In this document: in pieces, positions 1 through 64,000 of the stretch
Layout: the number at the start of each line of letters is the position of its first letter
Position numbering within the stretch: the first letter of the stretch is position 1
Assembly: GCF_022818495.1 (NCBI RefSeq)
Contig: NZ_CP089291.1
Location: 2,095,001-2,159,000 of the forward strand
From: Fodinisporobacter ferrooxydans
Lineage (GTDB): Bacteria; Bacillota; Bacilli; Tumebacillales; MYW30-H2
Direction of reading: 5' to 3'
DNA: 64,000 bases
Made by a program: the position numbers and the translations under genes
Notes under the pieces: generated by a model
Seen by the model: only the letters and a program-made list of their open reading frames with translations
Told to the model about the DNA's origin: nothing
The model's database searches: none

Positions 1-2
1 AG

Positions 3-119
3 ATAGCCAAAAAAATTATCGAAAAAGGACTTGTAGAAACAAAAGGAAATCGCAGCAAAGTATGCAACAAACTCAATATAACACCTAGAATCTTACGATA
101 TATTTTAAATGAAAAGTAG
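3..119 (+). CDS. C-terminal end of a sigma-54-dependent-type activator (Fis-like HTH), partial
   Basis: The reading frame is open from the window edge to TAG and encodes 38 residues. They look like a Fis-type helix-turn-helix: a helix with ETKGNRSKVCNKLNITPR and then LRYILNEK, matching the pattern that ends NtrC/RocR-like enhancer-binding proteins. The AAA+ and sensory parts would lie before the window. The fragment alone cannot identify the regulated pathway. It could also be a Fis-type domain on another scaffold. Confidence 0.6.
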   Translation: MAKKIIEKGLVETKGNRSKVCNKLNITPRILRYILNEK

Positions 120-135
120 CATGAGTCACCCGCAT

Positions 136-1023
136 CTAGCTCACTTGTATTCCTAATTCGAATTGGTTGAATTCCTCAGAAATCTTTTCAGTGTTTAGCG
201 ATAACTCGAGTGCATGAAAATCAAGTTCCGATATTTGCGGGATTTCTGTTATGATTTCGGCTAATTGCCTGCTTAAAAAGGCCATTTCTTTGCCATCTAT
301 CAGCTTCTTTTTATATCGAAGAAACTGCTTGTCGAGATTTTCTATATTGTTGTAAATTCCGTGAATATTTTTGTGCGCTTTTATTAAAGGAATGGCCGCT
401 TTTTCTCCAACACCGGCAACTCCCGGAATATTATCGCTTTTATCTCCTAATAATGCTTTTACATCGATCCATTGAGGGGGCAGAATCCCATATTTCTCTT
501 GAAAGTGGTTGACTGTGAAGACAATATCATTTCGCCCGCTGCCCGCAATAATTTGCGAGACATTGTCGTCAAGCAATTGAAGTAAATCGCGGTCATTGCT
601 ATAAATGAAACATTTCTCATTCGTTTCAGTACTCCAACGCGATGCGATTGCGCCGATTATATCATCTGCTTCATATGTATCAATGGAAAGATGGAAAATC
701 CCGATGGCATCGAGTAATTTTTGAGAAGTCAGGAATTGTTCGATAAGCGGTTCAGGCAAGTCCGTCCTTGTGCCCTTATATAAATCGAATAGTTCTTTTC
801 TTTTCGTCTCGTTTCGTTTGACGTCCCAACATACTGCCATGTGCGATGGCGCGTACGTATGCAGCAAGGAAAAGATTTTTCGAAACATAACCGTTAAAGC
901 ATTGATATACAGGCCCGAATTGTTTCTTGGCAACTGGGAAACATCACGACCGTACGATGTGGCAAAATAACACCGGCTTAATAAATTAAAACCATCGATT
1001 AACAAAAGAGTTTTTTGCTTCAA
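136..1023 (-). CDS. 5'-3' exonuclease, PolA N-terminal domain type (YpcP-like)
   Basis: This 295-residue protein corresponds to the stand-alone 5'-3' exonuclease/flap nuclease domain of DNA polymerase I, which removes RNA primers and flaps. Acidic metal-binding motifs are visible: LLIDGFN (D10), EADD at 118-121 and NDRD at 143-146. The helix-hairpin-helix GDKSDNIPG follows at 193-201. No polymerase domain follows, so it is the free-standing paralogue common in Bacillota. The start is TTG, with an AGG-rich Shine-Dalgarno about 7 nt upstream. It ends close to the incoming convergent regulator gene. Confidence 0.9.
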   Translation of the reverse strand: MKQKTLLLIDGFNLLSRCYFATSYGRDVSQLPRNNSGLYINALTVMFRKIFSLLHTYAPSHMAVCWDVKRNETKRKELFDLYKGTRTDLPEPLIEQFLTSQKLLDAIGIFHLSIDTYEADDIIGAIASRWSTETNEKCFIYSNDRDLLQLLDDNVSQIIAGSGRNDIVFTVNHFQEKYGILPPQWIDVKALLGDKSDNIPGVAGVGEKAAIPLIKAHKNIHGIYNNIENLDKQFLRYKKKLIDGKEMAFLSRQLAEIITEIPQISELDFHALELSLNTEKISEEFNQFELGIQVS

Positions 1024-1090
1024 AAATAAACCTGCTTTCCTTTTCTAAAATAATTGATAGACAATAGAAATTTTACTTGTAAATCGATTG

Positions 1091-1143
1091 GAAAAAGAAG
1101 CGAATCCATACGCGAGAAGCATAACCGATCCGCTTGCTTTTTC
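1091..1143 (-). terminator. Terminator downstream of ytaF
   Basis: Read on the minus strand, an imperfect stem (GCAAGCGGATC pairing with GATTCGCTT) is flanked by complementary A and T runs and ends in a T-rich tail. It lies between ytaF and the exonuclease gene and should separate their transcription. Confidence 0.6.
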
Positions 1144-1239
1144 TTCAATGAATCATGATAGACGTCATTTCAATTGTCCGACATCGATCACATGATTCGC
1201 ATGGCGGTTGAAGGAAACGAGTCCGCAGCGGCTTTGAAC

Positions 1240-1896
1240 TCAGGACGTAAAAAGAATATGGATCCCGGTAATGAACAGGATAATACCACTAATCGCAGTA
1301 CTAAATTGCCCGATATTCAATGAACCGATCCGAATGTTTGCGACTTTGTTGCCGGCAGCCACACCCCACCAAATGGCCAGAAAGCTGAAAATTGCAGAAA
1401 CAATCGAGATGGCAAGTGGAGGCAACCCTAACATTCCTGCACCTAAGCCATTTGTTAAAGCGTTCATGGAGACAGCCACACCCAAGACGATTGATTCCAT
1501 AATGCTAATTTCTCCCGAATGGTCAAAATCCGCTTTTTCCGGTTCCTTTAAATAATCACTGGCAAAACTCAGTTTGCTTTTCTTCTTGCGCGGCTGTTTT
1601 GGTACAGCAGAATCTCGTTTCTTTGCCGAGAGTGTGATCATGATGATGCGTACACTGACAATAAATAAAAATACAGCTGCGACAATATTGGAAAACATTC
1701 CTGGAATCATTTTGGCTACGTATTTTCCGAAAAGAATTCCGATGACGCTAAAAAGGAACGCAATCACGGAAATAATCATGTTCGGAAGAAATCCGATCCG
1801 TATTTTACTGACTCCATACGATATGCCTACTCCAAAGTTATCGATACTCGACGAAAGAGCCAAGCCCAAGATCGTTAACCAAGTTGCAAACGCCAT
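1240..1896 (-). CDS. ytaF: YtaF-like sporulation membrane protein
   Basis: This 218-residue polytopic membrane protein has six predicted hydrophobic segments in two halves (about 1-85 and 135-218), separated by a charged cytoplasmic loop rich in Lys (KQPRKKKSKLS). Each half has the signature of the MntP/YtaF family: SSSIDNFGVGISYG near residue 15 and SMNALTNGLGAG near 145. YtaF proteins are expressed in sporulating Bacillota. Their relation to MntP manganese exporters is by homology only, and the transported ion is not shown here. GGAG lies 5 nt before the ATG. It is monocistronic, with its own terminator. Confidence 0.85.
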   Translation of the reverse strand: MAFATWLTILGLALSSSIDNFGVGISYGVSKIRIGFLPNMIISVIAFLFSVIGILFGKYVAKMIPGMFSNIVAAVFLFIVSVRIIMITLSAKKRDSAVPKQPRKKKSKLSFASDYLKEPEKADFDHSGEISIMESIVLGVAVSMNALTNGLGAGMLGLPPLAISIVSAIFSFLAIWWGVAAGNKVANIRIGSLNIGQFSTAISGIILFITGIHILFTS

Positions 1897-2002
1897 ATAT
1901 CTCCGCCACCCGTCCGACTTGTTTTAGGCATCGACCATTCAAAGACATATTGATAGTAATATGCAGATGAACGTATAGGTGTGTCGGAAGGCGGCAGGAC
2001 AG

Positions 2003-3229
2003 TTAAGCCTGTAACACTTGATTCAGGAAATCTTCGACTTCTTTGCGGGTTTTTCTGTTTTTGCTGATAAAACGACCTTTAATGGTTCCTTCCTGGAACA
2101 CGATAAAGCTTGGAATTCCCAAAATATCATACGTGTCGCATAATTCCGGGAATTGATCTCGATCCACTTTGAAAAATTGAAAGTGTTGTTCATATTCCTT
2201 GCTTATTTCATCGATGAATCCATCAAGATATCTGCAATCTGGGCACCAATCTGCCGAAAAAATCATGACAGAGGACTTTGCATTGCGAATTTCCGTGTAA
2301 AATTGTTCAAGACTTTGAATGGTTTGCATCGTTTGCCTCCTTAACATCTCGCGCACCAAATCGATAAATGCCCGCATGGCAGGTGAAAGCCATTTGTCTT
2401 TGTGCCAGGCAATTTGAGTCACGACAGATAGATCGTTGCCGCTCCAGTGAAGAGGAACTAACTTGCCTTGCTGAATTTCTGTTTGTACCGTAATCTCAGG
2501 CAACGCGGCAATGCCGATCCCGGTCATGATGCACTGCTTAATCGCTTCCACACTGGCGAACTCAAGTTTTGTATCCGGTTGAACATTTTCTTTTGTCAAA
2601 GATTGTTCAAACAGTTCCCGATAGCTGCACCCCACTTCTGTTACCAAAATGGATTGTCCGCTTAAATCCGTCGGCAACACATGCTTCGAACATGCCAAAG
2701 GGTGATCGGGAGCTGCCAATACAAACGTGTTTTCGATTCGCAGCAGCTCCACGTTTAAAGACTCCATGTGTACAGGTTTTTCTAATAAGAGTGTAACATC
2801 CAGTTCTCCTTTTGCAACCGCTCGTCTCAGATCGGGACATATTCCCGGATAAAAACGCAGTTGTACTTTTGGATAGCGTCTCCGAAATTCCCTGAGAATG
2901 GGCGGCAAGCGATATGTGAATAAACTTTCAGGTGCTCCAATCTGCAGCACGCCGGCAGGTTCTAAGCTGCCTGGAACGATTTGCAATGCTTCGTTTGCAA
3001 GCTGAAGCAATTGATCGGCATAATACACTAAACGTTCTCCAGCTTCCGTCAGTATAATCCGTTTGCCCAGTCGTTCAAACAACGGTGTATGAAATTCCTC
3101 CTCCAGCGCTTGTATTTGCGCTGTAATGCTGGATTGGGCATAGTTGAGGATTTCCGCGGCGCGCGTAAAACTGAGTTCTCTTGCGACCACTTGAAAGGTT
3201 TGTAATTGTTTCAATTCCAATTGAGACAC
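2003..3229 (-). CDS. LysR-family regulator joined in frame to a C-terminal thioredoxin
   Basis: Residues 1-60 are a LysR winged helix (LSFTRAAEILNYAQSSITAQ) and about 90-295 are a type-2 periplasmic-binding-like effector domain. From residue 301 the frame continues into a complete thioredoxin-like domain with the redox motif WCPDC (Cys329 and Cys332) and a cis-proline context GIPSF. LysR proteins normally stop near 295-300 residues, so the protein is about 108 residues too long. The junction carries a perfect AAGGAGG six bases before ATG301. The thioredoxin may therefore be made separately as well as fused. It could be a redox-sensing regulator, or two genes whose intervening stop codon has been lost. 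Confidence 0.85.
   Translation of the reverse strand: MSQLELKQLQTFQVVARELSFTRAAEILNYAQSSITAQIQALEEEFHTPLFERLGKRIILTEAGERLVYYADQLLQLANEALQIVPGSLEPAGVLQIGAPESLFTYRLPPILREFRRRYPKVQLRFYPGICPDLRRAVAKGELDVTLLLEKPVHMESLNVELLRIENTFVLAAPDHPLACSKHVLPTDLSGQSILVTEVGCSYRELFEQSLTKENVQPDTKLEFASVEAIKQCIMTGIGIAALPEITVQTEIQQGKLVPLHWSGNDLSVVTQIAWHKDKWLSPAMRAFIDLVREMLRRQTMQTIQSLEQFYTEIRNAKSSVMIFSADWCPDCRYLDGFIDEISKEYEQHFQFFKVDRDQFPELCDTYDILGIPSFIVFQEGTIKGRFISKNRKTRKEVEDFLNQVLQA
2327..2342 (-). promoter_or_regulatory. Internal Shine-Dalgarno and ATG for the thioredoxin domain
   Basis: On the minus strand AAGGAGG is followed by six bases and ATG, inside the open frame of the LysR gene. Initiation here would give a 108-residue thioredoxin ending at position 2003. 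The site is stronger than most ribosome binding sites in the window, so internal initiation is likely. Confidence 0.7.
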
Positions 3230-3443
3230 ACCCGCATTTCCATGAGAAATTCAGAGAGAATGGCTTAGTATGATTATAGATATAACAGAATGTATGGTAA
3301 ACAACTGAAATTACGATACGATAACAAGTATTTAGAGAAGTTTCCTAATTCTTTCACCAACGAACTCTTTCTATCTGCGAGATTTTGTTTTAATATAGAT
3401 AGGGCAGATTAATTGGATCATTTTTTAGAAAGGGGTCATTTCT

Positions 3444-3755
3444 ATGTCAACTTCACATGCAGAAACGATCAGTTACAATAAAACTGAGTTTGCAATTTTG
3501 GGATTGGTTTTGGTAATCGCACTTGTTGCAGCATTGGTGGCAGTATTGAATTATAACAACGAAGAAAACAATGTGGCGTTATCAGCGGTTCAAAAGCTTG
3601 CTGCAGAGCCTGTTCGCATTGATTATGTCGATGAACAGAATCATTACTATGTAACGGATAGCAAAACAATATGGAAAGAAACACTGGTTCAAGTAAACGG
3701 TCAATGGAAAGCGGAAAATATTCAACGTGTCGGTGATTTTAAAACAAAGAATTAA
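3444..3755 (+). CDS. Small single-pass membrane protein of unknown function
   Basis: The product has 103 residues: a short polar N-terminus, one hydrophobic helix (about 17-37, FAILGLVLVIALVAALVAVL) and an external or cytoplasmic tail of about 65 residues ending with KTKN. AAGGGG precedes the ATG by 7 nt. I do not recognise the family. The tail has an alternating pattern (RIDYVDEQNHYYVTDS, then VQVNGQWKAENI) suggesting a small beta-rich domain. It stands alone, with a terminator after it. Confidence 0.65.
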   Translation: MSTSHAETISYNKTEFAILGLVLVIALVAALVAVLNYNNEENNVALSAVQKLAAEPVRIDYVDEQNHYYVTDSKTIWKETLVQVNGQWKAENIQRVGDFKTKN

Positions 3756-3800
3756 TCCGACAATGTTGTATTGAAATATTTTTTCAGAATAGAGATAAAG

Positions 3801-3845
3801 AAAATATCCCATTCCCATTTTATGTGGATTGGGATATTTTTGTAT
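3801..3845 (+). terminator. Rho-independent terminator
   Basis: AAAATATCCCA pairs with TGGGATATTTT (11 bp) and is followed by T-rich sequence, 45 nt after the stop of the small membrane protein. Confidence 0.8.
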
Positions 3846-3926
3846 AATTTATTAAGCAAATTCAAAGAAATGTATATTAGAATGATTTGAAATATCATAA
3901 TGCAACTAAAGGCAGGTTGTTTTTTC

Positions 3927-4454
3927 GTGAAACTTTTACATCGTTTTGTTACAATAGGTGGATTTGTTTTAGGTTTACTATCCTTTGTCGCAACAATTGG
4001 CTTTTATAAATTTGCAGACGCGCAAAATCCGTTTTTGTATCCATTTCGGGGAATTAGCAACTTGTTTGGCGGTTTGAGTGTTGCCGTCGGGGTTGCTGCT
4101 GTTTCCATTTGGATTTTGCGTAAATTATATGTGGAAATCAAAAAAAGGAAAATTCCTGATTTTGAATTGACACGTGCCGCATTGCTGTTTTTACGCAAAC
4201 ACCATATATTACTCGGCTGGTTGACAATTGTAACGGCAGGTGCTCACGGGATTTATTATATGCTGCAGTACCCGAATCAAGCGTTTCGGATTTATACAGG
4301 GCTTGTTGCATGGATCCTCTTAGTGATATTGGCTGGACTGGGGGCATTCCTGAACTACAAGTTGAGAGACAAGCAAAAAAGCAAAACAACTCGTTTGTAT
4401 CACATAGTATTCGCTATTTTCTTTCTGGCCGGTATGGTCATTCATACATTATGA
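3927..4454 (+). CDS. Polytopic membrane protein, possible b-type cytochrome-like
   Basis: Four to five hydrophobic segments are visible. The second half has histidines placed like bis-histidyl haem-binding membrane proteins: RKHH before a helix, GAHG within the next region, LYHIVF, and a final VIHTL. These suggest a ferric-reductase or cytochrome b561-like fold, inferred from the pattern alone. GTG at 3927 has AGGCAGG about 10 nt upstream. An in-frame ATG at 3900 has no ribosome binding site, so the GTG start (175 residues) is preferred. The stop overlaps the ATG of the next small gene (ATGA), indicating translational coupling. Confidence 0.6.
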   Translation: MKLLHRFVTIGGFVLGLLSFVATIGFYKFADAQNPFLYPFRGISNLFGGLSVAVGVAAVSIWILRKLYVEIKKRKIPDFELTRAALLFLRKHHILLGWLTIVTAGAHGIYYMLQYPNQAFRIYTGLVAWILLVILAGLGAFLNYKLRDKQKSKTTRLYHIVFAIFFLAGMVIHTL

Positions 4455-4621
4455 GGTGGGAACAGGTGCCAAAACGCATATTTGTCATATCGATACTTAG
4501 CCTTCTGTTAATGGTCGGTGTCGTTGGAGGAACATTTGCATACAAATTGAAACATCCGTCCTCGATCAACCATGAACAGCGATTTCGTCCGTTTGAACGA
4601 GGGAAAAATACAGGAAAATAA
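4451..4621 (+). CDS. Small membrane protein coupled to the preceding gene
   Basis: This 56-residue product has one transmembrane helix (about 11-30, with SILSLLLMVGVVGGTFAY) followed by a basic tail of about 24 residues rich in Arg and Lys. Its ATG overlaps the upstream stop by four bases. A GTG five codons later, preceded by GAGGTGGGAACAG, is an alternative start. The coupling suggests a partner or subunit of the polytopic membrane protein. No family is recognised. Confidence 0.5.
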   Translation: MRWEQVPKRIFVISILSLLLMVGVVGGTFAYKLKHPSSINHEQRFRPFERGKNTGK

Positions 4622-4626
4622 TAGAA

Positions 4627-4686
4627 AAAATATGGCGGTCATTCTCGCCTGATCCACCAGCATAGCAAGATGCCCGCCAATATTTT
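4627..4686. terminator. Bidirectional terminator between convergent genes
   Basis: An A-rich run plus ATGGCGG pairs imperfectly with CCGCCAATATTTT. The element lies between the end of the small membrane gene and the end of the convergent cotD gene, with A and T runs on both sides. Confidence 0.5.
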
Positions 4687-4698
4687 GTAGGGGTTCAA

Positions 4699-5070
4699 TT
4701 AACAGCTTGGTTTTGGTTGCGGCGGATTGCAGCATTCAACTTTATGTTCGCATATCTGATCACTTTCGGAGTGAGGATATTCACAGTAATGTTCATAAAC
4801 ATTGTGATGTACTTTACGCATATGTGTTGGATACACATGTACGACCGGATATCTTGTCACTGTGTGTGTTTCGATATAACGTGTGGGATGAACCACACGG
4901 CGTACTGGTGCAATAGTTGCAGGAGCATATGGATAGTAGGGAAAGGCAGCAGCTTGTGGTGCGGGCATGGTTCCGTAAGGCATTGGCATCGCTGGCGCCG
5001 GAATACCGGGGATTGCTGCCGGATTTGTTGGTACTTGAACAATTTCTTGGCGGACTTGTTTTTGATTCAT
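4699..5070 (-). CDS. cotD: CotD-like spore coat protein
   Basis: The product has 123 residues. The N-terminal half is rich in Pro, Ala and Tyr (repeated PAPxMPMP and YPYAP). The C-terminal half has the CotD pattern of Tyr/His/Val repeats (VVHPTRY, YPVVHVYPTH, KVHHNVYEHYCEYPH) and ends Cys- and Pro-rich. CotD family proteins are assembled into the inner spore coat late in sporulation under mother-cell sigma factors. GGAGG lies before the ATG. Divergent low-complexity coat proteins are hard to assign exactly, but the His/Tyr motif block is characteristic. Confidence 0.85.
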   Translation of the reverse strand: MNQKQVRQEIVQVPTNPAAIPGIPAPAMPMPYGTMPAPQAAAFPYYPYAPATIAPVRRVVHPTRYIETHTVTRYPVVHVYPTHMRKVHHNVYEHYCEYPHSESDQICEHKVECCNPPQPKPSC

Positions 5071-5213
5071 GTGGTATAACCTCCTTCAATCGTCTACATT
5101 ACAGTATGAAAAACCATCCGCAAGCGCCGTAGTTATCTGTCTATTTTTCATGGATTAGGCGTCGGGGTATTCGATACATGTGCATCAAAAGAGCAATATA
5201 AAATTATTTTTTA

Positions 5214-5227
5214 TGTAAACGCTTACA
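5214..5227. promoter_or_regulatory. Candidate CcpA binding site (cre box)
   Basis: TGTAAACGCTTACA fits the cre consensus TGWAANCGNTNWCA with no mismatch. It lies about 140 bp before the Spo0E-like gene and about 145 bp upstream of cotD, so it could act on either. Confidence 0.6.
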
Positions 5228-5320
5228 CGCATGATTAGACAAGATTCGCTATTTACGAATGAACCCAAAAGTAGTTTAATAGACAATGTTGGTTTTTGGA
5301 TTGTTTTGTAAGCTTTTGGA

Positions 5321-5340
5321 GGAAAAGATCGATCTTTTCC
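5321..5340. repeat. Perfect 20-bp palindrome in the spo0E-like leader
   Basis: GGAAAAGATC followed by its exact reverse complement GATCTTTTCC. It lies 26 bp before the start codon region and would form a hairpin in the mRNA leader or bind a dimeric protein. Confidence 0.6.
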
Positions 5341-5365
5341 AAATATAATTGGGTTTGGGTGATTG

Positions 5366-5608
5366 ATGATGCAAATTTTGGAGTTGAATCCTTGTTATTT
5401 ACGTGTCAATATAAACAAGCTGAGTTTGCGAACACTGGAGTTTGTGATCGAGTACAAACGTGGCCAATTAAAAGATCTCGTGGCCAAATTCGGGAATTTT
5501 ACACATCCAAACGTTGTACGATTAAGCCAACAGATTGATGAATACATGGTACAATTGCAAAAAATAAAAATGAACCGCAATTTGACAGACAAAAAAATTC
5601 AACGATGA
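5366..5608 (+). CDS. Spo0E-like aspartyl-phosphate phosphatase
   Basis: This 80-residue, all-helical protein carries the Spo0E family signature: a first helix (LRTLEFVIEYKRGQLKDLV), the linker FTHPNVVR and the motif LSQQIDEY, which matches the S-Q-x-(L/I)-D core. Family members dephosphorylate Spo0A~P and delay sporulation. Three candidate starts occur in tandem (TTG, ATG, ATG), and the first ATG is used here. A terminator follows directly, and upstream lie a cre-like site and a palindrome. The family assignment is strong, but the specific target response regulator is inferred. Confidence 0.8.
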   Translation: MMQILELNPCYLRVNINKLSLRTLEFVIEYKRGQLKDLVAKFGNFTHPNVVRLSQQIDEYMVQLQKIKMNRNLTDKKIQR

Positions 5609-5612
5609 AAAT

Positions 5613-5648
5613 GAGGAGCTTCTTTATAGAAGAGCCTCTTTTTTTTTA
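5613..5648 (+). terminator. Rho-independent terminator
   Basis: GAGGAGCTTC pairs with GAAGAGCCTC around a short loop and is followed by a run of nine T, starting a few bases after the Spo0E-like stop codon. Confidence 0.8.
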
Positions 5649-5803
5649 TATAAGTGCGTTGTACTGCATTGCTGTGGTTACATTCCTTGAATGAGATCGG
5701 ATTTCTGGTAAAACCGTAAAATTTCTCTTAAAATCATGACAGCAGGGTATACTAGAGAAATCTTTATCAAATGGCATCAAATTGACAAGCAGGGGAGACT
5801 TCA

Positions 5804-6676
5804 ATGAAATTAGGGACACATAGCCAAACATTCCATGCAGATGATGTGTACGCAACCGTTTTTTTATTGCACGTATACAATGATGCAGAAATTGTTCGAT
5901 CAAGAGAAGAAGACGTGTTAAAGAGTTGTGATATCGTCTACGATGTAGGAAGAGGCAAGTACGATCATCATTCCCGCGACAAGATGTATCGGGAAAATGG
6001 AATTCCGTATGCAGCATCCGGGTTAATTTGGCGTGATTTTGGAAAACAAATTATCAAGAATGCCGGAATACAGGAAGCGGATGTCATTGAAACAATAGCA
6101 AGAGAAATTGATGAGGAAATGGTCCAACCTCTTGATGCCATCGACAATGGGATTGAGATAGAAAAAAGTTTGCCCATTCTCGATATCGCATCTGTCGTTC
6201 GATTGATGAATCCGGCATGGGATGCGGAGGACTCGGAAGATGAAGCGTTTCAAAAAGCAGTTTCAATTACAAATGTGATTTTTTCCGAGTATCTAAATAA
6301 AAAACTTGCTGGTTATCGGGCGGTTCCCATTGTCAAACGGGCGTTTGAAACTCGTGAAATGTCACAGTTGCTGGTACTTCCCAAGGGATGCCCGTGGGAA
6401 AAAACGCTGTTGCGTCTGGATCAAAAGAAAGAGGTTCTTTTTGTCATCACTCCACGAAAGAATGGGCAGTTTACCATTCAGTCTGTGCCGCCGCAATCAG
6501 GTTCGTTTGCCAAGCGAAAGCCATTTCCGGATGATTGGGGCGGACTGGAAGGAAAACAGTTAGAAAGTGTTACTGGAGTGCCGGGATCTGTTTTTTGCCA
6601 TACGGGATTATGGCTGGCCGTTGCTGCAAGTCTTGATGGAGCGATTCAACTTGCAAAGCTGGCCATCGATGCATGA
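5804..6676 (+). CDS. MYG1 family protein (DHH-type metal-dependent hydrolase fold)
   Basis: The 290 residues begin with the family hallmark THSQTFHADDV (His and Asp ligands) and continue with YDVGRGKYDHHSRD, the DHH-like motif near residue 50. IDNGIE near 110 and the C-terminal GCPWEK and FCHTGLWLAVA blocks are also typical. Eukaryotic MYG1 is a 3'-5' RNA exonuclease; the bacterial role is little known. The ATG is 9 nt after AGGGGAG. It is a single gene, convergent with dinB, and full length for the family. Confidence 0.85.
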   Translation: MKLGTHSQTFHADDVYATVFLLHVYNDAEIVRSREEDVLKSCDIVYDVGRGKYDHHSRDKMYRENGIPYAASGLIWRDFGKQIIKNAGIQEADVIETIAREIDEEMVQPLDAIDNGIEIEKSLPILDIASVVRLMNPAWDAEDSEDEAFQKAVSITNVIFSEYLNKKLAGYRAVPIVKRAFETREMSQLLVLPKGCPWEKTLLRLDQKKEVLFVITPRKNGQFTIQSVPPQSGSFAKRKPFPDDWGGLEGKQLESVTGVPGSVFCHTGLWLAVAASLDGAIQLAKLAIDA

Positions 6677-6692
6677 AACAGACAGAGCATCA

Positions 6693-7886
6693 TTATTCGT
6701 TCTGCCCCTCTTTCTGAATCAGACTCGCCCGAGTGAGTATATGCTCACCAAATCGGTCTTTGATCGCATCGACCGCTTTTGCCAACTCTTTTTTCTTGGT
6801 GGCTGCATGGATATCTTCAAACAGGCTTATTTGCTGAATGTCACTTATATGAGAAAATTGACTGACAGATACACCGATCAGGCGAATGGCTTTTGTTCCT
6901 GAGATTTCAAAATGATTCAGAAGTTGTTTTGCAGCTGCATACAATGTATGGTCATCTGCTGTGGGAAATGATAATGTATGACGTTTCGTGACCGTTTGAA
7001 AAGGGGCAAAACGTAATTTTAAAGTGATTGTTTTTCCCGCAAACTGTTTGCGACGCATGTTTCGCGCAATTGTAGTGACTTGTTCAAGCAAAGCGGATTC
7101 CAAAACGCGAATCGCTGTCACATCTGTTGCAAAAGTTGTTTCCTGACTAATGGATTTCACTTCACGAACCGCCTTAACAGGACGTTCGTCAATTCCATGT
7201 GACAATTGATAGATGTGGTCAGCAAGAGACCCAATCCTTTGTCGCATGGATTCTATGCTCATTCGTGCCACATCACCGATGGTTCGAAGGCCTAATCGTT
7301 GCAATTTTTCTTCGGTTTTCTTGCCAATTCCCCAAAAACGGCTGATTGGCAGCGGATGGAGGATACGTGTAAGATCCTCCGGTTTGATTTCGACTAGACC
7401 GTTTGGCTTTTTAAGATCCGATGCGAGCTTAGCCAGAAACTTGTTATAGGAGATTCCCACAGATGCACTTAGATACAATTCTCTTTGAATCGATTGCTTG
7501 ATTTGCAGAGCAATGGATCTGCTGCTGCCAAACAGTTTTTCGCATCCTGTTACATCAAGGAATGCCTCATCAATCGATAATGGTTCGATCACTGGAGAAT
7601 AACGCTCCAAAATGCGAAATAGCTGTTTTGATACAGCGACATATTTTTTGCGATCTACAGGAAGAAAGATTCCGTTAGGACAGAGGCGCTTCGCCTGAAC
7701 TGTCGGCATGGCAGAATGCACGCCAAATCTTCGTGCTTCATAAGAGCATGTTGCAACAACCCCCCGCTCCTTGATGGATCCTCCTACAATGACAGGTTTT
7801 CCACGCAATTCAGGGTGATCCCGTTGCTCAATCGAAGCAAAGAATGCGTCCATATCTAAATGAAGGATGGTTCGCAATGATTGCAT
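6693..7886 (-). CDS. dinB: DNA polymerase IV (Y-family, DinB)
   Basis: This 397-residue translesion polymerase shows the palm motif LHLDMDAFFAS at the N-terminus, YEARRFGVHSAM, and the second acidic motif SIDEAFLDVT near residue 105. The thumb helix-hairpin-helix (GIGKKTEEKLQRLG) and the little-finger domain follow. A longer in-frame extension of 28 residues exists, but the ATG used here has GGAGAG upstream and starts where family members start. The protein ends in a plain tail without an obvious QLxLF clamp-binding motif, although ISLFED near the C-terminus may serve. It is convergent with the MYG1 gene. Confidence 0.93.
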   Translation of the reverse strand: MQSLRTILHLDMDAFFASIEQRDHPELRGKPVIVGGSIKERGVVATCSYEARRFGVHSAMPTVQAKRLCPNGIFLPVDRKKYVAVSKQLFRILERYSPVIEPLSIDEAFLDVTGCEKLFGSSRSIALQIKQSIQRELYLSASVGISYNKFLAKLASDLKKPNGLVEIKPEDLTRILHPLPISRFWGIGKKTEEKLQRLGLRTIGDVARMSIESMRQRIGSLADHIYQLSHGIDERPVKAVREVKSISQETTFATDVTAIRVLESALLEQVTTIARNMRRKQFAGKTITLKLRFAPFQTVTKRHTLSFPTADDHTLYAAAKQLLNHFEISGTKAIRLIGVSVSQFSHISDIQQISLFEDIHAATKKKELAKAVDAIKDRFGEHILTRASLIQKEGQNE

Positions 7887-8440
7887 TGTTATACTCTCCG
7901 ATCCGAACGTATGTTTCTTTTTAGAATACCATAGTTTCCGTTTTGGAAATAGTCGTTGCTGCCGCAGCAATCAGCTTGACAGGCAATGTGCCGACTCTGC
8001 GGGAATTACTTGAATGATTATGCGTCAACATTGGCAATAGCAATTCTTATGTTTTTAGACTTGAATGTGGTTTTTCGTAATAGTATATGGAAGCATATGC
8101 GAGATTTATTTATATTGACTGATTATCAGTGAAATAATTTGTGTTATTTCAGATATGTGAATAATTTTGTTCTTAAATTGTATTTGTGAAGTATATATGG
8201 AACGTGATATGATAACACCTGTCGCCGCAATGGACGGTGAAAACAATCGACAGAATGCAAGTGATGAAATGCGAAAAATTACCTGTTGATTTGAAATTTC
8301 GAATATGATAAATTATAAAAACGTCACTGCTTTGGCTGTGTCGGAATGATTTAAGAAGTTCCTTGAAAACTAAACAAGTGCAGGGAGTTATATATGTAAC
8401 TCCTGTCATTAGTCAGCAATGATTCTGACAGGGTAAAAAC
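7887..8440 (+). other. Intergenic region and rrn leader
   Basis: There are no convincing genes in this 550-bp stretch. It is AT-rich and holds the rrn promoter and the 16S leader, including the TTCCTTGAAAACTAAACAAG segment that resembles the processing and antitermination leader of Bacillota rrn operons. Confidence 0.7.
8291..8319 (+). promoter_or_regulatory. rrn promoter candidate
   Basis: TTGAAA, 17 bp, TATAAA: a near-consensus sigma-A promoter about 120 bp before the mature 16S start. Confidence 0.7.
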
Positions 8441-13445
<5,005 letters not shown>

Positions 13446-13664
13446 ACGATAAGGTATAAGTGCGCAAAGGGTACGGTAGAATTCGCATCCGGTTTTGAAA
13501 GAACATCTTTCATATTGAGTCGAAGCGCTTCAATAAATGATTCGCTAGAAGCGAGAAGTGCAAGGAATGACCGGAGCAAGTGAAGGAGCGTACGGTATTG
13601 GTACGTGACTTAAGCGAGTGATGGGAAATGACACAGCAATTCGAAGCTTATAGTAGAATCAGAT

Positions 13665-13782
13665 GTCTGGTGATGATGGCAGAGGGGATACACACGTACC
13701 CATCCCGAACACGACCGTTAAGCCCTCTAGCGCCGATGGTACTTGGAACGCAGGTTCCTGGGAGAGTAGGACGTTGCCAGGC
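13665..13782 (+). rRNA. rrf: 5S ribosomal RNA
   Basis: About 118 nt. The 5' end GTCTGGTGATGATGGC pairs with the 3' CGTTGCCAGGC. The internal CCCATCCCGAACACG and GAGAGTAGGACG are typical 5S segments. Confidence 0.95.
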
Positions 13783-13844
13783 TATTTTTATATTTGAAAA
13801 TCATTCGGTGAAAAAAGTGGTTTCAATGAAATTCAATCTTTATT

Positions 13845-13919
13845 GCGACTGTAGCTCAGAGGGAGAGCACCACCTTGACACGGTGGGGGCCACAGGTTCG
13901 ATTCCTGTCAGTCGCACCA
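13845..13919 (+). tRNA. tRNA-Val (GAC), with encoded CCA
   Basis: The acceptor stem GCGACTG pairs with CAGTCGC. The anticodon stem CCACC/GGTGG encloses loop TTGACAC, giving anticodon GAC. The T arm is ACAGG TTCGATT CCTGT, followed by ACCA. It is the last transcribed unit of the rrn operon. Confidence 0.95.
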
Positions 13920-14021
13920 TACTTGAATAACCTGGATATATCAACGGTTTTTACGTAGGCTGGACGAGGGCAAAGCATTTCAGAGTGTTGCTTCCGTACA
14001 GTACACGGTGTCGGTACAAAT

Positions 14022-14070
14022 AAACGCTTCGTCATTCGATACATTTGAACTGATAGAAGCGTTTTTTATT
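14022..14070 (+). terminator. rrn operon terminator
   Basis: AAACGCTTC pairs with GAAGCGTTT and is followed by TTTATTTTG. Confidence 0.75.
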
Positions 14071-14092
14071 TTGTAGATAGACGAATCGGAAT

Positions 14093-14560
14093 CTAGTATT
14101 GTTTTCGAATAAAAAACCGAAAAGTATTGCCGATGTCAGTATTTGAACATCCTTTAAGAGTATATTCTGTTTTACGCCCGGTTTGTTTCATGTCGAAACC
14201 CTGGCATGATGTACTTTCTTTCCCTTTATTTAAACCATTGAACCCGTCCCTTGAGTTATCGAACGTATAGTCAACAGTTTTACCATTAAAGTTCAACTCA
14301 TAAAAAATGGGGTCACCTTCTGTCGTGTAAGCAGTAATGCGAATTTTATCTTTCTTATTGCTCGTAACATTCGATAAAAATTTCTCAAATTTGCTGAAGT
14401 TAATTATCTTGCCATGAACATCAACTACATCCCCGTTTTTAACAGCAATATCGGAAGGATACAAACTTTTATCTGTTGTTTTGGTCGAACTATTTGTGCT
14501 GCATCCAGTCAATGATATTCCAACAATGGTAAATAAGATCAAAGCAACAAACTTCTTCAT
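14093..14560 (-). CDS. DUF4362-type lipoprotein
   Basis: The 155-residue precursor has a lipoprotein signal (MKKFVALILFTIVGISLTGC, lipidated Cys20) and the DUF4362 pattern: YPSDIAVKNGDVVDVHGKI, KFEKFLSNV, KIRITAYTTEGDPIFYEL and YDNSRD-like TFDNSRDGF. It should be anchored outside the cytoplasmic membrane. The family has no established function. Two Cys in the mature protein (SCQGFD and KGCSN) might form a disulfide. The gene is single and points toward the rrn terminator. Confidence 0.85.
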   Translation of the reverse strand: MKKFVALILFTIVGISLTGCSTNSSTKTTDKSLYPSDIAVKNGDVVDVHGKIINFSKFEKFLSNVTSNKKDKIRITAYTTEGDPIFYELNFNGKTVDYTFDNSRDGFNGLNKGKESTSCQGFDMKQTGRKTEYTLKGCSNTDIGNTFRFFIRKQY

Positions 14561-14763
14561 TTATACCACATCCCATTTTAGAATCCTATAGAACCCTATA
14601 TTTTATTGACGTTCAAAAAAATCAAAATGTTACCCGTTGTATCTGTAACGATTGATTATAAGAAATTGTGTGTATTTTGGTTGAGAAATGAATATTTTAA
14701 AAAGTCAATAAAAATGGAGATGAATTTGTTTAAAGTTTTTATATATACAATTTTATATATTGG

Positions 14764-14801
14764 CGTTATAATAACGTCATATAATTTTTCCGTTATAATA
14801 A
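14764..14801. promoter_or_regulatory. Paired CGTTATAATAA sites before the paa cluster
   Basis: CGTTATAATAACG is a perfect 13-bp palindrome, and a second CGTTATAATAA starts 27 bp later. Similar elements recur before paaK and paaA, so this is a candidate operator of the paa regulon. Confidence 0.5.
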
Positions 14802-14842
14802 AAATTGCAAGATACTATTTTATAAAATTAGGAGGCAAACAA

Positions 14843-15142
14843 ATGGTCAAGCTGATTGCAATTTACCGTAAACCTGAGAATATTCAGGAATTTGATCAAC
14901 ATTATTCAGAAATCCATACTCCACTTGCGAAAAAAATGCCAGGTCTGATTAAATTAGAGATTAACAAGATATATGGAGCACCTACAGGCGAAAGTGATCT
15001 TTGTTTAATTGCCGAAATGTATTTTGAAAATCATGATGCCTTGATGCAAGCGTTATCATCTCCGGAAGGACGCGCGGCAGGCAAGGATTTGATGGGATTT
15101 GCGGGGAAAATTGTTTCGATGCATTTTGCTGAAGTTTTATAA
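14843..15142 (+). CDS. EthD-like dimeric alpha-beta barrel protein
   Basis: The product has 99 residues. The EthD signature is visible: LIAIYRKPENIQEFDQHYSEIHTPLAKKMPG and, at the C-terminus, an AEMYFENHDALMQALSSPEG block. Such ferredoxin-like dimers often sit in aromatic degradation operons, where their chemistry is mostly unknown. The start has AGGAGG 8 nt upstream; an upstream open extension of 79 codons is AT-rich and looks non-coding. It is the first gene of the paa cluster, 17 bp before paaI. Confidence 0.8.
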   Translation: MVKLIAIYRKPENIQEFDQHYSEIHTPLAKKMPGLIKLEINKIYGAPTGESDLCLIAEMYFENHDALMQALSSPEGRAAGKDLMGFAGKIVSMHFAEVL

Positions 15143-15159
15143 AGTGGGCAGATTGAAAT

Positions 15160-15630
15160 ATGACACAATATCCGAATGATATTCCGAATGATATTGAGAT
15201 ACACAAACGATATTACAATGAAATATGTGAAAAATTAAAACAAGACCCTTATGCAAACTCCCTCGGGATCCGATTGGTGGAAGTTGGTCAAGGTTCCGCC
15301 ATTGCCGAAATAGAGATAACGGATCAAATGCTGAACGCACATGGAACGACACACGGTGCAGTGATTTTTGCATTAGCTGATTTTGTTTTCGCTGTGGCGA
15401 GCAACTCGTATGGAAAAACATCCGTTGCTTTGTCCATGAATATCGGTTTTCTGTCCGCAAGTTCCAAAGGATCGATTTTACGGGCAATTGCAGTGGAGGA
15501 GAAGCGAAACAACCGTACCGCATGGTACCAAATTCATGTGACAAATGGAGAAGAACTAGTTGCCGTATTGGGTGCATTAGCGTATCGCAAGAACAATTAC
15601 TTTGTAACGTTGGAAACGAAAGATTCTTGA
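15160..15630 (+). CDS. paaI: Phenylacetyl-CoA-type thioesterase PaaI
   Basis: This 156-residue hotdog-fold thioesterase has the PaaI pattern: NSLGIRLVEVGQGSAIAEIEI, then LNAHGTTHGAVIFALADFVFAVASN carrying the catalytic Asp and the HG(G/T)xxxxLAD motif. PaaI hydrolyses dead-end CoA intermediates (phenylacetyl-CoA and hydroxylated derivatives) to release CoA. It sits between the EthD-like gene and a second, smaller hotdog gene. The length is normal. Confidence 0.88.
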   Translation: MTQYPNDIPNDIEIHKRYYNEICEKLKQDPYANSLGIRLVEVGQGSAIAEIEITDQMLNAHGTTHGAVIFALADFVFAVASNSYGKTSVALSMNIGFLSASSKGSILRAIAVEEKRNNRTAWYQIHVTNGEELVAVLGALAYRKNNYFVTLETKDS

Positions 15631-15740
15631 TACTTGAAAACAATCGGTTTGTCTCGAAAATCATGTGAGCCAAAAACTGCAACATGAAAAACAGGAATGG
15701 AAAGGACCTCCTTTCTGTTCTTTTCATATGGGGGATATCC

Positions 15741-16151
15741 ATGACAAATAAAATGATTGAAAAAAATGAAATTGTAAATCGATTTAATGATTATTTGGGT
15801 ATTGAATTTCTTGGCTTGGATGAATTCGGTTGCAAAGCTATGATAAGGATTCGGCCTGAATTAATGAATAGTATCGAAGGTATGGTTCATGGCGGTGTTA
15901 CCAGTGCATTAGCGGATGTAGTCATGGGACATGGGGCGGCTCCACCAATAAATGGCTTGCAGCAATGTGTAACTGTCGAAAATAAAATGAATTATCTTTC
16001 ACCTGCCAAGGGAAGTGTTTTGTTCGCAGAGTCGAAGGTTATCAAGCGAGGCGGAACATTGATTATCATGGAAGCGCAAGTGACAACGGATCATGGCGAA
16101 CTTGTCGCGATTGCTACAGGGACGTATGCTCGAGTCAAGAAATCAGACTGA
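15741..16151 (+). CDS. Second PaaI-family hotdog thioesterase
   Basis: The 136-residue product has the motif SIEGMVHGGVTSALADVVMG, matching the hotdog helix with HGG and the acidic LAD. It is shorter than the upstream PaaI and diverged from it, so it is probably not a recent duplicate. The ATG has GGGGA upstream; a 19-residue in-frame extension is unlikely. The substrate is unknown, but the cluster suggests an aromatic or dicarboxylic acyl-CoA. Confidence 0.8.
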   Translation: MTNKMIEKNEIVNRFNDYLGIEFLGLDEFGCKAMIRIRPELMNSIEGMVHGGVTSALADVVMGHGAAPPINGLQQCVTVENKMNYLSPAKGSVLFAESKVIKRGGTLIIMEAQVTTDHGELVAIATGTYARVKKSD

Positions 16152-16229
16152 CTCATTGTAGTAAGGAATCAGCCAATATTAAGTAATAATCGGAACACAG
16201 ATAAAAATTTGCATATTTGAGGTGAGGAT

Positions 16230-16411
16230 ATGGAGCAAGAATCCATTGTTTTTGAACAGACCGGGCGATAGATTGTGGAGCCAATGCAGATTTGTAAACC
16301 GGGATGGATCTTGAAGTGAATGCGTATGAAGTAATCATTCCGACAAAAGATCGTTTGGAAGCATTGGAAGCGTTCAGGGAAAAGCGGGCACCAGTTTTTA
16401 AAGGCGAATGA
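16230..16411 (+). pseudogene. Deletion remnant of an enoyl-CoA hydratase
   Basis: The sequence begins with GGTGAGG, ATG and codons for MEQESIVFEQTGR followed by TAG, like the first strand of crotonase-family proteins. It ends in another frame with [20 protein letters not shown] and a stop, which is the classic crotonase C-terminus. Only about 180 bp remain of an expected 780 bp. Both natural ends survive, so an internal deletion removed the catalytic core. The intact paralogues downstream (PaaF, PaaG) are not its source of function. Confidence 0.8.
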
Positions 16412-16436
16412 CATTAATATAATATTGCGTTTTTAA

Positions 16437-16458
16437 TACGTTATATATAATATATGTA
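16437..16458. promoter_or_regulatory. Imperfect palindrome before paaK
   Basis: TACGTTATATATAATATATGTA is an AT-rich imperfect inverted repeat containing CGTTATA, similar to the elements before the EthD-like gene and paaA. It is a possible operator of the same regulator. Confidence 0.4.
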
Positions 16459-16575
16459 ATATAAAAGATAATATTTTTAAGAAAAGATTTTTTATAAAGG
16501 TTTTGGATCATTTGTTCCATCTGGTTCAGTAGTTTGAAAGCGATTCCAAAATTAAAAAAGATTGGATGGGGTACT

Positions 16576-17901
16576 ATGATATTCGATGTTGAAATGGAGA
16601 CAATGCAGCGAGAAGAACTTAGCAAGATCCAATTGGAACGATTAAAACATGTAGTGAAAGGAGCGTATGAGAATGTTTCGTTTCATAAAAAAGCATTTGA
16701 CGATGCAGGGATCCGTCCAGATGATGTTCAGTCTCTGGAAGATTTAAAAAGACTTCCTACAATGAAAAAGTCGGATCTCCGTGAAAATTATCCATTCGGA
16801 TTATTCGCTGTAGATAAAAGCAAAATCGTACGAATTCACGGTTCATCCGGAACCAAAGGAAAACCGACGGTTGTGGGATATACAAAAAAAGATATCGAAA
16901 ACTGGGCGGAGATCGTTGCCAGAGCGATCTGTTGTGCGGGTGGCCAACCTGGGGATATTTTTCATAATGCATATGGATATGGGTTGTTTACAGGTGGACT
17001 CGGTTTACATTATGGTATTGAGCATTTGGGTGCGATTGCAGTTCCGGTTTCCGGTGGAAACACATCGAGGCAAATTACGTTAATCCAAGATTTTCAACCG
17101 CGAGGAATTGCGGGTACCCCATCTTATATTTTAAACATCGCAGAAGAAATGCGGAAGATGGGAATGGATCCCCGTACAACAAGTATGGAGTACGGTATAT
17201 TCGGTGCAGAACCATGGTCGGAAGAATTGCGGGCACAGTTGGAAGAAGAGTTTGATATCAAGGCAATCGATATTTACGGTTTAAGCGAAGTTATGGGGCC
17301 GGGTGTTTCGATTGAATGTCATGAAGCACAGAATGGCCTGCATATTGCTGAAGACCATTTTCTGGCGGAAATTATCGACCCCAAAACAGGTGAAGTTCTT
17401 CCGTATGGTCAAGAAGGTGAATTGGTTTTTACGTCTTTAACAAAAGAAGCGTTTCCGGTGATACGCTATCGTACAGGAGATATCGCTGCATTGAATCCGG
17501 AACCATGCAAATGTGGTCGAACTATGATTCGGATGTCGCGGATTAAGGGTCGGGTAGATGATATGTTAATCATTCGCGGCGTCAATGTTTTCCCGACGGA
17601 AATTGAAAACGTTTTATTGAGCTTTCGGGAACTTGCGCCTTCTTATCAAGTAGTCATTGAACGGAACGGTGCGCTTGACCGCTTTGAAATTCATTGTGAA
17701 ATCACGCCCGAATTTTTGCGACGGTTGGAATATGCGGAACGCCTGGAGGACACAAAAGATGTGGCTATTTTACTGAGAAAAATATCACATGAAATTAAGA
17801 ACGCACTGGGCGTATCGGTTATTCTCCGGATCCATAAACCATATACGATTCCTCGCAGTGACAGCAAAGCAGTTCGAATCGTAGATAATCGTCATAAATA
17901 A
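16576..17901 (+). CDS. paaK: Phenylacetate-CoA ligase
   Basis: This 441-residue adenylate-forming enzyme activates phenylacetate with ATP and CoA, the first step of the aerobic hybrid pathway. Visible motifs: the P-loop SSGTKGKPTVVGYT near residue 95, GYGLFTGGLG, YGLSEVMGPGV near 235, RYRTGD near 310, and the C-terminal GRVDDMLIIRGVNVFP. The length is normal for PaaK. The start at ATG has GGATGGGG upstream; a 14-residue extension is less likely. It is the first gene of a long co-directional run ending at paaJ. Confidence 0.95.
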   Translation: MIFDVEMETMQREELSKIQLERLKHVVKGAYENVSFHKKAFDDAGIRPDDVQSLEDLKRLPTMKKSDLRENYPFGLFAVDKSKIVRIHGSSGTKGKPTVVGYTKKDIENWAEIVARAICCAGGQPGDIFHNAYGYGLFTGGLGLHYGIEHLGAIAVPVSGGNTSRQITLIQDFQPRGIAGTPSYILNIAEEMRKMGMDPRTTSMEYGIFGAEPWSEELRAQLEEEFDIKAIDIYGLSEVMGPGVSIECHEAQNGLHIAEDHFLAEIIDPKTGEVLPYGQEGELVFTSLTKEAFPVIRYRTGDIAALNPEPCKCGRTMIRMSRIKGRVDDMLIIRGVNVFPTEIENVLLSFRELAPSYQVVIERNGALDRFEIHCEITPEFLRRLEYAERLEDTKDVAILLRKISHEIKNALGVSVILRIHKPYTIPRSDSKAVRIVDNRHK

Positions 17902-17995
17902 AGTAACGGCGTCATTGTATCGAAAAAAGACAACTGGATGAAACAAGCAACTGGAATATGAATCAGATGGATCTGCCGGAGAGAGGGGAAATGGA

Positions 17996-18769
17996 ATGTC
18001 CTATCACTATATAAAAGTTTTGGTTCAAGATAGGATCGGGATTGTAACTTTGCATCGTCCGGAAGTATTGAATGCCTTAAATCTCCAGCTAGTGTATGAG
18101 CTTGTGACTGAACTGGAACGAATAGAGACAGATGATTCGATCCGTGTCATCATTTTGACAGGAAACGAGAAAGCGTTTGCTGCCGGCGCTGATATATCGG
18201 AAATGGCCGGTGAAGAAGCCATCCCCATGTTATTAAAGGATCAGTTTGTAGTTTGGGATCGGATCGCCAAGATTTCGAAACCGATCATAGCTGCTGTAAG
18301 CGGATTTGTACTGGGAGGCGGCTGTGAGCTCATGATGAATTGTGATATGATCATCGCTTCCGAAACCACACGCATCGGGCAACCAGAAATTCAGTTGGGT
18401 GTGATGCCTGGCGCCGGCGGTACGCAACGATTGACAAAAGCCGTTGGGAAAGTAAAGGCAATGGAAATGTTGCTGACGGGTGAACACATTACGGCTGAAG
18501 AAGCATTGAAGTTTGGACTGATCAATAAAGTTGTTCCTGTTGAAATGTATTTTAAAGAAGCGTTGCGCATGGCGCAACAAATCGCACTGCAGCCGCCAGT
18601 CGCTGTGCGTCTGATTAAAAAATCAGTGTTAAAGGCTTTCGATACTTCATTGGCTGAAGGGTTGGATTATGAACGAAATTGCTTTTACCTTTTATTTTCC
18701 AGTGAAGATAAAGAGGAGGGCATGAATGCATTTTTGCAAAAACGAAAACCAAAATTCACAGGTCGATAG
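17996..18769 (+). CDS. paaF: Enoyl-CoA hydratase, PaaF-like
   Basis: The 257-residue crotonase retains both catalytic glutamates (GGGCELMMNCD and GQPEIQLGVMPGAGGTQRL) and the oxyanion segment AAGADI. It is therefore a true hydratase, best placed as the 2,3-dehydroadipyl-CoA hydratase. In a cluster without PaaZ it might also take part in ring opening (inference). AGAGGGG lies upstream of the ATG, and paaG follows after 11 bp. Confidence 0.88.
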   Translation: MSYHYIKVLVQDRIGIVTLHRPEVLNALNLQLVYELVTELERIETDDSIRVIILTGNEKAFAAGADISEMAGEEAIPMLLKDQFVVWDRIAKISKPIIAAVSGFVLGGGCELMMNCDMIIASETTRIGQPEIQLGVMPGAGGTQRLTKAVGKVKAMEMLLTGEHITAEEALKFGLINKVVPVEMYFKEALRMAQQIALQPPVAVRLIKKSVLKAFDTSLAEGLDYERNCFYLLFSSEDKEEGMNAFLQKRKPKFTGR

Positions 18770-18780
18770 GAGATGTGAGT

Positions 18781-19557
18781 ATGTACGAAGCTATCGTATT
18801 TGAAGTTTCTGCTGGTATTGCCACAATTGCGCTAAATCGGCCGGGTACTTTTAATGCTTTTACAGAACAAATGATTAAGGAAATGATCGATGCACTAAAA
18901 AAGGCGGGTAAAGATCCAAATGTGCGCTGTGTGGTCTTGACGGGAACGGGAAGAGCATTTAGCGCGGGGCAGGATTTGGGGGAAGTGCAAGCGGGGCCCA
19001 TAGATTTTGGAGCATTTTTGCGCGAACGATACAATCCGATGATTCTGCAATTACAAAAGACGGAGAAACCAATCATCGCTGCAGTAAATGGTGTTGCTGC
19101 AGGAGCGGGCATGAGTCTGGCATTGGCTTGTGATATCCGTTTGGTTTCGGAACATGCAGTTTTTGTCAACGCATTTGTAAATATAGGATTGGTTCCCGAT
19201 TCTGGCGGCTGTTACTTTTTGCCCAGAATTATCGGCTTGGGGAAAGCACTGGAATTGGCATTTACCGGTGAGAAGATTTCTGCGGAAGAGGCATACCGTA
19301 TCGGCTTGGCCAACCGCGTATGTTCGGCTGAGAAATTTGACACAGAAGTGCTGGAATATGCCGGGAAGCTCGCTAAATTACCTACAAAAGGGATTGGCTT
19401 AATCAAGCGAACGATGTATAAATCGCTGCAAATGAGTTTGCAAGAAACATTGGAATATGAGGCGTTTGCGCAAGAGATTGCCGGAAACACGGATGACCAC
19501 AAAGAGGGTGTGGAAGCGTTTTTTCAAAAACGCAAACCAGTCTTTCAAGGCAGATAG
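18781..19557 (+). CDS. paaG: Ring-1,2-epoxyphenylacetyl-CoA isomerase (oxepin-CoA forming)
   Basis: This 258-residue crotonase-family isomerase lacks the hydratase glutamates and has instead GLVPDSGGCYFLPRIIG, where the Asp matches the catalytic Asp of PaaG. FSAGQDLGEV and the AAGAGMSLALACD block are typical. It converts the epoxide made by PaaABC to the oxepin-CoA. AGGAG lies 8 nt before the ATG; a GTG two codons earlier is too close to it. The N-terminus is complete. Confidence 0.92.
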   Translation: MYEAIVFEVSAGIATIALNRPGTFNAFTEQMIKEMIDALKKAGKDPNVRCVVLTGTGRAFSAGQDLGEVQAGPIDFGAFLRERYNPMILQLQKTEKPIIAAVNGVAAGAGMSLALACDIRLVSEHAVFVNAFVNIGLVPDSGGCYFLPRIIGLGKALELAFTGEKISAEEAYRIGLANRVCSAEKFDTEVLEYAGKLAKLPTKGIGLIKRTMYKSLQMSLQETLEYEAFAQEIAGNTDDHKEGVEAFFQKRKPVFQGR

Positions 19558-19606
19558 ATGTTAAGTCAAAGAAAGAAACTATGACTTTATGACGGGAGGG
19601 AACGGT

Positions 19607-20464
19607 TTGGCGAACGATCCGATTGGTGTAATTGGCGCCGGCACGATGGGAGCTGGAATTGCCCTTGTTTGCGCGAAAATGGGCTATCAAGTACTGTTGT
19701 TGGATGCCGATCCGGTGGTTTTGGAAAAGGCGCAAGAGTATTTTTTATCCACTCTATCAAGAGATGTAGAGAAAGGTAGACTTACGAAAACACAGAAAGA
19801 AGAAACATTGCGGCAACTGCTTCCTGTGCAGGAAATGGAATTGCTGCGCGATTGTGACATCGTAATCGAGGCAGTTTCAGAACGACTTGAGTTAAAAAAG
19901 TCGATTTTTCGCTCTTTGACGGAAGTTTGCCGTGATACTGCGCTGCTCTGCACAAATACATCCTCCCTTTCCATTACTGAAATTGCAGGCGGATTGCCGC
20001 ATCCGGAACGAATCATCGGCTTGCATTTCTTCAATCCGGCACCTGTGATGCCGCTTGTTGAAGTCATCAGCGGGAAAAAGTCGAGCAGCAAAAACGTTGA
20101 AAAGGTGTTTCAATTCGCAAAAGAATTGGGGAAGATTCCGGTTCTTGCCAGTGATTCACCAGGTTTCATCGTGAACCGGGTTGCCCGGCCCTATTATAAT
20201 GAAGCTTTGCGAATCCTTAGTGATCGCATGGCTTCCGTAGAACAAATCGATCGCATTATGAAACAGGCAGGCGGATTCAAAATGGGACCGTTTGAATTGC
20301 AAGATTTGATTGGGATTGACGTGAACTTTTCCGTCACTGAATCTGTGTATTCCCACTTTTTTCACGAAGGCCGATTTAAACCAAGCCGTATCCAACAGCA
20401 GATGGTGCAGGCGGGGAATCTTGGAAAGAAGACGGGTGAGGGCTTTTATGACTATGACAAATAA
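19607..20464 (+). CDS. paaH: 3-hydroxyadipyl-CoA dehydrogenase
   Basis: The product has 285 residues. The Rossmann motif GVIGAGTMGAGIA lies at the N-terminus, NTSSLSITEIA and the catalytic HFFNPAPVMPLVEV are near 115-150, and the C-terminal dimerisation domain contains SPGFIVNRVARPYYNEA and GGFKMGPFELQDLIG. It oxidises 3-hydroxyadipyl-CoA with NAD+. The TTG start has a GGGAGGG six bases upstream, better than the ATG at 19589. Its 3' end overlaps the next gene by 17 bp. Confidence 0.92.
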   Translation: MANDPIGVIGAGTMGAGIALVCAKMGYQVLLLDADPVVLEKAQEYFLSTLSRDVEKGRLTKTQKEETLRQLLPVQEMELLRDCDIVIEAVSERLELKKSIFRSLTEVCRDTALLCTNTSSLSITEIAGGLPHPERIIGLHFFNPAPVMPLVEVISGKKSSSKNVEKVFQFAKELGKIPVLASDSPGFIVNRVARPYYNEALRILSDRMASVEQIDRIMKQAGGFKMGPFELQDLIGIDVNFSVTESVYSHFFHEGRFKPSRIQQQMVQAGNLGKKTGEGFYDYDK

Positions 20465-21194
20465 TGTAATAGTGTTGGCGGGAAACGGCTCACTCTATCA
20501 GGAACTGGCACAACTGTTGGAAGACAGGAACTACCAAGTCATTGATCACAAATATTACGAAATATACAAAGATCGTATACGATTCGCTGTTGAAGTAACA
20601 AATGTGGATCTGCAAATGAAAAAAGCAGGTATACAAAAATTGGATCAAGTGCTGCCTGCGCATATTCCGATTCTTTCCACGTCGCTCGCGATAACTGCAA
20701 CAGAAATTGCATCATGGGCTAAGTATCCCGACCGAATTTGCGGGTTTGGCACGCTGGTGCCATTGTCAGAGCGAAACCTGATTGAAATTGCTCCTGCTTT
20801 ACAGACAAGCCGGGATACCATCCAAATGGCGGAGTCATTGATTCACTCACTCGGCAAAGAGGTGGAAATCGTTGACGATGAGGCGGGACTTGTCTTTCCA
20901 AGAATCCTTTCACTGATTATCAATGAAGCTGCATTTACTGTCATGGAAGGGACGGCAACGCCCGGCGATATCGACATTGCCATGAAAAAGGGGACGAATT
21001 ATCCATACGGACCACTCGAATGGGCGGATCGTATTGGACTGGATGAAGTGTATGCCATTGTCCAAGGCCTTCATAAAAATCTGGCGGAAGAACGTTACCG
21101 GCCTGCACCTCTGTTGCGGAAAAAAGTATTGGCTGGGATGGTAGGTGTCCGAAATGGCCAGGGGTTTTACACATATGAAAAACCGGGAGTTTGA
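20448..21194 (+). CDS. Divergent 3-hydroxyacyl-CoA dehydrogenase homologue
   Basis: The product has 248 residues. The C-terminal half (about 145-245) is a clear hydroxyacyl-CoA dehydrogenase domain (FPRILSLIINEAAFTVMEG, KGTNYPYGPLEWADRIG, GQGFYTYE). The N-terminal half is shorter and diverged: the nucleotide loop is AGNGSLYQEL rather than GAGTMG, and the catalytic HFFNP block is replaced by GFGTLVPLSERN. NAD binding and catalysis may be lost, or the substrate changed. It overlaps paaH and lies 5 bp from the thiolase, so it is translationally coupled. Confidence 0.8.
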   Translation: MTMTNNVIVLAGNGSLYQELAQLLEDRNYQVIDHKYYEIYKDRIRFAVEVTNVDLQMKKAGIQKLDQVLPAHIPILSTSLAITATEIASWAKYPDRICGFGTLVPLSERNLIEIAPALQTSRDTIQMAESLIHSLGKEVEIVDDEAGLVFPRILSLIINEAAFTVMEGTATPGDIDIAMKKGTNYPYGPLEWADRIGLDEVYAIVQGLHKNLAEERYRPAPLLRKKVLAGMVGVRNGQGFYTYEKPGV

Positions 21195-21199
21195 TTTCA

Positions 21200-22399
21200 A
21201 TGAAAATACGACAAAGAGAAGTGTATATTGCTTCCGCGATACGTACGCCAATTGGCAAACTCGGCGGAAGTTTGAAAGATGTTCCCATCGATGAATTATC
21301 ATCGATTGTATTGAGAGGCGCTATTGAGCGTGCGCAAATTCCAGATGATGCAGTTGATGGTGTCATTATGGGGAATGTCATCTCAGCCGGCCCTTTTATT
21401 AATATCGCAAGAGTAGGATTGTTGAAAGCCGGGCTGCCGGAAAGTGTACCGGGTTTAACTGTGAATCGCGTTTGTGCATCTGGACTGGAAGCAATCAATT
21501 TGGCTGCCCAATCGATCCAAGGAGGCCACGCCGATGTCATGTTGGCGGGAGGTGTAGAAAATCTCACTCGCTCACCGTATATCTTGGAAAAATTCTCTCA
21601 ACCCTATCAAAGAGGTCCGCAAACATTGATGGAATCATTCGGAGGACCGCGTTCTGCACCTGTATCGATTTATGGCGATTTAACAATGGGAGATACTGCG
21701 GAAAATGTGGCGGAACAATATCAAGTCAGCCGCGAAGATCAGGATTTGTTTGCTGTTGAGAGTCACCGCAGAGCTGTCAATGCCATTGATCATGGATTAT
21801 TCAAGGAAGAAATCATTCCTGTTGCAATTCCGAATCCAAAGGGACAACCGATTCATTTCACTACGGATGAACATCCACGCCAAAATACAACGCTTGCATC
21901 CATTGGAAAACTAAAGCCTGCTTTCCGGAAAAACGGAACAGTTACGGCTGCTAACTCGTCAGGCATCAATGACGGTGCTGCAGCGGTTGTATTAATGAAT
22001 GAAAAGAAACTGAATCAATTTAACATTCAACCATTAGGAAGAATGGTTCATTTTGTTTGTGCCGGTGTGGACCCGAGGATTATGGGGATGGGGCCGGTAG
22101 TCGCGATTCGGAAGCTTCTACAGGAAACTGACATGACAATTGAAGATATTGACTTGTTTGAATTGAACGAGGCGTTTGCTTCCCAGTCATTGGCTTGTAT
22201 TCGTGAACTTGGCTTGTCGATGGATAAGACGAACGTCAACGGCGGTGCGATCGCCCTGGGTCACCCTTTGGGCTGTAGTGGCGCACGCTTGTTTGGAACG
22301 ATTTTATATGAGCTTCGCCGCCGCAACAAACGATATGGAGTCGTTTCGTTATGCATCGGAGGCGGTCAAGGCTTGGCAACATTGGTCGAAGCCTTATAA
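21200..22399 (+). CDS. Thiolase (acetyl-CoA acyltransferase), first of two
   Basis: This 399-residue thiolase has the nucleophile NRVCASGLEA near residue 85, NEAFASQ, GGAIALGHPLGCSGAR with the catalytic His, and the final Cys in SLCIGGGQG. One of the two adjacent thiolases should cleave 3-oxoadipyl-CoA and the other 3-oxo-5,6-dehydrosuberyl-CoA, or one enzyme may do both. The ATG is preferred over the TTG nine bases earlier because GGGAG lies 10 nt upstream. Confidence 0.9.
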   Translation: MKIRQREVYIASAIRTPIGKLGGSLKDVPIDELSSIVLRGAIERAQIPDDAVDGVIMGNVISAGPFINIARVGLLKAGLPESVPGLTVNRVCASGLEAINLAAQSIQGGHADVMLAGGVENLTRSPYILEKFSQPYQRGPQTLMESFGGPRSAPVSIYGDLTMGDTAENVAEQYQVSREDQDLFAVESHRRAVNAIDHGLFKEEIIPVAIPNPKGQPIHFTTDEHPRQNTTLASIGKLKPAFRKNGTVTAANSSGINDGAAAVVLMNEKKLNQFNIQPLGRMVHFVCAGVDPRIMGMGPVVAIRKLLQETDMTIEDIDLFELNEAFASQSLACIRELGLSMDKTNVNGGAIALGHPLGCSGARLFGTILYELRRRNKRYGVVSLCIGGGQGLATLVEAL

Positions 22400-22443
22400 A
22401 AGGGATCAGGGATTTTGGGAGTTTACTATGGAGGTGTTTTGCA

Positions 22444-23643
22444 ATGGGGATGCCGGTGATTGTAGATGCTGTGCGTACAGCAATTGGGCGTTACGGCGGA
22501 GCTTTGAAAGATGTGCGGCCGGATGATTTAGGGGCGGTTGTCATCAACAAATTGTTACAGAGAAATCCGATCGATTCGCGATTCATCGATGATGTGATCG
22601 TTGGGTGTGCGAATCAGGCTGGAGAAGATAATCGAAACGTGGCCAGAATGTCTTCGTTGCTTGCCGGTTTGCCCGTTGAAGTTCCTGGTGTAACGGTAAA
22701 CCGGCTGTGCGGTTCCGGATTGGAGGCTGTCAATCAGAGTGCGCATGCCATTGCTGCCGGAAGCGGACAGGTATATATCGCGGGGGGAGTGGAAAGCATG
22801 ACGCGTTCCCCGCTTGTCATGATGAAACCGGAGACGGCATACCAGCGTGGAAACCGGCAATTGTCTGATACCACAATCGGATGGAGACTGGTAAATGATA
22901 CGTTGGCAGCCATGTACCCACCCATCAGTCTTGGCGAAACTGCGGAAAATGTGGCGGAACAATACGGAATCAGCCGCCAATCCCAAGATGAATTTGCTCT
23001 ATCCAGCCAGCAGAAGTATGCATTAGCATTAGCGGAAAATAAATTTGAAGACGAAATCGTGTCTGTAGAAACTCCCGGGAAAAAAGGGGAAATTACCGTT
23101 TTTAAAAGTGATGAAAATCCGCGGCCGCAAACGACTGTCGAACAGTTGGGGAAACTCAAGCCGGCGTTCAAACCGGGTGGAACGGTTACCGCTGGAAATT
23201 CTTCAGGGATCAATGACGGTGCTGCAGCTTTATTGGTAATGGAACTTGACACTGCTTTACAATTAGGTTTCCGGCCAAGAGCAAAGATCGTAGCTTCTGC
23301 GGTCGCTGGAGTCGATCCATCTGTTATGGGCATGGGTCCTGTTCCGGCAACACACAAAGTATTGAAAAAAGCGGGATTAAAAATTGAAGATATCGACCTG
23401 TTTGAAATCAACGAAGCGTTTGCTGCGCAGGCATTGGCATGCATGCAAGAACTGAATATTCCGTTTGACCGGGTAAACGTCAATGGTGGTGCGATTGCAA
23501 TCGGACATCCTCTTGGGTGTAGCGGCGCTCGAATCGTTACAACATTGCTGTATGAAATGGAGCGTAGAAAGGCGCGCTATGGCTTAGCCACGATGTGCAT
23601 TGGCGTAGGCCAGGGCATTGCCACGATTATTGAGCGGATGTAA
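22444..23643 (+). CDS. paaJ: 3-oxoadipyl-CoA / 3-oxo-5,6-dehydrosuberyl-CoA thiolase
   Basis: This 399-residue thiolase has VNRLCGSGLEAVNQ, the insertion with MTRSPLVMMKP, GGAIAIGHPLGCSGAR and TMCIGVGQG. It is closer to the PcaF/PaaJ pattern than its upstream neighbour. GGAGG lies 9 nt before the ATG; a 31-residue upstream extension overlaps the previous gene and is not credible. It is the last gene before a long hairpin. Confidence 0.9.
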   Translation: MGMPVIVDAVRTAIGRYGGALKDVRPDDLGAVVINKLLQRNPIDSRFIDDVIVGCANQAGEDNRNVARMSSLLAGLPVEVPGVTVNRLCGSGLEAVNQSAHAIAAGSGQVYIAGGVESMTRSPLVMMKPETAYQRGNRQLSDTTIGWRLVNDTLAAMYPPISLGETAENVAEQYGISRQSQDEFALSSQQKYALALAENKFEDEIVSVETPGKKGEITVFKSDENPRPQTTVEQLGKLKPAFKPGGTVTAGNSSGINDGAAALLVMELDTALQLGFRPRAKIVASAVAGVDPSVMGMGPVPATHKVLKKAGLKIEDIDLFEINEAFAAQALACMQELNIPFDRVNVNGGAIAIGHPLGCSGARIVTTLLYEMERRKARYGLATMCIGVGQGIATIIERM

Positions 23644-23653
23644 GGAGACTGTT

Positions 23654-23779
23654 ATGAAATCAAGCATGCAACCGGGCATGTTCGAAGAGCTTTTGGTGAT
23701 CGTCAATAACAAAGCAGCCACGACCTGGCATCATGGCTGCTTTGTTATTGACGATAGCTTTTCTGTCTTCTATACTTGA
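23654..23779 (+). CDS. Possible 41-residue ORF behind paaJ
   Basis: An AAGGAG eight bases before ATG follows the paaJ stop directly, and the frame stays open for 41 codons, running through the terminator-like hairpin. The product resembles nothing I know. It may be a translated leader or a chance frame; the Shine-Dalgarno is the only positive sign. Confidence 0.25.
   Translation: MKSSMQPGMFEELLVIVNNKAATTWHHGCFVIDDSFSVFYT
23699..23755 (+). terminator. Perfect 22-bp stem-loop behind paaJ
   Basis: The left arm begins ATCGTCAATAACAAAG and is exactly repeated in inverse 13 nt later, ending TTATTGACGAT. A short AGCTTTT tail follows. It is probably the operon terminator, although the stem is unusually long and the T tract weak. 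Confidence 0.65.
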
Positions 23780-23923
23780 AGAACTGACAAATATAAAACG
23801 CTTGCAGTATTTTTCGTCATGCTTATGTAAATGCCACATATGAAGCGTAATAGGTTAATAAAGACTGTAAATTACATGTAATTTGAATGATCAGGAAAAT
23901 AGTGCGTATTGGAGCTGAATTTC

Positions 23924-24772
23924 ATGAAACCACAATCGATGCTCTTTACGATATATGGTGAGTATGTACGTCATTATGGCGGAGAGATTTGGGTAGGCAG
24001 TTTGACCCGTTTGATGGGGGAATTCGGACTATCGGAACAGGCGGTGCGGGCAGCGATTTCACGAATGTTGAAACAAGGGTGGCTAGTTTCCAGAAAAGTA
24101 GGAAATCGCGGGTATTACGCGATGTCTCCGCGTGGACAAAAGCGTTTGGATGAAGCGGCTGCCAGAATTTACAGACAGGATTCACAGGTATGGAATGGAA
24201 CCTGGTGTATGGTCAGTTATAATATACCTGAAGAACGCAGACAGTTAAGGGATCAGTTGCGCAAAGAATTGTCCTGGATGGGGTTCGGCATGTTGTCTAC
24301 GAGTACCTGGATCAGTCCGAACGATTTGGCTGATAGAGTCAGAGAAATAACGGTTACTTATGAAATAACCGATTATGTAGAAATTTTTAACTGCCAGCAT
24401 CTGGGGTGGAGTCATCCTGGGGACTTGGTTGAGAAATGCTGGAACATAGATGAAATGAATCAGGCGTATCAAGAATTTATTGAAATTTATCGACCACAGT
24501 ATGAAGACATATTGCAGAAAATTCAAAATGGGCAGGAAATACCGGACAATTATTGCTTTGTCGAGAAAACAAAACTGGTTCACGAATATCGCAAATTTTT
24601 GTTTATCGACCCTGACTTTCCGAAGGAACTTTTGCCGGATGTTTGGCTGGCAGCCGATGCGGACCAGCTTTTTCAGGATTATTATACTCTGTTGAACCCT
24701 TGTGCCAATCGTTTCTTTGATTCTGTATACGAACCTTGTCCTCTTGTAGAAGCGAATGAAGTAAACTCCTGA
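23924..24772 (+). CDS. paaX: PaaX-family transcriptional regulator
   Basis: The product has 282 residues. The N-terminal winged helix (about 1-75) shows IYGEYVRHYGGEIWVGSL, LSEQAVRAAISRMLKQGWL and GNRGYYAMSPRG. A Cas2-like central domain (YNIPEERRQLRDQLRKELSWMGFG) and a helical C-terminal domain follow. PaaX proteins repress phenylacetate genes until phenylacetyl-CoA binds. The ATG has GGAG 9 nt upstream. It lies between the two paa transcription units and is the only regulator in the cluster, so it is the likely ligand of the repeated CGTTATA sites, though this is inference. Confidence 0.9.
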   Translation: MKPQSMLFTIYGEYVRHYGGEIWVGSLTRLMGEFGLSEQAVRAAISRMLKQGWLVSRKVGNRGYYAMSPRGQKRLDEAAARIYRQDSQVWNGTWCMVSYNIPEERRQLRDQLRKELSWMGFGMLSTSTWISPNDLADRVREITVTYEITDYVEIFNCQHLGWSHPGDLVEKCWNIDEMNQAYQEFIEIYRPQYEDILQKIQNGQEIPDNYCFVEKTKLVHEYRKFLFIDPDFPKELLPDVWLAADADQLFQDYYTLLNPCANRFFDSVYEPCPLVEANEVNS

Positions 24773-24802
24773 GGATCGATTTGTTTATCGTTTTGAATCC
24801 AA

Positions 24803-24858
24803 AAGGCTTCGCAAACTCCTTGTTTACGATAACAGGTGTGTTTGCCGGAGTCTTTTTT
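24803..24858 (+). terminator. Terminator behind paaX
   Basis: GGCTTCGCAAAC pairs imperfectly with GTTTGCCGGAGTC around a loop of about 20 nt, followed by TTTTTTAATTT. Confidence 0.6.
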
Positions 24859-24873
24859 AATTTCTTATTGCGA

Positions 24874-24916
24874 GTTATATAACGATATGATATTATAACG
24901 TTACAAAAACGTTATA
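24874..24916. promoter_or_regulatory. Operator candidates before paaABCD
   Basis: GTTATATAAC is a perfect 10-bp palindrome. Then TATAACG and CGTTATA form an inverted repeat nine bases apart. The same CGTTATA core occurs before the EthD-like gene and before paaK. Confidence 0.5.
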
Positions 24917-24998
24917 CTATAATTTATATAACATAATAAAATTTAAAAATGCAGATGAAGCATCGCTTGTAACGGGAAAATTGAGAGGAGGAAAACAA

Positions 24999-25967
24999 AT
25001 GATCGATCAAATGGAATTGCTTGACACAAAAGAGAGAGAAAAGTACGAGGAGTTTATGGAGAAAATTGAATCCAGACAAAAAATCGAAGCGGATGACTGG
25101 ATGCCGGATGATTATCGGAATCAATTGATCAAATTGATCGCAATGCACGGAATCAGTGAAATCATGGGGGCATTGCCGGAGAAGGAATGGGTGCCGAAAG
25201 CTCCTACGCTGCAGCGCAAATTGGCGATCATGGCCAAAGTTCAAGACGAGATGGGGCACGGTCAGCTGTTGTTGCGAGTCGCTGAAGATTTGCTGGCGCC
25301 ATTAGGGAAAACTCGTGAAGACTTAATCCTTGATTTGTTTAGCGGGAAGCTGAAGTTTCACAATGTATTTCATATGTCTGCACCAACATGGGCGGATGCC
25401 GGTGTCATCGGCTGGTTGGTGGATGGTGCAGCAATTATTACACAAACGATGTCATTGGACACATCCTATGCTCCTTATGCACGCGCTCTGCACAGGATTT
25501 GCCAAGAAGAGAAATTCCATGCACAGCACGGTGAGAGCATCATTTTAAGCCTTGCAGAGGGCACACCTGCGCAACGGCAAATGCTCCAGGAAGCGATCAA
25601 TCGTTGGTGGCCGGCGTTGCTTATGTTTTTTGGTCCGCCGGAAAATGGAACCATCTCCAGCAATCAAGAATTGAACATGAAGTACAAAATTCGCACCAAA
25701 ACGAATGAAGAATTGCGACAAATATTTTTTGACAAGTATGTCACCCGGATTTTCCATCTTGGTTTGACACTCCCGGATGAAACGGTTCACTACGATCAAG
25801 CAGAAAGCCGTTGGAACTATCGGCAGCCGGACTGGGAAGAGTTTAAACAAATCGTCAGGGGTAACGGACCGCGTTCTGCAGCAAGACTGCAGTTGAGAAA
25901 AATTTCATACGAAGATGCGCAATGGGTGCGTGATGCATTACTGGCGAATCAACGTAAGGCGATTTAA
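24999..25967 (+). CDS. paaA: Ring-1,2-phenylacetyl-CoA epoxidase subunit A
   Basis: This 322-residue catalytic alpha subunit of the multicomponent monooxygenase epoxidises phenylacetyl-CoA. The diiron ligands are visible as QDEMGHGQLL and ICQEEKFHAQHGE, the two ExxH pairs of a ferritin-like four-helix bundle. The C-terminal GNGPRSAARLQLRKISYEDA is typical of PaaA. AGGAGG lies 7 nt before the ATG. It is the first gene of the tight paaABCD run. Confidence 0.96.
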   Translation: MIDQMELLDTKEREKYEEFMEKIESRQKIEADDWMPDDYRNQLIKLIAMHGISEIMGALPEKEWVPKAPTLQRKLAIMAKVQDEMGHGQLLLRVAEDLLAPLGKTREDLILDLFSGKLKFHNVFHMSAPTWADAGVIGWLVDGAAIITQTMSLDTSYAPYARALHRICQEEKFHAQHGESIILSLAEGTPAQRQMLQEAINRWWPALLMFFGPPENGTISSNQELNMKYKIRTKTNEELRQIFFDKYVTRIFHLGLTLPDETVHYDQAESRWNYRQPDWEEFKQIVRGNGPRSAARLQLRKISYEDAQWVRDALLANQRKAI

Positions 25968-25984
25968 GGCGAGGGGGTTAGAGA

Positions 25985-26323
25985 ATGAACGGGCAAGAAC
26001 AAGAAAAGCAAGTATTTGATATTTATGAGGTATTTAGTCAAAAGACGTTCAAATCAAGTTTTGAACACCAGTTCAGTTTATTGGCCCCGAATCATGAGGT
26101 CGCAATGGCGATGGCGCGAGAAAACTTTTTGCGACGGGAACCTTGCGTGAATATGTGGGTCGTAAAAAGAGAGGATATCTACGTATTGCCCCCGGAAGAA
26201 CGAAAATATTTAGACAAGCTGGATAACAAGGAGTATCGGGAAACAAAAGGATACGGATATCTGGCGGCAAAATGGAAGTTTTATCGGGAGCAATTTGAAA
26301 GCGAATACAAGCGGACGGAATGA
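25985..26323 (+). CDS. paaB: Phenylacetyl-CoA epoxidase subunit B
   Basis: The 112-residue product is recognisable by FDIYEVFSQKTFKSSFEHQFSLLAPN, an ALxxARENFLRR block and VWVVKRxDIY-like WVVKREDIYVLPPEE. PaaB bridges the PaaAC heterodimers in the epoxidase. It lies 17 bp behind paaA with GAGGGGG before the ATG. The length is normal. Confidence 0.93.
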   Translation: MNGQEQEKQVFDIYEVFSQKTFKSSFEHQFSLLAPNHEVAMAMARENFLRREPCVNMWVVKREDIYVLPPEERKYLDKLDNKEYRETKGYGYLAAKWKFYREQFESEYKRTE

Positions 26324-26336
26324 GGGATATGCAGAC

Positions 26337-27170
26337 ATGGCAAATATCAGACAATTTGAGAATGCGGTAGAGGCTAAAAAAGATCAGGAGTACTTGGAAG
26401 CGTTAAACGAATTATTGTTTCAATTGGCGGATGACGATTTTATTTTGGCGTATCGAGGTTCGGAATGGTTGGGACTTGCTCCGCATATCGAAGAAGACGT
26501 GGCTTTTTCATCCATGTCGCAAGATACGATGGGGCATGCGGTGATGTTTTACGGCATGTTGGAACAATTAGGAGCAGGCAAGGCTGACGATCTTTCACAG
26601 CTCCGATCCGCGACAGATTTTCGCAACGCCGTACTGGTAGAGCGTAAAAACGGAACGGGGCATTACATGGAGGAACCGCACTATGATTGGGCATATGCGA
26701 TCGTACGTTGGTTTTTCTACGGATTATTTAAACAAGTACGGCTCGAATCCCTGACCCATTCTTCGTACTTGCCATTGGTTCAGGTTTCAAAGAAAATTCT
26801 GACAGAACATCGATACCATTTGTATCATTTGCAAGTTTGGATGAACCAATTGGCGAACAGCACAGCGGAAGCGCGTAAACGCTTATCAATTGCCATAGAA
26901 AAAGTATGGGCTGATGTGGGTGGCGTATTTCTGCTTGGTCCAAAAGCCTCTGAAATTGTTGGATTTGGATTGCTTGAAGGGGAAGATTTGTTGACACAAC
27001 GTTGGATTGAGCGGGCAAAAAAAGCTTTTGATGACTACAAAATATCATGGATTGGCAAGCCTGACGTGTCGGAATGGAATGGCCGCAATGGACAGCATTC
27101 GGCGGAGCTTGCCGAGGCGGTTGCCACATTATCCGAGGTATATCGTCTGGATCCTACAGCCGGATGGTAA
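26337..27170 (+). CDS. paaC: Phenylacetyl-CoA epoxidase subunit C
   Basis: This 277-residue structural beta-type subunit pairs with PaaA. It has ferritin-like helices with LADDDFILAYRGSEWLGLAPHIEEDVAFSSMSQDTMGHA and ILTEHRYHLYHLQVW. Metal ligands are incomplete, as expected of PaaC. The ATG at the MANIRQF start is 13 bp after the paaB stop region with GAGGG upstream; a 14-residue upstream extension lies inside paaB and is unlikely. Confidence 0.93.
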   Translation: MANIRQFENAVEAKKDQEYLEALNELLFQLADDDFILAYRGSEWLGLAPHIEEDVAFSSMSQDTMGHAVMFYGMLEQLGAGKADDLSQLRSATDFRNAVLVERKNGTGHYMEEPHYDWAYAIVRWFFYGLFKQVRLESLTHSSYLPLVQVSKKILTEHRYHLYHLQVWMNQLANSTAEARKRLSIAIEKVWADVGGVFLLGPKASEIVGFGLLEGEDLLTQRWIERAKKAFDDYKISWIGKPDVSEWNGRNGQHSAELAEAVATLSEVYRLDPTAGW

Positions 27171-27184
27171 AGGAGGGAATCCAA

Positions 27185-27697
27185 ATGGCGGAACAGTATA
27201 TGGAAGCATCTACACAAACGGAAACATCGATACAAACGGCAATCTGGGAATGCCTACAGGAAGTGAAAGATCCTGAAATACCCGCCATCAGTATGGTGGA
27301 AATGGGGATGATCGGCAATGTCCGGAATGAAGATGGTGTTGTCACAATCGATGTATTGCCCACCTTCGTAGGATGTCCGGCTTTGCAAATCATAAAAAAC
27401 AACATTGCTGAAAAAGTGAAAACCGTAAATGGCGTCAGAGAAGTCCGTGTCAACTTTGTGTTTGAACCGGCATGGTCATCCGATCGAATCAGCGATGAGG
27501 GACGGGAAAAGTTAAAACAGTTTGGAATCGCCGCACCACCACGGAATCATCATTTCTGCGGCAAGTGGGAAGTAAAATGTCCCTATTGCGGATCACCTTA
27601 TACAAAAATGGAAAATCTGTTTGGGCCCACGGCATGCCGCAGCATTTTATATTGCAATGAATGCAAAAATCCTTTTGAGGCTATGAAACCAGTATAG
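27185..27697 (+). CDS. paaD: PaaD, iron-sulfur assembly-type accessory protein
   Basis: The product has 170 residues. An N-terminal MIP18/DUF59-like domain (VKDPEIPAISMVEMGMIGNV, then TFVGCPALQ) is followed by a C-terminal zinc ribbon with CPYCGS and CNEC. PaaD is needed for maturation of the epoxidase system, probably the Fe-S cluster of the reductase. AAGGAGGG precedes the ATG. No paaE gene follows, although PaaE is the usual client. Confidence 0.92.
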   Translation: MAEQYMEASTQTETSIQTAIWECLQEVKDPEIPAISMVEMGMIGNVRNEDGVVTIDVLPTFVGCPALQIIKNNIAEKVKTVNGVREVRVNFVFEPAWSSDRISDEGREKLKQFGIAAPPRNHHFCGKWEVKCPYCGSPYTKMENLFGPTACRSILYCNECKNPFEAMKPV

Positions 27698-27776
27698 TGC
27701 GTTGCACAAAGATACACACAATACGGATTGGCATATGGGTCGGGGAAACACTATTTCATAAGGGGAGCTAACAAAT

Positions 27777-29216
27777 ATGGATGCAAAAATGATGTTTATT
27801 GACGGACAATGGGTAGCAGCGGTAAGCGGAGAAACGCTGGAAGTAATCAATCCTGCCACTTCCGAGCAGGTTGGTGTGGTCAGTTTCGGTGATGGAAGAG
27901 ATGCAGCGAAGGCCATTGATGCCGCACATCAAGCGTTTCGAACATGGTCAAAAGCAACTGCCAGAGAACGTTCCAAGTATCTGTACAATCTTTATGAGTT
28001 GGTGCGACAGGATCGCGACAATTTAGCGGGAATCATCTCGGCTGAAATGGGAAAACCGCTGCGTGAAGCAAAAGGTGAAGTATTAGGGGCAGCAGATAAT
28101 TTCATGTGGTATGCAGAAGAGGCGAAACGGGTGTATGGTGAAACAATACCATCTTCCCTTCCGAATAAACGGATCATGGTCATTCACCAACCGGTTGGCG
28201 TCGTGGCCGCGATTACCCCATGGAATTTCCCGGTAAATATGGTGGCGCGCAAGATTGCACCCGCTTTGGCGGCAGGTTGTACCGTTGTGTTGAAACCGGC
28301 TGAAAGTACTCCTTTAAGCGCGATCCGGTTGTTTGAGCTGATTGAACAAGCCGGTTTTCCGAAAGGAGTTGTCAATCTTGTCATCGGACATCCGGAATCT
28401 GTAGGGCAAGAATTTATGGAAAATACGAAAGTGCGCAAAATTGCATTTACCGGATCGACTCGTGTCGGAAAATTGCTCATGGAAGGTGCGGCAAAACATG
28501 TGAAACGAGTGAGCATGGAATTGGGTGGTCATGCTCCATTCATCATTTTTGACGATGCAAATTTAGATGCTGCCGTAGAGGGTTTATTTGAAAGCAAGTA
28601 TCGTACATCCGGTCAAATGTGTATTTGTACCAATCGTCTTTATGTACATGAATCTGTTCTGGATTCCTGCACCGAAAAATTAGTGGAGCGTTTAAAACGG
28701 TCAAAGATTGGGGACGGCAGAAACAAGGATACGGAGATTGGACCGCTTGTAAATGAAAAAGGTCTCAGTAAAGTTTTGGATCATATTCAAGATGCCAAAG
28801 ACAAAGGCGGATACATTGTTTATGGCGGCAACCGCTTAACCGAAGGGGAATACGCAAACGGTTTTTATGTGGAACCCACGGTTATTGTCAATATTACAAA
28901 TGAAATGAAGATATATAATGAAGAAACCTTCGGACCGGTAGTTCCGATCATTCCATTTAAAGATGAAGATGAAGTAATCGAGTTGGCCAATGACTCGAAT
29001 TATGGCTTGGCTGCTTATGTGTATACTCAGAACAATAGTCGTTGTTTCCGAATGGCGGAATCCTTGGAATACGGGATTGTCGGAATCAATGACGGCGCAC
29101 CTACGCAAACACAAGCTCCGTTTGGCGGATTTAAAGAAAGTGGAATTGGCCGTGAGGGCGGGTATTACGCAATGGAAGGATTTCTTGAGACAAAATTTGT
29201 TTCCTTTGGCGTTTAA
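27777..29216 (+). CDS. NAD(P)-dependent aldehyde dehydrogenase
   Basis: This 479-residue ALDH is of the succinate-semialdehyde dehydrogenase type: TPWNFPVNMVARKIAPALAAG, the cofactor motif FTGSTRVGK, SMELGGHAPFI with the general-base Glu, and GQMCICTNR with the catalytic Cys (near residue 285). In this cluster it may oxidise the semialdehyde produced by oxepin-CoA hydrolysis, normally done by the dehydrogenase half of PaaZ. It could instead oxidise phenylacetaldehyde. It is 79 bp behind paaD. The length is normal. Confidence 0.88.
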   Translation: MDAKMMFIDGQWVAAVSGETLEVINPATSEQVGVVSFGDGRDAAKAIDAAHQAFRTWSKATARERSKYLYNLYELVRQDRDNLAGIISAEMGKPLREAKGEVLGAADNFMWYAEEAKRVYGETIPSSLPNKRIMVIHQPVGVVAAITPWNFPVNMVARKIAPALAAGCTVVLKPAESTPLSAIRLFELIEQAGFPKGVVNLVIGHPESVGQEFMENTKVRKIAFTGSTRVGKLLMEGAAKHVKRVSMELGGHAPFIIFDDANLDAAVEGLFESKYRTSGQMCICTNRLYVHESVLDSCTEKLVERLKRSKIGDGRNKDTEIGPLVNEKGLSKVLDHIQDAKDKGGYIVYGGNRLTEGEYANGFYVEPTVIVNITNEMKIYNEETFGPVVPIIPFKDEDEVIELANDSNYGLAAYVYTQNNSRCFRMAESLEYGIVGINDGAPTQTQAPFGGFKESGIGREGGYYAMEGFLETKFVSFGV

Positions 29217-29385
29217 AAGATTTGCGTGCAATTGAGTAAACGTAAAAATGATGTATAGTCTTGACTTATGTTATTTTTATGTTAGAATTTATTACATAAA
29301 CAGTGCATAAATCCTGCTGTTTATAGATGTATTCCCAAAATGGAGGCACGTGAAAGTGTGTCTCCCCCCCGAAATTTATTAATAT

Positions 29386-29400
29386 GTAATATTATATTAC
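29386..29400. promoter_or_regulatory. Perfect 15-bp palindrome GTAATATTATATTAC
   Basis: A dyad of two 7-bp arms around a single T, 18 bp before the start codon of the next small ORF. It resembles an operator for a dimeric regulator, possibly related to the AT-rich paa sites. Confidence 0.4.
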
Positions 29401-29418
29401 GCAAAGGGGTGTTTATCG

Positions 29419-29559
29419 ATGGAATGGTTAGATCATTTGTTTGGTGATAAAACTGTAGTGGTGATCGATGATGGGAAAAGTGAGATTCATTCGAAATCTT
29501 CGAAATCTGTGTTGAGATCCTTGCCTCCTTATGATAAGATACGAAAGACGGGGATATAG
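29419..29559 (+). CDS. Possible 46-residue protein overlapping tRNA-Ala
   Basis: The ATG has AAAGGGG 12 nt upstream and the frame encodes an acidic N-terminal part (EWLDHLFGDKTVVVIDDGKS) and a basic end. The stop codon TAG lies inside the tRNA-Ala gene (bases 8-10 of the tRNA). The hydrophobic-acidic pattern looks protein-like, but I know no homologue. It is uncertain, because overlap with a tRNA is unusual. Confidence 0.35.
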   Translation: MEWLDHLFGDKTVVVIDDGKSEIHSKSSKSVLRSLPPYDKIRKTGI

Positions 29560-29622
29560 CTCAGCTGGGAGAGCGTTGCACTGGCAGTGCAAAGGTCGGC
29601 GGTTCGAGCCCGCTTATCTCCA
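29550..29622 (+). tRNA. tRNA-Ala (GGC), CCA not encoded
   Basis: The acceptor stem GGGGATA pairs with TATCTCC. The D arm GCTC..GAGC is typical. The anticodon stem TTGCA/TGCAA encloses loop CTGGCAG, giving GGC. The T loop is TTCGAGC. The 3' sequence is ACTT rather than ACCA. Confidence 0.93.
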
Positions 29623-29698
29623 CTTCCCAATTTTTTGACGAAAAAGCGTTTTTTGATAAATGAGCGTTTGATGTATAGCGCGATACACGATGGGAAGG

Positions 29699-29750
29699 AT
29701 AGTCAATGAATGCTTACAGATTAGATGTAGGGATTCATTGACTATTTTTT
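29699..29750 (+). terminator. Terminator behind tRNA-Ala
   Basis: ATAGTCAATGAAT pairs perfectly with ATTCATTGACTAT (13 bp) and is followed by TTTTTTG. Confidence 0.85.
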
Positions 29751-29768
29751 GTTGTTTGGGTATTCCAA

Positions 29769-30491
29769 TTATAAAATCTTGCTAAGAAACGCCTTTGTCC
29801 GTTCTTCTCTTGTGTTGCTGAAGATTTGCTCAGGGGTACCTTCTTCCACTACATATCCCTGATCCATAAAGAGAATGCGGTCGCCGACTTCCCGTGCGAA
29901 TCCCATTTCGTGTGTAACCACACACATGGTCATTCCCTCTTTTGCCAAATCTTTCATGACCTGAAGAACTTCCCCGACCATTTCCGGATCCAGTGCGGAG
30001 GTAGGCTCGTCAAATAACATGACTTCCGGTTTCATGGCAAGGGCGCGGGCGATCGCTACACGCTGTTGTTGACCGCCAGACAGCTGATCCGGGTAGCTGG
30101 CAGCTTTATCGGCAAGTCCCACCTTTTTTAAAAGGGAATGAGCCAATTGCTCACTTTCTTCTTTTTGCATTTTTAATACTTTTCTTGGACCAATTGTGAT
30201 GTTTTCCAATACAGTTAAATGATGAAACAGATTAAAACGCTGAAATACCATGCCAACTCGCTGCCGCAATTTTGTAATGTCTGTTTTGGGATTGGTTAAT
30301 TCCATGCCGACAATTGTAATCGAGCCGCCGCTAACCGTTTCCAGACCGTTCAGACAGCGTAAAAATGTACTTTTTCCACTGCCGGACGGTCCGATCACTA
30401 CAACGACTTCATTTTTTTCGATATGTGCGTTGATATCTTTTAATACTTCATGATGGCCAAAGGATTTTGTCAGATTTTTAACGGCGATCAA
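29769..30491 (-). CDS. glnQ: Polar amino acid ABC transporter ATPase (GlnQ-type)
   Basis: The 240-residue ATPase has Walker [17 protein letters not shown], a Q-loop [16 protein letters not shown], signature LSGGQQQR, Walker [14 protein letters not shown] and the switch His in [13 protein letters not shown]. It energises uptake of glutamine or another polar amino acid. The TTG start with GGAG eight bases upstream is preferred over an upstream ATG lying within the permease gene. It overlaps the permease by 14 bp. Confidence 0.92.
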
Positions 30492-31152
30492 TTTGCAATC
30501 TCCTTTCCAAATAAGCAGCAAAACGAGTCAGTGCGAAGATCAGGATAAAGTAAAGAATTGCAACGCCTGCCCAGATCTGGAAAGCCTGGAATGTTTGTGC
30601 GATAATAATTTCACCGGCGTAAATCAATTCCGCGACAGAAATGACAGAGAGCAGGGAAGTATCCTTGATTGTTTGCGCAAATTGATTGACGAGCGGCGGG
30701 ATCATTCGTTTAAATGCTTGCGGCAGGATAATGTAAAACATCGTTTGAAAACCATTCATTCCGATACTTTGGGCAGCTTCTTTTTGACCGCGGTCGATGG
30801 ATAATATACCGGCACGTATAATTTCGGTAATATAAGCACCTTCATTAAAAGCAAGCGCACAAGTTGCCGCAACAAGCAAATATCCCTCTCCGAACCATTT
30901 GTGCAATGGCAATACTAATGGCAAACCGGAGTAGATAAACAAAATTTGTACAAGCAAAGGCGTTCCGCGAAATATCTCCACATAGATATTACTGATAAGA
31001 CGTAGGATTCGAAGGCTCGATAGTTTCATAAATGCAGCGATCAATCCGATTACGGAAGCAAATAAAACACCCAAAATCGAATATTGGATGGTAAATACCA
31101 AGCCATGAAGCAGTTGTGGCATGGCATCGAAAATAATTTTTAAATTTTCCAT
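30478..31152 (-). CDS. glnP: Polar amino acid ABC transporter permease (GlnP/HisM-type)
   Basis: This 224-residue permease has five predicted transmembrane helices. The N-terminal HisM/GlnP signature is [16 protein letters not shown], and the cytoplasmic EAA loop [25 protein letters not shown] lies in the C-terminal half. Only one permease gene is present, so it probably forms a homodimer. It lies 143 bp downstream of the binding-protein gene, with a terminator-like hairpin between them. Confidence 0.92.
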
Positions 31153-31183
31153 AAACGTACTCCTTTTTGCACATCATATATCA

Positions 31184-31219
31184 GAAAAAATGGCGTAGGT
31201 AAAAAATCTACGCTACGCC
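31184..31219 (-). terminator. Intercistronic terminator/attenuator between glnH and glnP
   Basis: On the minus strand GGCGTAG pairs with CTACGCC and is followed by ATTTTTT. Partial read-through would give more binding protein than membrane components. Confidence 0.7.
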
Positions 31220-31295
31220 GTTTTCTTTTTTAAACTTGGGATATACCGATCAATGGATTGATCGTATTTTGTTCGTTTTTTGATTGTTTGATTCA

Positions 31296-32135
31296 TTAAT
31301 CGTGAATTGCTACAGAATCAGGGGACACAACTTTCGACACTTGTCCGTTTTTATCATCGCCAAAGTATTTCTTGAATAACTGTGCATATTCGCCATCGGC
31401 TTGGATTTTCTTTAAACCATCGTTAATTTTCTTTAACAAATCGGCATTATCTTTGCGAACGGCGATGCCGTAATATTCACCCGTCAAAAGGCCGCCGACC
31501 GTTTTCACGTCTTTATGTGAACTCATAAAGTTCAAGTTTACGGGATTATCGAAAACAACCGCTTGTGCGCCGCCGTTTTCCAATTCATTGTATGCATCGT
31601 CGATGTTGTCAAACTGTTTGACAGTGATGCCGCCGTGTTTATTCAAAATATCGACAGAGGAAGTACCTTTCTTTGTCGCGACGATTTTACCTTTAAGATC
31701 ATCTAAACTTTTAACAGTGGAATTGGATTTTACCAAAATGGATAAACCGGACTTATAGTATGCATTTGAAAAGTTTACCACTTTTTCGCGGCTGGACTTG
31801 ATTGTAATCCCTGCAACAGCAACATCGATTTGATCTGCTTGTAAAGCTGGAATCAGACCTTTAAAGTCCATCGTTTTTAAATCCACTTTCAAATGTTCTT
31901 GCTTTGCAATGGCATTGATCATGTCAATGTCAAAACCGGTAACTTGTCCGTTTTTCTCTGTCTCAAACGGCGGGAAAGTCGTATCAGCAGCTACATGAAT
32001 CGTGTCGCTGCCGGCTGCCGAATTGCCGGCGCCGCTTGAACTGCCGGAATTGGAAGAATTATTGGCTGCACTTCCGCAACCGACCAATGAAGCGCTTAAC
32101 AAGACGGTACTAATCAATACACTTGCTTTTTTCAA
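31296..32135 (-). CDS. glnH: Polar amino acid-binding lipoprotein (GlnH-type)
   Basis: The 279-residue precursor has lipobox LVGC (Cys near residue 20) and then a Ser/Gly/Asn-rich linker. The SBP_bac_3 domain shows AADTTFPPFETEKNGQVTGFDIDMI, GTSSVDILNKH and AVVFDNPVN. It delivers a polar amino acid, probably glutamine or arginine, to the permease and ATPase encoded downstream. It is transcribed divergently from the PAS kinase gene. Confidence 0.9.
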   Translation of the reverse strand: MKKASVLISTVLLSASLVGCGSAANNSSNSGSSSGAGNSAAGSDTIHVAADTTFPPFETEKNGQVTGFDIDMINAIAKQEHLKVDLKTMDFKGLIPALQADQIDVAVAGITIKSSREKVVNFSNAYYKSGLSILVKSNSTVKSLDDLKGKIVATKKGTSSVDILNKHGGITVKQFDNIDDAYNELENGGAQAVVFDNPVNLNFMSSHKDVKTVGGLLTGEYYGIAVRKDNADLLKKINDGLKKIQADGEYAQLFKKYFGDDKNGQVSKVVSPDSVAIHD

Positions 32136-32529
32136 TCAAATAACCCCCCTGAAAATAAAAAATTTTTGTAATTGAATATAATTTTCTAAAAATACATAGA
32201 TATTACTTGCTACATACTATAATATTTTTTTCTTGCGAAATATTCAAGCTTAAAATGTCAGGAAATTTTAATAACAATTTATGGTGGATTAAATTTTTTT
32301 GAAAATCTCAACACATAATTCCGGGACGTTCCGGATCGTCATTGCCATGGATGGACCTGAAACATTGAAACGGCGATTTTCCTGAACATGCTCCGATGTA
32401 ATGCGTTTTAAAAGTATTTTTTACTATCGAAACATGGTATAGTAGTCTTGTACAGAAAGATATCTTGCGAATTTTTCGAATTTTCAAAGAGGAAAGACGT
32501 TCGGTTTTGAAATGTATGTAAATTTCTAG
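32136..32529. other. Divergent intergenic region
   Basis: This AT-rich 394-bp stretch has no gene that I can support. ATGGTATAGTAG near 32432 could be a -10 region for the PAS kinase gene. No clear riboswitch or T-box is visible. Confidence 0.5.
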
Positions 32530-34803
32530 ATGGTAAGACTGGTGATGGCTTTGTCTACAACTTCAAACATTCAAATGACAACATTTTCAAATACATTGGA
32601 AGATCGATTCAAACAGGTTCAACGACTGGCAAATATCGGAGTATGGGAGTACGATTTTCAACACCAACACTATTATATTACACCGCAATTCTATCAAATT
32701 CTTGGATTGCAACCGGCGGCGAGTCCCTTAAAGCTTAAGGAACTTTTAAAATTAGTCCATCCAGAGGATCGGAAAATGTTTGGCAACTCGTTCAAACAAG
32801 CGGATTCAATTCCATTGGAGATTGAGTTTCGCATACTTCGGCCAGACGGGACGGAGTGTTATCTTCATTCCAAACGGGAAGCGGTTTATGATCAAGAAGG
32901 CTATTTGCACTTGACTGGCATTGTTCAGGATATTACATCACGCAAACAGATGGAACAGCGGCTAAAAGCAACGGAACAGCAATGTAAATTGATAGCGGAA
33001 AATGTAAAAGACATTATCTGCTACTGTACTGCTGATGGGATTTGTGAATATATTTCTCCATCCGTATTTCCGTTGCTCGGATATCAACCGGAGGAAGTCA
33101 TCGGACACAATTTAAACGATTACTATCATGAAGATGATCGACAGAAACTGGATGAAATGTTTCAACAAGCATTCAATGGAAAAGAAATCGATCGATTTGT
33201 ATATCGAGTTCGCCATAAAAATAACACGTTTCTTTGGTGCGAGTCATCAGTCAAATTAATCTACAATGAATCAGGTATTGTCGAGAAAATTGTCGGCATC
33301 GGCAGGGATATAACGGAACGGGTAAAGGTTGAAGAGTCATTAAGAAGAAGTCGCAACAATCTCAGAAACGCACAGCAGATTGCACATTTGGGCCATTGGG
33401 ATTGGAATTTGATTACAGACGAAATCTACATCTCGGACGAAGCCTATCGTATTTGGGGAATTGAGAAGACAAGAGCATTCACAATGGATTCGTTCCTTTT
33501 TTCGAGTATTATGAAGGAAGATTTGCCAAAAGTCATGCAATCGATTACGGATGCATTGCGGACAGGATGTTTTCAAATAGAGTATCAGATACAACGGCCG
33601 GATGGGATGCTGCGAAAAGTAAAATCCATTGGCACTGTTGAATTTTTGGAAGATGGCAGGCCGCAAAGATTTTTCGGAATTGTACAGGATATTACAGAAT
33701 GGAACGAAACACTGTTGCGTTTGGAAGAAAGTGAACAACGTTTTAAATCGCTGAACGATCACAATCCGGACGGCGTTTGTTCCTTTGAGTTAAGTGGCAA
33801 GATCACCGGAGCGAATCCTGCTTTTGTAGAAATTTTGGGATTTTCAGTCGAAGAGTTAAATCAGTTGTCATTGGCGGATCTTTTGTACTCGATGCCGAAT
33901 TCCAGTGACTCAAGAGATGCGTTTATACAAAATACGCTCAGAGGCGGATTCATGAAAAACCAGGAGGGTCTTTTCAAACATAAAGATGGACGTATTATTG
34001 CCGTTTGTTATACACTTGTCCCAATCTATATTCATGAGAAGCTAACAGGCATGTTTGCAATCGTCAAGGATATCACGCTGCAAAAGCAGACAGAAGAGCT
34101 CTTGGGAAAATCGGAAAAACTTTCCGTCATTGGTCAATTGGCTGCCGGACTTGCCCATGAGATTCGCAACCCATTGACATCGTTAAAAGGTTTCATTCAA
34201 CTGCTCCAATCCACCGCACGGGAGGAAAAACACCAAAATTATTACTCGATTATGCAAAGTGAATTAAAGCGGATTGAGTGGATTTGCAGCGAACTGCTGG
34301 TATTGGCCAAACCGCAAGTGTCCGATTTTAAGCGGATAAACCTTCCCGAAATCATTGAAAATGTGATTGCGTTATTGGAAATGCAAGCCATTCTCAATAA
34401 TGTTCAAATGGAATGTCAGGTCGATCAAGGTTTGCCCCTTGTATGCTGCAATGAGCATCAGATTAAGCAAGTACTTGTAAATATTATGAAAAATGCGATT
34501 GATGCCATGCCAAATGGAGGATTTCTTAAGATTCTGGTAAAAAAACAGGAAGATGATCAAGTATTGATCGAGTGTATTGATACGGGTAAAGGCATACCTG
34601 AAGCAATTTTAGATAAAATTGGAGAACCTTTCTATACAACGAAAGAAAAAGGTACTGGCTTGGGACTCATGGTGTCACAGAAAATTATTGAAAATCATAA
34701 GGGGACCATTCAGTTCAAAAGCCAATATTGTCATGGTACGACTGTGCGCATCACGTTACCCATCATTGATGCGTTTTCTGATGAAACCAAGCACATGGCA
34801 TAA
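32530..34803 (+). CDS. Soluble multi-PAS sensor histidine kinase (sporulation-kinase type)
   Basis: This 757-residue protein lacks transmembrane segments. Four PAS/PAC units occur (about 25-145, 145-265, 270-395, 395-515) with repeated VQDIT or GRDIT ends. HisKA contains the phosphoacceptor in GLAHEIRNPLTSLKG (His543). HATPase_c shows QVLVNIMKNAIDAMP, DTGKGIPE and GTGLGLMVSQ. The layout is like KinA/KinE kinases that feed the Spo0 phosphorelay. No response regulator is adjacent, which also fits an orphan phosphorelay kinase. The start is uncertain: ATG at 32530 has no good ribosome binding site, and ATG at 32545 is an alternative. Confidence 0.88.
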   Translation: MVRLVMALSTTSNIQMTTFSNTLEDRFKQVQRLANIGVWEYDFQHQHYYITPQFYQILGLQPAASPLKLKELLKLVHPEDRKMFGNSFKQADSIPLEIEFRILRPDGTECYLHSKREAVYDQEGYLHLTGIVQDITSRKQMEQRLKATEQQCKLIAENVKDIICYCTADGICEYISPSVFPLLGYQPEEVIGHNLNDYYHEDDRQKLDEMFQQAFNGKEIDRFVYRVRHKNNTFLWCESSVKLIYNESGIVEKIVGIGRDITERVKVEESLRRSRNNLRNAQQIAHLGHWDWNLITDEIYISDEAYRIWGIEKTRAFTMDSFLFSSIMKEDLPKVMQSITDALRTGCFQIEYQIQRPDGMLRKVKSIGTVEFLEDGRPQRFFGIVQDITEWNETLLRLEESEQRFKSLNDHNPDGVCSFELSGKITGANPAFVEILGFSVEELNQLSLADLLYSMPNSSDSRDAFIQNTLRGGFMKNQEGLFKHKDGRIIAVCYTLVPIYIHEKLTGMFAIVKDITLQKQTEELLGKSEKLSVIGQLAAGLAHEIRNPLTSLKGFIQLLQSTAREEKHQNYYSIMQSELKRIEWICSELLVLAKPQVSDFKRINLPEIIENVIALLEMQAILNNVQMECQVDQGLPLVCCNEHQIKQVLVNIMKNAIDAMPNGGFLKILVKKQEDDQVLIECIDTGKGIPEAILDKIGEPFYTTKEKGTGLGLMVSQKIIENHKGTIQFKSQYCHGTTVRITLPIIDAFSDETKHMA

Positions 34804-34817
34804 CAGGAGTGAATCAA

Positions 34818-35351
34818 TTGAACAAACGAATTGCCATCGATATGGATCAAGTGATTGCAGATACGCTTGTAAGTTTGCTTGATTATTATAACAAACAATA
34901 TGATGACTGTTTGACAGAAAAGGATTTGTATGGTAAAAAACTGCGGGAAGTGGCAAAGTGTGGAATACAAGTACAGGAATTATACAAGATTCCTAAATTT
35001 TTTAAAGAATTAAAGGTCATGGAGCATTCTCAGGAAGTGATTCGAGAATTAAGCAAGCATTACGAAATCTTTATTACTACGGCTGCAATGGAAGTCCCAA
35101 CATCATTTACGGAAAAATATGAATGGTTAAACGAACATTTTCCGTTTATACCAGATAGCCATATCGTGTTTTGCGGCGATAAAAGCATTATCCATGCAGA
35201 TTATTTGATTGATGACAGTCCAAGGCATTTTACGCGTTTCAAAGGACAAGGGATTCTGTATACAGCTCCACATAATTTACATGTGACTGGATATACGCGG
35301 GTCAATAGCTGGAAGGATGTTGCAGACATGTTTTTGCAATCTACCCTTTAA
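34818..35351 (+). CDS. 5'(3')-deoxyribonucleotidase-like HAD phosphatase
   Basis: The 177-residue HAD-superfamily protein of the NT5C family begins IAIDMDQVIADT, carrying the nucleophile and acid/base Asp pair. FITTAAMEVPTSFTEKYEWL and DYLIDDSPRHF are motifs II-IV. It would dephosphorylate deoxynucleoside monophosphates. AGGAG lies 9 nt before the TTG. It lies 14 bp behind the kinase gene and may be co-transcribed by chance. Confidence 0.85.
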   Translation: MNKRIAIDMDQVIADTLVSLLDYYNKQYDDCLTEKDLYGKKLREVAKCGIQVQELYKIPKFFKELKVMEHSQEVIRELSKHYEIFITTAAMEVPTSFTEKYEWLNEHFPFIPDSHIVFCGDKSIIHADYLIDDSPRHFTRFKGQGILYTAPHNLHVTGYTRVNSWKDVADMFLQSTL

Positions 35352-35450
35352 TCGAATCATCGAACATATCAAAGTGATCAAAAATATCTTTACACGACAT
35401 CGTTTCTGCGATATCGTTAAGGTATTACAAATACTATATGTTTTTTGCTA

Positions 35451-37594
<2,144 letters not shown>

Positions 37595-37651
37595 TGTTGG
37601 AGGCTTGAAAAGAAAGAGAACTGCACTTAGTAATTGAAGAATGGGTATGTA

Positions 37652-37680
37652 AACACCATGGTTATTGCCATGGTGTTTTT
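37652..37680 (+). terminator. thiC terminator
   Basis: AACACCATGG pairs with CCATGGTGTT and is followed by TTT. It isolates thiC from the defence island. Confidence 0.85.
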
Positions 37681-37693
37681 GCTTGTTAATGAT

Positions 37694-37722
37694 TTGGCAA
37701 ATGTAATCCCAGAAGTTATGTA
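37694..37722 (+). promoter_or_regulatory. Promoter candidate for the solo-repeat RNA
   Basis: TTGGCA, 17 bp, TATGTA directly behind the thiC terminator and about 55 bp before the solo CRISPR-like repeat. Transcription would start near 37729. Confidence 0.5.
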
Positions 37723-37728
37723 TTTTAA

Positions 37729-37860
37729 AAAGCATAACTGGATAAAATTACATGTATGCTCACCAATTTAATCAAATTTATTGAATTCCCCGTGGGGAAT
37801 TGAAATGTTACGTAGTTAAATTTTGTTTTGGGTTTTTGGTGAGCAATTTGATTCTTCTTA
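37729..37860 (+). ncRNA. CreA/CreR-like RNA with degenerate CRISPR repeats
   Basis: TTGAATTCCCC-GT-GGGGAATTGAAAT (37781-37806) matches the 3' 26 nt of the array repeat except for the inverted central AC and the last base, so the Cas6 hairpin and the 5'-handle ATTGAAA(T/C) are kept. A weak second repeat (GAG.AA.TTGA-TTC, about 37837-37857) follows after a pseudo-spacer of about 30 nt. TGCTCACCAA at 37757 and TTGGTGAGCA at 37836 form a 10-bp inverted repeat around the element. A Cas6-processed guide for Cascade is the likely product (inference). It is not part of the main array, 10 kb away. Confidence 0.6.
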
Positions 37861-37870
37861 ATTTTAATAT

Positions 37871-37906
37871 TCAGTTACTTAGTTAAAATTTTGTTTAATA
37901 AATTTT
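37871..37906 (+). promoter_or_regulatory. Partial protospacer for the solo-repeat guide, before the cas operon
   Basis: TCA is followed by GTTACTTAGTTAAA, which matches the first 14 nt of the pseudo-spacer except position 6. Beyond position 14 matching is poor. Such partial matching is expected for guided repression without cleavage. It lies 79 bp before the small hydrophobic ORF and 260-300 bp before cas8. Confidence 0.55.
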
Positions 37907-37923
37907 GATTATTAGGAAAACTT

Positions 37924-37944
37924 ACTCCTAAGTTAAATAGGAGT
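37924..37944 (+). promoter_or_regulatory. Hairpin that covers the Shine-Dalgarno of the 46-residue ORF
   Basis: ACTCCTA pairs with TAGGAGT (7 bp, loop of 7). The right arm contains AGGAG, the ribosome binding site for the ATG at 37952. Folding would block initiation. Confidence 0.55.
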
Positions 37945-37951
37945 GATTCTC

Positions 37952-38092
37952 ATGAAAAATTTGCCCTTATTAGAAATTGGGATAATTATTGTAGCTATTG
38001 TAATTTCCCAAAGATTTTCTGTAGTTGATATTGAAATTCGGTATGGAGCCATTCAAATTTTAGTGAAATTATGGTCAAAAATTATCGGCTAA
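37952..38092 (+). CDS. 46-residue hydrophobic peptide, candidate toxin (CreT-like)
   Basis: The reading frame has AGGAG 8 nt before ATG and encodes one membrane helix (about 5-22, LLEIGIIIVAIVISQRF) followed by an amphipathic tail with KLWSKIIG at the end. Size and pattern resemble membrane-acting type I toxins. It lies between the solo CRISPR-like element and cas8, on the same strand as the cas operon. I know no homologue. It could alternatively be a leader peptide or an uncharacterised small Cas-associated membrane protein. Confidence 0.55.
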   Translation: MKNLPLLEIGIIIVAIVISQRFSVVDIEIRYGAIQILVKLWSKIIG

Positions 38093-38167
38093 CAAAAAGG
38101 TAAATGGAAAATATTGTGGAATACTTAACAGGAAAGGAAAATGATTGAAATGAAGGGAGGCTGCTCA

Positions 38168-39928
38168 TTGAAATTAGAACTTTCATTAACTGGAGACCCA
38201 TGGTATGACCGTGGGATTTCTCTATTAGTGCAATTGTTTGAGAATCTTGATGAGGAAATCATTCGGGAACAAACATATGATCAGACACAGTATCGTCTGG
38301 AATTGAACGGCGATCCCCAAAAGATTCAAAAAGCCGTATTTGAGGAGTTGCGAATACGAGCCAATGCCTTTGTCCAAATTCCTGTTATCCTGAAAGCGAT
38401 TGGAAAGCAAAAACATGATACGAGTGAATTTTCGGATCCCAAACAGACGTTTCGTGTCACGCAAGAAGATATTGATGCTGTCAAACAGCGCTCTACTGAT
38501 TATGCGGACAAACGGGATCCTGCAAAAAGCCGTTTCTATGAAAATTTGGCGAAAAATAATAAACCGGATAACGTACAAGCAGAATTGGCACGCCAATTTA
38601 TTGGTCTTAGAAAGGATTTAACAACACTTCAAAGTGGGCTGCAGGAATCTGTAGAACAGTTTTTTTCAAATCTTACAGAAACAAAAGGCTCGTCTTATTG
38701 CCAAATCTGCGGCAGGGCTGTCAAAAAACCAGTTAAAATGGTGCAATCTCGAAACCCGTTTTTCAACCAACACCACAACACAAAAATTAGAGGGTATGCG
38801 ACAAATGCGGTACCCGGAATGATGTGTCATATTTGCAACTTAGTTTGCATACTTGCAACGGTAACCGAAGCTATTCCATACTACATAGCTGATTCGACTG
38901 TAATTTTATTGCCTCAAATTGCAAAAACCGATACATATGAAATTGTGTTAAACGCGTTGGATGAAAACATTTATAAGAGCGATCAGGCGGATTTTTTGTC
39001 GAAAACGACAAATATCAGAACGAATCGCGTGATTCATTACGATGATCCTTATATAGCCCTTGTTACCATTTGTTATAAAATGCTTCGAACATGGAATACA
39101 ACGGAAAATTTGGATGCACTTGTTTTTGCGAACCAAGTTGATTTTGGTGCGATTCAAGGGTGGTGGGTGATACCGTATTCAAAAGGTCAAAATGTGAATT
39201 TTAAGCCGTTTCAATTTATCCCGACAACGGAGCGGCTATTTAATTTTTTTGTCAATCTAAAAGATACTTCCGGGAAAATATACTCGATGTTTGAGGATGT
39301 CATTCAAGCATCTACTGAAGATTGGACCAAGGAATTGGCAAGAGCAATGATCGAAGAAAATATCAATCGGATGACTCGAGCGATATTGGCATGGCATAGG
39401 GGTACAATTGAAGAAGAACAGGGATCAAAATTTATAAATCCAAGAATTCCGAAGACAATTTTGTTGTTTTTACCACAATTTTATAAGGAGGTCATGTCGA
39501 ACGTGGAGCAAAACCTGCTAACTCCGGAGCTTAGAGAAGATCTAAAAAAACTCGGATATCAACTTGGCGTTCATTTTTCAAATGATGTCTCATTCATGAC
39601 GAAGCTGGCGACAGTGCGGGGATTGCGTGAATTCCATTCCCTCATCAATCAAGGTCTTAATGTTATTTACAAACAAACCTACGCTCAATCGAAAGACAAG
39701 AAAGATCAGAAGGAAAAAAATGGATCAGGTCTATCAGAGGAGTCAAACACACTCGATCAATCCGAACAGATGGATGATCAAAAAGGGCTTTATTTGAAGC
39801 CGGAGCGGCTGGAACGAATTTTAAACGAAGTGGGAAATCAAAACCTTCTCCAAGCTGCCAACTATTTAGGATCTTTTGCTTCTTTATATGCGATTCAAAA
39901 ACTTCAACGGGATCATCAATCGAAATAA
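38168..39928 (+). CDS. cas8b: Type I-B Cascade large subunit Cas8 (Cst1-like, CXXC-CXXC)
   Basis: The 586-residue protein carries two Cys pairs, CQIC near residue 178 and CHIC near 219, that probably bind zinc, as in the Cst1 branch of Cas8. The C-terminal third, before a Lys/Glu-rich linker, is helical. It should recognise the PAM and hold the crRNA 5' handle. GGGAGG lies 7 nt before the TTG start; an ATG nine codons earlier lacks a suitable site. It is the first gene of cas8-cas7-cas5-cas3-cas6. Confidence 0.85.
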   Translation: MKLELSLTGDPWYDRGISLLVQLFENLDEEIIREQTYDQTQYRLELNGDPQKIQKAVFEELRIRANAFVQIPVILKAIGKQKHDTSEFSDPKQTFRVTQEDIDAVKQRSTDYADKRDPAKSRFYENLAKNNKPDNVQAELARQFIGLRKDLTTLQSGLQESVEQFFSNLTETKGSSYCQICGRAVKKPVKMVQSRNPFFNQHHNTKIRGYATNAVPGMMCHICNLVCILATVTEAIPYYIADSTVILLPQIAKTDTYEIVLNALDENIYKSDQADFLSKTTNIRTNRVIHYDDPYIALVTICYKMLRTWNTTENLDALVFANQVDFGAIQGWWVIPYSKGQNVNFKPFQFIPTTERLFNFFVNLKDTSGKIYSMFEDVIQASTEDWTKELARAMIEENINRMTRAILAWHRGTIEEEQGSKFINPRIPKTILLFLPQFYKEVMSNVEQNLLTPELREDLKKLGYQLGVHFSNDVSFMTKLATVRGLREFHSLINQGLNVIYKQTYAQSKDKKDQKEKNGSGLSEESNTLDQSEQMDDQKGLYLKPERLERILNEVGNQNLLQAANYLGSFASLYAIQKLQRDHQSK

Positions 39929-39942
39929 GGGGAGATAACAGA

Positions 39943-40854
39943 ATGAAAAAAGCGATAGGCATGAATTGGTTGGCTCGCGCTGACCTGAGCAATCTGAATT
40001 CCGGAGAAGGGATCGGAAATCTGACACAATTAAAGCTGTACCGGGGAAATCAATATCCTTATAATTCCGGACAAGCGGTGCGGCATGCATTATTTGAAAC
40101 GTTACAGCGCGAACATGGGGAAGTCATGAAATGTCTGCCCGAGTCGCCTTGTGGTCAAATTGAAACATGTTGGGCTTGTGATTTGCGCGGATACCTGATC
40201 GCAGAAAAATTGGACGAAAACGCAAAAGGGACTTCAGATAAGCGTTGGTCTCCATTAAAAGTGACACCCGCCTTAGGAACAAAACCGGTCGATTTGACGA
40301 CAGATTTGCTTTTGCAGTTTACTGCGAATCCGGCGGAGAATAGGATTGCCAATATCCAATTAACAGAAAATATCTATCGTATAGGAATGTGTATCGACAT
40401 TGCCAATATTGGCCGTCAGGAAAAGCCGGTATTTATTGCCAATGGAAGAAAAGAAAAATTTTCTCATTGGCAAGAGAGTGCGAATATTTCGGATGATCAA
40501 CGAAGACAACGAGTGCACGCTGTGCTAGATGCAGTATATCGGCTGTCCGGTTTTGCAAAACAAGCTCGCGGCGCAGTATCGTTGGCTCCGGAAGTCATGT
40601 TTCTCTCTGTTCAAGATCACTATCATCAACGCGGTCTGGATGTTCTGCTGTTGGATGATGAAGGAAATGCGGATATCTCTCGAGTCATTTCTTATATACA
40701 AGACAGACAATTTGACGGAGATCAAGTATTGTTTGCATATACGCCGGGCGTTATAACAAATGGGGAGGAAATGGCAGAAGCAGTGCGAACTACCGGCCTT
40801 CCTGTCTTGTCTGTAAGGGAATCGTTCGAAAAGGCAAAAGCTCTGGTGGAGTAG
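39943..40854 (+). CDS. cas7: Cascade backbone Cas7 (Cst2/DevR family)
   Basis: The 303-residue RAMP protein shows the DevR/Cst2 features: an N-terminal LARADLSNLNSGEG, QYPYNSGQAVRHALFETLQ, a small Cys-containing insertion (CWACDLRG near 73) and SGFAKQARGAVSLAPEVMFLS. Several copies coat the crRNA spacer. It lies 14 bp behind cas8 with GGGGAG before the ATG. The length is normal. Confidence 0.9.
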   Translation: MKKAIGMNWLARADLSNLNSGEGIGNLTQLKLYRGNQYPYNSGQAVRHALFETLQREHGEVMKCLPESPCGQIETCWACDLRGYLIAEKLDENAKGTSDKRWSPLKVTPALGTKPVDLTTDLLLQFTANPAENRIANIQLTENIYRIGMCIDIANIGRQEKPVFIANGRKEKFSHWQESANISDDQRRQRVHAVLDAVYRLSGFAKQARGAVSLAPEVMFLSVQDHYHQRGLDVLLLDDEGNADISRVISYIQDRQFDGDQVLFAYTPGVITNGEEMAEAVRTTGLPVLSVRESFEKAKALVE

Positions 40855-40862
40855 GTGATACT

Positions 40863-41564
40863 TTGGACGTATTGACCTTTCGCGCAAAAGTTCCATATGA
40901 GTGTGGGTTTCGAAAAGAAACGGCGGTGAATACACACCCTACATATCCACTGCCGCCTTTTACAGCATGGACAGGTTTGATTGCGAATGCGTTAGGATTC
41001 GCCCAGGATGTGCCGCTGCCTTGGGAGATCCAGCTTGCCCAAGGGATTTTGCAGCAAGGATCGATGCATCAGTCTCTTACGCTGATTCATAAACGTGCAC
41101 ATCCCAGTGAAACCAGGTATCTGTATCAATCGACACTTGTATCAAAAGAGCGGATTTATTATCCTGCCTACGAGGTTATGGTATATACACCGGATACACA
41201 AGGATTTACTGATATTGTGGAATGTATTAGCGATCCGAAGCGGCCGCTGTATCTTGGAGCATCGGATGATCTCGTTGAAATTTACGATATCAAAATAGAC
41301 TCGGCAATACCGGTAAAAAGCAGCACATTTCATTCGATTGTTCCATTTGAATTGGGGAAAATGCTAACGGAAGCACGAGTGGTTCAACTGCCAGTACGCT
41401 ACGAGTATCAACCGGATGTGCTCCACCGTGAATTGTTTTATTTTATGCCGCAAGTGGAAACCGTCGGCAATAAAATCCCTGATCAACCCACTACAATTGA
41501 ACTAGACAGACCCATAGAAGGATATCAAGTGAAAGATCGGGTGGTGCAATTTGTTTCTTGCTAA
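40863..41564 (+). CDS. cas5: Cascade subunit Cas5 (Cas5t type)
   Basis: This 233-residue RAMP protein has VLTFRAKVPYECGFRKE at the N-terminus and TYPLPPFTAWTGLIANALG, the Cas5 motif with a PPxT(A/S)xxGxLxNxLG pattern. It binds the crRNA 5' handle next to Cas8. The start is TTG. Its end overlaps the start of cas3 by 14 bp, suggesting coupling. Confidence 0.87.
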   Translation: MDVLTFRAKVPYECGFRKETAVNTHPTYPLPPFTAWTGLIANALGFAQDVPLPWEIQLAQGILQQGSMHQSLTLIHKRAHPSETRYLYQSTLVSKERIYYPAYEVMVYTPDTQGFTDIVECISDPKRPLYLGASDDLVEIYDIKIDSAIPVKSSTFHSIVPFELGKMLTEARVVQLPVRYEYQPDVLHRELFYFMPQVETVGNKIPDQPTTIELDRPIEGYQVKDRVVQFVSC

Positions 41565-44229
41565 GCACAACCAAACGTATGAAGGACATATTTTAGACTG
41601 CCTTACTATAGCAACGCATATTTTAACGAAGTATCAAGTAACAATGGAGAAGATTTTAAAACGATTACCCGGGGAATTCAATCTGGAATTCCCCGTCTTT
41701 CGCAAATTATGTATCATGGGTGTTTTCTTGCACGATTCGGGAAAGTTAACGGAAGAATGGCAGAGAGCCATTCATTCATCGGATCAAAGTGGAAAAAAAA
41801 AGTTGCCCGCTCATACACCGTACTCGTTTGCCGTCATCCAGTCCTTATTTCCGGATATGGATATATCTCCTTTGCAATTGATGAAGCTTGCAAGTGTCTC
41901 ACATCATGGATTGCTTACCAATGATACATATAGCGGCGAATCGAATCTTGCAACGAAAGGCCCAATTCCGTTTCATGTAGATGGATTCAATGAAATCAAG
42001 CAAAAGTTGTCTGTCGGATATCCAGAGCTCAAGGATATTCCTGATCTTTTCGGGACGGAAATGTTGTTTGATTCGACGGCTAAAGGAAATTTGCTTCCTA
42101 ATGTGATTTCCAATCGCATGCGGCATATAAAGCAAGTGTATGGACGAACTAGTCCGAAGACAAAAAAGCTGTATATAAAATCATTGTTTGCCTTATTTTC
42201 TTGGGTGATCAGTACTGCAGACAAATGGGCCAGTCGTATCGCAAATATTGAACTTGCAGGCAATGTAGAGAAAGAATATGACGCAGTGGTTGATATGGAG
42301 AAAGTGGAGCGGCATTTGAAAGTATGGTCGAATAGAGAATGGCCTGACATAACGATTGAAGGTGAAGATTTACGCCCATTCCAAGAAGATGTGGAAGGTG
42401 CCGGTCCGTTTGTCATTGCCGAAGCTCCGTGCGGAGAAGGCAAAACGCTTGCCGCTTTACGATGGGGACTTTCCCAAATCCGGCAAGGCCACGCCAATCG
42501 ATTGATTATCTGTATGCCGACGCAAACGACTTCCAATGCGTTATATCAACAATTGATCACAGCGTATCGGATTCCAAAGGATCATGTTGGTATCTATCAT
42601 GGAGATGCAGAATTTTTCTATGAACATATAAAAGAGGAATTGGCATCGAAACATGATGTAGATAACAAGATGGAGGACCCTCATGAACAGGGACGCCCCG
42701 ATCCTTTATTTGATTCGCTGGTATTTCAAAAATCCATTGTCGTGACAACAGCCGATCATCTGGCGTATAGTTTTTTGCATTGTTATCGATATGCAGACTA
42801 TACGTTTGGCGCCGTTCAGCAAGCGGCGATTATTTTTGATGAATTGCATGTATTCGATCAGACTTGTATGGGAAATATTTTGGACATGTGTGAAGTCATG
42901 ACAAAGCTTAAGATTTCACATTTGTTGATGACTGCTACTTTGCCTCACTTTATCGAGGCGGCGTTTTATGAGAAGATCCCGGAAACCTATCGAAAAGTGA
43001 GGTCTGCCAAATTTACAGATTCTGTGACGGATCATTATCGATATAAATTGAATCGGTTGTCTTGTGCAATTTTTGCAGAGGATGACGTTCATCCCATATT
43101 AATAGAGATACTCCAAAATTCAAGAGGTTTGCGCAGAATTGTTTATGTGAATTTGGTACAAGATTCGGTCAATATGTATGGGAAGATCCAGCATTTGTTT
43201 CCGGACGAAAATGTGGTATTGTATCATTCGGAATTTACACGGATTCACCGTTTGAGGAAAGAACAATCGATTCAACGATTGTTTAAACAGTCGAATGGAA
43301 CTTGGGTAGAAGGAGACCAATCATTTGATGCATCTCGAGGTACCATTTTGATCACAACCCAAATTGCCGAGATTAGCCTAGATATATCGGCTGACCTGAT
43401 GATTAGCGCTCTTGCACCTTGTGATACTTTGATCCAAAGGGCGGGTCGCCTTCATCGGAAAGGTAAGTCTGGTTTAACGGATGTTTGTGATTGTCCTCAA
43501 TGTGAAAAGCTTCATCAAAAAGGAATCGAAAATTTGGAGTTTACACTGTATGTAGCAGATTTGCCCGAAGGTGATTCAAATGCATTATTTCCTTATGTAA
43601 GTGCAGAAATTCTTAAGAGAGAGTCCGAGCATGTATTGCTACGGACAAAACGGACGATGGAGAATGAACAGAGAATGTCAGCCGCCCGTGAAAGTGAATG
43701 GATCAATCGTGTATATAAAGGTGAGGCTCTTTTGTCGCATTCCCAGATGAAAAAATGCATAGAGGAAGATTGTTTATTTGGAGCAACCGTACAGCAGCGA
43801 TTTGGGGACGAAGATAGCACACAATCCGATGGAGGGAGCGGATTTGCTTTTCGCGATATTCAGGTGAAAAAGCGTACGACCCTGCCATATGATGCAATCA
43901 AAGATTCTGTTGATGATTCGCTCCAGTTTTTCAAGAACCTTGCGTTTTCAGATTTTAAGGAAATCGTAGAGCGCGATGATTGGAATATAACAGAAGAAAA
44001 TACAAATGAACAAGATATAAATATTTTATTAGAAAAGTACCGAAAATACTTACACAAGCATAAACTGCAACTGAATTTCTCCAGATATCGCCAGATTGAA
44101 CGAAACTATTCTATTGTAAAATTTCATGGGCGATATAATTCTTTTTTGATTACAGATGCACCCTATCGATTTTCTGATGGAATTCATTTAAGAAATTCAG
44201 ATCAAATACAGACTACAAAAGAGAGTTGA
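41551..44229 (+). CDS. cas3: Cas3 HD nuclease-helicase
   Basis: The product has 892 residues. The N-terminal HD nuclease has GVFLHDSGKLTEEW near 57 and SHHGLL near 118. The SF2 helicase follows: APCGEGKTLAAL (Walker A, near 290), TTADHLAYSF, FDELHVFD (motif II), LLMTATLP, and ITTQIAEISLDISADL with LIQRAGRLHRKG (motif VI). Cascade recruits it to shred target DNA. HD and helicase motifs look intact, so the I-B system appears competent for DNA interference. Confidence 0.95.
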   Translation: MFLAKHNQTYEGHILDCLTIATHILTKYQVTMEKILKRLPGEFNLEFPVFRKLCIMGVFLHDSGKLTEEWQRAIHSSDQSGKKKLPAHTPYSFAVIQSLFPDMDISPLQLMKLASVSHHGLLTNDTYSGESNLATKGPIPFHVDGFNEIKQKLSVGYPELKDIPDLFGTEMLFDSTAKGNLLPNVISNRMRHIKQVYGRTSPKTKKLYIKSLFALFSWVISTADKWASRIANIELAGNVEKEYDAVVDMEKVERHLKVWSNREWPDITIEGEDLRPFQEDVEGAGPFVIAEAPCGEGKTLAALRWGLSQIRQGHANRLIICMPTQTTSNALYQQLITAYRIPKDHVGIYHGDAEFFYEHIKEELASKHDVDNKMEDPHEQGRPDPLFDSLVFQKSIVVTTADHLAYSFLHCYRYADYTFGAVQQAAIIFDELHVFDQTCMGNILDMCEVMTKLKISHLLMTATLPHFIEAAFYEKIPETYRKVRSAKFTDSVTDHYRYKLNRLSCAIFAEDDVHPILIEILQNSRGLRRIVYVNLVQDSVNMYGKIQHLFPDENVVLYHSEFTRIHRLRKEQSIQRLFKQSNGTWVEGDQSFDASRGTILITTQIAEISLDISADLMISALAPCDTLIQRAGRLHRKGKSGLTDVCDCPQCEKLHQKGIENLEFTLYVADLPEGDSNALFPYVSAEILKRESEHVLLRTKRTMENEQRMSAARESEWINRVYKGEALLSHSQMKKCIEEDCLFGATVQQRFGDEDSTQSDGGSGFAFRDIQVKKRTTLPYDAIKDSVDDSLQFFKNLAFSDFKEIVERDDWNITEENTNEQDINILLEKYRKYLHKHKLQLNFSRYRQIERNYSIVKFHGRYNSFLITDAPYRFSDGIHLRNSDQIQTTKES

Positions 44230-44235
44230 AATATT

Positions 44236-44997
44236 TTGTTGCAAGAACTTGAGTTGAATTTTTCCGTATTGCATGATCATAGGCGAAATGGAAACATAAA
44301 TGAGGCAATTCATGGCTGGTTATTTCATCGTTTAAAGGTGACAAGTCCATCTCTAGCAGATCAAATTCATAACATGCGGATCAAACCGTTTGCCATTGAT
44401 GCCATTTCCAAAAAAGGAACTGTTTTGACGAGTGGAAAACGGATATCCGCTTCGATTTGTATTTTCTCTCCTCAATATTCCCACTCGATTTCTGACTCTT
44501 TAACACATGCGTTGGGTAAGGATTATGAGATCGGGAGAGTAGGGGTGAAATTTGATCAGATGTCTGTAAAACGCAAACAAACGTATGAACAATTAATTGA
44601 AGAGTCGTTTTCCCGCGACTATGAACAAGTTCAAGTAACGTTTGTTTCACCGACCAGTTTTCGACGTGAAGGCGTACAGATTTTATATCCTTCACCTGAA
44701 CTGGTATTGCAATCATTGCACAATCGTTGGAAAGAATTTTGTCCCGTAAAGACGACGAACATGGATACAAAATGGGAAGAACGATTTGTAGTAAGTCGCT
44801 ATCAATTGCAAACCAAACTAGTAGTATTTGATAAATACCCGATTGTTGGTTGTGTTGGAAATATCCAATATACACGAAGTAAGCATGCAAATTATTACCA
44901 AGATAAGTTGGCGCATGCATTGTTTCAATTTGGTACGTATTCTGGTGTAGGATATAAAACAACGATGGGCTTGGGAAGAATGCATGTTGCATTTTAA
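44236..44997 (+). CDS. cas6: Cas6 repeat endoribonuclease, type I-B operon copy
   Basis: The 253-residue RAMP protein has an EAIHGWLF motif near residue 27 and the C-terminal Gly-rich loop GVGYKTTMGLGRMHV typical of Cas6. It would cut the precursor at the base of the GAATTCCCC/GGGGAATT hairpin, leaving the ATTGAAAC handle. The start is TTG, 6 bp behind cas3. A second, complete Cas6 and a remnant occur nearby. Confidence 0.9.
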   Translation: MLQELELNFSVLHDHRRNGNINEAIHGWLFHRLKVTSPSLADQIHNMRIKPFAIDAISKKGTVLTSGKRISASICIFSPQYSHSISDSLTHALGKDYEIGRVGVKFDQMSVKRKQTYEQLIEESFSRDYEQVQVTFVSPTSFRREGVQILYPSPELVLQSLHNRWKEFCPVKTTNMDTKWEERFVVSRYQLQTKLVVFDKYPIVGCVGNIQYTRSKHANYYQDKLAHALFQFGTYSGVGYKTTMGLGRMHVAF

Positions 44998-44999
44998 AT

Positions 45000-45126
45000 T
45001 GGCAAAAGAAGAAAAACAAGACGAGTCCAATGCAAAAGGGTTTATGCAAACATTATTGCGATTTGCTTCCTATGTGGGTATCGGTTATAAATCTACTATG
45101 GCTTAGGGCAAATTGAATTAATTGGT
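45000..45126 (+). pseudogene. cas6: C-terminal remnant of another Cas6, frameshifted
   Basis: Codons for FMQTLLRFASYVGIGYKSTM end in GCT TAG. Restoring one G gives GGC TTA GGG CAA ATT GAA TTA, that is GLGQIEL, the normal Cas6 end. About 40 C-terminal residues remain directly behind the intact cas6. The fragment resembles the end of the III-A cas6 (NYMGIGYKSTMGLGHVKIV) more than the adjacent I-B copy (GVGYKTTMGLGRMHV). Confidence 0.75.
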
Positions 45127-45175
45127 CAAAACAATAATGAATCATTCAATCAGAAAGGTGGTTGATGGAGTGATT

Positions 45176-45496
45176 ATGCATATACAAGAGCAATTGGTGA
45201 AATTAATACAAGAAATAAACAACGTAACCTCCGCGAACAAGATCTATTTGTTTGGTTCATATGCGTATGGTGAACCAAACGAAAACAGTGATGTTGACCT
45301 TTGCATTGTAATCAATAATACAGATACTGGAAAAAGAGAACTTGTAAGATCCATTCGGTCTCGAATTGCCGAGGTTGCAACGATTCCAGTTGATGTTTTG
45401 GTTTATGACGAATATGAGTTTCTCGAACGGGCATACTTAGAATCGACAATGGAACATATGATCGCCCATGAGGGAGTCTGTGTGTATGAACAATAA
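45176..45496 (+). CDS. MNT-type nucleotidyltransferase
   Basis: The 106-residue product is a minimal nucleotidyltransferase with IYLFGSYAYGEPNENSDVDLCIV, the GS-x9-DxD catalytic pattern, near residues 35-50. In MNT-HEPN modules this protein neutralises the HEPN RNase by nucleotidylation. The HEPN partner gene here is truncated. The ATG has GGAG 5 nt upstream; earlier in-frame starts overlap the cas6 remnant. It is an insertion inside the I-B cas operon. Confidence 0.8.
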   Translation: MHIQEQLVKLIQEINNVTSANKIYLFGSYAYGEPNENSDVDLCIVINNTDTGKRELVRSIRSRIAEVATIPVDVLVYDEYEFLERAYLESTMEHMIAHEGVCVYEQ

Positions 45497-45620
45497 AGAT
45501 ATAGCGCAAGTTCATTCCCCCTTTCATATGGACATAAACGAAAATGATATAAAGAAAGTGATTGAAAGTACGGAACGAATCAAAAATTTTCTTCGGAGTA
45601 TTATAGAATCAAATGTTTAG
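45486..45620 (+). pseudogene. Truncated HEPN-domain partner of the MNT gene
   Basis: The ATG overlaps the MNT stop by 11 bp, as usual in such modules, but only 44 codons follow. Residues from HSPFHMDINENDIKKVIESTERIKNFL match the C-terminal helix of HEPN toxins. The N-terminal helices and the RxxxxH catalytic motif are missing, so no RNase activity is expected. Confidence 0.65.
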
Positions 45621-45622
45621 AG

Positions 45623-45652
45623 CCACCTTTAATATTAGGTGGTTTATTTGTT
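45623..45652 (+). terminator. Terminator before cas4-cas1
   Basis: CCACCT pairs with AGGTGG and is followed by TTTATTTGTTTG. It may end the effector transcript, so cas4-cas1-cas2 would need its own promoter in the 105 bp that follow. Confidence 0.6.
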
Positions 45653-45757
45653 TGCATTTGGAAATCAGAGAGAATTTTTAATCCATATAATCATGTCTAT
45701 CGAATTAGAAATATGGCAATAGTAGTACTAGATTTTAAAAAAGGTGGAGAATAAATC

Positions 45758-47452
45758 ATGTCGGAAAATCTATTGCCTATTTCCCAAGTTGCTGAAATTT
45801 TGTACTGTCCGCGCAATTTTTACTATCGAATGGCTGAAGGGGTCGACGACAGCAATGAACATACGTTGCAAGGCAAATGGGACGATGAGAAGCGGGAAGA
45901 ACGGTTATCAGTTAAACGGGAAAGCGGAATGCAAACCCGTCACATTCATGTCAGCTCAGAACAGTTAGGTATCGTAGGCATTTTGGATGTACTGGAAACA
46001 GGAAAAGAAACATGCATTGTAGAGTTTAAAAAGGGCGAGTATCGGTTGAATCAGAATGACGATGTGCAATTGTGTGCACAAGCTATGGCTTATGAAGACA
46101 TGACCGCAACCATAATGGATTTTGGTTATGTGTACTATCATGCATCGCATCGAAGGCGTAAAGTCTTTTTCACAGAAGATTTACGGGAATTGGTTTTGCA
46201 AACAATTGAAAGGGCTCGAGAAATACTTGGAGAACATAGGGTTCCGGAACCAATCAATGATGCTAGGTGTGGCGGATGTGCATTACAAGCGCGCTGTATG
46301 CCAGGAGAAGTAGAGTATCTGCGTGAAATCGATGGGAAAAACAGCGAAAACAGTTTGGCCAACAAGCAGCGTCTTGTACGCCCGACACCTAGTTTCCGGT
46401 TGGGGAGAGTGTTATATATAGATGAAGAATTCGCGTATGTCAAAAAAGAGGGAAGGCACCTGAAGATTACAAAAAACAAAGAGGTTTTGCGAGAGGTACC
46501 TATCGACAGCGTCGATGAAGTTGTTAGTTTATCGAATGTGCAATGGACGACGCAAGCACAGTGCTTATTGATGACAGAAGGCATCCCATTAACATTTTTG
46601 CATACGAACGGCCGATATGTGGGGACTGTAATCGGCTCTTTTTCAAAAAATAGCTTGCAAAGAATTCGGCAGTTTGAGATCCATCAGTCGCCGGAACGCT
46701 GGAAGATTGCAGCTTCATTTTCCAAAGGAAAATTGCAAAATATGCGTGTAATGATGCTTCGAAACGCTAAAAACATACATGAATGGAACGAAAGGAATGA
46801 ACAAAGTACGCAAGATCCAAACGATGATCTGTCAGATATTCCTCAATATGAAGCATGCATGAAACAGATTGAAAACGCTATAAAAAAGCTCAACTCAACA
46901 TTGGATCGGGATGAGATTCTTGGATGGGAAGGGATTGGCACAAAAGCATATTTCACATTATTTCGGAATTGGATTCGTCCTCCTTTTGTGTTTTCCGGCC
47001 GAATTCGAAGACCACCTACAGATCCTGTCAATGCTCTGTTGAGCTTTGGTTATTCGCTGCTAGCGAAATCGATTGAGTCATTGGTCTATGCAGTTGGATT
47101 AGATCCTTATATTGGATTTTTGCATGAGTCCCAATATGGAAGACCTGCGCTCGCCTTAGATTTAATGGAAGAGTTTCGACCTGTTATCGTTGATTCCATC
47201 GTGTTGCGGGCAATCAATCAGAGAATTCTCGCCGCTGATGATTTTGAACAGCGGGAGAACAGTATTTTATTAAAAGATTCAGCCAGAAAGACGTTTTATA
47301 AGTTGTTTGATCAAAGACTTTCTCAGGAGATCACGCATCCCGTTTTTCATTACCATGTAACGTATCGAAGAATGATGGAATTGCAGGTTCGCGTTCTTGC
47401 AAAAACGTTAACAGGTGAGATTCCAAATTATATCCCGTTAAAAGTGAAATGA
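45758..47452 (+). CDS. cas4-cas1: Cas4-Cas1 fusion
   Basis: The product has 564 residues. The Cas4 part (about 1-195) has YCPRNFYYR (Cys17), GIVGILDVLE and CIVEFKKGEY (RecB-type nuclease), and the Cys cluster RCGGCALQARCMPG that completes an Fe-S site. The Cas1 integrase part (about 205-564) has GFLHESQYGRPALALDLMEEFRPVIVD with the catalytic His and acidic residues. A fused protein couples PAM trimming of prespacers with integration. AAGGTGG lies before the ATG, and cas2 follows after 9 bp. Confidence 0.95.
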   Translation: MSENLLPISQVAEILYCPRNFYYRMAEGVDDSNEHTLQGKWDDEKREERLSVKRESGMQTRHIHVSSEQLGIVGILDVLETGKETCIVEFKKGEYRLNQNDDVQLCAQAMAYEDMTATIMDFGYVYYHASHRRRKVFFTEDLRELVLQTIERAREILGEHRVPEPINDARCGGCALQARCMPGEVEYLREIDGKNSENSLANKQRLVRPTPSFRLGRVLYIDEEFAYVKKEGRHLKITKNKEVLREVPIDSVDEVVSLSNVQWTTQAQCLLMTEGIPLTFLHTNGRYVGTVIGSFSKNSLQRIRQFEIHQSPERWKIAASFSKGKLQNMRVMMLRNAKNIHEWNERNEQSTQDPNDDLSDIPQYEACMKQIENAIKKLNSTLDRDEILGWEGIGTKAYFTLFRNWIRPPFVFSGRIRRPPTDPVNALLSFGYSLLAKSIESLVYAVGLDPYIGFLHESQYGRPALALDLMEEFRPVIVDSIVLRAINQRILAADDFEQRENSILLKDSARKTFYKLFDQRLSQEITHPVFHYHVTYRRMMELQVRVLAKTLTGEIPNYIPLKVK

Positions 47453-47461
47453 GGTGCAAAT

Positions 47462-47758
47462 ATGGATAAACATCTTACAACCCATTATGTGATTGTGTAT
47501 GACATTGCAGATGACAGACGAAGAAACCATGTTGTAAAAGCTCTGAAAGATTATGCGTATCGCGTACAATACAGTGTTTTTGAAGCCGAGCTAAAGCCCG
47601 ATTCACTTTTGAAGCTGCGTCGTCGCATCTCAAAATTGATTCATCTAAAAGAAGATAGCGTGATTTATTATTCAAGGTGTGGACGTTGTCGGGGGGAGGA
47701 AATTAGAGAAGGCAAGACCTACTCCGTATTAGATGATGAAGATTGGTTTTACGTTTAA
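47462..47758 (+). CDS. cas2: Cas2
   Basis: The 98-residue product has the ferredoxin-like first strand YVIVYDIADDRRRNHVVKALKDYAYRVQYSVFEAEL, the usual Cas2 signature with the conserved Asp, and ends EDWFYV. It pairs with Cas1 to form the integrase scaffold. GAGGTG precedes the ATG. The leader and array begin 225 bp later. Confidence 0.94.
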   Translation: MDKHLTTHYVIVYDIADDRRRNHVVKALKDYAYRVQYSVFEAELKPDSLLKLRRRISKLIHLKEDSVIYYSRCGRCRGEEIREGKTYSVLDDEDWFYV

Positions 47759-47983
47759 TTGGACACATTATATGTATAGATCCAGAGACACATGGAATTT
47801 AAAAATGCGAGCAACGAATCTGTCCAAAAAAGCACGGAGTTGCTCGCAAGTCAATGGATGTTGATTTAAATGGATTTGTTAGGAGTTATTTGATATACTT
47901 GTCTCAATTATTTATGTTTAATTTTCCGTTGCTCGCAAATTGTTGAAAAGATACTTGTCAGTTCTGACTTTGCAACAGGTGCC
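47759..47983 (+). promoter_or_regulatory. CRISPR leader
   Basis: This 225-bp AT-rich segment lies between cas2 and the first repeat. GCGAGCAAC (47807) and GTTGCTCGC (47839) form a stem, and a third copy GTTGCTCGC lies at 47928. TTGGACA (47759) and TGTCCAA (47821) form a second inverted repeat around the first copy. TGATATACT at 47892 looks like an extended -10 promoter, giving transcription into the array. Leader polarity agrees with decay of the far end of the array. Confidence 0.75.
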
Positions 47984-50900
47984 CTCAGAGGAAATTGAAT
48001 TCCCCACGGGGAATTGAAACTTCACTAGCCACAGATTTGTATGACAAATGATATCAAATCTCAGAGGAAATTGAATTCCCCACGGGGAATTGAAACTTTG
48101 GAAACATTGGAGCCATTTTTACCATTGTGCTAAACTCAGAGGAAATTGAATTCCCCACGGGGAATTGAAACAGCGGGTAGGGTAGCAGCAAATGCAGTTC
48201 GTGCTATGACTCAGAGGAAATTGAATTCCCCACGGGGAATTGAAACTCGGCAAATATATATGCTGATAAGTCAATTGGTCCAGTTCTAACTCAGAGGAAA
48301 TTGAATTCCCCACGGGGAATTGAAACGATCAAACAGCTCCCATGTACGTGAGTGGCGGTGCACCCTCAGAGGAAATTGAATTCCCCACGGGGAATTGAAA
48401 CCACCAAACTATGATTCACCATCCAACGTAACCTCCCACCACCTCAGAGGAAATTGAATTCCCCACGGGGAATTGAAACTATAAAACCCGTTAAAGCAAC
48501 AATAGCAACTTGAACACTCAGAGGAAATTGAATTCCCCACGGGGAATTGAAACTCGGTAACGCAAAATCGCTGTCTTTCAAGTTGTTTCGCTCAGAGGAA
48601 ATTGAATTCCCCACGGGGAATTGAAACACTTGGTTCATGGAGTCTGTCATGCGTTGATAGCCAACTCAGAGGAAATTGAATTCCCCACGGGGAATTGAAA
48701 CAAATTAAAGGAGGAATGGAAATGAATAGTAAACATGATATACTCAGAGGAAATTGAATTCCCCACGGGGAATTGAAACTGATTCGTGGTGTCAATGGTG
48801 TTACGACCGCAAACACACTCAGAGGAAATTGAATTCCCCACGGGGAATTGAAACCCACAATTGTGTACAATTGCTCCGTTATGTACTCCCCTACTCAGAG
48901 GAAATTGAATTCCCCACGGGGAATTGAAACTACATTTCTTCGAGTAAGTTGTATATACCAGAAAGTGCCTCAGAGGAAATTGAATTCCCCACGGGGAATT
49001 GAAACGTAAAATATTCAAAAAGTTTATTGGAGGATTCATGAACTCAGAGGAAATTGAATTCCCCACGGGGAATTGAAACTAGGAGGGATTTATATGCGTT
49101 GTTGCGATTGTGGTAAAACTCAGAGGAAATTGAATTCCCCACGGGGAATTGAAACAGTACGGGAATAGCGGAGGGCGTGGCGGGAAGCAATAGCAGCCTC
49201 AGAGGAAATTGAATTCCCCACGGGGAATTGAAACTCATCAAGCGGTTCACCGTAATATGCCAGTGATTCTCTCAGAGGAAATTGAATTCCCCACGGGGAA
49301 TTGAAACACAGTTGAGAATGTAAAGGTGCCGAATCCCGTTGCACTGACTCAGAGGAAATTGAATTCCCCACGGGGAATTGAAACTTTGAGAATTTAAAAG
49401 GGTTCAAAGTTATAAAAATAACCTCAGAGGAAATTGAATTCCCCACGGGGAATTGAAACGATCCTTGACTTTTGTGTATAGTACAGGCGTAACTTACTCA
49501 GAGGAAATTGAATTCCCCACGGGGAATTGAAACTAAGAAACGTCTACGCTTTGTTCAGGTGAAAAGGTTCCACCTCAGAGGAAATTGAATTCCCCACGGG
49601 GAATTGAAACTGCGCTATATCCGGCTCCGTTGGTTCCGGCAAAACTTCGCTTCTCAGAGGAAATTGAATTCCCCACGGGGAATTGAAACGTAAGCCACCG
49701 ACTAAGTCAAGCGCCTTTTTCTGCGGTGTTCCTCAGAGGAAATTGAATTCCCCACGGGGAATTGAAACGCAGCAGGCGGATTCGCAGGCGGTGCGATGAA
49801 ACGAGCTGGTCTCAGAGGAAATTGAATTCCCCACGGGGAATTGAAACACTGCGGAGATTGAACAAGATGCAAAAGGTTTTGCTCCTTACTCAGAGGAAAT
49901 TGAATTCCCCACGGGGAATTGAAACGCGATAAATACCGTCTCTTTTACTGTCGCAGCGAATACAGCCCTCAGAGGAAATTGAATTCCCCACGGGGAATTG
50001 AAACTATGCGAGAAGCACTACGGTGAATGGAGGAAGCGGAACTCAGAGGAAATTGAATTCCCCACGGGGAATTGAAACACGATTGTTACTGTTTTTCTTC
50101 GGTTGATTCGTTTCGCCGCTCAGAGGAAATTGAATTCCCCACGGGGAATTGAAACAGCAACAAATTCCCGTTCTTGTCTGTGATAGACATGAACCCTCAG
50201 AGGAAATTGAATTCCCCACGGGGAATTGAAACATTTTCCGCTGTCGGGCAAACGAAGAATCTCGGTCGCTGCCTCAGAGGAAATTGAATTCCCCACGGGG
50301 AATTGAAACTGGCTCATACGCTTACAGCAAGCGACTGGAGAGGGTCTCAGAGGAAATTGAATTCCCCACGGGGAATTGAAACTCGGGTGCAATTTTTTTT
50401 AATTTGACTCAATCGTGAAGGATCCTCAGAGGAAATTGAATTCCCCACGGGGAATTGAAACTTTACGCTACCTCTGAATTCAGTTTTAAACTGTGTTGGC
50501 ACTCAGAGGAAATTGAATTCCCCACGGGGAATTGAAACGATGCAGACAAGACTGCAAAGAGCGGTGATGCTACTTTTTTTCTCAGAGGAAATTGAATTCC
50601 CCACGGGGAATTGAAACATAATGTCTACCGTTTGAACAAGTGCTTCATGCAAAAGGGCGGCTCAGAGGAAATTGAATTCCCCACGGGGAATTGAAACGAC
50701 GCTGCCGCAAGAGTATTTCTTTGGGTCGTTTGGCAGCTCAGAGGAAATTGAATTCCCCACGGGGAATTGAAACACCGTCCATGTTGATCCTTTGAATTTC
50801 GCTGGTTTTGGTGGATCTCAGAGGAAATTGAATTCCCCACGGGGAATTGAAACCTACTCCTACAGACTGGACAGGCGGGGCAAGCGCTTATCAACAAACT

Positions 50901-53459
50901 CAGAGGAAATTGAATTCCCCACGGGGAATTGAAACAATATTACCTATCCTTACAAAGTCAACGAATTGAGGACTCAGAGGAAATTGAATTCCCCACGGGG
51001 AATTGAAACCTGTTCACATTTAAAAACTGTGTGCCGCTGCTGTTCTCTCAGAGGAAATTGAATTCCCCACGGGGAATTGAAACGTCGGTACATTGCGCGA
51101 TGACATCGCGAGCATGTCGGACTCAGAGGAAATTGAATTCCCCACGGGGAATTGAAACCTCAACTTTGTGGTAGTACTTGACAAACCCTCTCAATTATCT
51201 CAGAGGAAATTGAATTCCCCACGGGGAATTGAAACTCCTCTGGATCTTTCGGTGTCTCTACTTCCACGGTCGCGTTTGCTACTCAGAGGAAATTGAATTC
51301 CCCACGGGGAATTGAAACATGTGAAACGTACATGTCCCCAAATTATGCGACAAATATCTCAGAGGAAATTGAATTCCCCACGGGGAATTGAAACATCAAA
51401 TAAATAACTTTCAATACGAGAGTTATGATAACCCTCAGAGGAAATTGAATTCCCCACGGGGAATTGAAACCTTGAATTATGGGATACATTCGCGGGAGTT
51501 GATGATCTACCTCAGAGGAAATTGAATTCCCCACGGGGAATTGAAACTCCAATGTCAAGTTCGACACGTCAGAATTAACTCCAATAACTCAGAGGAAATT
51601 GAATTCCCCACGGGGAATTGAAACACTTTTAAAAGTATTCCGAAAAGAATTTCGATTCAAAAATCCTCAGAGGAAATTGAATTCCCCACGGGGAATTGAA
51701 ACATTTAATGTTTTGTCGAAGTATTCCCACGCCATTACCCACTCAGAGGAAATTGAATTCCCCACGGGGAATTGAAACACTTGTAATAACTTTCCAACGT
51801 ATCCCGAATAGATCCTCTCAGCTCAGAGGAAATTGAATTCCCCACGGGGAATTGAAACGCTGTCCATTCCGAACAAAGCAATTCCGTTTGCCGTTTTCTT
51901 CTCAGAGGAAATTGAATTCCCCACGGGGAATTGAAACATGTCTTCCTTTCGAGCTAAAAATAACATTGAAGCACAACTCAGAGGAAATTGAATTCCCCAC
52001 GGGGAATTGAAACCAAAAATCCGAACATTGGTTAGAAATAGGAAATATATGGACTCAGAGGAAATTGAATTCCCCACGGGGAATTGAAACGCTATGGAAT
52101 CAATCTCATTTGTTCTTCCTGCATTTTTCCATCTCAGAGGAAATTGAATTCCCCACGGGGAATTGAAACACAGCGTGGGGTCGTTTGTGGAGCATGGGGT
52201 GGCATAGGCTCAGAGGAAATTGAATTCCCCACGGGGAATTGAAACAGCGTACATGAAACATTTAGAAATCGAAAAAAAGAACTCAGAGGAAATTGAATTC
52301 CCCACGGGGAATTGAAACGTATCACAGTTTGATGAGGGTTTTTGTAACTTATCAATTGCCTCAGAGGAAATTGAATTCCCCACGGGGAATTGAAACTTTC
52401 AAAAATCGCAAGAATCGGTCGAGAGCCGAGAATCTCAGAGGAAATTGAATTCCCCACGGGGAATTGAAACCTGTGACTAAAAAAGAACTAATCCTCATTA
52501 GCTCCAAAGGACTCAGAGGAAATTGAATTCCCCACGGGGAATTGAAACTTCCTAGTGACTTCTGCCAGGAATTTCGCATTGCCATCGCTTACCTCAGAGG
52601 AAATTGAATTCCCCACGGGGAATTGAAACATATCAGATGTACTATCCATTGCTTCCAATATATCAGCATGTCTCAGAGGAAATTGAATTCCCCACGGGGA
52701 ATTGAAACTGAAAATATGCAACACGCAGCTTTAAAAGTTGTTGAACTCAGAGGAAATTGAATTCCCCACGGGGAATTGAAACTTAGCTAGTTCTTGAATC
52801 GCTGCCTCGACCGTTTCATCTCAGAGGAAATTGAATTCCCCACGGGGAATTGAAACGCTGTCAATCGCGCTTTTCGTGATCGGCCGACCTTCCATCACTC
52901 AGAGGAAATTGAATTCCCCACGGGGAATTGAAACAGCAATAACAAAGTATACGTATTTCCGGTTGTAGTCCTCAGAGGAAATTGAATTCCCCACGGGGAA
53001 TTGAAACACAAGATACTTGTACATTTCTTTGTCCTCGTTGTTTCCCTCAGAGGAAATTGAATTCCCCACGGGGAATTGAAACTCAACACGTTCGATTGGA
53101 TTCGTTGGATTTCCTGATTGCTCAGAGGAAATTGAATTCCCCACGGGGAATTGAAACCGCGATACAGCAGAAAATGAATGGCCTGATCCAAACTTACACT
53201 CAGAGGAAATTGAATTCCCCACGGGGAATTGAAACGCAGGAACGACAATCACAAACGGAAACGCTACTTTGTCGCTCAGAGGAGATTGAATTCCCCACGG
53301 GGAATTGAAACCATTGTAAAATTACGTGAAACAAACGGCGCAGATGAAGCTGCTCAGAGGAAATTGAATTCCCCACGGGGAATTGAAACTTTCCGATTAG
53401 GCTACGTTCGCACAAGCGGGAACAAGATTGACTCAGAGGAAATTGAATTCCCCACGGGG
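47984..53459 (+). CRISPR. CRISPR array, 72 repeats and 71 spacers
   Basis: The repeat is 37 nt. It starts CTCAGAGGAAA, continues with the palindromic TTGAATTCCCCACGGGGAA and ends TTGAAAC. I counted 72 repeats by their starts, with spacers of 36-46 nt (mean about 40). All look identical except repeat 71 from the decayed end region near 53275 (one A to G, at AGGAGATTG) and the final copy (53432-53459), which keeps only 28 nt. The hairpin and ATTGAAAC handle suit Cas6 processing. Both the I-B and the III-A-like effectors probably use it, because no second array is visible. Confidence 0.98.
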
Positions 53460-53642
53460 TGTGAATAAGCACCTGTTTTGTATTGTAAATAGCATTACAA
53501 TCCTATACAATATTTACTAGATTATGTTATTTTTGTGTTTATTATGATTCGGGGGGAAGATAAGTGGCGTGGGTGATTTTTTGGAATAATGTTTCATTTT
53601 GTTCCAGTTTTTAGTAATATCGGTGGGTGTGTAATGCTTTAG
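53460..53642. other. AT-rich region behind the array
   Basis: No gene is visible. GTAAATA and TATTTAC form an inverted repeat near 53487-53519 that might end array transcription. Confidence 0.4.
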
Positions 53643-54080
53643 CAAGGAATACAATTTTGGAAAAGTGAAAGAGAATACAAGAGAAAAATTCAATCACTAC
53701 AAACTTTGCGAATTAATAGTGAGCAGCATGTTGTCAATTTATCTAGTAACCCAATCGAGATAAGCACAGATAATTGCTTGGAAGGAAAAACGATTATTTC
53801 TGTTCCCTTTCATGTTAATAATGGAATAGAAATTGTCAGCGTACAGGACATCATACATGGGGCTGACCATTTGTTAGGATTGAAATTATCAACGAGATCA
53901 AAAAAGTATAGTGACCATTGCTTTGCCAGGTATGTCTGCTTTGGCTCAAGTTGTTATTATCAAGTTGCATGCTATGTCTGGAATATTTCCTTTGGTAACG
54001 CTCCCTTTACGCGATAAAAGTAAGGGCGGAAAATTTGTATGGCAACGGCCAGTTGATCTTCATCACGTTAGAAACTAATC
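53643..54080 (+). pseudogene. Decayed gene of unknown function
   Basis: An open frame without a credible start runs from just behind a stop to 54017 and reads like real protein (EGKTIISVPFHVNNGIEIVSVQ, then DIIHGADHLLGLKL). Near 53990 the protein-like character moves to another frame (LPLRDKSKGGKFVWQRPVDL) that stops near 54078. This suggests a frameshifted remnant. I do not recognise the family. It separates the array from the III-A-like operon. Confidence 0.35.
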
Positions 54081-54167
54081 ACGAACTTCCCGATGGTCCG
54101 ATTTAGATAAACCAACTTAATTCAAAACTAGAGTAATAATAGATTTTATCATAATTGGGGGATTTTT

Positions 54168-54929
54168 TTGCTGTGCTTATGGTCGATTACACTAGCATGT
54201 ATAACTGAAGGGAAAGTTAGAGGGAATGAAGGAGAGGCGGTTCATGGATGGTTATTTAATAACTTACGTAATTTAAGTCCAGAGATTGCATCTCGTTGGC
54301 ATGAAGTGCAAGTGAAACCATTCCGTGTTTCTTTTAAAAATTTTTCAGCGGGCAAGAATTATGTTCAAGGAGATACAGCAACTTTAATGATTGGTGCTGC
54401 TACATTTGAAGCAGTTCATTTTATTGGTGAATTAATTCAAAAGATAGATTGTGTGAAATTAGGTACAGCCATTTTTTTAATGAAAGAAACTAGTATTTTA
54501 CAGCAAATTACATATGATGATTTAATTCAAAGTTCTTTTACATCAGTTTCTACTAAAGAAAGAAAAGTTCAATTCCTTTCACCTACTACATTCAGAAGTG
54601 AAGGGGTGCATATATTGTTTCCAACGCCTGAACTGTTTTTTTCTGGATTGGGTCGAAAGTTCAATGCATTATATCAGAAACCATTTCCTCCATTTTCAAT
54701 TAATTGGGACCGGGAGATTCTCATAAATCGGTATCGATTACAAACAACAAATGTATCGTTCGTAAAATATAAAATCGTTAGTTTTACAGGTGATATGATA
54801 TTTTCTCCCACTGGTAACAATATTTCTGATTATACGGTTTCAATTTTTAAATTGCTTTGTGATTTTGCAAATTATATGGGGATTGGCTATAAGTCTACAA
54901 TGGGGCTCGGACATGTGAAAATTGTCTAG
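54168..54929 (+). CDS. cas6: Cas6, type III-A operon copy
   Basis: The 253-residue Cas6 has GEAVHGWLFNNL near residue 22, VQFLSPTTFRSEGVHILFPTPEL in the centre and the Gly-rich C-terminus MGIGYKSTMGLGHVKIV. The order of motifs equals that of the I-B copy, but sequence identity seems only moderate, so it is an old paralogue. GGGGGA lies 5 nt before the TTG start. Both Cas6 proteins probably face the same repeat. Confidence 0.88.
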   Translation: MLCLWSITLACITEGKVRGNEGEAVHGWLFNNLRNLSPEIASRWHEVQVKPFRVSFKNFSAGKNYVQGDTATLMIGAATFEAVHFIGELIQKIDCVKLGTAIFLMKETSILQQITYDDLIQSSFTSVSTKERKVQFLSPTTFRSEGVHILFPTPELFFSGLGRKFNALYQKPFPPFSINWDREILINRYRLQTTNVSFVKYKIVSFTGDMIFSPTGNNISDYTVSIFKLLCDFANYMGIGYKSTMGLGHVKIV

Positions 54930-55045
54930 GATTAATTCATTTTATAACTGATCTGATTGGTGATTCATAATATATGAAAGTATTAATCATATATAAAAGA
55001 TCATGGCCGAAACGTTGCAAATAAATTTGTGAAAGGAATTAATGC

Positions 55046-57292
55046 ATGAAGCAGGCAGATATAATTTTAACCGCTATGTATTTTCCAGTTTTCAAGCTGT
55101 TTGAAACGTATCTCAGTAAAGAATCATATTCTGCACATCTGTCTTGCATACAAAGAATCCAGAACCCTTTTGATGGGAAATTATTAATTGAACGATTAAA
55201 GAGCATTTTAACTAAAAATTCAAATGATGAAATTAACCGCTTGAATCAAACATTTGAACTTGTAGGATTTCATCAGTATTCGAAAGATCCCATGGCAATG
55301 GTTTCTGTTTACTGTCATGTGGAGCTGGAACAATCGTTTTGGAGACGAAGTTACTATCGGTTGTCTCGTCTAAATCCTGAGGCAATATTTGCAGATCAGC
55401 AAACTCAAAACATGGATATTTTACGTTTGAGAGAACACCTTGAGGATTTTAGAAAGGAGTTAGAAAGCCTTTTTGAATTGCAATGGTCTACAATCGATCA
55501 ATTTATTGTTCGCATCTCAAATTCGATTCAGCAATGGCTTTGGTGTATTCCTGCTCCTGTCAAAGGATTACCAATGGAATCTGTTTCAGATCTTTGTAGA
55601 ATGGCAGCGTCTATTTCAGCTTGTCTATTGCAGCATACCGATCAGATATCAATTCTAGTAGGTGATATTTCAGGAATACAGCGTTATATATTTGATATTG
55701 CTGCCTCAGGTCAGAAAGGTATTGCACGAAGGTTGAGGGCGAGGTCAATGTATGTGGCACTTTTGTCCGAAGCAATGAGTCAAATGATAACCAACCATTT
55801 TCACATTAGTCCTTTGAATGTAATAATGTCTTCTGGCGGAAAATTTTATATTCTTGTTCCTGGAGGAGAAGAAATAAATGATAAATTAGATCGATTGCAA
55901 GAAAAATTAGACACATGGATGATTGCGAATACAAATGGGGAACTCATTATCAATCTTGGATGGTTTCATTTTGAAAAGGATCAAATTCGAGATGGTGATT
56001 TTATTCTTGAAAAACTGAATGAATCATTACTTTTGGGAAAATCACGGCCATTGTCTGGAACGTTAATTCATAATCAAACTTGGTATGAAGAAAAATGGAT
56101 CATTCAAGAAAACAAAGAGCATGGTCGGTGTATCATCTGTAAAAAGTTTAAGATCCATGAAAAAGACAAGAGCATGTGCAGATTTTGTTACAGAGATCAT
56201 CAAATAGGCCGCAAATTGCTAACAGCACGTTTTATTGCATTTTACCACAAATCGCATGTTTCTGGAGATATTGAGTTCTTAGATGGTATTTCGGTAACAT
56301 TTCATGACGAGTTGCCGCAACAAAATGAACAAACCTATGTCGTTTGGGCTTTTCAGACTGTTGAAGACAAAGCAATGATTGTGAATCTGCCATTACTTAA
56401 TAAGATGATATCTAATCATGTTCCTTGGAATGGCAATGAAGTTTTATCCTTTGATGAAATTGCGGAACGAAGTAAGGGCACAAAACAACTTGGATTTTTG
56501 AAGGCCGATGTTGACAATTTAGGAATAATAATGACGTTTGGTTTGAAAAAGAATGACAAAAAATTACGCTTGTCTGTAATCTCTAGCCTAAGTTTTATGT
56601 TGGATATGTTTTTTTCAGGTTGGCTTTCGGAACAGTTAAAAATATATTTCCCAAATATTTATACCGTTTTTTCAGGTGGGGACGATCTTTATATTATAGG
56701 CCCTTGGGAAGAAATTACAAAGTTTTCAATTGTTTTAAAAAATTCGTTTTATAAGCATGTATGCAATCATCCAGATATTACAATATCAGCAGGATTAACA
56801 TTTGCTCATCCCAAGTCACCGATCCATTATCAAACAGAACTAACCGAGAATGAACTAGAAAATGCAAAGGAAATACCGTCAATTGAAAATAATACAAGTC
56901 GAAATCAAGTAAGCATTTTTAATACTTCGCTCAGTTGGGAACGTTTTGCGTTGTTGTTGGAAGAAACTGATAAACTCTTGAACTGGTGGCAGATGAAAAA
57001 AATCTCTTCATCGATACTTTATCGCCTCTCTTCATTTGCTAATGACTATATTTCGTATCGAAATGGTGAAATAGGGCCAACCTATCTACCTTGGATATCT
57101 TATATGATTAAACAAAACATTTCACGGCAAGATACCGAATTGTTTCAATGGGTGAGTCAATTCATTGATTCCAAATACATTGACTCTCAAGAAATGAATC
57201 CATTGGCATATATCCCAGTTCAGGTTAAATTGTTACAAATGTTTAAAAAGGAGGAGTTTGATAACGATGGCAGATCAAAGATACCCCAATAA
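55046..57292 (+). CDS. cas10: Cas10/Csm1 with GGDD but without a visible HD motif
   Basis: The product has 748 residues. The first palm-like domain (LVGDISGIQRYIFDIAASGQ, near 205) is followed by a zinc finger (CIICKKFKIHEKDKSMCRFC, near 364-383). The second palm has FLKADVDNLG and FSGGDDLYIIGPW near 545, the cyclic-oligoadenylate synthase site. The N-terminal 200 residues contain no His-Asp pair such as HDIGK, so ssDNA nuclease activity is not expected. AAAGGAA precedes the ATG. Confidence 0.9.
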   Translation: MKQADIILTAMYFPVFKLFETYLSKESYSAHLSCIQRIQNPFDGKLLIERLKSILTKNSNDEINRLNQTFELVGFHQYSKDPMAMVSVYCHVELEQSFWRRSYYRLSRLNPEAIFADQQTQNMDILRLREHLEDFRKELESLFELQWSTIDQFIVRISNSIQQWLWCIPAPVKGLPMESVSDLCRMAASISACLLQHTDQISILVGDISGIQRYIFDIAASGQKGIARRLRARSMYVALLSEAMSQMITNHFHISPLNVIMSSGGKFYILVPGGEEINDKLDRLQEKLDTWMIANTNGELIINLGWFHFEKDQIRDGDFILEKLNESLLLGKSRPLSGTLIHNQTWYEEKWIIQENKEHGRCIICKKFKIHEKDKSMCRFCYRDHQIGRKLLTARFIAFYHKSHVSGDIEFLDGISVTFHDELPQQNEQTYVVWAFQTVEDKAMIVNLPLLNKMISNHVPWNGNEVLSFDEIAERSKGTKQLGFLKADVDNLGIIMTFGLKKNDKKLRLSVISSLSFMLDMFFSGWLSEQLKIYFPNIYTVFSGGDDLYIIGPWEEITKFSIVLKNSFYKHVCNHPDITISAGLTFAHPKSPIHYQTELTENELENAKEIPSIENNTSRNQVSIFNTSLSWERFALLLEETDKLLNWWQMKKISSSILYRLSSFANDYISYRNGEIGPTYLPWISYMIKQNISRQDTELFQWVSQFIDSKYIDSQEMNPLAYIPVQVKLLQMFKKEEFDNDGRSKIPQ

Positions 57293-57680
57293 TTATGAGT
57301 ATTTGAAAAATGGGTATTATACCGATTCGTCAAACAAAAGATTACGGCGTGGAATTATTATTGAAGATGCAAAGCGTGTAGCAGAAGATTTAGTAAGTGG
57401 CAAAATTAAAATGACATCAACTACGTTGCGACGATTTTACTCAAAGCTTTTAAGTGCGTATGAGAAATATAAATCAAACAATGATTTTGAAGGGATCGTA
57501 AATCAAATTGAAGCATTAATTCCAGATGCTGAGATTGCGGTGAAAAGAGAAGTAGCACCTTATCAATTTAAAAACTTTATTCGTGAAAACGTAAATTTAG
57601 CCTCGCGAAATCCTGATAATTTAAAAGGATTTGTAAGACATTATCAAAGCATCATTTGTTTTTTTTCTGAAAAAAAATGA
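57267..57680 (+). CDS. csm2: Csm2, type III-A small subunit
   Basis: The 137-residue helical protein matches Csm2: an N-terminal disordered stretch, KMTSTTLRRFYSKLLSAYEKYKSNNDF, and EIAVKREVAPYQFKNFIRENV. Csm2 copies line the inner filament opposite Csm3. The ATG lies within the end of cas10 (26-bp overlap), with AAGGAGGAG about 12 nt upstream; a TTG nine bases earlier is possible. Confidence 0.85.
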   Translation: MADQRYPNNYEYLKNGYYTDSSNKRLRRGIIIEDAKRVAEDLVSGKIKMTSTTLRRFYSKLLSAYEKYKSNNDFEGIVNQIEALIPDAEIAVKREVAPYQFKNFIRENVNLASRNPDNLKGFVRHYQSIICFFSEKK

Positions 57681-57706
57681 TTCATTAATTAAATGGAGGG
57701 ATTTTC

Positions 57707-58369
57707 GTGAAATTAAAACAGTTTACGAAGATTACAGGAATTATACATTGTGAAACGGGACTGAAAATTGGCGGAACTAAGGATAGTATTGACATTGGCG
57801 GTGTAGATGCACCAATTATTCGTCATCCTATTACACGTGTTCCATATATCCCCGGATCCTCATTGAAAGGGAAAATGCGTTCTTTACTAGAATCTATCTA
57901 TTCTTCAAATACGAGTATTTACCCTTGTGGTTGCGGTACGTGCAAGGTATGCATAAATTTTGGTTCTTTAAAATCTACGTCCCCAACTCGTGTACTTGTA
58001 CGTGACGCCCATATGGCAGAGAAAAGTTTAGCAGTTTTAAAAAATGCTAATGAGGAATCTGGAATGAATTTTGTAGAGGTTAAGACAGAAAACTTTATTA
58101 ATCGCTCTGTAGGAAAAGCAGAAAAACCTCGGGTATTTGAACGTGTACCTGCTGAAACAGAATTTCATTTTGAAATCAGTATACGAATCTTTGAAAACGA
58201 TTTGGAGACAGATGTGGTGAATTTTGTACTTGAAGGATTGAAACTCGTCGAACATGATTATCTAGGTGGATCTGGTGGACGTGGATACGGAAAAGTAAAG
58301 TTTAAGAATGTTGTTGTAGAAACTGTGCCATTACAAAATTATAAAGAAGATGTGGTTGATCCTAAATGA
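57707..58369 (+). CDS. csm3: Csm3, backbone RNase of the type III-A complex
   Basis: The 220-residue RAMP protein has LKIGGTKDSIDIGGVDAPIIRHP (catalytic Asp in GGVDAP near residue 34), YIPGSSLKGKMRSLLE, and the Gly-rich GGSGGRGYGKVKF end. CGCGTCKVC near 75-83 may bind zinc. The catalytic Asp is present, so periodic cleavage of target RNA is expected. GGAGGG lies before the GTG start. It overlaps csm4 by four bases. Confidence 0.92.
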   Translation: MKLKQFTKITGIIHCETGLKIGGTKDSIDIGGVDAPIIRHPITRVPYIPGSSLKGKMRSLLESIYSSNTSIYPCGCGTCKVCINFGSLKSTSPTRVLVRDAHMAEKSLAVLKNANEESGMNFVEVKTENFINRSVGKAEKPRVFERVPAETEFHFEISIRIFENDLETDVVNFVLEGLKLVEHDYLGGSGGRGYGKVKFKNVVVETVPLQNYKEDVVDPK

Positions 58370-59304
58370 TCCTAGAATATCAGTTGCAATTTCATTCCCC
58401 GTTGGTTGGTACTCTTGATAGTGATATGATCATGGGATCGATGGCTTGGGCCTTATTAAGATGCGAGGGGGAACAAGCCTTACAATCATGGATAGATATG
58501 TGTAAACAAGGCAATCCGCCGTTTGTTGTATCAAATGGTTTTCCGACAGGTTTTTTTCCAAAACCAATGATTCCTTTTAGAAAAAAGGAACAACCCTTAC
58601 ATAAACAAGAACAAATAAAAGAGGCCCGTACCAATAAAAAGTTGAAAGCTAGAAAATGGGTTAGTACTAACCTTTTCTATGAAATGCTAAACGGTACTTT
58701 TGTACAAATGCCTGGTATGGATGAACCAAGGGATTTTATAGGTCAACAAATTCACGCAATTATTGATCGAACAACTGGCACAAGTCTTACTGAAGGTGGA
58801 CTGTATGAAACGAGTTATCGTTGGTTCTCAATGAATATATCTTTGTACTTTCAAATTTTCGACCTTTCATGGGAAAATCGAATTGATGACTTGATGAAAT
58901 ATCTCGAATATGAAGGAATTGGGGCAAAAAAATCAATAGGTTATGGGAGATTTCGAATTATAACAAAACAACACATGCAAGTGAGACGAATCAATAATCC
59001 GAATGGGTTTGTGGTTTTGTCCCATTTTGTTCCTTCAAGAGATGATTCTACTAATGGGTTTTATAAAATTAAAACAAAGTACGGCCGTCTAGGTGAAGAA
59101 TTTTCGAAAGGTGTATCAGTAAATCCGTTTAAAAAGCCTATATTAATGATCGAACATGGTGCATGTTTTTATACTCAAAAACCGCAGAAGTTTTGTGGTA
59201 GAATTCTTTCCAATATTTCTTTTAATCACACAGACAAAGTTGTTCAGATGTGTTATGGGTTTATTATGCCCGCACGTCTACCAATCATTGATGGTAACCT
59301 CTGA
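58366..59304 (+). CDS. csm4: Csm4, Cas5-like 5'-handle subunit
   Basis: The 312-residue product begins like Csm4 (LEYQLQFHSPLVGTLDSDMIMGSMAWALL) and has FFPKPMIPF, GGLYETSYRWFSMN, and GAKKSIGYGRFRI with the RAMP Gly-rich loop. It should hold the crRNA handle next to Cas10. The usual next gene, csm5, is absent; a CARF-HEPN gene follows after about 60 bp. Confidence 0.87.
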   Translation: MILEYQLQFHSPLVGTLDSDMIMGSMAWALLRCEGEQALQSWIDMCKQGNPPFVVSNGFPTGFFPKPMIPFRKKEQPLHKQEQIKEARTNKKLKARKWVSTNLFYEMLNGTFVQMPGMDEPRDFIGQQIHAIIDRTTGTSLTEGGLYETSYRWFSMNISLYFQIFDLSWENRIDDLMKYLEYEGIGAKKSIGYGRFRIITKQHMQVRRINNPNGFVVLSHFVPSRDDSTNGFYKIKTKYGRLGEEFSKGVSVNPFKKPILMIEHGACFYTQKPQKFCGRILSNISFNHTDKVVQMCYGFIMPARLPIIDGNL

Positions 59305-59366
59305 AATTTCTTAGTTGTCTTTATGTACAAGGAAACAGTTCTATTCAAATGGATAGGAGAATCAGT

Positions 59367-60854
59367 ATGGCGATTGTTCTGATGAATATTGGAAATTCGG
59401 ATATCCAACCTGAAAGAAAAAGATTAACAGAAAAAGAAAGGAGAGACTCGCTTTCAGTAGTTTTGGAAGATCTGAAATCAGAAACACAAGTCTTAGATGA
59501 TCCGCAGTTCCCGATACTCTCAAGTGTGGAAAAATATCTTTTAAACAAAGGAGAGAAACTCAGTTTTCTAGTATTGTTTTATACCAGACAACAGAGTGAA
59601 TCCTTTGGTAATTCGGATACTTATTTAGATTTTGAAATTATTCAGTTGGCAATTGCAAAAAAGAAATTATTCTTAAATGAATCTGCTAGAGTAATTGGCA
59701 TTCCGATTCAGGAAGTTCCCTACTCATATGATCATATGTTAATTCATTATAGAAAAGCTATAAATTTGCTAGAAGAACAATTCAATTTTGAAGGAACTGA
59801 CTTTGGGCAAACTCTGTTTATATCGATGACAGGGGGAACTCCCGCGTGTAATTTTGGTCTTTTACATGCTATTCACGAATGGAAAAAGTTTCGAACCAAC
59901 AAAAAATTTATTTATTCGCCACGCCCTGCGAAAGATGAAGAACAGCCTCCTGCAATAGATATCCAAGTCAATACATATTTGTCCTTAAAAGAGGTCTTAA
60001 GAAATTTAAATGAACTATTTGAGGGAAATCATTATGGCCAGGTTAAAACTTTATTAAAGAATCTTTCCGTTGTAGATTTCAATCATGAAGATGTATTCCT
60101 CTTCTTGGATGCATTATTAATGAGACGGAATCAACAATACCAGAGGTCCATTGAAACCTTAAATAAAATTCGAAATACTGATTTTAGAGATACTCTCTTT
60201 TTTAAAAGTTTTTTTAATCAGGTGCGGGAATTGATCCAGGGGATTAGTATTCACGAAACGATCGATTCGAAGTGGTTAAAAGATATATCCTTCAAAAAGC
60301 TTTTGGAGGAGCAATATTGGAAATTGGTAAACTATTATCATTTAGAGGAATATAATGAATGGACAACTTTATTGATGACCTTTTATGAAAACCTATTAAA
60401 AATTAAGGTGATCACATTACTAGGACCACAGAAATTTAATAAAGGTAATTTTTCTGTAACACTAAGAAATGAATATACGAGTCTTCTAAAAGACAGTTCA
60501 GATAATTTGATTCATCAGGATAATTTTTTGTCAAATAATTCACGTTATCCAAATAGAAGAACCTATCAGAATTTAATTTCTGTTGTTGATCCGTTAAGCT
60601 TATTAAGGGAACCTGAATCGAGTTTTTGGGTATCGCAATTGGAAAAAATACACAAAAAACGGAATGAACTTATTCATGAATTTGGTGGATTAAACCGTGA
60701 AATGATCGAACAAGTCTTTTTACCAAAAAAATGGGATCAAGTGTTAAAGAAAGTATTGGTAGATGAATTTTACTTAAACATAGATTTGAATCCCCTAACT
60801 CCTATTCACTCCGGATTCTTAGATTGGATTGAAAACAAGCTTCTTAACTTTTAA
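59367..60854 (+). CDS. csm6: CARF-HEPN ribonuclease, Csm6-like
   Basis: The product has 495 residues. The N-terminal CARF domain (about 1-185) has VLMNIGNSD and the ligand loop ISMTGGTPACNFGLLHAI near 150. A helical linker is followed by a C-terminal HEPN domain with KKRNELIHEFGG, giving Arg432-x4-His437. Cyclic oligoadenylate from Cas10 would switch on its RNase activity. AGGAG lies 7 nt before ATG 59367; an ATG six codons earlier is weaker. It is the last gene of the III-A-like operon. Confidence 0.87.
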   Translation: MAIVLMNIGNSDIQPERKRLTEKERRDSLSVVLEDLKSETQVLDDPQFPILSSVEKYLLNKGEKLSFLVLFYTRQQSESFGNSDTYLDFEIIQLAIAKKKLFLNESARVIGIPIQEVPYSYDHMLIHYRKAINLLEEQFNFEGTDFGQTLFISMTGGTPACNFGLLHAIHEWKKFRTNKKFIYSPRPAKDEEQPPAIDIQVNTYLSLKEVLRNLNELFEGNHYGQVKTLLKNLSVVDFNHEDVFLFLDALLMRRNQQYQRSIETLNKIRNTDFRDTLFFKSFFNQVRELIQGISIHETIDSKWLKDISFKKLLEEQYWKLVNYYHLEEYNEWTTLLMTFYENLLKIKVITLLGPQKFNKGNFSVTLRNEYTSLLKDSSDNLIHQDNFLSNNSRYPNRRTYQNLISVVDPLSLLREPESSFWVSQLEKIHKKRNELIHEFGGLNREMIEQVFLPKKWDQVLKKVLVDEFYLNIDLNPLTPIHSGFLDWIENKLLNF

Positions 60855-60917
60855 GGCGAAAAATTCAAATGCATGTTTAAGCATAAGCGTCAAATAGCCT
60901 ATACGTTGAAATTAGAA

Positions 60918-60950
60918 TACCCACCATGAGGTGGGCTTATTTTTATTTTA
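60918..60950 (+). terminator. Terminator behind csm6
   Basis: CCCACC pairs with GGTGGG around ATGA, followed by CTTATTTTTATTTTA. It ends the III-A-like operon before the convergent regulator gene. Confidence 0.75.
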
Positions 60951-61028
60951 TTAAATAGTCCGCAGATAAGAGACGTCCTTCCATATAATTGGCAGCCCAC
61001 ACGATTATTTGTTCGCGGACTTGCGTAT

Positions 61029-62039
61029 TTAAAGTTGAATGGGTCTGGTGCTTTCACGGGGGACCAGATGATGCATGACATTGATATGATGCGCAATGTG
61101 ATCCTGTTCGCCTTTGCAGAGTTTGATCAAATTCCGTGTAGCAGTCATCCCGATTTCAATGGCAGAGTATTCGATTGTAGACAACTTTGGGCGAATCAAT
61201 TTCGATAACTCGATTCCATCAAAACCAAATACGGATATGTCCTCGGGAACTCGATATCCATGATCCGTAAGATAGGCGATGGCACCGATGGCCATCGAGT
61301 CGGTTGCGCAAAAAACGGCTGTTGGCAAAGGATCGTTTTCGAGGATGGCTGCCATAGCTTTACTCCCATCTTCTACAGATAAACTGCTTTCTGCAACCCA
61401 CTTTTCATTTACAGCGATTCCGAAATCGGCCAGTGCCTTCTGATAACCTTTAAAACGATCCCCCCAAATGGCTCCCCCGCTAATTCCACGGATCATGGCA
61501 ATCTGACGGTGGCCATTCTGCAGCAGATACGTGACTGCCTCATAAGAGGCTGTGATGTTGTCAACATGTACAGACGGAATGGAAGGGAAAGATGAAATCT
61601 GCCCTACAAGTACGACTGGGGTAAGATTTTTTTGGACAATCTCTAAATGTTGCTCCTCCCATTGATTTCCCATAAAGATGATGCCTTGTACAGGTAAATT
61701 GCTAAATAAATCTATATAATGCAGCTCATTTTCCATTGAACCATCGGATAATCCAATCACCGTATCATATCCATACAACTTACAGATTCTATTAATTCCA
61801 ACAATTAAATCATCGAGAACCGTATTGCTATACTGTGGACATATAACGCCTATCAAAAGTCGATCTTGTTGCCGAGATAAGGTTTGTACGACAAAAGGAA
61901 GATAGTTTTTTTCTTTTAAGACATTCAGAACACGTTTGCGAATTTCCTCATTTACAGGCTTGCTGTTGTTGATGACTCTGGAGACTGTTGACGTCGAGAC
62001 TCCAGCCAATTGGGCAATCTCCTTGAGCGTGATTTTCAA
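61029..62039 (-). CDS. LacI-family transcriptional regulator
   Basis: The product has 336 residues. The N-terminal HTH (ITLKEIAQLAGVSTSTVSRVINNSKPVNEEIR) is followed by a periplasmic-binding-like sensor domain with IGVICPQYSNTVLDD, DGIELSKLIRPKLSTIEYS and HHLVPRESTRP. It probably controls the adjacent divergent sugar transporter. The TTG start matches the usual LacI N-terminus; a GTG three codons earlier is possible. The effector sugar is unknown. Confidence 0.9.
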   Translation of the reverse strand: MKITLKEIAQLAGVSTSTVSRVINNSKPVNEEIRKRVLNVLKEKNYLPFVVQTLSRQQDRLLIGVICPQYSNTVLDDLIVGINRICKLYGYDTVIGLSDGSMENELHYIDLFSNLPVQGIIFMGNQWEEQHLEIVQKNLTPVVLVGQISSFPSIPSVHVDNITASYEAVTYLLQNGHRQIAMIRGISGGAIWGDRFKGYQKALADFGIAVNEKWVAESSLSVEDGSKAMAAILENDPLPTAVFCATDSMAIGAIAYLTDHGYRVPEDISVFGFDGIELSKLIRPKLSTIEYSAIEIGMTATRNLIKLCKGEQDHIAHHINVMHHLVPRESTRPIQL

Positions 62040-62402
62040 TCCGACCACAACCTTATTTAAACTAAAATATACGTCTTGAGATTTGAGAAGTAATTAAATT
62101 GTATAACGTAACCTTGATCAAAAGCAAAATTACTGCGTTGACTCAGAATGCATTGGCTTATTAGGAAATTATAAATCATGCAATATTTATATTTGGGAAA
62201 TTATAAAACATAAAATATTCAAATAGGAAATAATTTTTCCTGAATGGAAATACTTTAAATTCATTAAAATGTCGTAATCAATCGGGATTTATAGAGAAAT
62301 TATTTCGTTGACCCAGGAAATATTATGTCATATAATAATCTCATAGGCAAGAAATTTTCCTATTGGAATGCTTTCTTGTTATAAAAAAGGGGAGTTGGTC
62401 AC
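62040..62402. other. Divergent control region of the LacI-family gene and sugar-binding protein
   Basis: This 363-bp AT-rich region has no gene. TTGACTCAGAATGCATTGGC near 62138 and TTGACCCAGGAAATATTATG near 62310 each begin with a -35-like TTGACnCAG. I see no certain LacI operator, although repeated GGAAATTAT motifs (62164, 62198) may be bound. Confidence 0.4.
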
Positions 62403-63740
62403 ATGGTTGATAGCAAGAAAATTGCACGATGGATTCGAAAATCAACAATGCTTGGTGTTGCTGCTGCTTTAACAGTATCGTTGACTGCATGTGGAGGAAG
62501 TTCAACAAACAATGCAGCAAGTCCAAGCGGCAGTTCTACGAAAGCGTCTTCACCCGTAAGCATCATTATTACAAACGGTAAAGGGGAAATTGACGCTCAA
62601 TTCAAACAAGCAGCGAAGGAGTTTATGAAAACCAATCCGAACATCCACGTTGAAGTGGATTCGATCGCTGTTGGGGATACATTGAATATTTATGATAAAC
62701 TGACAGCTTCCGGGAAAACGGTTACGATGGCCATGTTTGACCCGTACTCCGTCTTGCATAAATACAAAGACGTAGGAATTGATCTTTCCAACGAGAAATG
62801 GAACGCTGAAACAACACAGGCAATCAAGAACGCAAAGGGACAGGTCATTGGCTTCCCGTTTGCAATCGAAGGTTTTGGGCTTGTATACAATCAAAAAGTA
62901 GTGGAGAAAGCGGTAGGCGGAAAGTTTGACCCGTTCTCTATCAACACACGGGATAAATTGAAGAGCCTTCTCGACAAGATCAAGGCATCTGGTGTGAAGT
63001 ATCCCGTGGCTTATCAAACCGAAGCTTGGTCTGTCAGCAATCATTACAGTTCACAATTTTTGAATCAGGCAAGTGATCCGAACACCATTTTAGACCAATT
63101 GAAAGCCGGAAAATTGGATCTTACAAAAAATGCGGTGTGGAATGGCTATTATGACACGTTGGATTTATTAACTTCAAAAAAATACAACAAGTACGGAGAT
63201 CGCCCGCTTGGTCAATATTATGACGATGCGCACGTATCTGTTGGAAAAGGAGAATCAGCCATCCTGTTCAATGGTGACTGGGCATTCGATTCGCTGCATG
63301 CGGTTGCTGGCGACAATTTCGGATTTATGCCGGTTCCAGTCGACAACAACCCGAATAACCCGCTTAACAATAAAATTGCAGTCGGTCCAACACAAGTCAT
63401 GGTGATTAACAAAAAGGCTTCTCCGGCGCAGCAGGCGGCAGCAAAAAAATTCCTAAATTGGCTTGTGTTTGACAAAGCGGGACAAGACTTTTTGGTAAAT
63501 AAAGCACAAGTCATCTCTGCTTTCAAAAACAATCCGTACAAAGTGACAAACCCATTGGGTGTTGCGATCAGCAACGCGATTCAGCAAGGCAAGACAATGC
63601 CGTTCAGTACCAACTATATCAACCCGGCAGACTGGACTACGATCATTGGACCTGAAGTTCAAAAATATATCGCGAAACAAGAAACCAGAGCAGACTTGGC
63701 AAAAGCCATAGAGTCCTACTATACAAGTCATCAGGGTTAA
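62403..63740 (+). CDS. Sugar-type ABC transporter substrate-binding lipoprotein
   Basis: The 445-residue precursor has lipobox LTAC (Cys near 30) and a Ser/Ala/Thr-rich linker. The SBP_bac_1 domain contains VIGFPFAIEGFGLVYNQKVV, GESAILFNGDWAFD and NKIAVGPTQVMVINKKASPAQQAAAKKFLNWL. It resembles oligosaccharide-binding proteins of the CUT1 group. It lies divergent to a LacI-type regulator, and permease genes should follow beyond the window. AAGGGGAG precedes the ATG. Confidence 0.9.
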   Translation: MVDSKKIARWIRKSTMLGVAAALTVSLTACGGSSTNNAASPSGSSTKASSPVSIIITNGKGEIDAQFKQAAKEFMKTNPNIHVEVDSIAVGDTLNIYDKLTASGKTVTMAMFDPYSVLHKYKDVGIDLSNEKWNAETTQAIKNAKGQVIGFPFAIEGFGLVYNQKVVEKAVGGKFDPFSINTRDKLKSLLDKIKASGVKYPVAYQTEAWSVSNHYSSQFLNQASDPNTILDQLKAGKLDLTKNAVWNGYYDTLDLLTSKKYNKYGDRPLGQYYDDAHVSVGKGESAILFNGDWAFDSLHAVAGDNFGFMPVPVDNNPNNPLNNKIAVGPTQVMVINKKASPAQQAAAKKFLNWLVFDKAGQDFLVNKAQVISAFKNNPYKVTNPLGVAISNAIQQGKTMPFSTNYINPADWTTIIGPEVQKYIAKQETRADLAKAIESYYTSHQG

Positions 63741-63988
63741 TCCGTGACGGGATCTGTATAAGAGGATGTTCAAAACGTAGTCAAAACTCCACGGCGGATT
63801 GCTTTGCCGAATCCCAAAAAGGCTTACTCATGTACCAAACACGTACACTCCGTCACCTTTTCGTGCTTCGGCTTCACACTCCTTGTGTCTTACTTGGCCA
63901 CGTTTTACGCACTATAAGAAAAGCTGCTGAGTGGGCGAGTACATATCTCGCCCATTTGTATTTAACTTTAGGTTAGGATGTGAAACGA
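63741..63988. other. Intergenic stretch of unusual composition behind the binding-protein gene
   Basis: No gene is visible. The block has more G and C than other intergenic DNA, with short inverted repeats such as CGGC..GCCG near 63793-63810. It may be a dispersed intergenic repeat, which a single window cannot show. Confidence 0.35.
63932..63958 (+). terminator. Stem-loop before the next transporter gene
   Basis: TGGGCGAG pairs with CTCGCCCA around ACATAT-type loop bases, followed by TTTG. It probably limits read-through from the binding-protein gene into the permease genes. Confidence 0.6.
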
Positions 63989-64000
63989 ATGAACGGTCGA
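63989..64000 (+). CDS. Start of a further gene, partial (expected sugar permease)
   Basis: AGGATGTGAAACGA precedes ATG, and four codons are visible before the window ends. Position behind the binding protein suggests a permease, but the sequence itself is too short to tell. Confidence 0.3.

Follow-up and report, generated by a model that had tools for sequence, protein, structure and literature searches.

A likely CreR-type guide in front of the type I-B cas operon of Fodinisporobacter ferrooxydans

Introduction

CreR, which Liu and coworkers reportedly described in 2023 (pmid 37659410), is said to be a crRNA-like RNA that represses its cas operon. In a review (PMC12737573), it appears as a crRNA-like RNA directing the effector to its own cas promoter. 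The same review deals with CrePA, in which Cascade represses a protein toxin, the CreP toxins being typically provided with a KilA-N domain (PMC12737573). For CreTA, the type VIII toxin-antitoxin system of H. hispanica and H. hubeiense (PMC8501985, PMC9458426), the required base pairs have been determined experimentally as 1-5 and 7-11 plus a PAM; repression needs the cascade genes and not cas1-4 (cas3 included), and in H. hubeiense the cas operon is immediately preceded by creTA (PMC8501985). Finally, Racr is a solitary-repeat RNA anti-CRISPR of phages (PMC10651486).

Here, we analyze a window of 64,000 nucleotides from Fodinisporobacter ferrooxydans, a bacterium without close sequenced relatives, and compare one of its loci with these systems. 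The locus resembles CreR, as described, in its ectopic degenerate repeat, in a short guide that partly matches the cognate cas leader, in its type I effector and in that cleavage would not be expected; it differs in the orphan 46-aa ORF between the target and cas8, in a second repeat that is weak or missing, and in a cas4-cas1 fusion and a neighboring type III operon. It shares with CreTA a seed of positions 1-5 and 7-11 in which position 6 is ignored, a target in a putative promoter region (with a flank that is here only PAM-compatible) and, as in H. hubeiense, a site upstream of a cas operon. Unlike CreTA, however, an RNA toxin whose mini-ORF has consecutive rare codons was not seen, the first gene behind the target encodes a 46-aa peptide and the next is cas8, and the order of guide and target gene is reversed. 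The likeness to CrePA would be that of a protein gene under guide-directed repression by Cascade, but the peptide lacks KilA-N and known relatives. With Racr, the locus has a solitary CRISPR repeat in common, but here the repeat stands at a host cas locus and its guide matches the cas leader.

Results and Discussion

The Guide Unit and Its Target

The genes run in the order thiC-like gene, guide unit, 46-aa ORF, cas8-cas2 operon, array, second cas6 and type III operon with Cas10 (table 1). The 4.86-Mb genome contains 72 copies of the repeat core, of which 71 belong to the array; the remaining one, psi-R1, is the sole ectopic repeat genome-wide and lies directly upstream of the cas operon. Of the array repeat ATTGAATTCCCCACGGGGAATTGAAAC, psi-R1 (ATTGAATTCCCCGTGGGGAATTGAAAT) represents the 3' part and is identical at 21 of the final 24 nt; the loop AC has become GT, its reverse complement, as expected from loop inversion, and the final C has become T. 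As in CreR, this is a degenerate repeat outside the array that has retained the Cas6 hairpin and handle, whereas the 5' third is missing, a decay pattern that has also been reported for psi-R1 in PMC8501985. Its predicted RNA fold is like that of the array repeat (-9.2 vs -10.1 kcal/mol). Another repeat-like stretch (45096-45119, p 0.001) was considered as a second ectopic repeat and rejected because it is readable as the C-terminus (GQIEL) of a cas6 remnant.

Table 1. Coordinates of the elements at the locus (window positions)
Feature	Position	Strand	Remarks
Intrinsic terminator	37651..37678	+	Closes upstream thiC-like gene; 12-pair stem, then T-rich tail
5' arm TGCTCACCAA of 10-nt perfect inverted repeat	37757..37766	+	Closing stem in folded RNA; may be chance
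Ectopic CRISPR repeat psi-R1	37780..37806	+	With Cas6 hairpin and 8-nt 5' handle ATTGAAAT
Pseudo-spacer psi-S	37807..37829	+	Seed matches cas leader
Possible psi-R2 (degenerate second repeat, GAGCAATTTGATTC), alternatively 3' hairpin arm TTGGTGAGCA	37836..37863	+	Weak
Putative PAM TCA	37871..37873	+	5' of target; compatible with type I-B PAMs elsewhere
Target (protospacer-like) site	37874..37896	+	cas operon leader; position 6 mismatch, 1-nt shift after ~11-14
Hairpin ACTCCTA-N7-TAGGAGT	37924..37944	+	Pairs with Shine-Dalgarno sequence of 46-aa ORF
Orphan 46-aa hydrophobic ORF MKNLPLLEIGIIIVAIVIS...	37952..38092	+	First in operon; possible membrane toxin or leader peptide
cas8, diverged	38141..39928	+	Real start probably TTG 38168
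Remaining operon	39943..47758	+	cas7 (Cst2/DevR), cas5, cas3, cas6, lone nucleotidyltransferase, cas4-cas1 fusion, cas2
CRISPR array	47984..53468	+	72 repeats, 71 spacers; final repeat degenerate

Directly 3' of psi-R1 stands the pseudo-spacer psi-S (GTTACGTAGTTAAATTTTGTTTTGG), whose start is separated by 67 nt from that of the target site (GTTACTTAGTTAAAATTTTGTTTAA); the latter begins 78 nt upstream of the 46-aa ORF, behind which the type I-B cas operon follows. According to the original prediction, the first 14 nt after the solitary repeat (GTTACGTAGTTAAA) recur at 37874 with position 6 as the sole mismatch, at a site that is preceded by TCA and located just before the small ORF and the cas operon. 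Rereading of the sequence bears this out: positions 1-5 and 7-14 are identical, position 6 is changed, and the 5' flank reads TTCA. The additional statement that the matching ends after position 14 was mistaken, since the homology goes on beyond a 1-nt indel that puts it out of register (GTTACGTAGTT-AAATTTTGTTT and GTTACTTAGTTAAAATTTTGTTT, 22 of 23 positions). Upstream of the repeat/spacer boundary there is no identity (GAAAT vs ATTCA). To judge from the letters, the pair looks like a copied stretch whose tail has been pushed out of register. A guide with a partial (seed) match to its own cas operon leader is the arrangement of CreR, and complementarity at positions 1-5 and 7-11 is the seed defined for CreTA.

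A match of this length is rare by chance, with a probability of about 1e-4 or less. When 37831-38140 was shuffled 20,000 times with dinucleotides preserved and both strands were scanned, the match at 1-5 and 7-14 appeared with a frequency of 5e-5 and the minimal one at 1-5 and 7-11 with a frequency of 3e-4; none of 20,000 shuffles of the 121-nt leader contained the 14-nt match. The array provides an internal control: over 570 bp, its 71 spacers reach at most 10 anchored positions, as against 14 for psi-S.

A terminator closes the thiC-like gene, and the guide unit therefore probably needs a promoter of its own; the promoter search at the locus found no consensus promoter for either the guide or the operon, and an Rfam search gave no match. 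The candidate psi-R2 resembles the repeat with p about 0.06. A 10-nt inverted repeat (37757-37766 and 37836-37845) surrounds psi-R1 and psi-S; it was considered as a transposon end and kept as a possible RNA stem, which could close the guide RNA or terminate its transcript.

Compatibility of the PAM

TCA had been described beforehand as a PAM of some type I-B systems, and this holds for two of them: in C. autoethanogenum it has been confirmed in vivo (PMC10328091), and in C. difficile, where CCT was validated, it is frequent at protospacers (PMC6079278). The 71 array spacers do not permit a PAM to be derived for the present system because none of them has a usable protospacer. Comparison of the array with phages and plasmids by distant blastn, one of the checks initially proposed, gave only matches at chance level; no protospacers were found in the bacterium's own genome, exact spacer scans of viral contigs gave no matches, and an order-level protospacer search gave nothing usable. 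Among 399 genomes of the class, a single match was found, that of spacer 29 (window 50156-50195) to a chromosomal rsfS-like gene (34 nt, 88%), in which the first 12 nt have diverged and which consequently yields no usable PAM. This spacer resembles a housekeeping gene of another genome rather than an obvious mobile element.

Comparable Units in Distant Relatives

Two relatives have a comparable layout in front of their cas operons, one clear and the other weak. Both are distant, with Cas8 proteins only 25-28% identical and guide sequences that are unrelated. In Lihuaxuella thermophila (L015, 4940-5202), a CreR-like two-repeat unit on the minus strand is located between the array and the cas6-cas8 operon; it reads ...CCATTCTGGAATTGAAAT, then ATAGACAATTAATTTTTGATC, then a degenerate psi-R2. 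Its psi-R1 ends in GGAATTGAAAT, and the guide ATAGACAATTAATTTTT matches the target ATAGAAAATTAATTTTT, which is flanked by CCT, at 16 of 17 positions (p 5e-5), with position 6 again the only mismatch. This target overlaps the AGGAGTG ribosome-binding site of the cas6-cas8 operon, which lies on the strand opposite to the unit. In Paenactinomyces guangxiensis (L016) the layout is the same, and ATAAGGAAAATAAAGTAATGTT faces ATAAGAAGAATAAGTAATGTT with mismatches at positions 6 and 8 and a 1-nt shift; the match is significant only when gapped (p 0.002 with the gap, 0.13-0.29 without), and the flank GCG is outside the type I-B PAMs met here.

Between these two relatives, positions 4, 5, 9, 10, 11, and 13 differ in guide and target alike, at position 6 only the guide differs and at position 8 only the target; to read this as change within one lineage is to assume a common descent of the two guides, whose sequences are highly diverged. 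The relatives add evidence in that the pairing persists through changes of sequence, strand and spacing, with position 6 left free. The guide unit is not universal, since nothing comparable is present in the available stretches of one MAG (L014) and of eight more relatives obtained by the phylum search. In one genome (G407), there is just a degenerate terminal array repeat at the corresponding place.

Proposed Mechanism and Rival Explanations

We consider it likely, from the sequence, that the locus is a CreR-type autoregulatory guide that represses its own cas operon. The ectopic repeat would be transcribed and then cut by Cas6, which would give a short crRNA-like RNA composed of the handle AUUGAAAU and the guide GUUACGUAGUUAAA; such a Cas6-dependent small RNA would start with AUUGAAAUGUUACG, and the guide RNA, with a 5'-OH, would begin AUUGAAAUGUUACGUAG. 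Cascade loaded with this guide would bind its own cas leader at 37874 through the TCA PAM and the seed at 1-5 and 7-11/14, the mismatch at position 6 being presumably neutral for binding. As the register is lost after positions 11-14, the R-loop would be too short to recruit Cas3 and the operon would be repressed rather than cut. The repressed unit would comprise the 46-aa ORF and the genes from cas8 onward, and the precedents of CreTA and CreR likewise suggest that there is no cleavage. A shortage of Cascade, its engagement by crRNAs from the array or its inhibition by an anti-CRISPR would derepress the operon, and cas expression would rise. Guided repression without cleavage, as originally proposed, is still the reading that best accounts for a match that starts exactly at the boundary, skips position 6, covers the seed and then loses its register. 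In this bacterium, the cas genes are probably under the thermostat-like control of the CRISPR complex that they encode, a device that has precedents among other CRISPR systems.

The 46-aa ORF raises the question of a different primary target. In an addiction module similar to CreTA or CrePA, the guide would serve mainly to repress a 46-aa toxin that is freed when Cascade is lost or inhibited, and cas would be repressed as a side effect of sharing the same leader. Behind the target, the ORF comes first, and its strong Shine-Dalgarno sequence can be masked by a 7-bp hairpin. Several mRNAs of type I toxins are masked in this way. With its single hydrophobic stretch, cationic end and net charge of +2, the peptide might be a membrane toxin, in a kind of CreR/CreTA hybrid; moreover, the H. 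hubeiense creTA likewise adjoins the cas operon (PMC8501985). However, no relatives of the ORF were found in the 399 genomes of the class, in phages or plasmids, or in Pfam, NCBIfam and PHROGs, and no toxin family was matched; neither does it have the KilA-N domain typical of CreP toxins (PMC12737573). In the haloarchaeal modules creT precedes creA, the reverse of the order here, and both L. thermophila and P. guangxiensis have the guide without such a small ORF. The addiction module is, in our judgment, rather improbable. CreR fits better than CreTA because the gene behind the target belongs to the cas operon and the relatives lack the extra ORF. The same low degree of confidence applies to a hybrid in which one guide lets Cascade repress a leader that the cas operon shares with an orphan peptide active on membranes; if it were true, a cell whose Cascade is lost or inhibited would both express cas more strongly and free a toxin.

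The remaining alternatives dispense with a guide altogether. AT-rich tandem copies around promoter regions are common operators, and homology that reaches past the seed with an indel would suit a 23-nt direct repeat serving as an operator pair for a transcription factor, the adjoining CRISPR repeat being incidental. This is very unlikely, since one copy starts exactly at the repeat/spacer boundary, the mismatch falls on position 6, and L. thermophila follows the same rule with an unrelated sequence, on the other strand and at another spacing. That a chance duplication came to lie next to the dead remnant of a one-repeat array, with no present function, might be suspected from the AT-rich region and the weak psi-R2; it is scarcely credible at a probability of about 1e-4 for this locus and 5e-5 for that of L. 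thermophila, considering also that such units recur in front of cas operons and that the Cas6 hairpin has been retained. That the solitary repeat serves to titrate Cas proteins in the manner of a Racr decoy, as solitary repeats of phages do (PMC10651486), has a next to negligible probability, because the cas operon at which the repeat stands is the host's own and the sequence next to the repeat matches the leader of this operon by the rules of a guide.

Both CreR and CreTA having already been published, the CreR-type reading would make this locus another case of its kind, a clean one, predictable from sequence, in which a CRISPR effector controls the genes that encode it. What novelty remains is the possible coupling of guide control to a peptide, and the 46-aa ORF makes the question of CreR versus toxin directly testable. 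The evidence from the relatives supports a simple rule for genome-wide searches: a handle-like 8-mer, followed by a sequence matching a cas leader at positions 1-5 and 7-11, with a PAM.

The Surrounding CRISPR-Cas Genes

The assignment to type I-B derives from a Cas7 of the Cst2/DevR kind, which matches TIGR02585 with 93 bits (above the cut-off), together with Cas5, Cas8, Cas3, and Cas6. Cas8 matched no curated family and the score of Cas5 was below the cut-offs of the I-B models. A plain search of the genome contigs gave no relatives of Cas8; an alignment-based search found them in other Bacillota, and they start at the residue aligned with TTG 38168.

Within the operon, a lone minimal nucleotidyltransferase (NTP_transf_2; window 45122-45496) has no clear HEPN partner, only a 50-aa ORF being next to it. 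Behind the array, a Csm-like type III operon (window 53706-60854) includes Cas10, the second cas6 and, as a possible CARF-HEPN effector, a protein of 501 aa; since this operon directly follows the type I-B array, both systems may share one array. After the intact cas6 of the type I-B operon, there is an additional remnant of a cas6 C-terminus (YVGIGYKSTM..GQIEL; window 44980-45121), which points to a duplication of cas6 or to gene conversion.

Follow-up and report, generated by a model that had tools for sequence, protein, structure and literature searches.

Organization of the locus and its surroundings

Within the window, by which we mean the whole 64,000-nt stretch of Fodinisporobacter ferrooxydans DNA that was analysed, six genes of a type III CRISPR operon lie on the + strand from 54168 to 60854. 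The operon begins with a cas6 (54168..54929; 253 aa, with TTG assumed as its start), a second, type III operon-linked copy that matched PF10040 with 58 bits and the PDLC01781 Cas6_IIIa profile at E 2e-23. Next come cas10/csm1 (55046..57292; 748 aa; 534 bits with TIGR02578, cut-off 170) and, overlapping it by 35 nt, csm2 for the Cas11 small subunit (57258..57680; 140 aa; TTG start), which scored 41.1 bits with PF03750 (cut-off 24.8) and 27.7 bits with TIGR01870, slightly below the cut-off of 30.6. They are followed by csm3, encoding the Cas7 backbone and target-RNA slicer (57707..58369; 220 aa; 208 bits with TIGR02582, cut-off 90), and by a full-length csm4 for the Cas5 foot (58366..59304; 312 aa; 139.5 bits with TIGR01903, cut-off 55, and 252 bits with PDLC01494). 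The place usually held by csm5 is a 44-nt gap (59305..59348) containing neither csm5 nor a remnant of it, beyond which lies a gene for a Csx1/Csm6-like CARF-HEPN ribonuclease (59349..60854; 501 aa; 103 bits with PDLC01509). Apart from this gap and the 116 nt between cas6 and cas10, the genes are separated by 26 nt or overlap, and all six are full length and free of stops. These open reading frames and profiles bear out the six genes, order, coordinates and strand given in an earlier note on this DNA; the note was also right that only a short space separates csm4 from the effector gene, but its length of about 60 bp was an overestimate.

The combination of Cas10 and Csm2 is the stated criterion for type III-A (PMC10289348), and the locus encodes a Csm1-family Cas10, Csm2, Csm3 and Csm4, with the Csm1, Csm3 and Csm4 models above their cut-offs and Csm2 recognized through PF03750. 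Upstream on the same strand lie a type I-B-like locus (38141..47758; cas8b, cas7, cas5, cas3, cas6, a nucleotidyltransferase gene, a cas4-cas1 fusion and cas2, of which the cas4-cas1, cas2 and cas3 names come from reading the sequence and from similarity between loci) and a CRISPR array (47984..53468, +) of 72 repeats of 37 nt with spacers of 36-46 nt and a degenerate last repeat. The array, which sits between the I-B and III-A loci, is the only one in the genome with its repeat, and the repeat contains the palindrome AATTCCCCACGGGGAATT. The two cas6 paralogues that flank it (44236-44997, I-B-linked; 54168-54929, III-A-linked) are 30% identical. Near the III-A operon, adaptation genes occur only in the I-B locus. 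A comparison of the spacers with a phage collection gave no convincing match; a 33-nt, 91% match to a Flavobacterium phage (E 0.5) was treated as chance. The nucleotidyltransferase of the I-B locus (45122-45496; PF01909/PF18765), whose gene follows cas6 and precedes the cas4-cas1 fusion, is small and MNT-like. A 103-aa frame (53706-54017) between the array end and the III-A cas6 has no Pfam match and may not be a gene.

Search for Csm5 in the host genome

The role ascribed to Csm5 is to terminate the Csm3 filament and to bring in nucleases for the trimming of the crRNA 3' end. The canonical Csm complex has five subunits (Cas10 and Csm2-Csm5), and the window locus lacks the last of them, as the earlier note had claimed and as the 44-nt gap and the profile searches confirm. 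In the complete, single-contig 4.86-Mb genome the Csm5 model TIGR01899 had no match, and the generic RAMP model PF03787 found csm3, csm4 and, weakly, the locus cas6, with no further RAMP. A csm5 hidden elsewhere in the genome, which the earlier note had named as a finding that could overturn its reading, was therefore rejected. Profile searches of the locus likewise found no Csm5 domain within Csm4 or any other protein encoded there, and a Csm4-Csm5 fusion was ruled out, since Csm4 is of ordinary length, covers positions 24-303 of the 304-position TIGR01903 model and has no extra domain. No other RAMP gene occupies the csm5 position, again in agreement with the earlier note, and Cas6 is the sole candidate for a replacement. 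Since Csm5 is absent from the genome, from the RAMP scan and from the 44-nt gap, we regard the locus as a variant of type III-A and not as a canonical Csm system.

The family model has a known blind spot. A divergent Csm5 at the usual place in another genome (G688; L114, 5304-6503, - strand) escaped TIGR01899 at E 1e-4; absence judged by this model alone therefore overstates csm5 loss. In the window, a divergent csm5 between csm4 and the effector gene is excluded because 44 nt are too few for a gene.

Relatives, Cas10 phylogeny and functional residues

A search with the window Csm4 identified four relatives in the same order and class (G008, with 49% identity, G174, G041 and G315), all of them csm5-less, and a whole-genome Csm5 search of these four found none; more distant relatives (L015 and L016) carry csm5. 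The same Csm4 had no relatives among viral contigs. For a broader survey, genome contigs were scanned with a Cas10 alignment, which gave 80 loci whose genes were sorted by iterative profiles. Among the loci with enough sequence beyond csm4, 24 were csm5-less and 43 csm5-bearing, a ratio that is not a prevalence because the sample was chosen by similarity to the window Cas10, whose nearest relative is 38% identical. The 24 csm5-less loci, which answer the earlier note's proposal to look among relatives for the same gene order, share the cas10-csm2-csm3-csm4 core order and are spread across about six phyla, including Dethiobacter, Anoxybacillus, Lachnospiraceae, Peptococcaceae and others within Bacillota and, outside it, Chloroflexota, Nitrospinota and Nitrosomonas, Geobacter and Chthonomonadales MAGs. 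An extra gene after csm4 in three loci (L011, L012 and L013) was considered as a diverged Csm5 and rejected, as it proved to be Cas6. On a Limosilactobacillus fermentum plasmid (L106, CP033373), transposases interrupt a III-A locus directly after cas10, and no csm genes are present in the stretch shown.

The frequency of the csm5-less state was estimated from an even sample of the phylum. Of its 398 genomes 44 carry Csm1, and Csm5 scored above the cut-off in 38 of these; the others comprise one divergent Csm5, two loci truncated at contig ends and three csm5-less loci. The csm5-less state thus accounts for 3 of the 42 assessable csm1-bearing genomes, namely the window's own, G452 and G536, each with a Csx1 gene after csm4.

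That Csm5 is present and was simply not seen, being encoded elsewhere or too divergent to detect, is hardly credible, and for the host genome this reading is largely refuted. The divergent protein overlooked in G688 lends it some substance, as does Desulfotruncus (L026), a relative with a similar Cas10 and with a Csm5 encoded in another part of its genome. Desulfotruncus was the only one of 23 relatives with a Csm5 above the cut-off in a genome-wide search, in which some loci were partial and most genomes were drafts or MAGs, so that absence in them is weaker evidence. Against this reading stand the complete host genome, in which the generic model left no RAMP unassigned, the gap that no gene fits, and an unfiltered six-frame scan of the 24 csm5-less loci with a Csm5 profile, which met only Csm3 and one chance-level match (E 0.8).

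The window Cas10 groups with those of other csm5-less loci in a tree built from 87 Cas10 sequences. The csm5 state, scored for 24 csm5-less and 41 csm5-bearing sequences, needs two changes on this tree, against a mean of about 19 after shuffling, and none of 500 shuffles reached a value as low. Constraining the csm5-less sequences to a single clade improved the tree by 22 log units over a quick unconstrained search (p-AU 0.78). By these sequence comparisons the csm5-less state may stem from a single event, with which the data are compatible without proving it. As csm5-bearing sequences fall to either side of the root, loss of csm5 is suggested rather than ancestral absence, the root being a midpoint only.

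The cyclase, slicing and HEPN residues are conserved in the window proteins. The GGDD cyclase motif of Cas10 is intact (residues 544-547), and the AlphaFold model of this protein (pLDDT 88.7) best matches Lactococcus lactis Csm1 (6xn5_A) over the full length (Z 40.6, rmsd 3.1, 669 aligned). Csm3, which matches solved Csm3 chains at E 4e-40, keeps its catalytic aspartate within IGGVD at residue 34, and D34 is conserved in both the csm5-bearing and csm5-less sets. The effector is assigned to the Csx1/Csm6 CARF-HEPN type by the Csx1 profile PDLC01509 and by a HEPN R-x4-H motif, whose R438, N439 and H443 are invariant in all eight aligned proteins. Its model (pLDDT 78.7) has Thermus thermophilus Csm6 (5fsh) as the best Foldseek match (E 2.5e-9, probability 1.00); TM-scores are low (0.3-0.4) and the rmsd is large, and the modelled fold accordingly supports family membership and not details. 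The T. thermophilus protein, the nearest solved relative, was solved with cA4.

The HD motif of Cas10, in contrast to that of HD-bearing relatives, is degraded: the window protein reads LTAMYFPVF where they read LAALLHDIGKF, with FP at the HD position, and the motif is missing across the whole subclade nearest to the window Cas10. It is absent from 16 of the 24 csm5-less and 11 of the 43 csm5-bearing loci, counts that may be inflated by loci with truncated Cas10 frames. A tie between csm5 absence and HD loss was rejected because eight csm5-less loci retain HD, and these HD-bearing relatives indicate that the two losses were separate events. A recognisable HD domain is found in 65% of III-A loci (PMC11229360), from which it follows that type III-A does not require the motif. 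One csm5-less Cas10 (L043:1016-3319) retains HD with the following GK changed (LLHDVDKF) and is possibly an intermediate of HD decay.

With its HD motif degraded and its spacers devoid of phage matches, the locus might be taken for one in decay, with csm5 a recent loss and the other genes left over as remnants. We consider this very unlikely: the six genes are uninterrupted, the GGDD, Csm3 aspartate and HEPN residues have been retained, a deep and widespread group shares the csm5-less state, and the HD and csm5 losses are separate. The impaired complex that the earlier note had listed among its three alternatives fits poorly with the intact genes and the lineage-wide pattern.

A working model and comparison with known type III systems

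Of those alternatives we favour a complex that works without a cap. The window locus is probably a working, signalling-type III-A effector of a csm5-less lineage, with a Csm3 filament that has no dedicated cap; maintained function is argued by the persistence of the state across divergent Cas10s with conserved GGDD, Csm3 aspartate and HEPN residues, and the Csm5 cap seems to be something this lineage can do without, not an accidental loss. We infer the assembly, signalling and 3'-end formation of such a complex as follows. The one array, which also adjoins the I-B system, would supply the crRNAs of both systems. Csm4 with Cas10 would hold the crRNA 5' tag, while Csm3, together with Csm2, would polymerise along the crRNA and halt at the end of the protected RNA, so that the length of the complex would not be fixed by a dedicated cap. 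Host exonucleases may trim the crRNA 3' end back to the last Csm3, or the end may stay long. A foreign transcript that pairs with the crRNA would be sliced by Csm3, and the Cas10 cyclase would produce a cyclic oligoadenylate as the activator of the CARF-HEPN ribonuclease. With its HD motif gone, Cas10 is not expected to cleave DNA itself.

Complexes of this kind have precedents. A Staphylococcus epidermidis Cas10-Csm4-Csm3x5 complex was seen without Csm2 and Csm5 (PMC10289348), endogenous T. thermophilus complexes without Csm5 have been observed (PMC5256923), and an untrimmed 71-nt crRNA is possible in S. epidermidis complexes (PMC9762709). These are Csm3 filaments with no Csm5 at the end, although csm5 is encoded in both organisms and its product dissociates or is sub-stoichiometric, whereas the window genome has no csm5 gene. 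Some compensation may be needed where Csm5 is missing, since in S. epidermidis this protein brings in PNPase and RNase R and its truncation interferes with maturation of the crRNA 3' end (PMC9762709). A residue comparison of Csm3 between csm5-less and csm5-bearing sets found no compensating feature. A candidate signature (Tyr185 versus Ala and an insertion of 2-4 residues near 114-117) was set aside as resembling lineage differences; Tyr at site 185 is also present in the solved Csm3 chains of csm5-bearing S. thermophilus.

The main rival to an uncapped filament is a cap made by Cas6, which would remain on the 3' repeat hairpin after cutting the pre-crRNA and so end the Csm3 filament. Cas6 acts likewise at the head of type I Cascade complexes, the repeat palindrome could hold it, the III-A operon has its own second cas6 though the I-B locus already has one, and in four csm5-less loci (L011, L012, L050 and L043) cas6 lies in the csm5 slot right after csm4. 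We nevertheless hold a Cas6 cap to be unlikely. Linkage to cas6 is no commoner in csm5-less (14/24) than in csm5-bearing loci (30/43), the III-A cas6 of the window lies upstream of cas10 and outside the csm5 slot, and the clade is served by two distinct Cas6 profile groups.

Set beside canonical III-A loci (T. thermophilus HB8 plasmid pTT27, L105; S. epidermidis RP62a), the window locus has the same Cas10/Csm1, Csm2, Csm3, Csm4 order and likewise a CARF-HEPN effector downstream of its RAMP genes, but csm5 is missing between csm4 and csm6, the Cas10 HD motif is not intact, and there is no dedicated cas1/cas2 pair, the closest one belonging to the I-B locus. Type III-A2 of the 2025 classification (PMC12669027) is also a clade-level subtraction from III-A that keeps the cyclase and the Csm3 aspartate. 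It lacks Cas11/Csm2, whereas the window lineage has Csm2 and lacks Csm5, which places it outside III-A2. Types III-F, III-G and III-H are similarly reduced relative to standard type III (PMC12669027, PMC11229360), yet in these the cyclase is lost or inactive and HD is generally kept, the reverse of the window Cas10, whose intact GGDD sets it apart from all three. Phrase searches of the open-access literature returned no description of csm5-less III-A systems; such loci may be listed elsewhere without comment.

Whether the csm5-less loci form a widespread III-A clade that is permanently without a cap, with a single kind of backbone protein and its own rule for crRNA length (an open filament or a retained Cas6), is in our judgement evenly balanced. 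If so, the clade would merit its own variant name, as III-A2 does for Cas11 loss. The lineage would be a natural experiment on whether target sensing and signalling by cyclic oligoadenylate need capping and 3' maturation, and it would let the determinant of complex length be probed; a complex of four kinds of protein would also give RNA-sensing tools a simpler scaffold. The window gene set comes close to the 'ancestral' III-A-like complement with a single Cas7 that PMC3150331 envisages; the midpoint-rooted Cas10 tree suggests loss instead.
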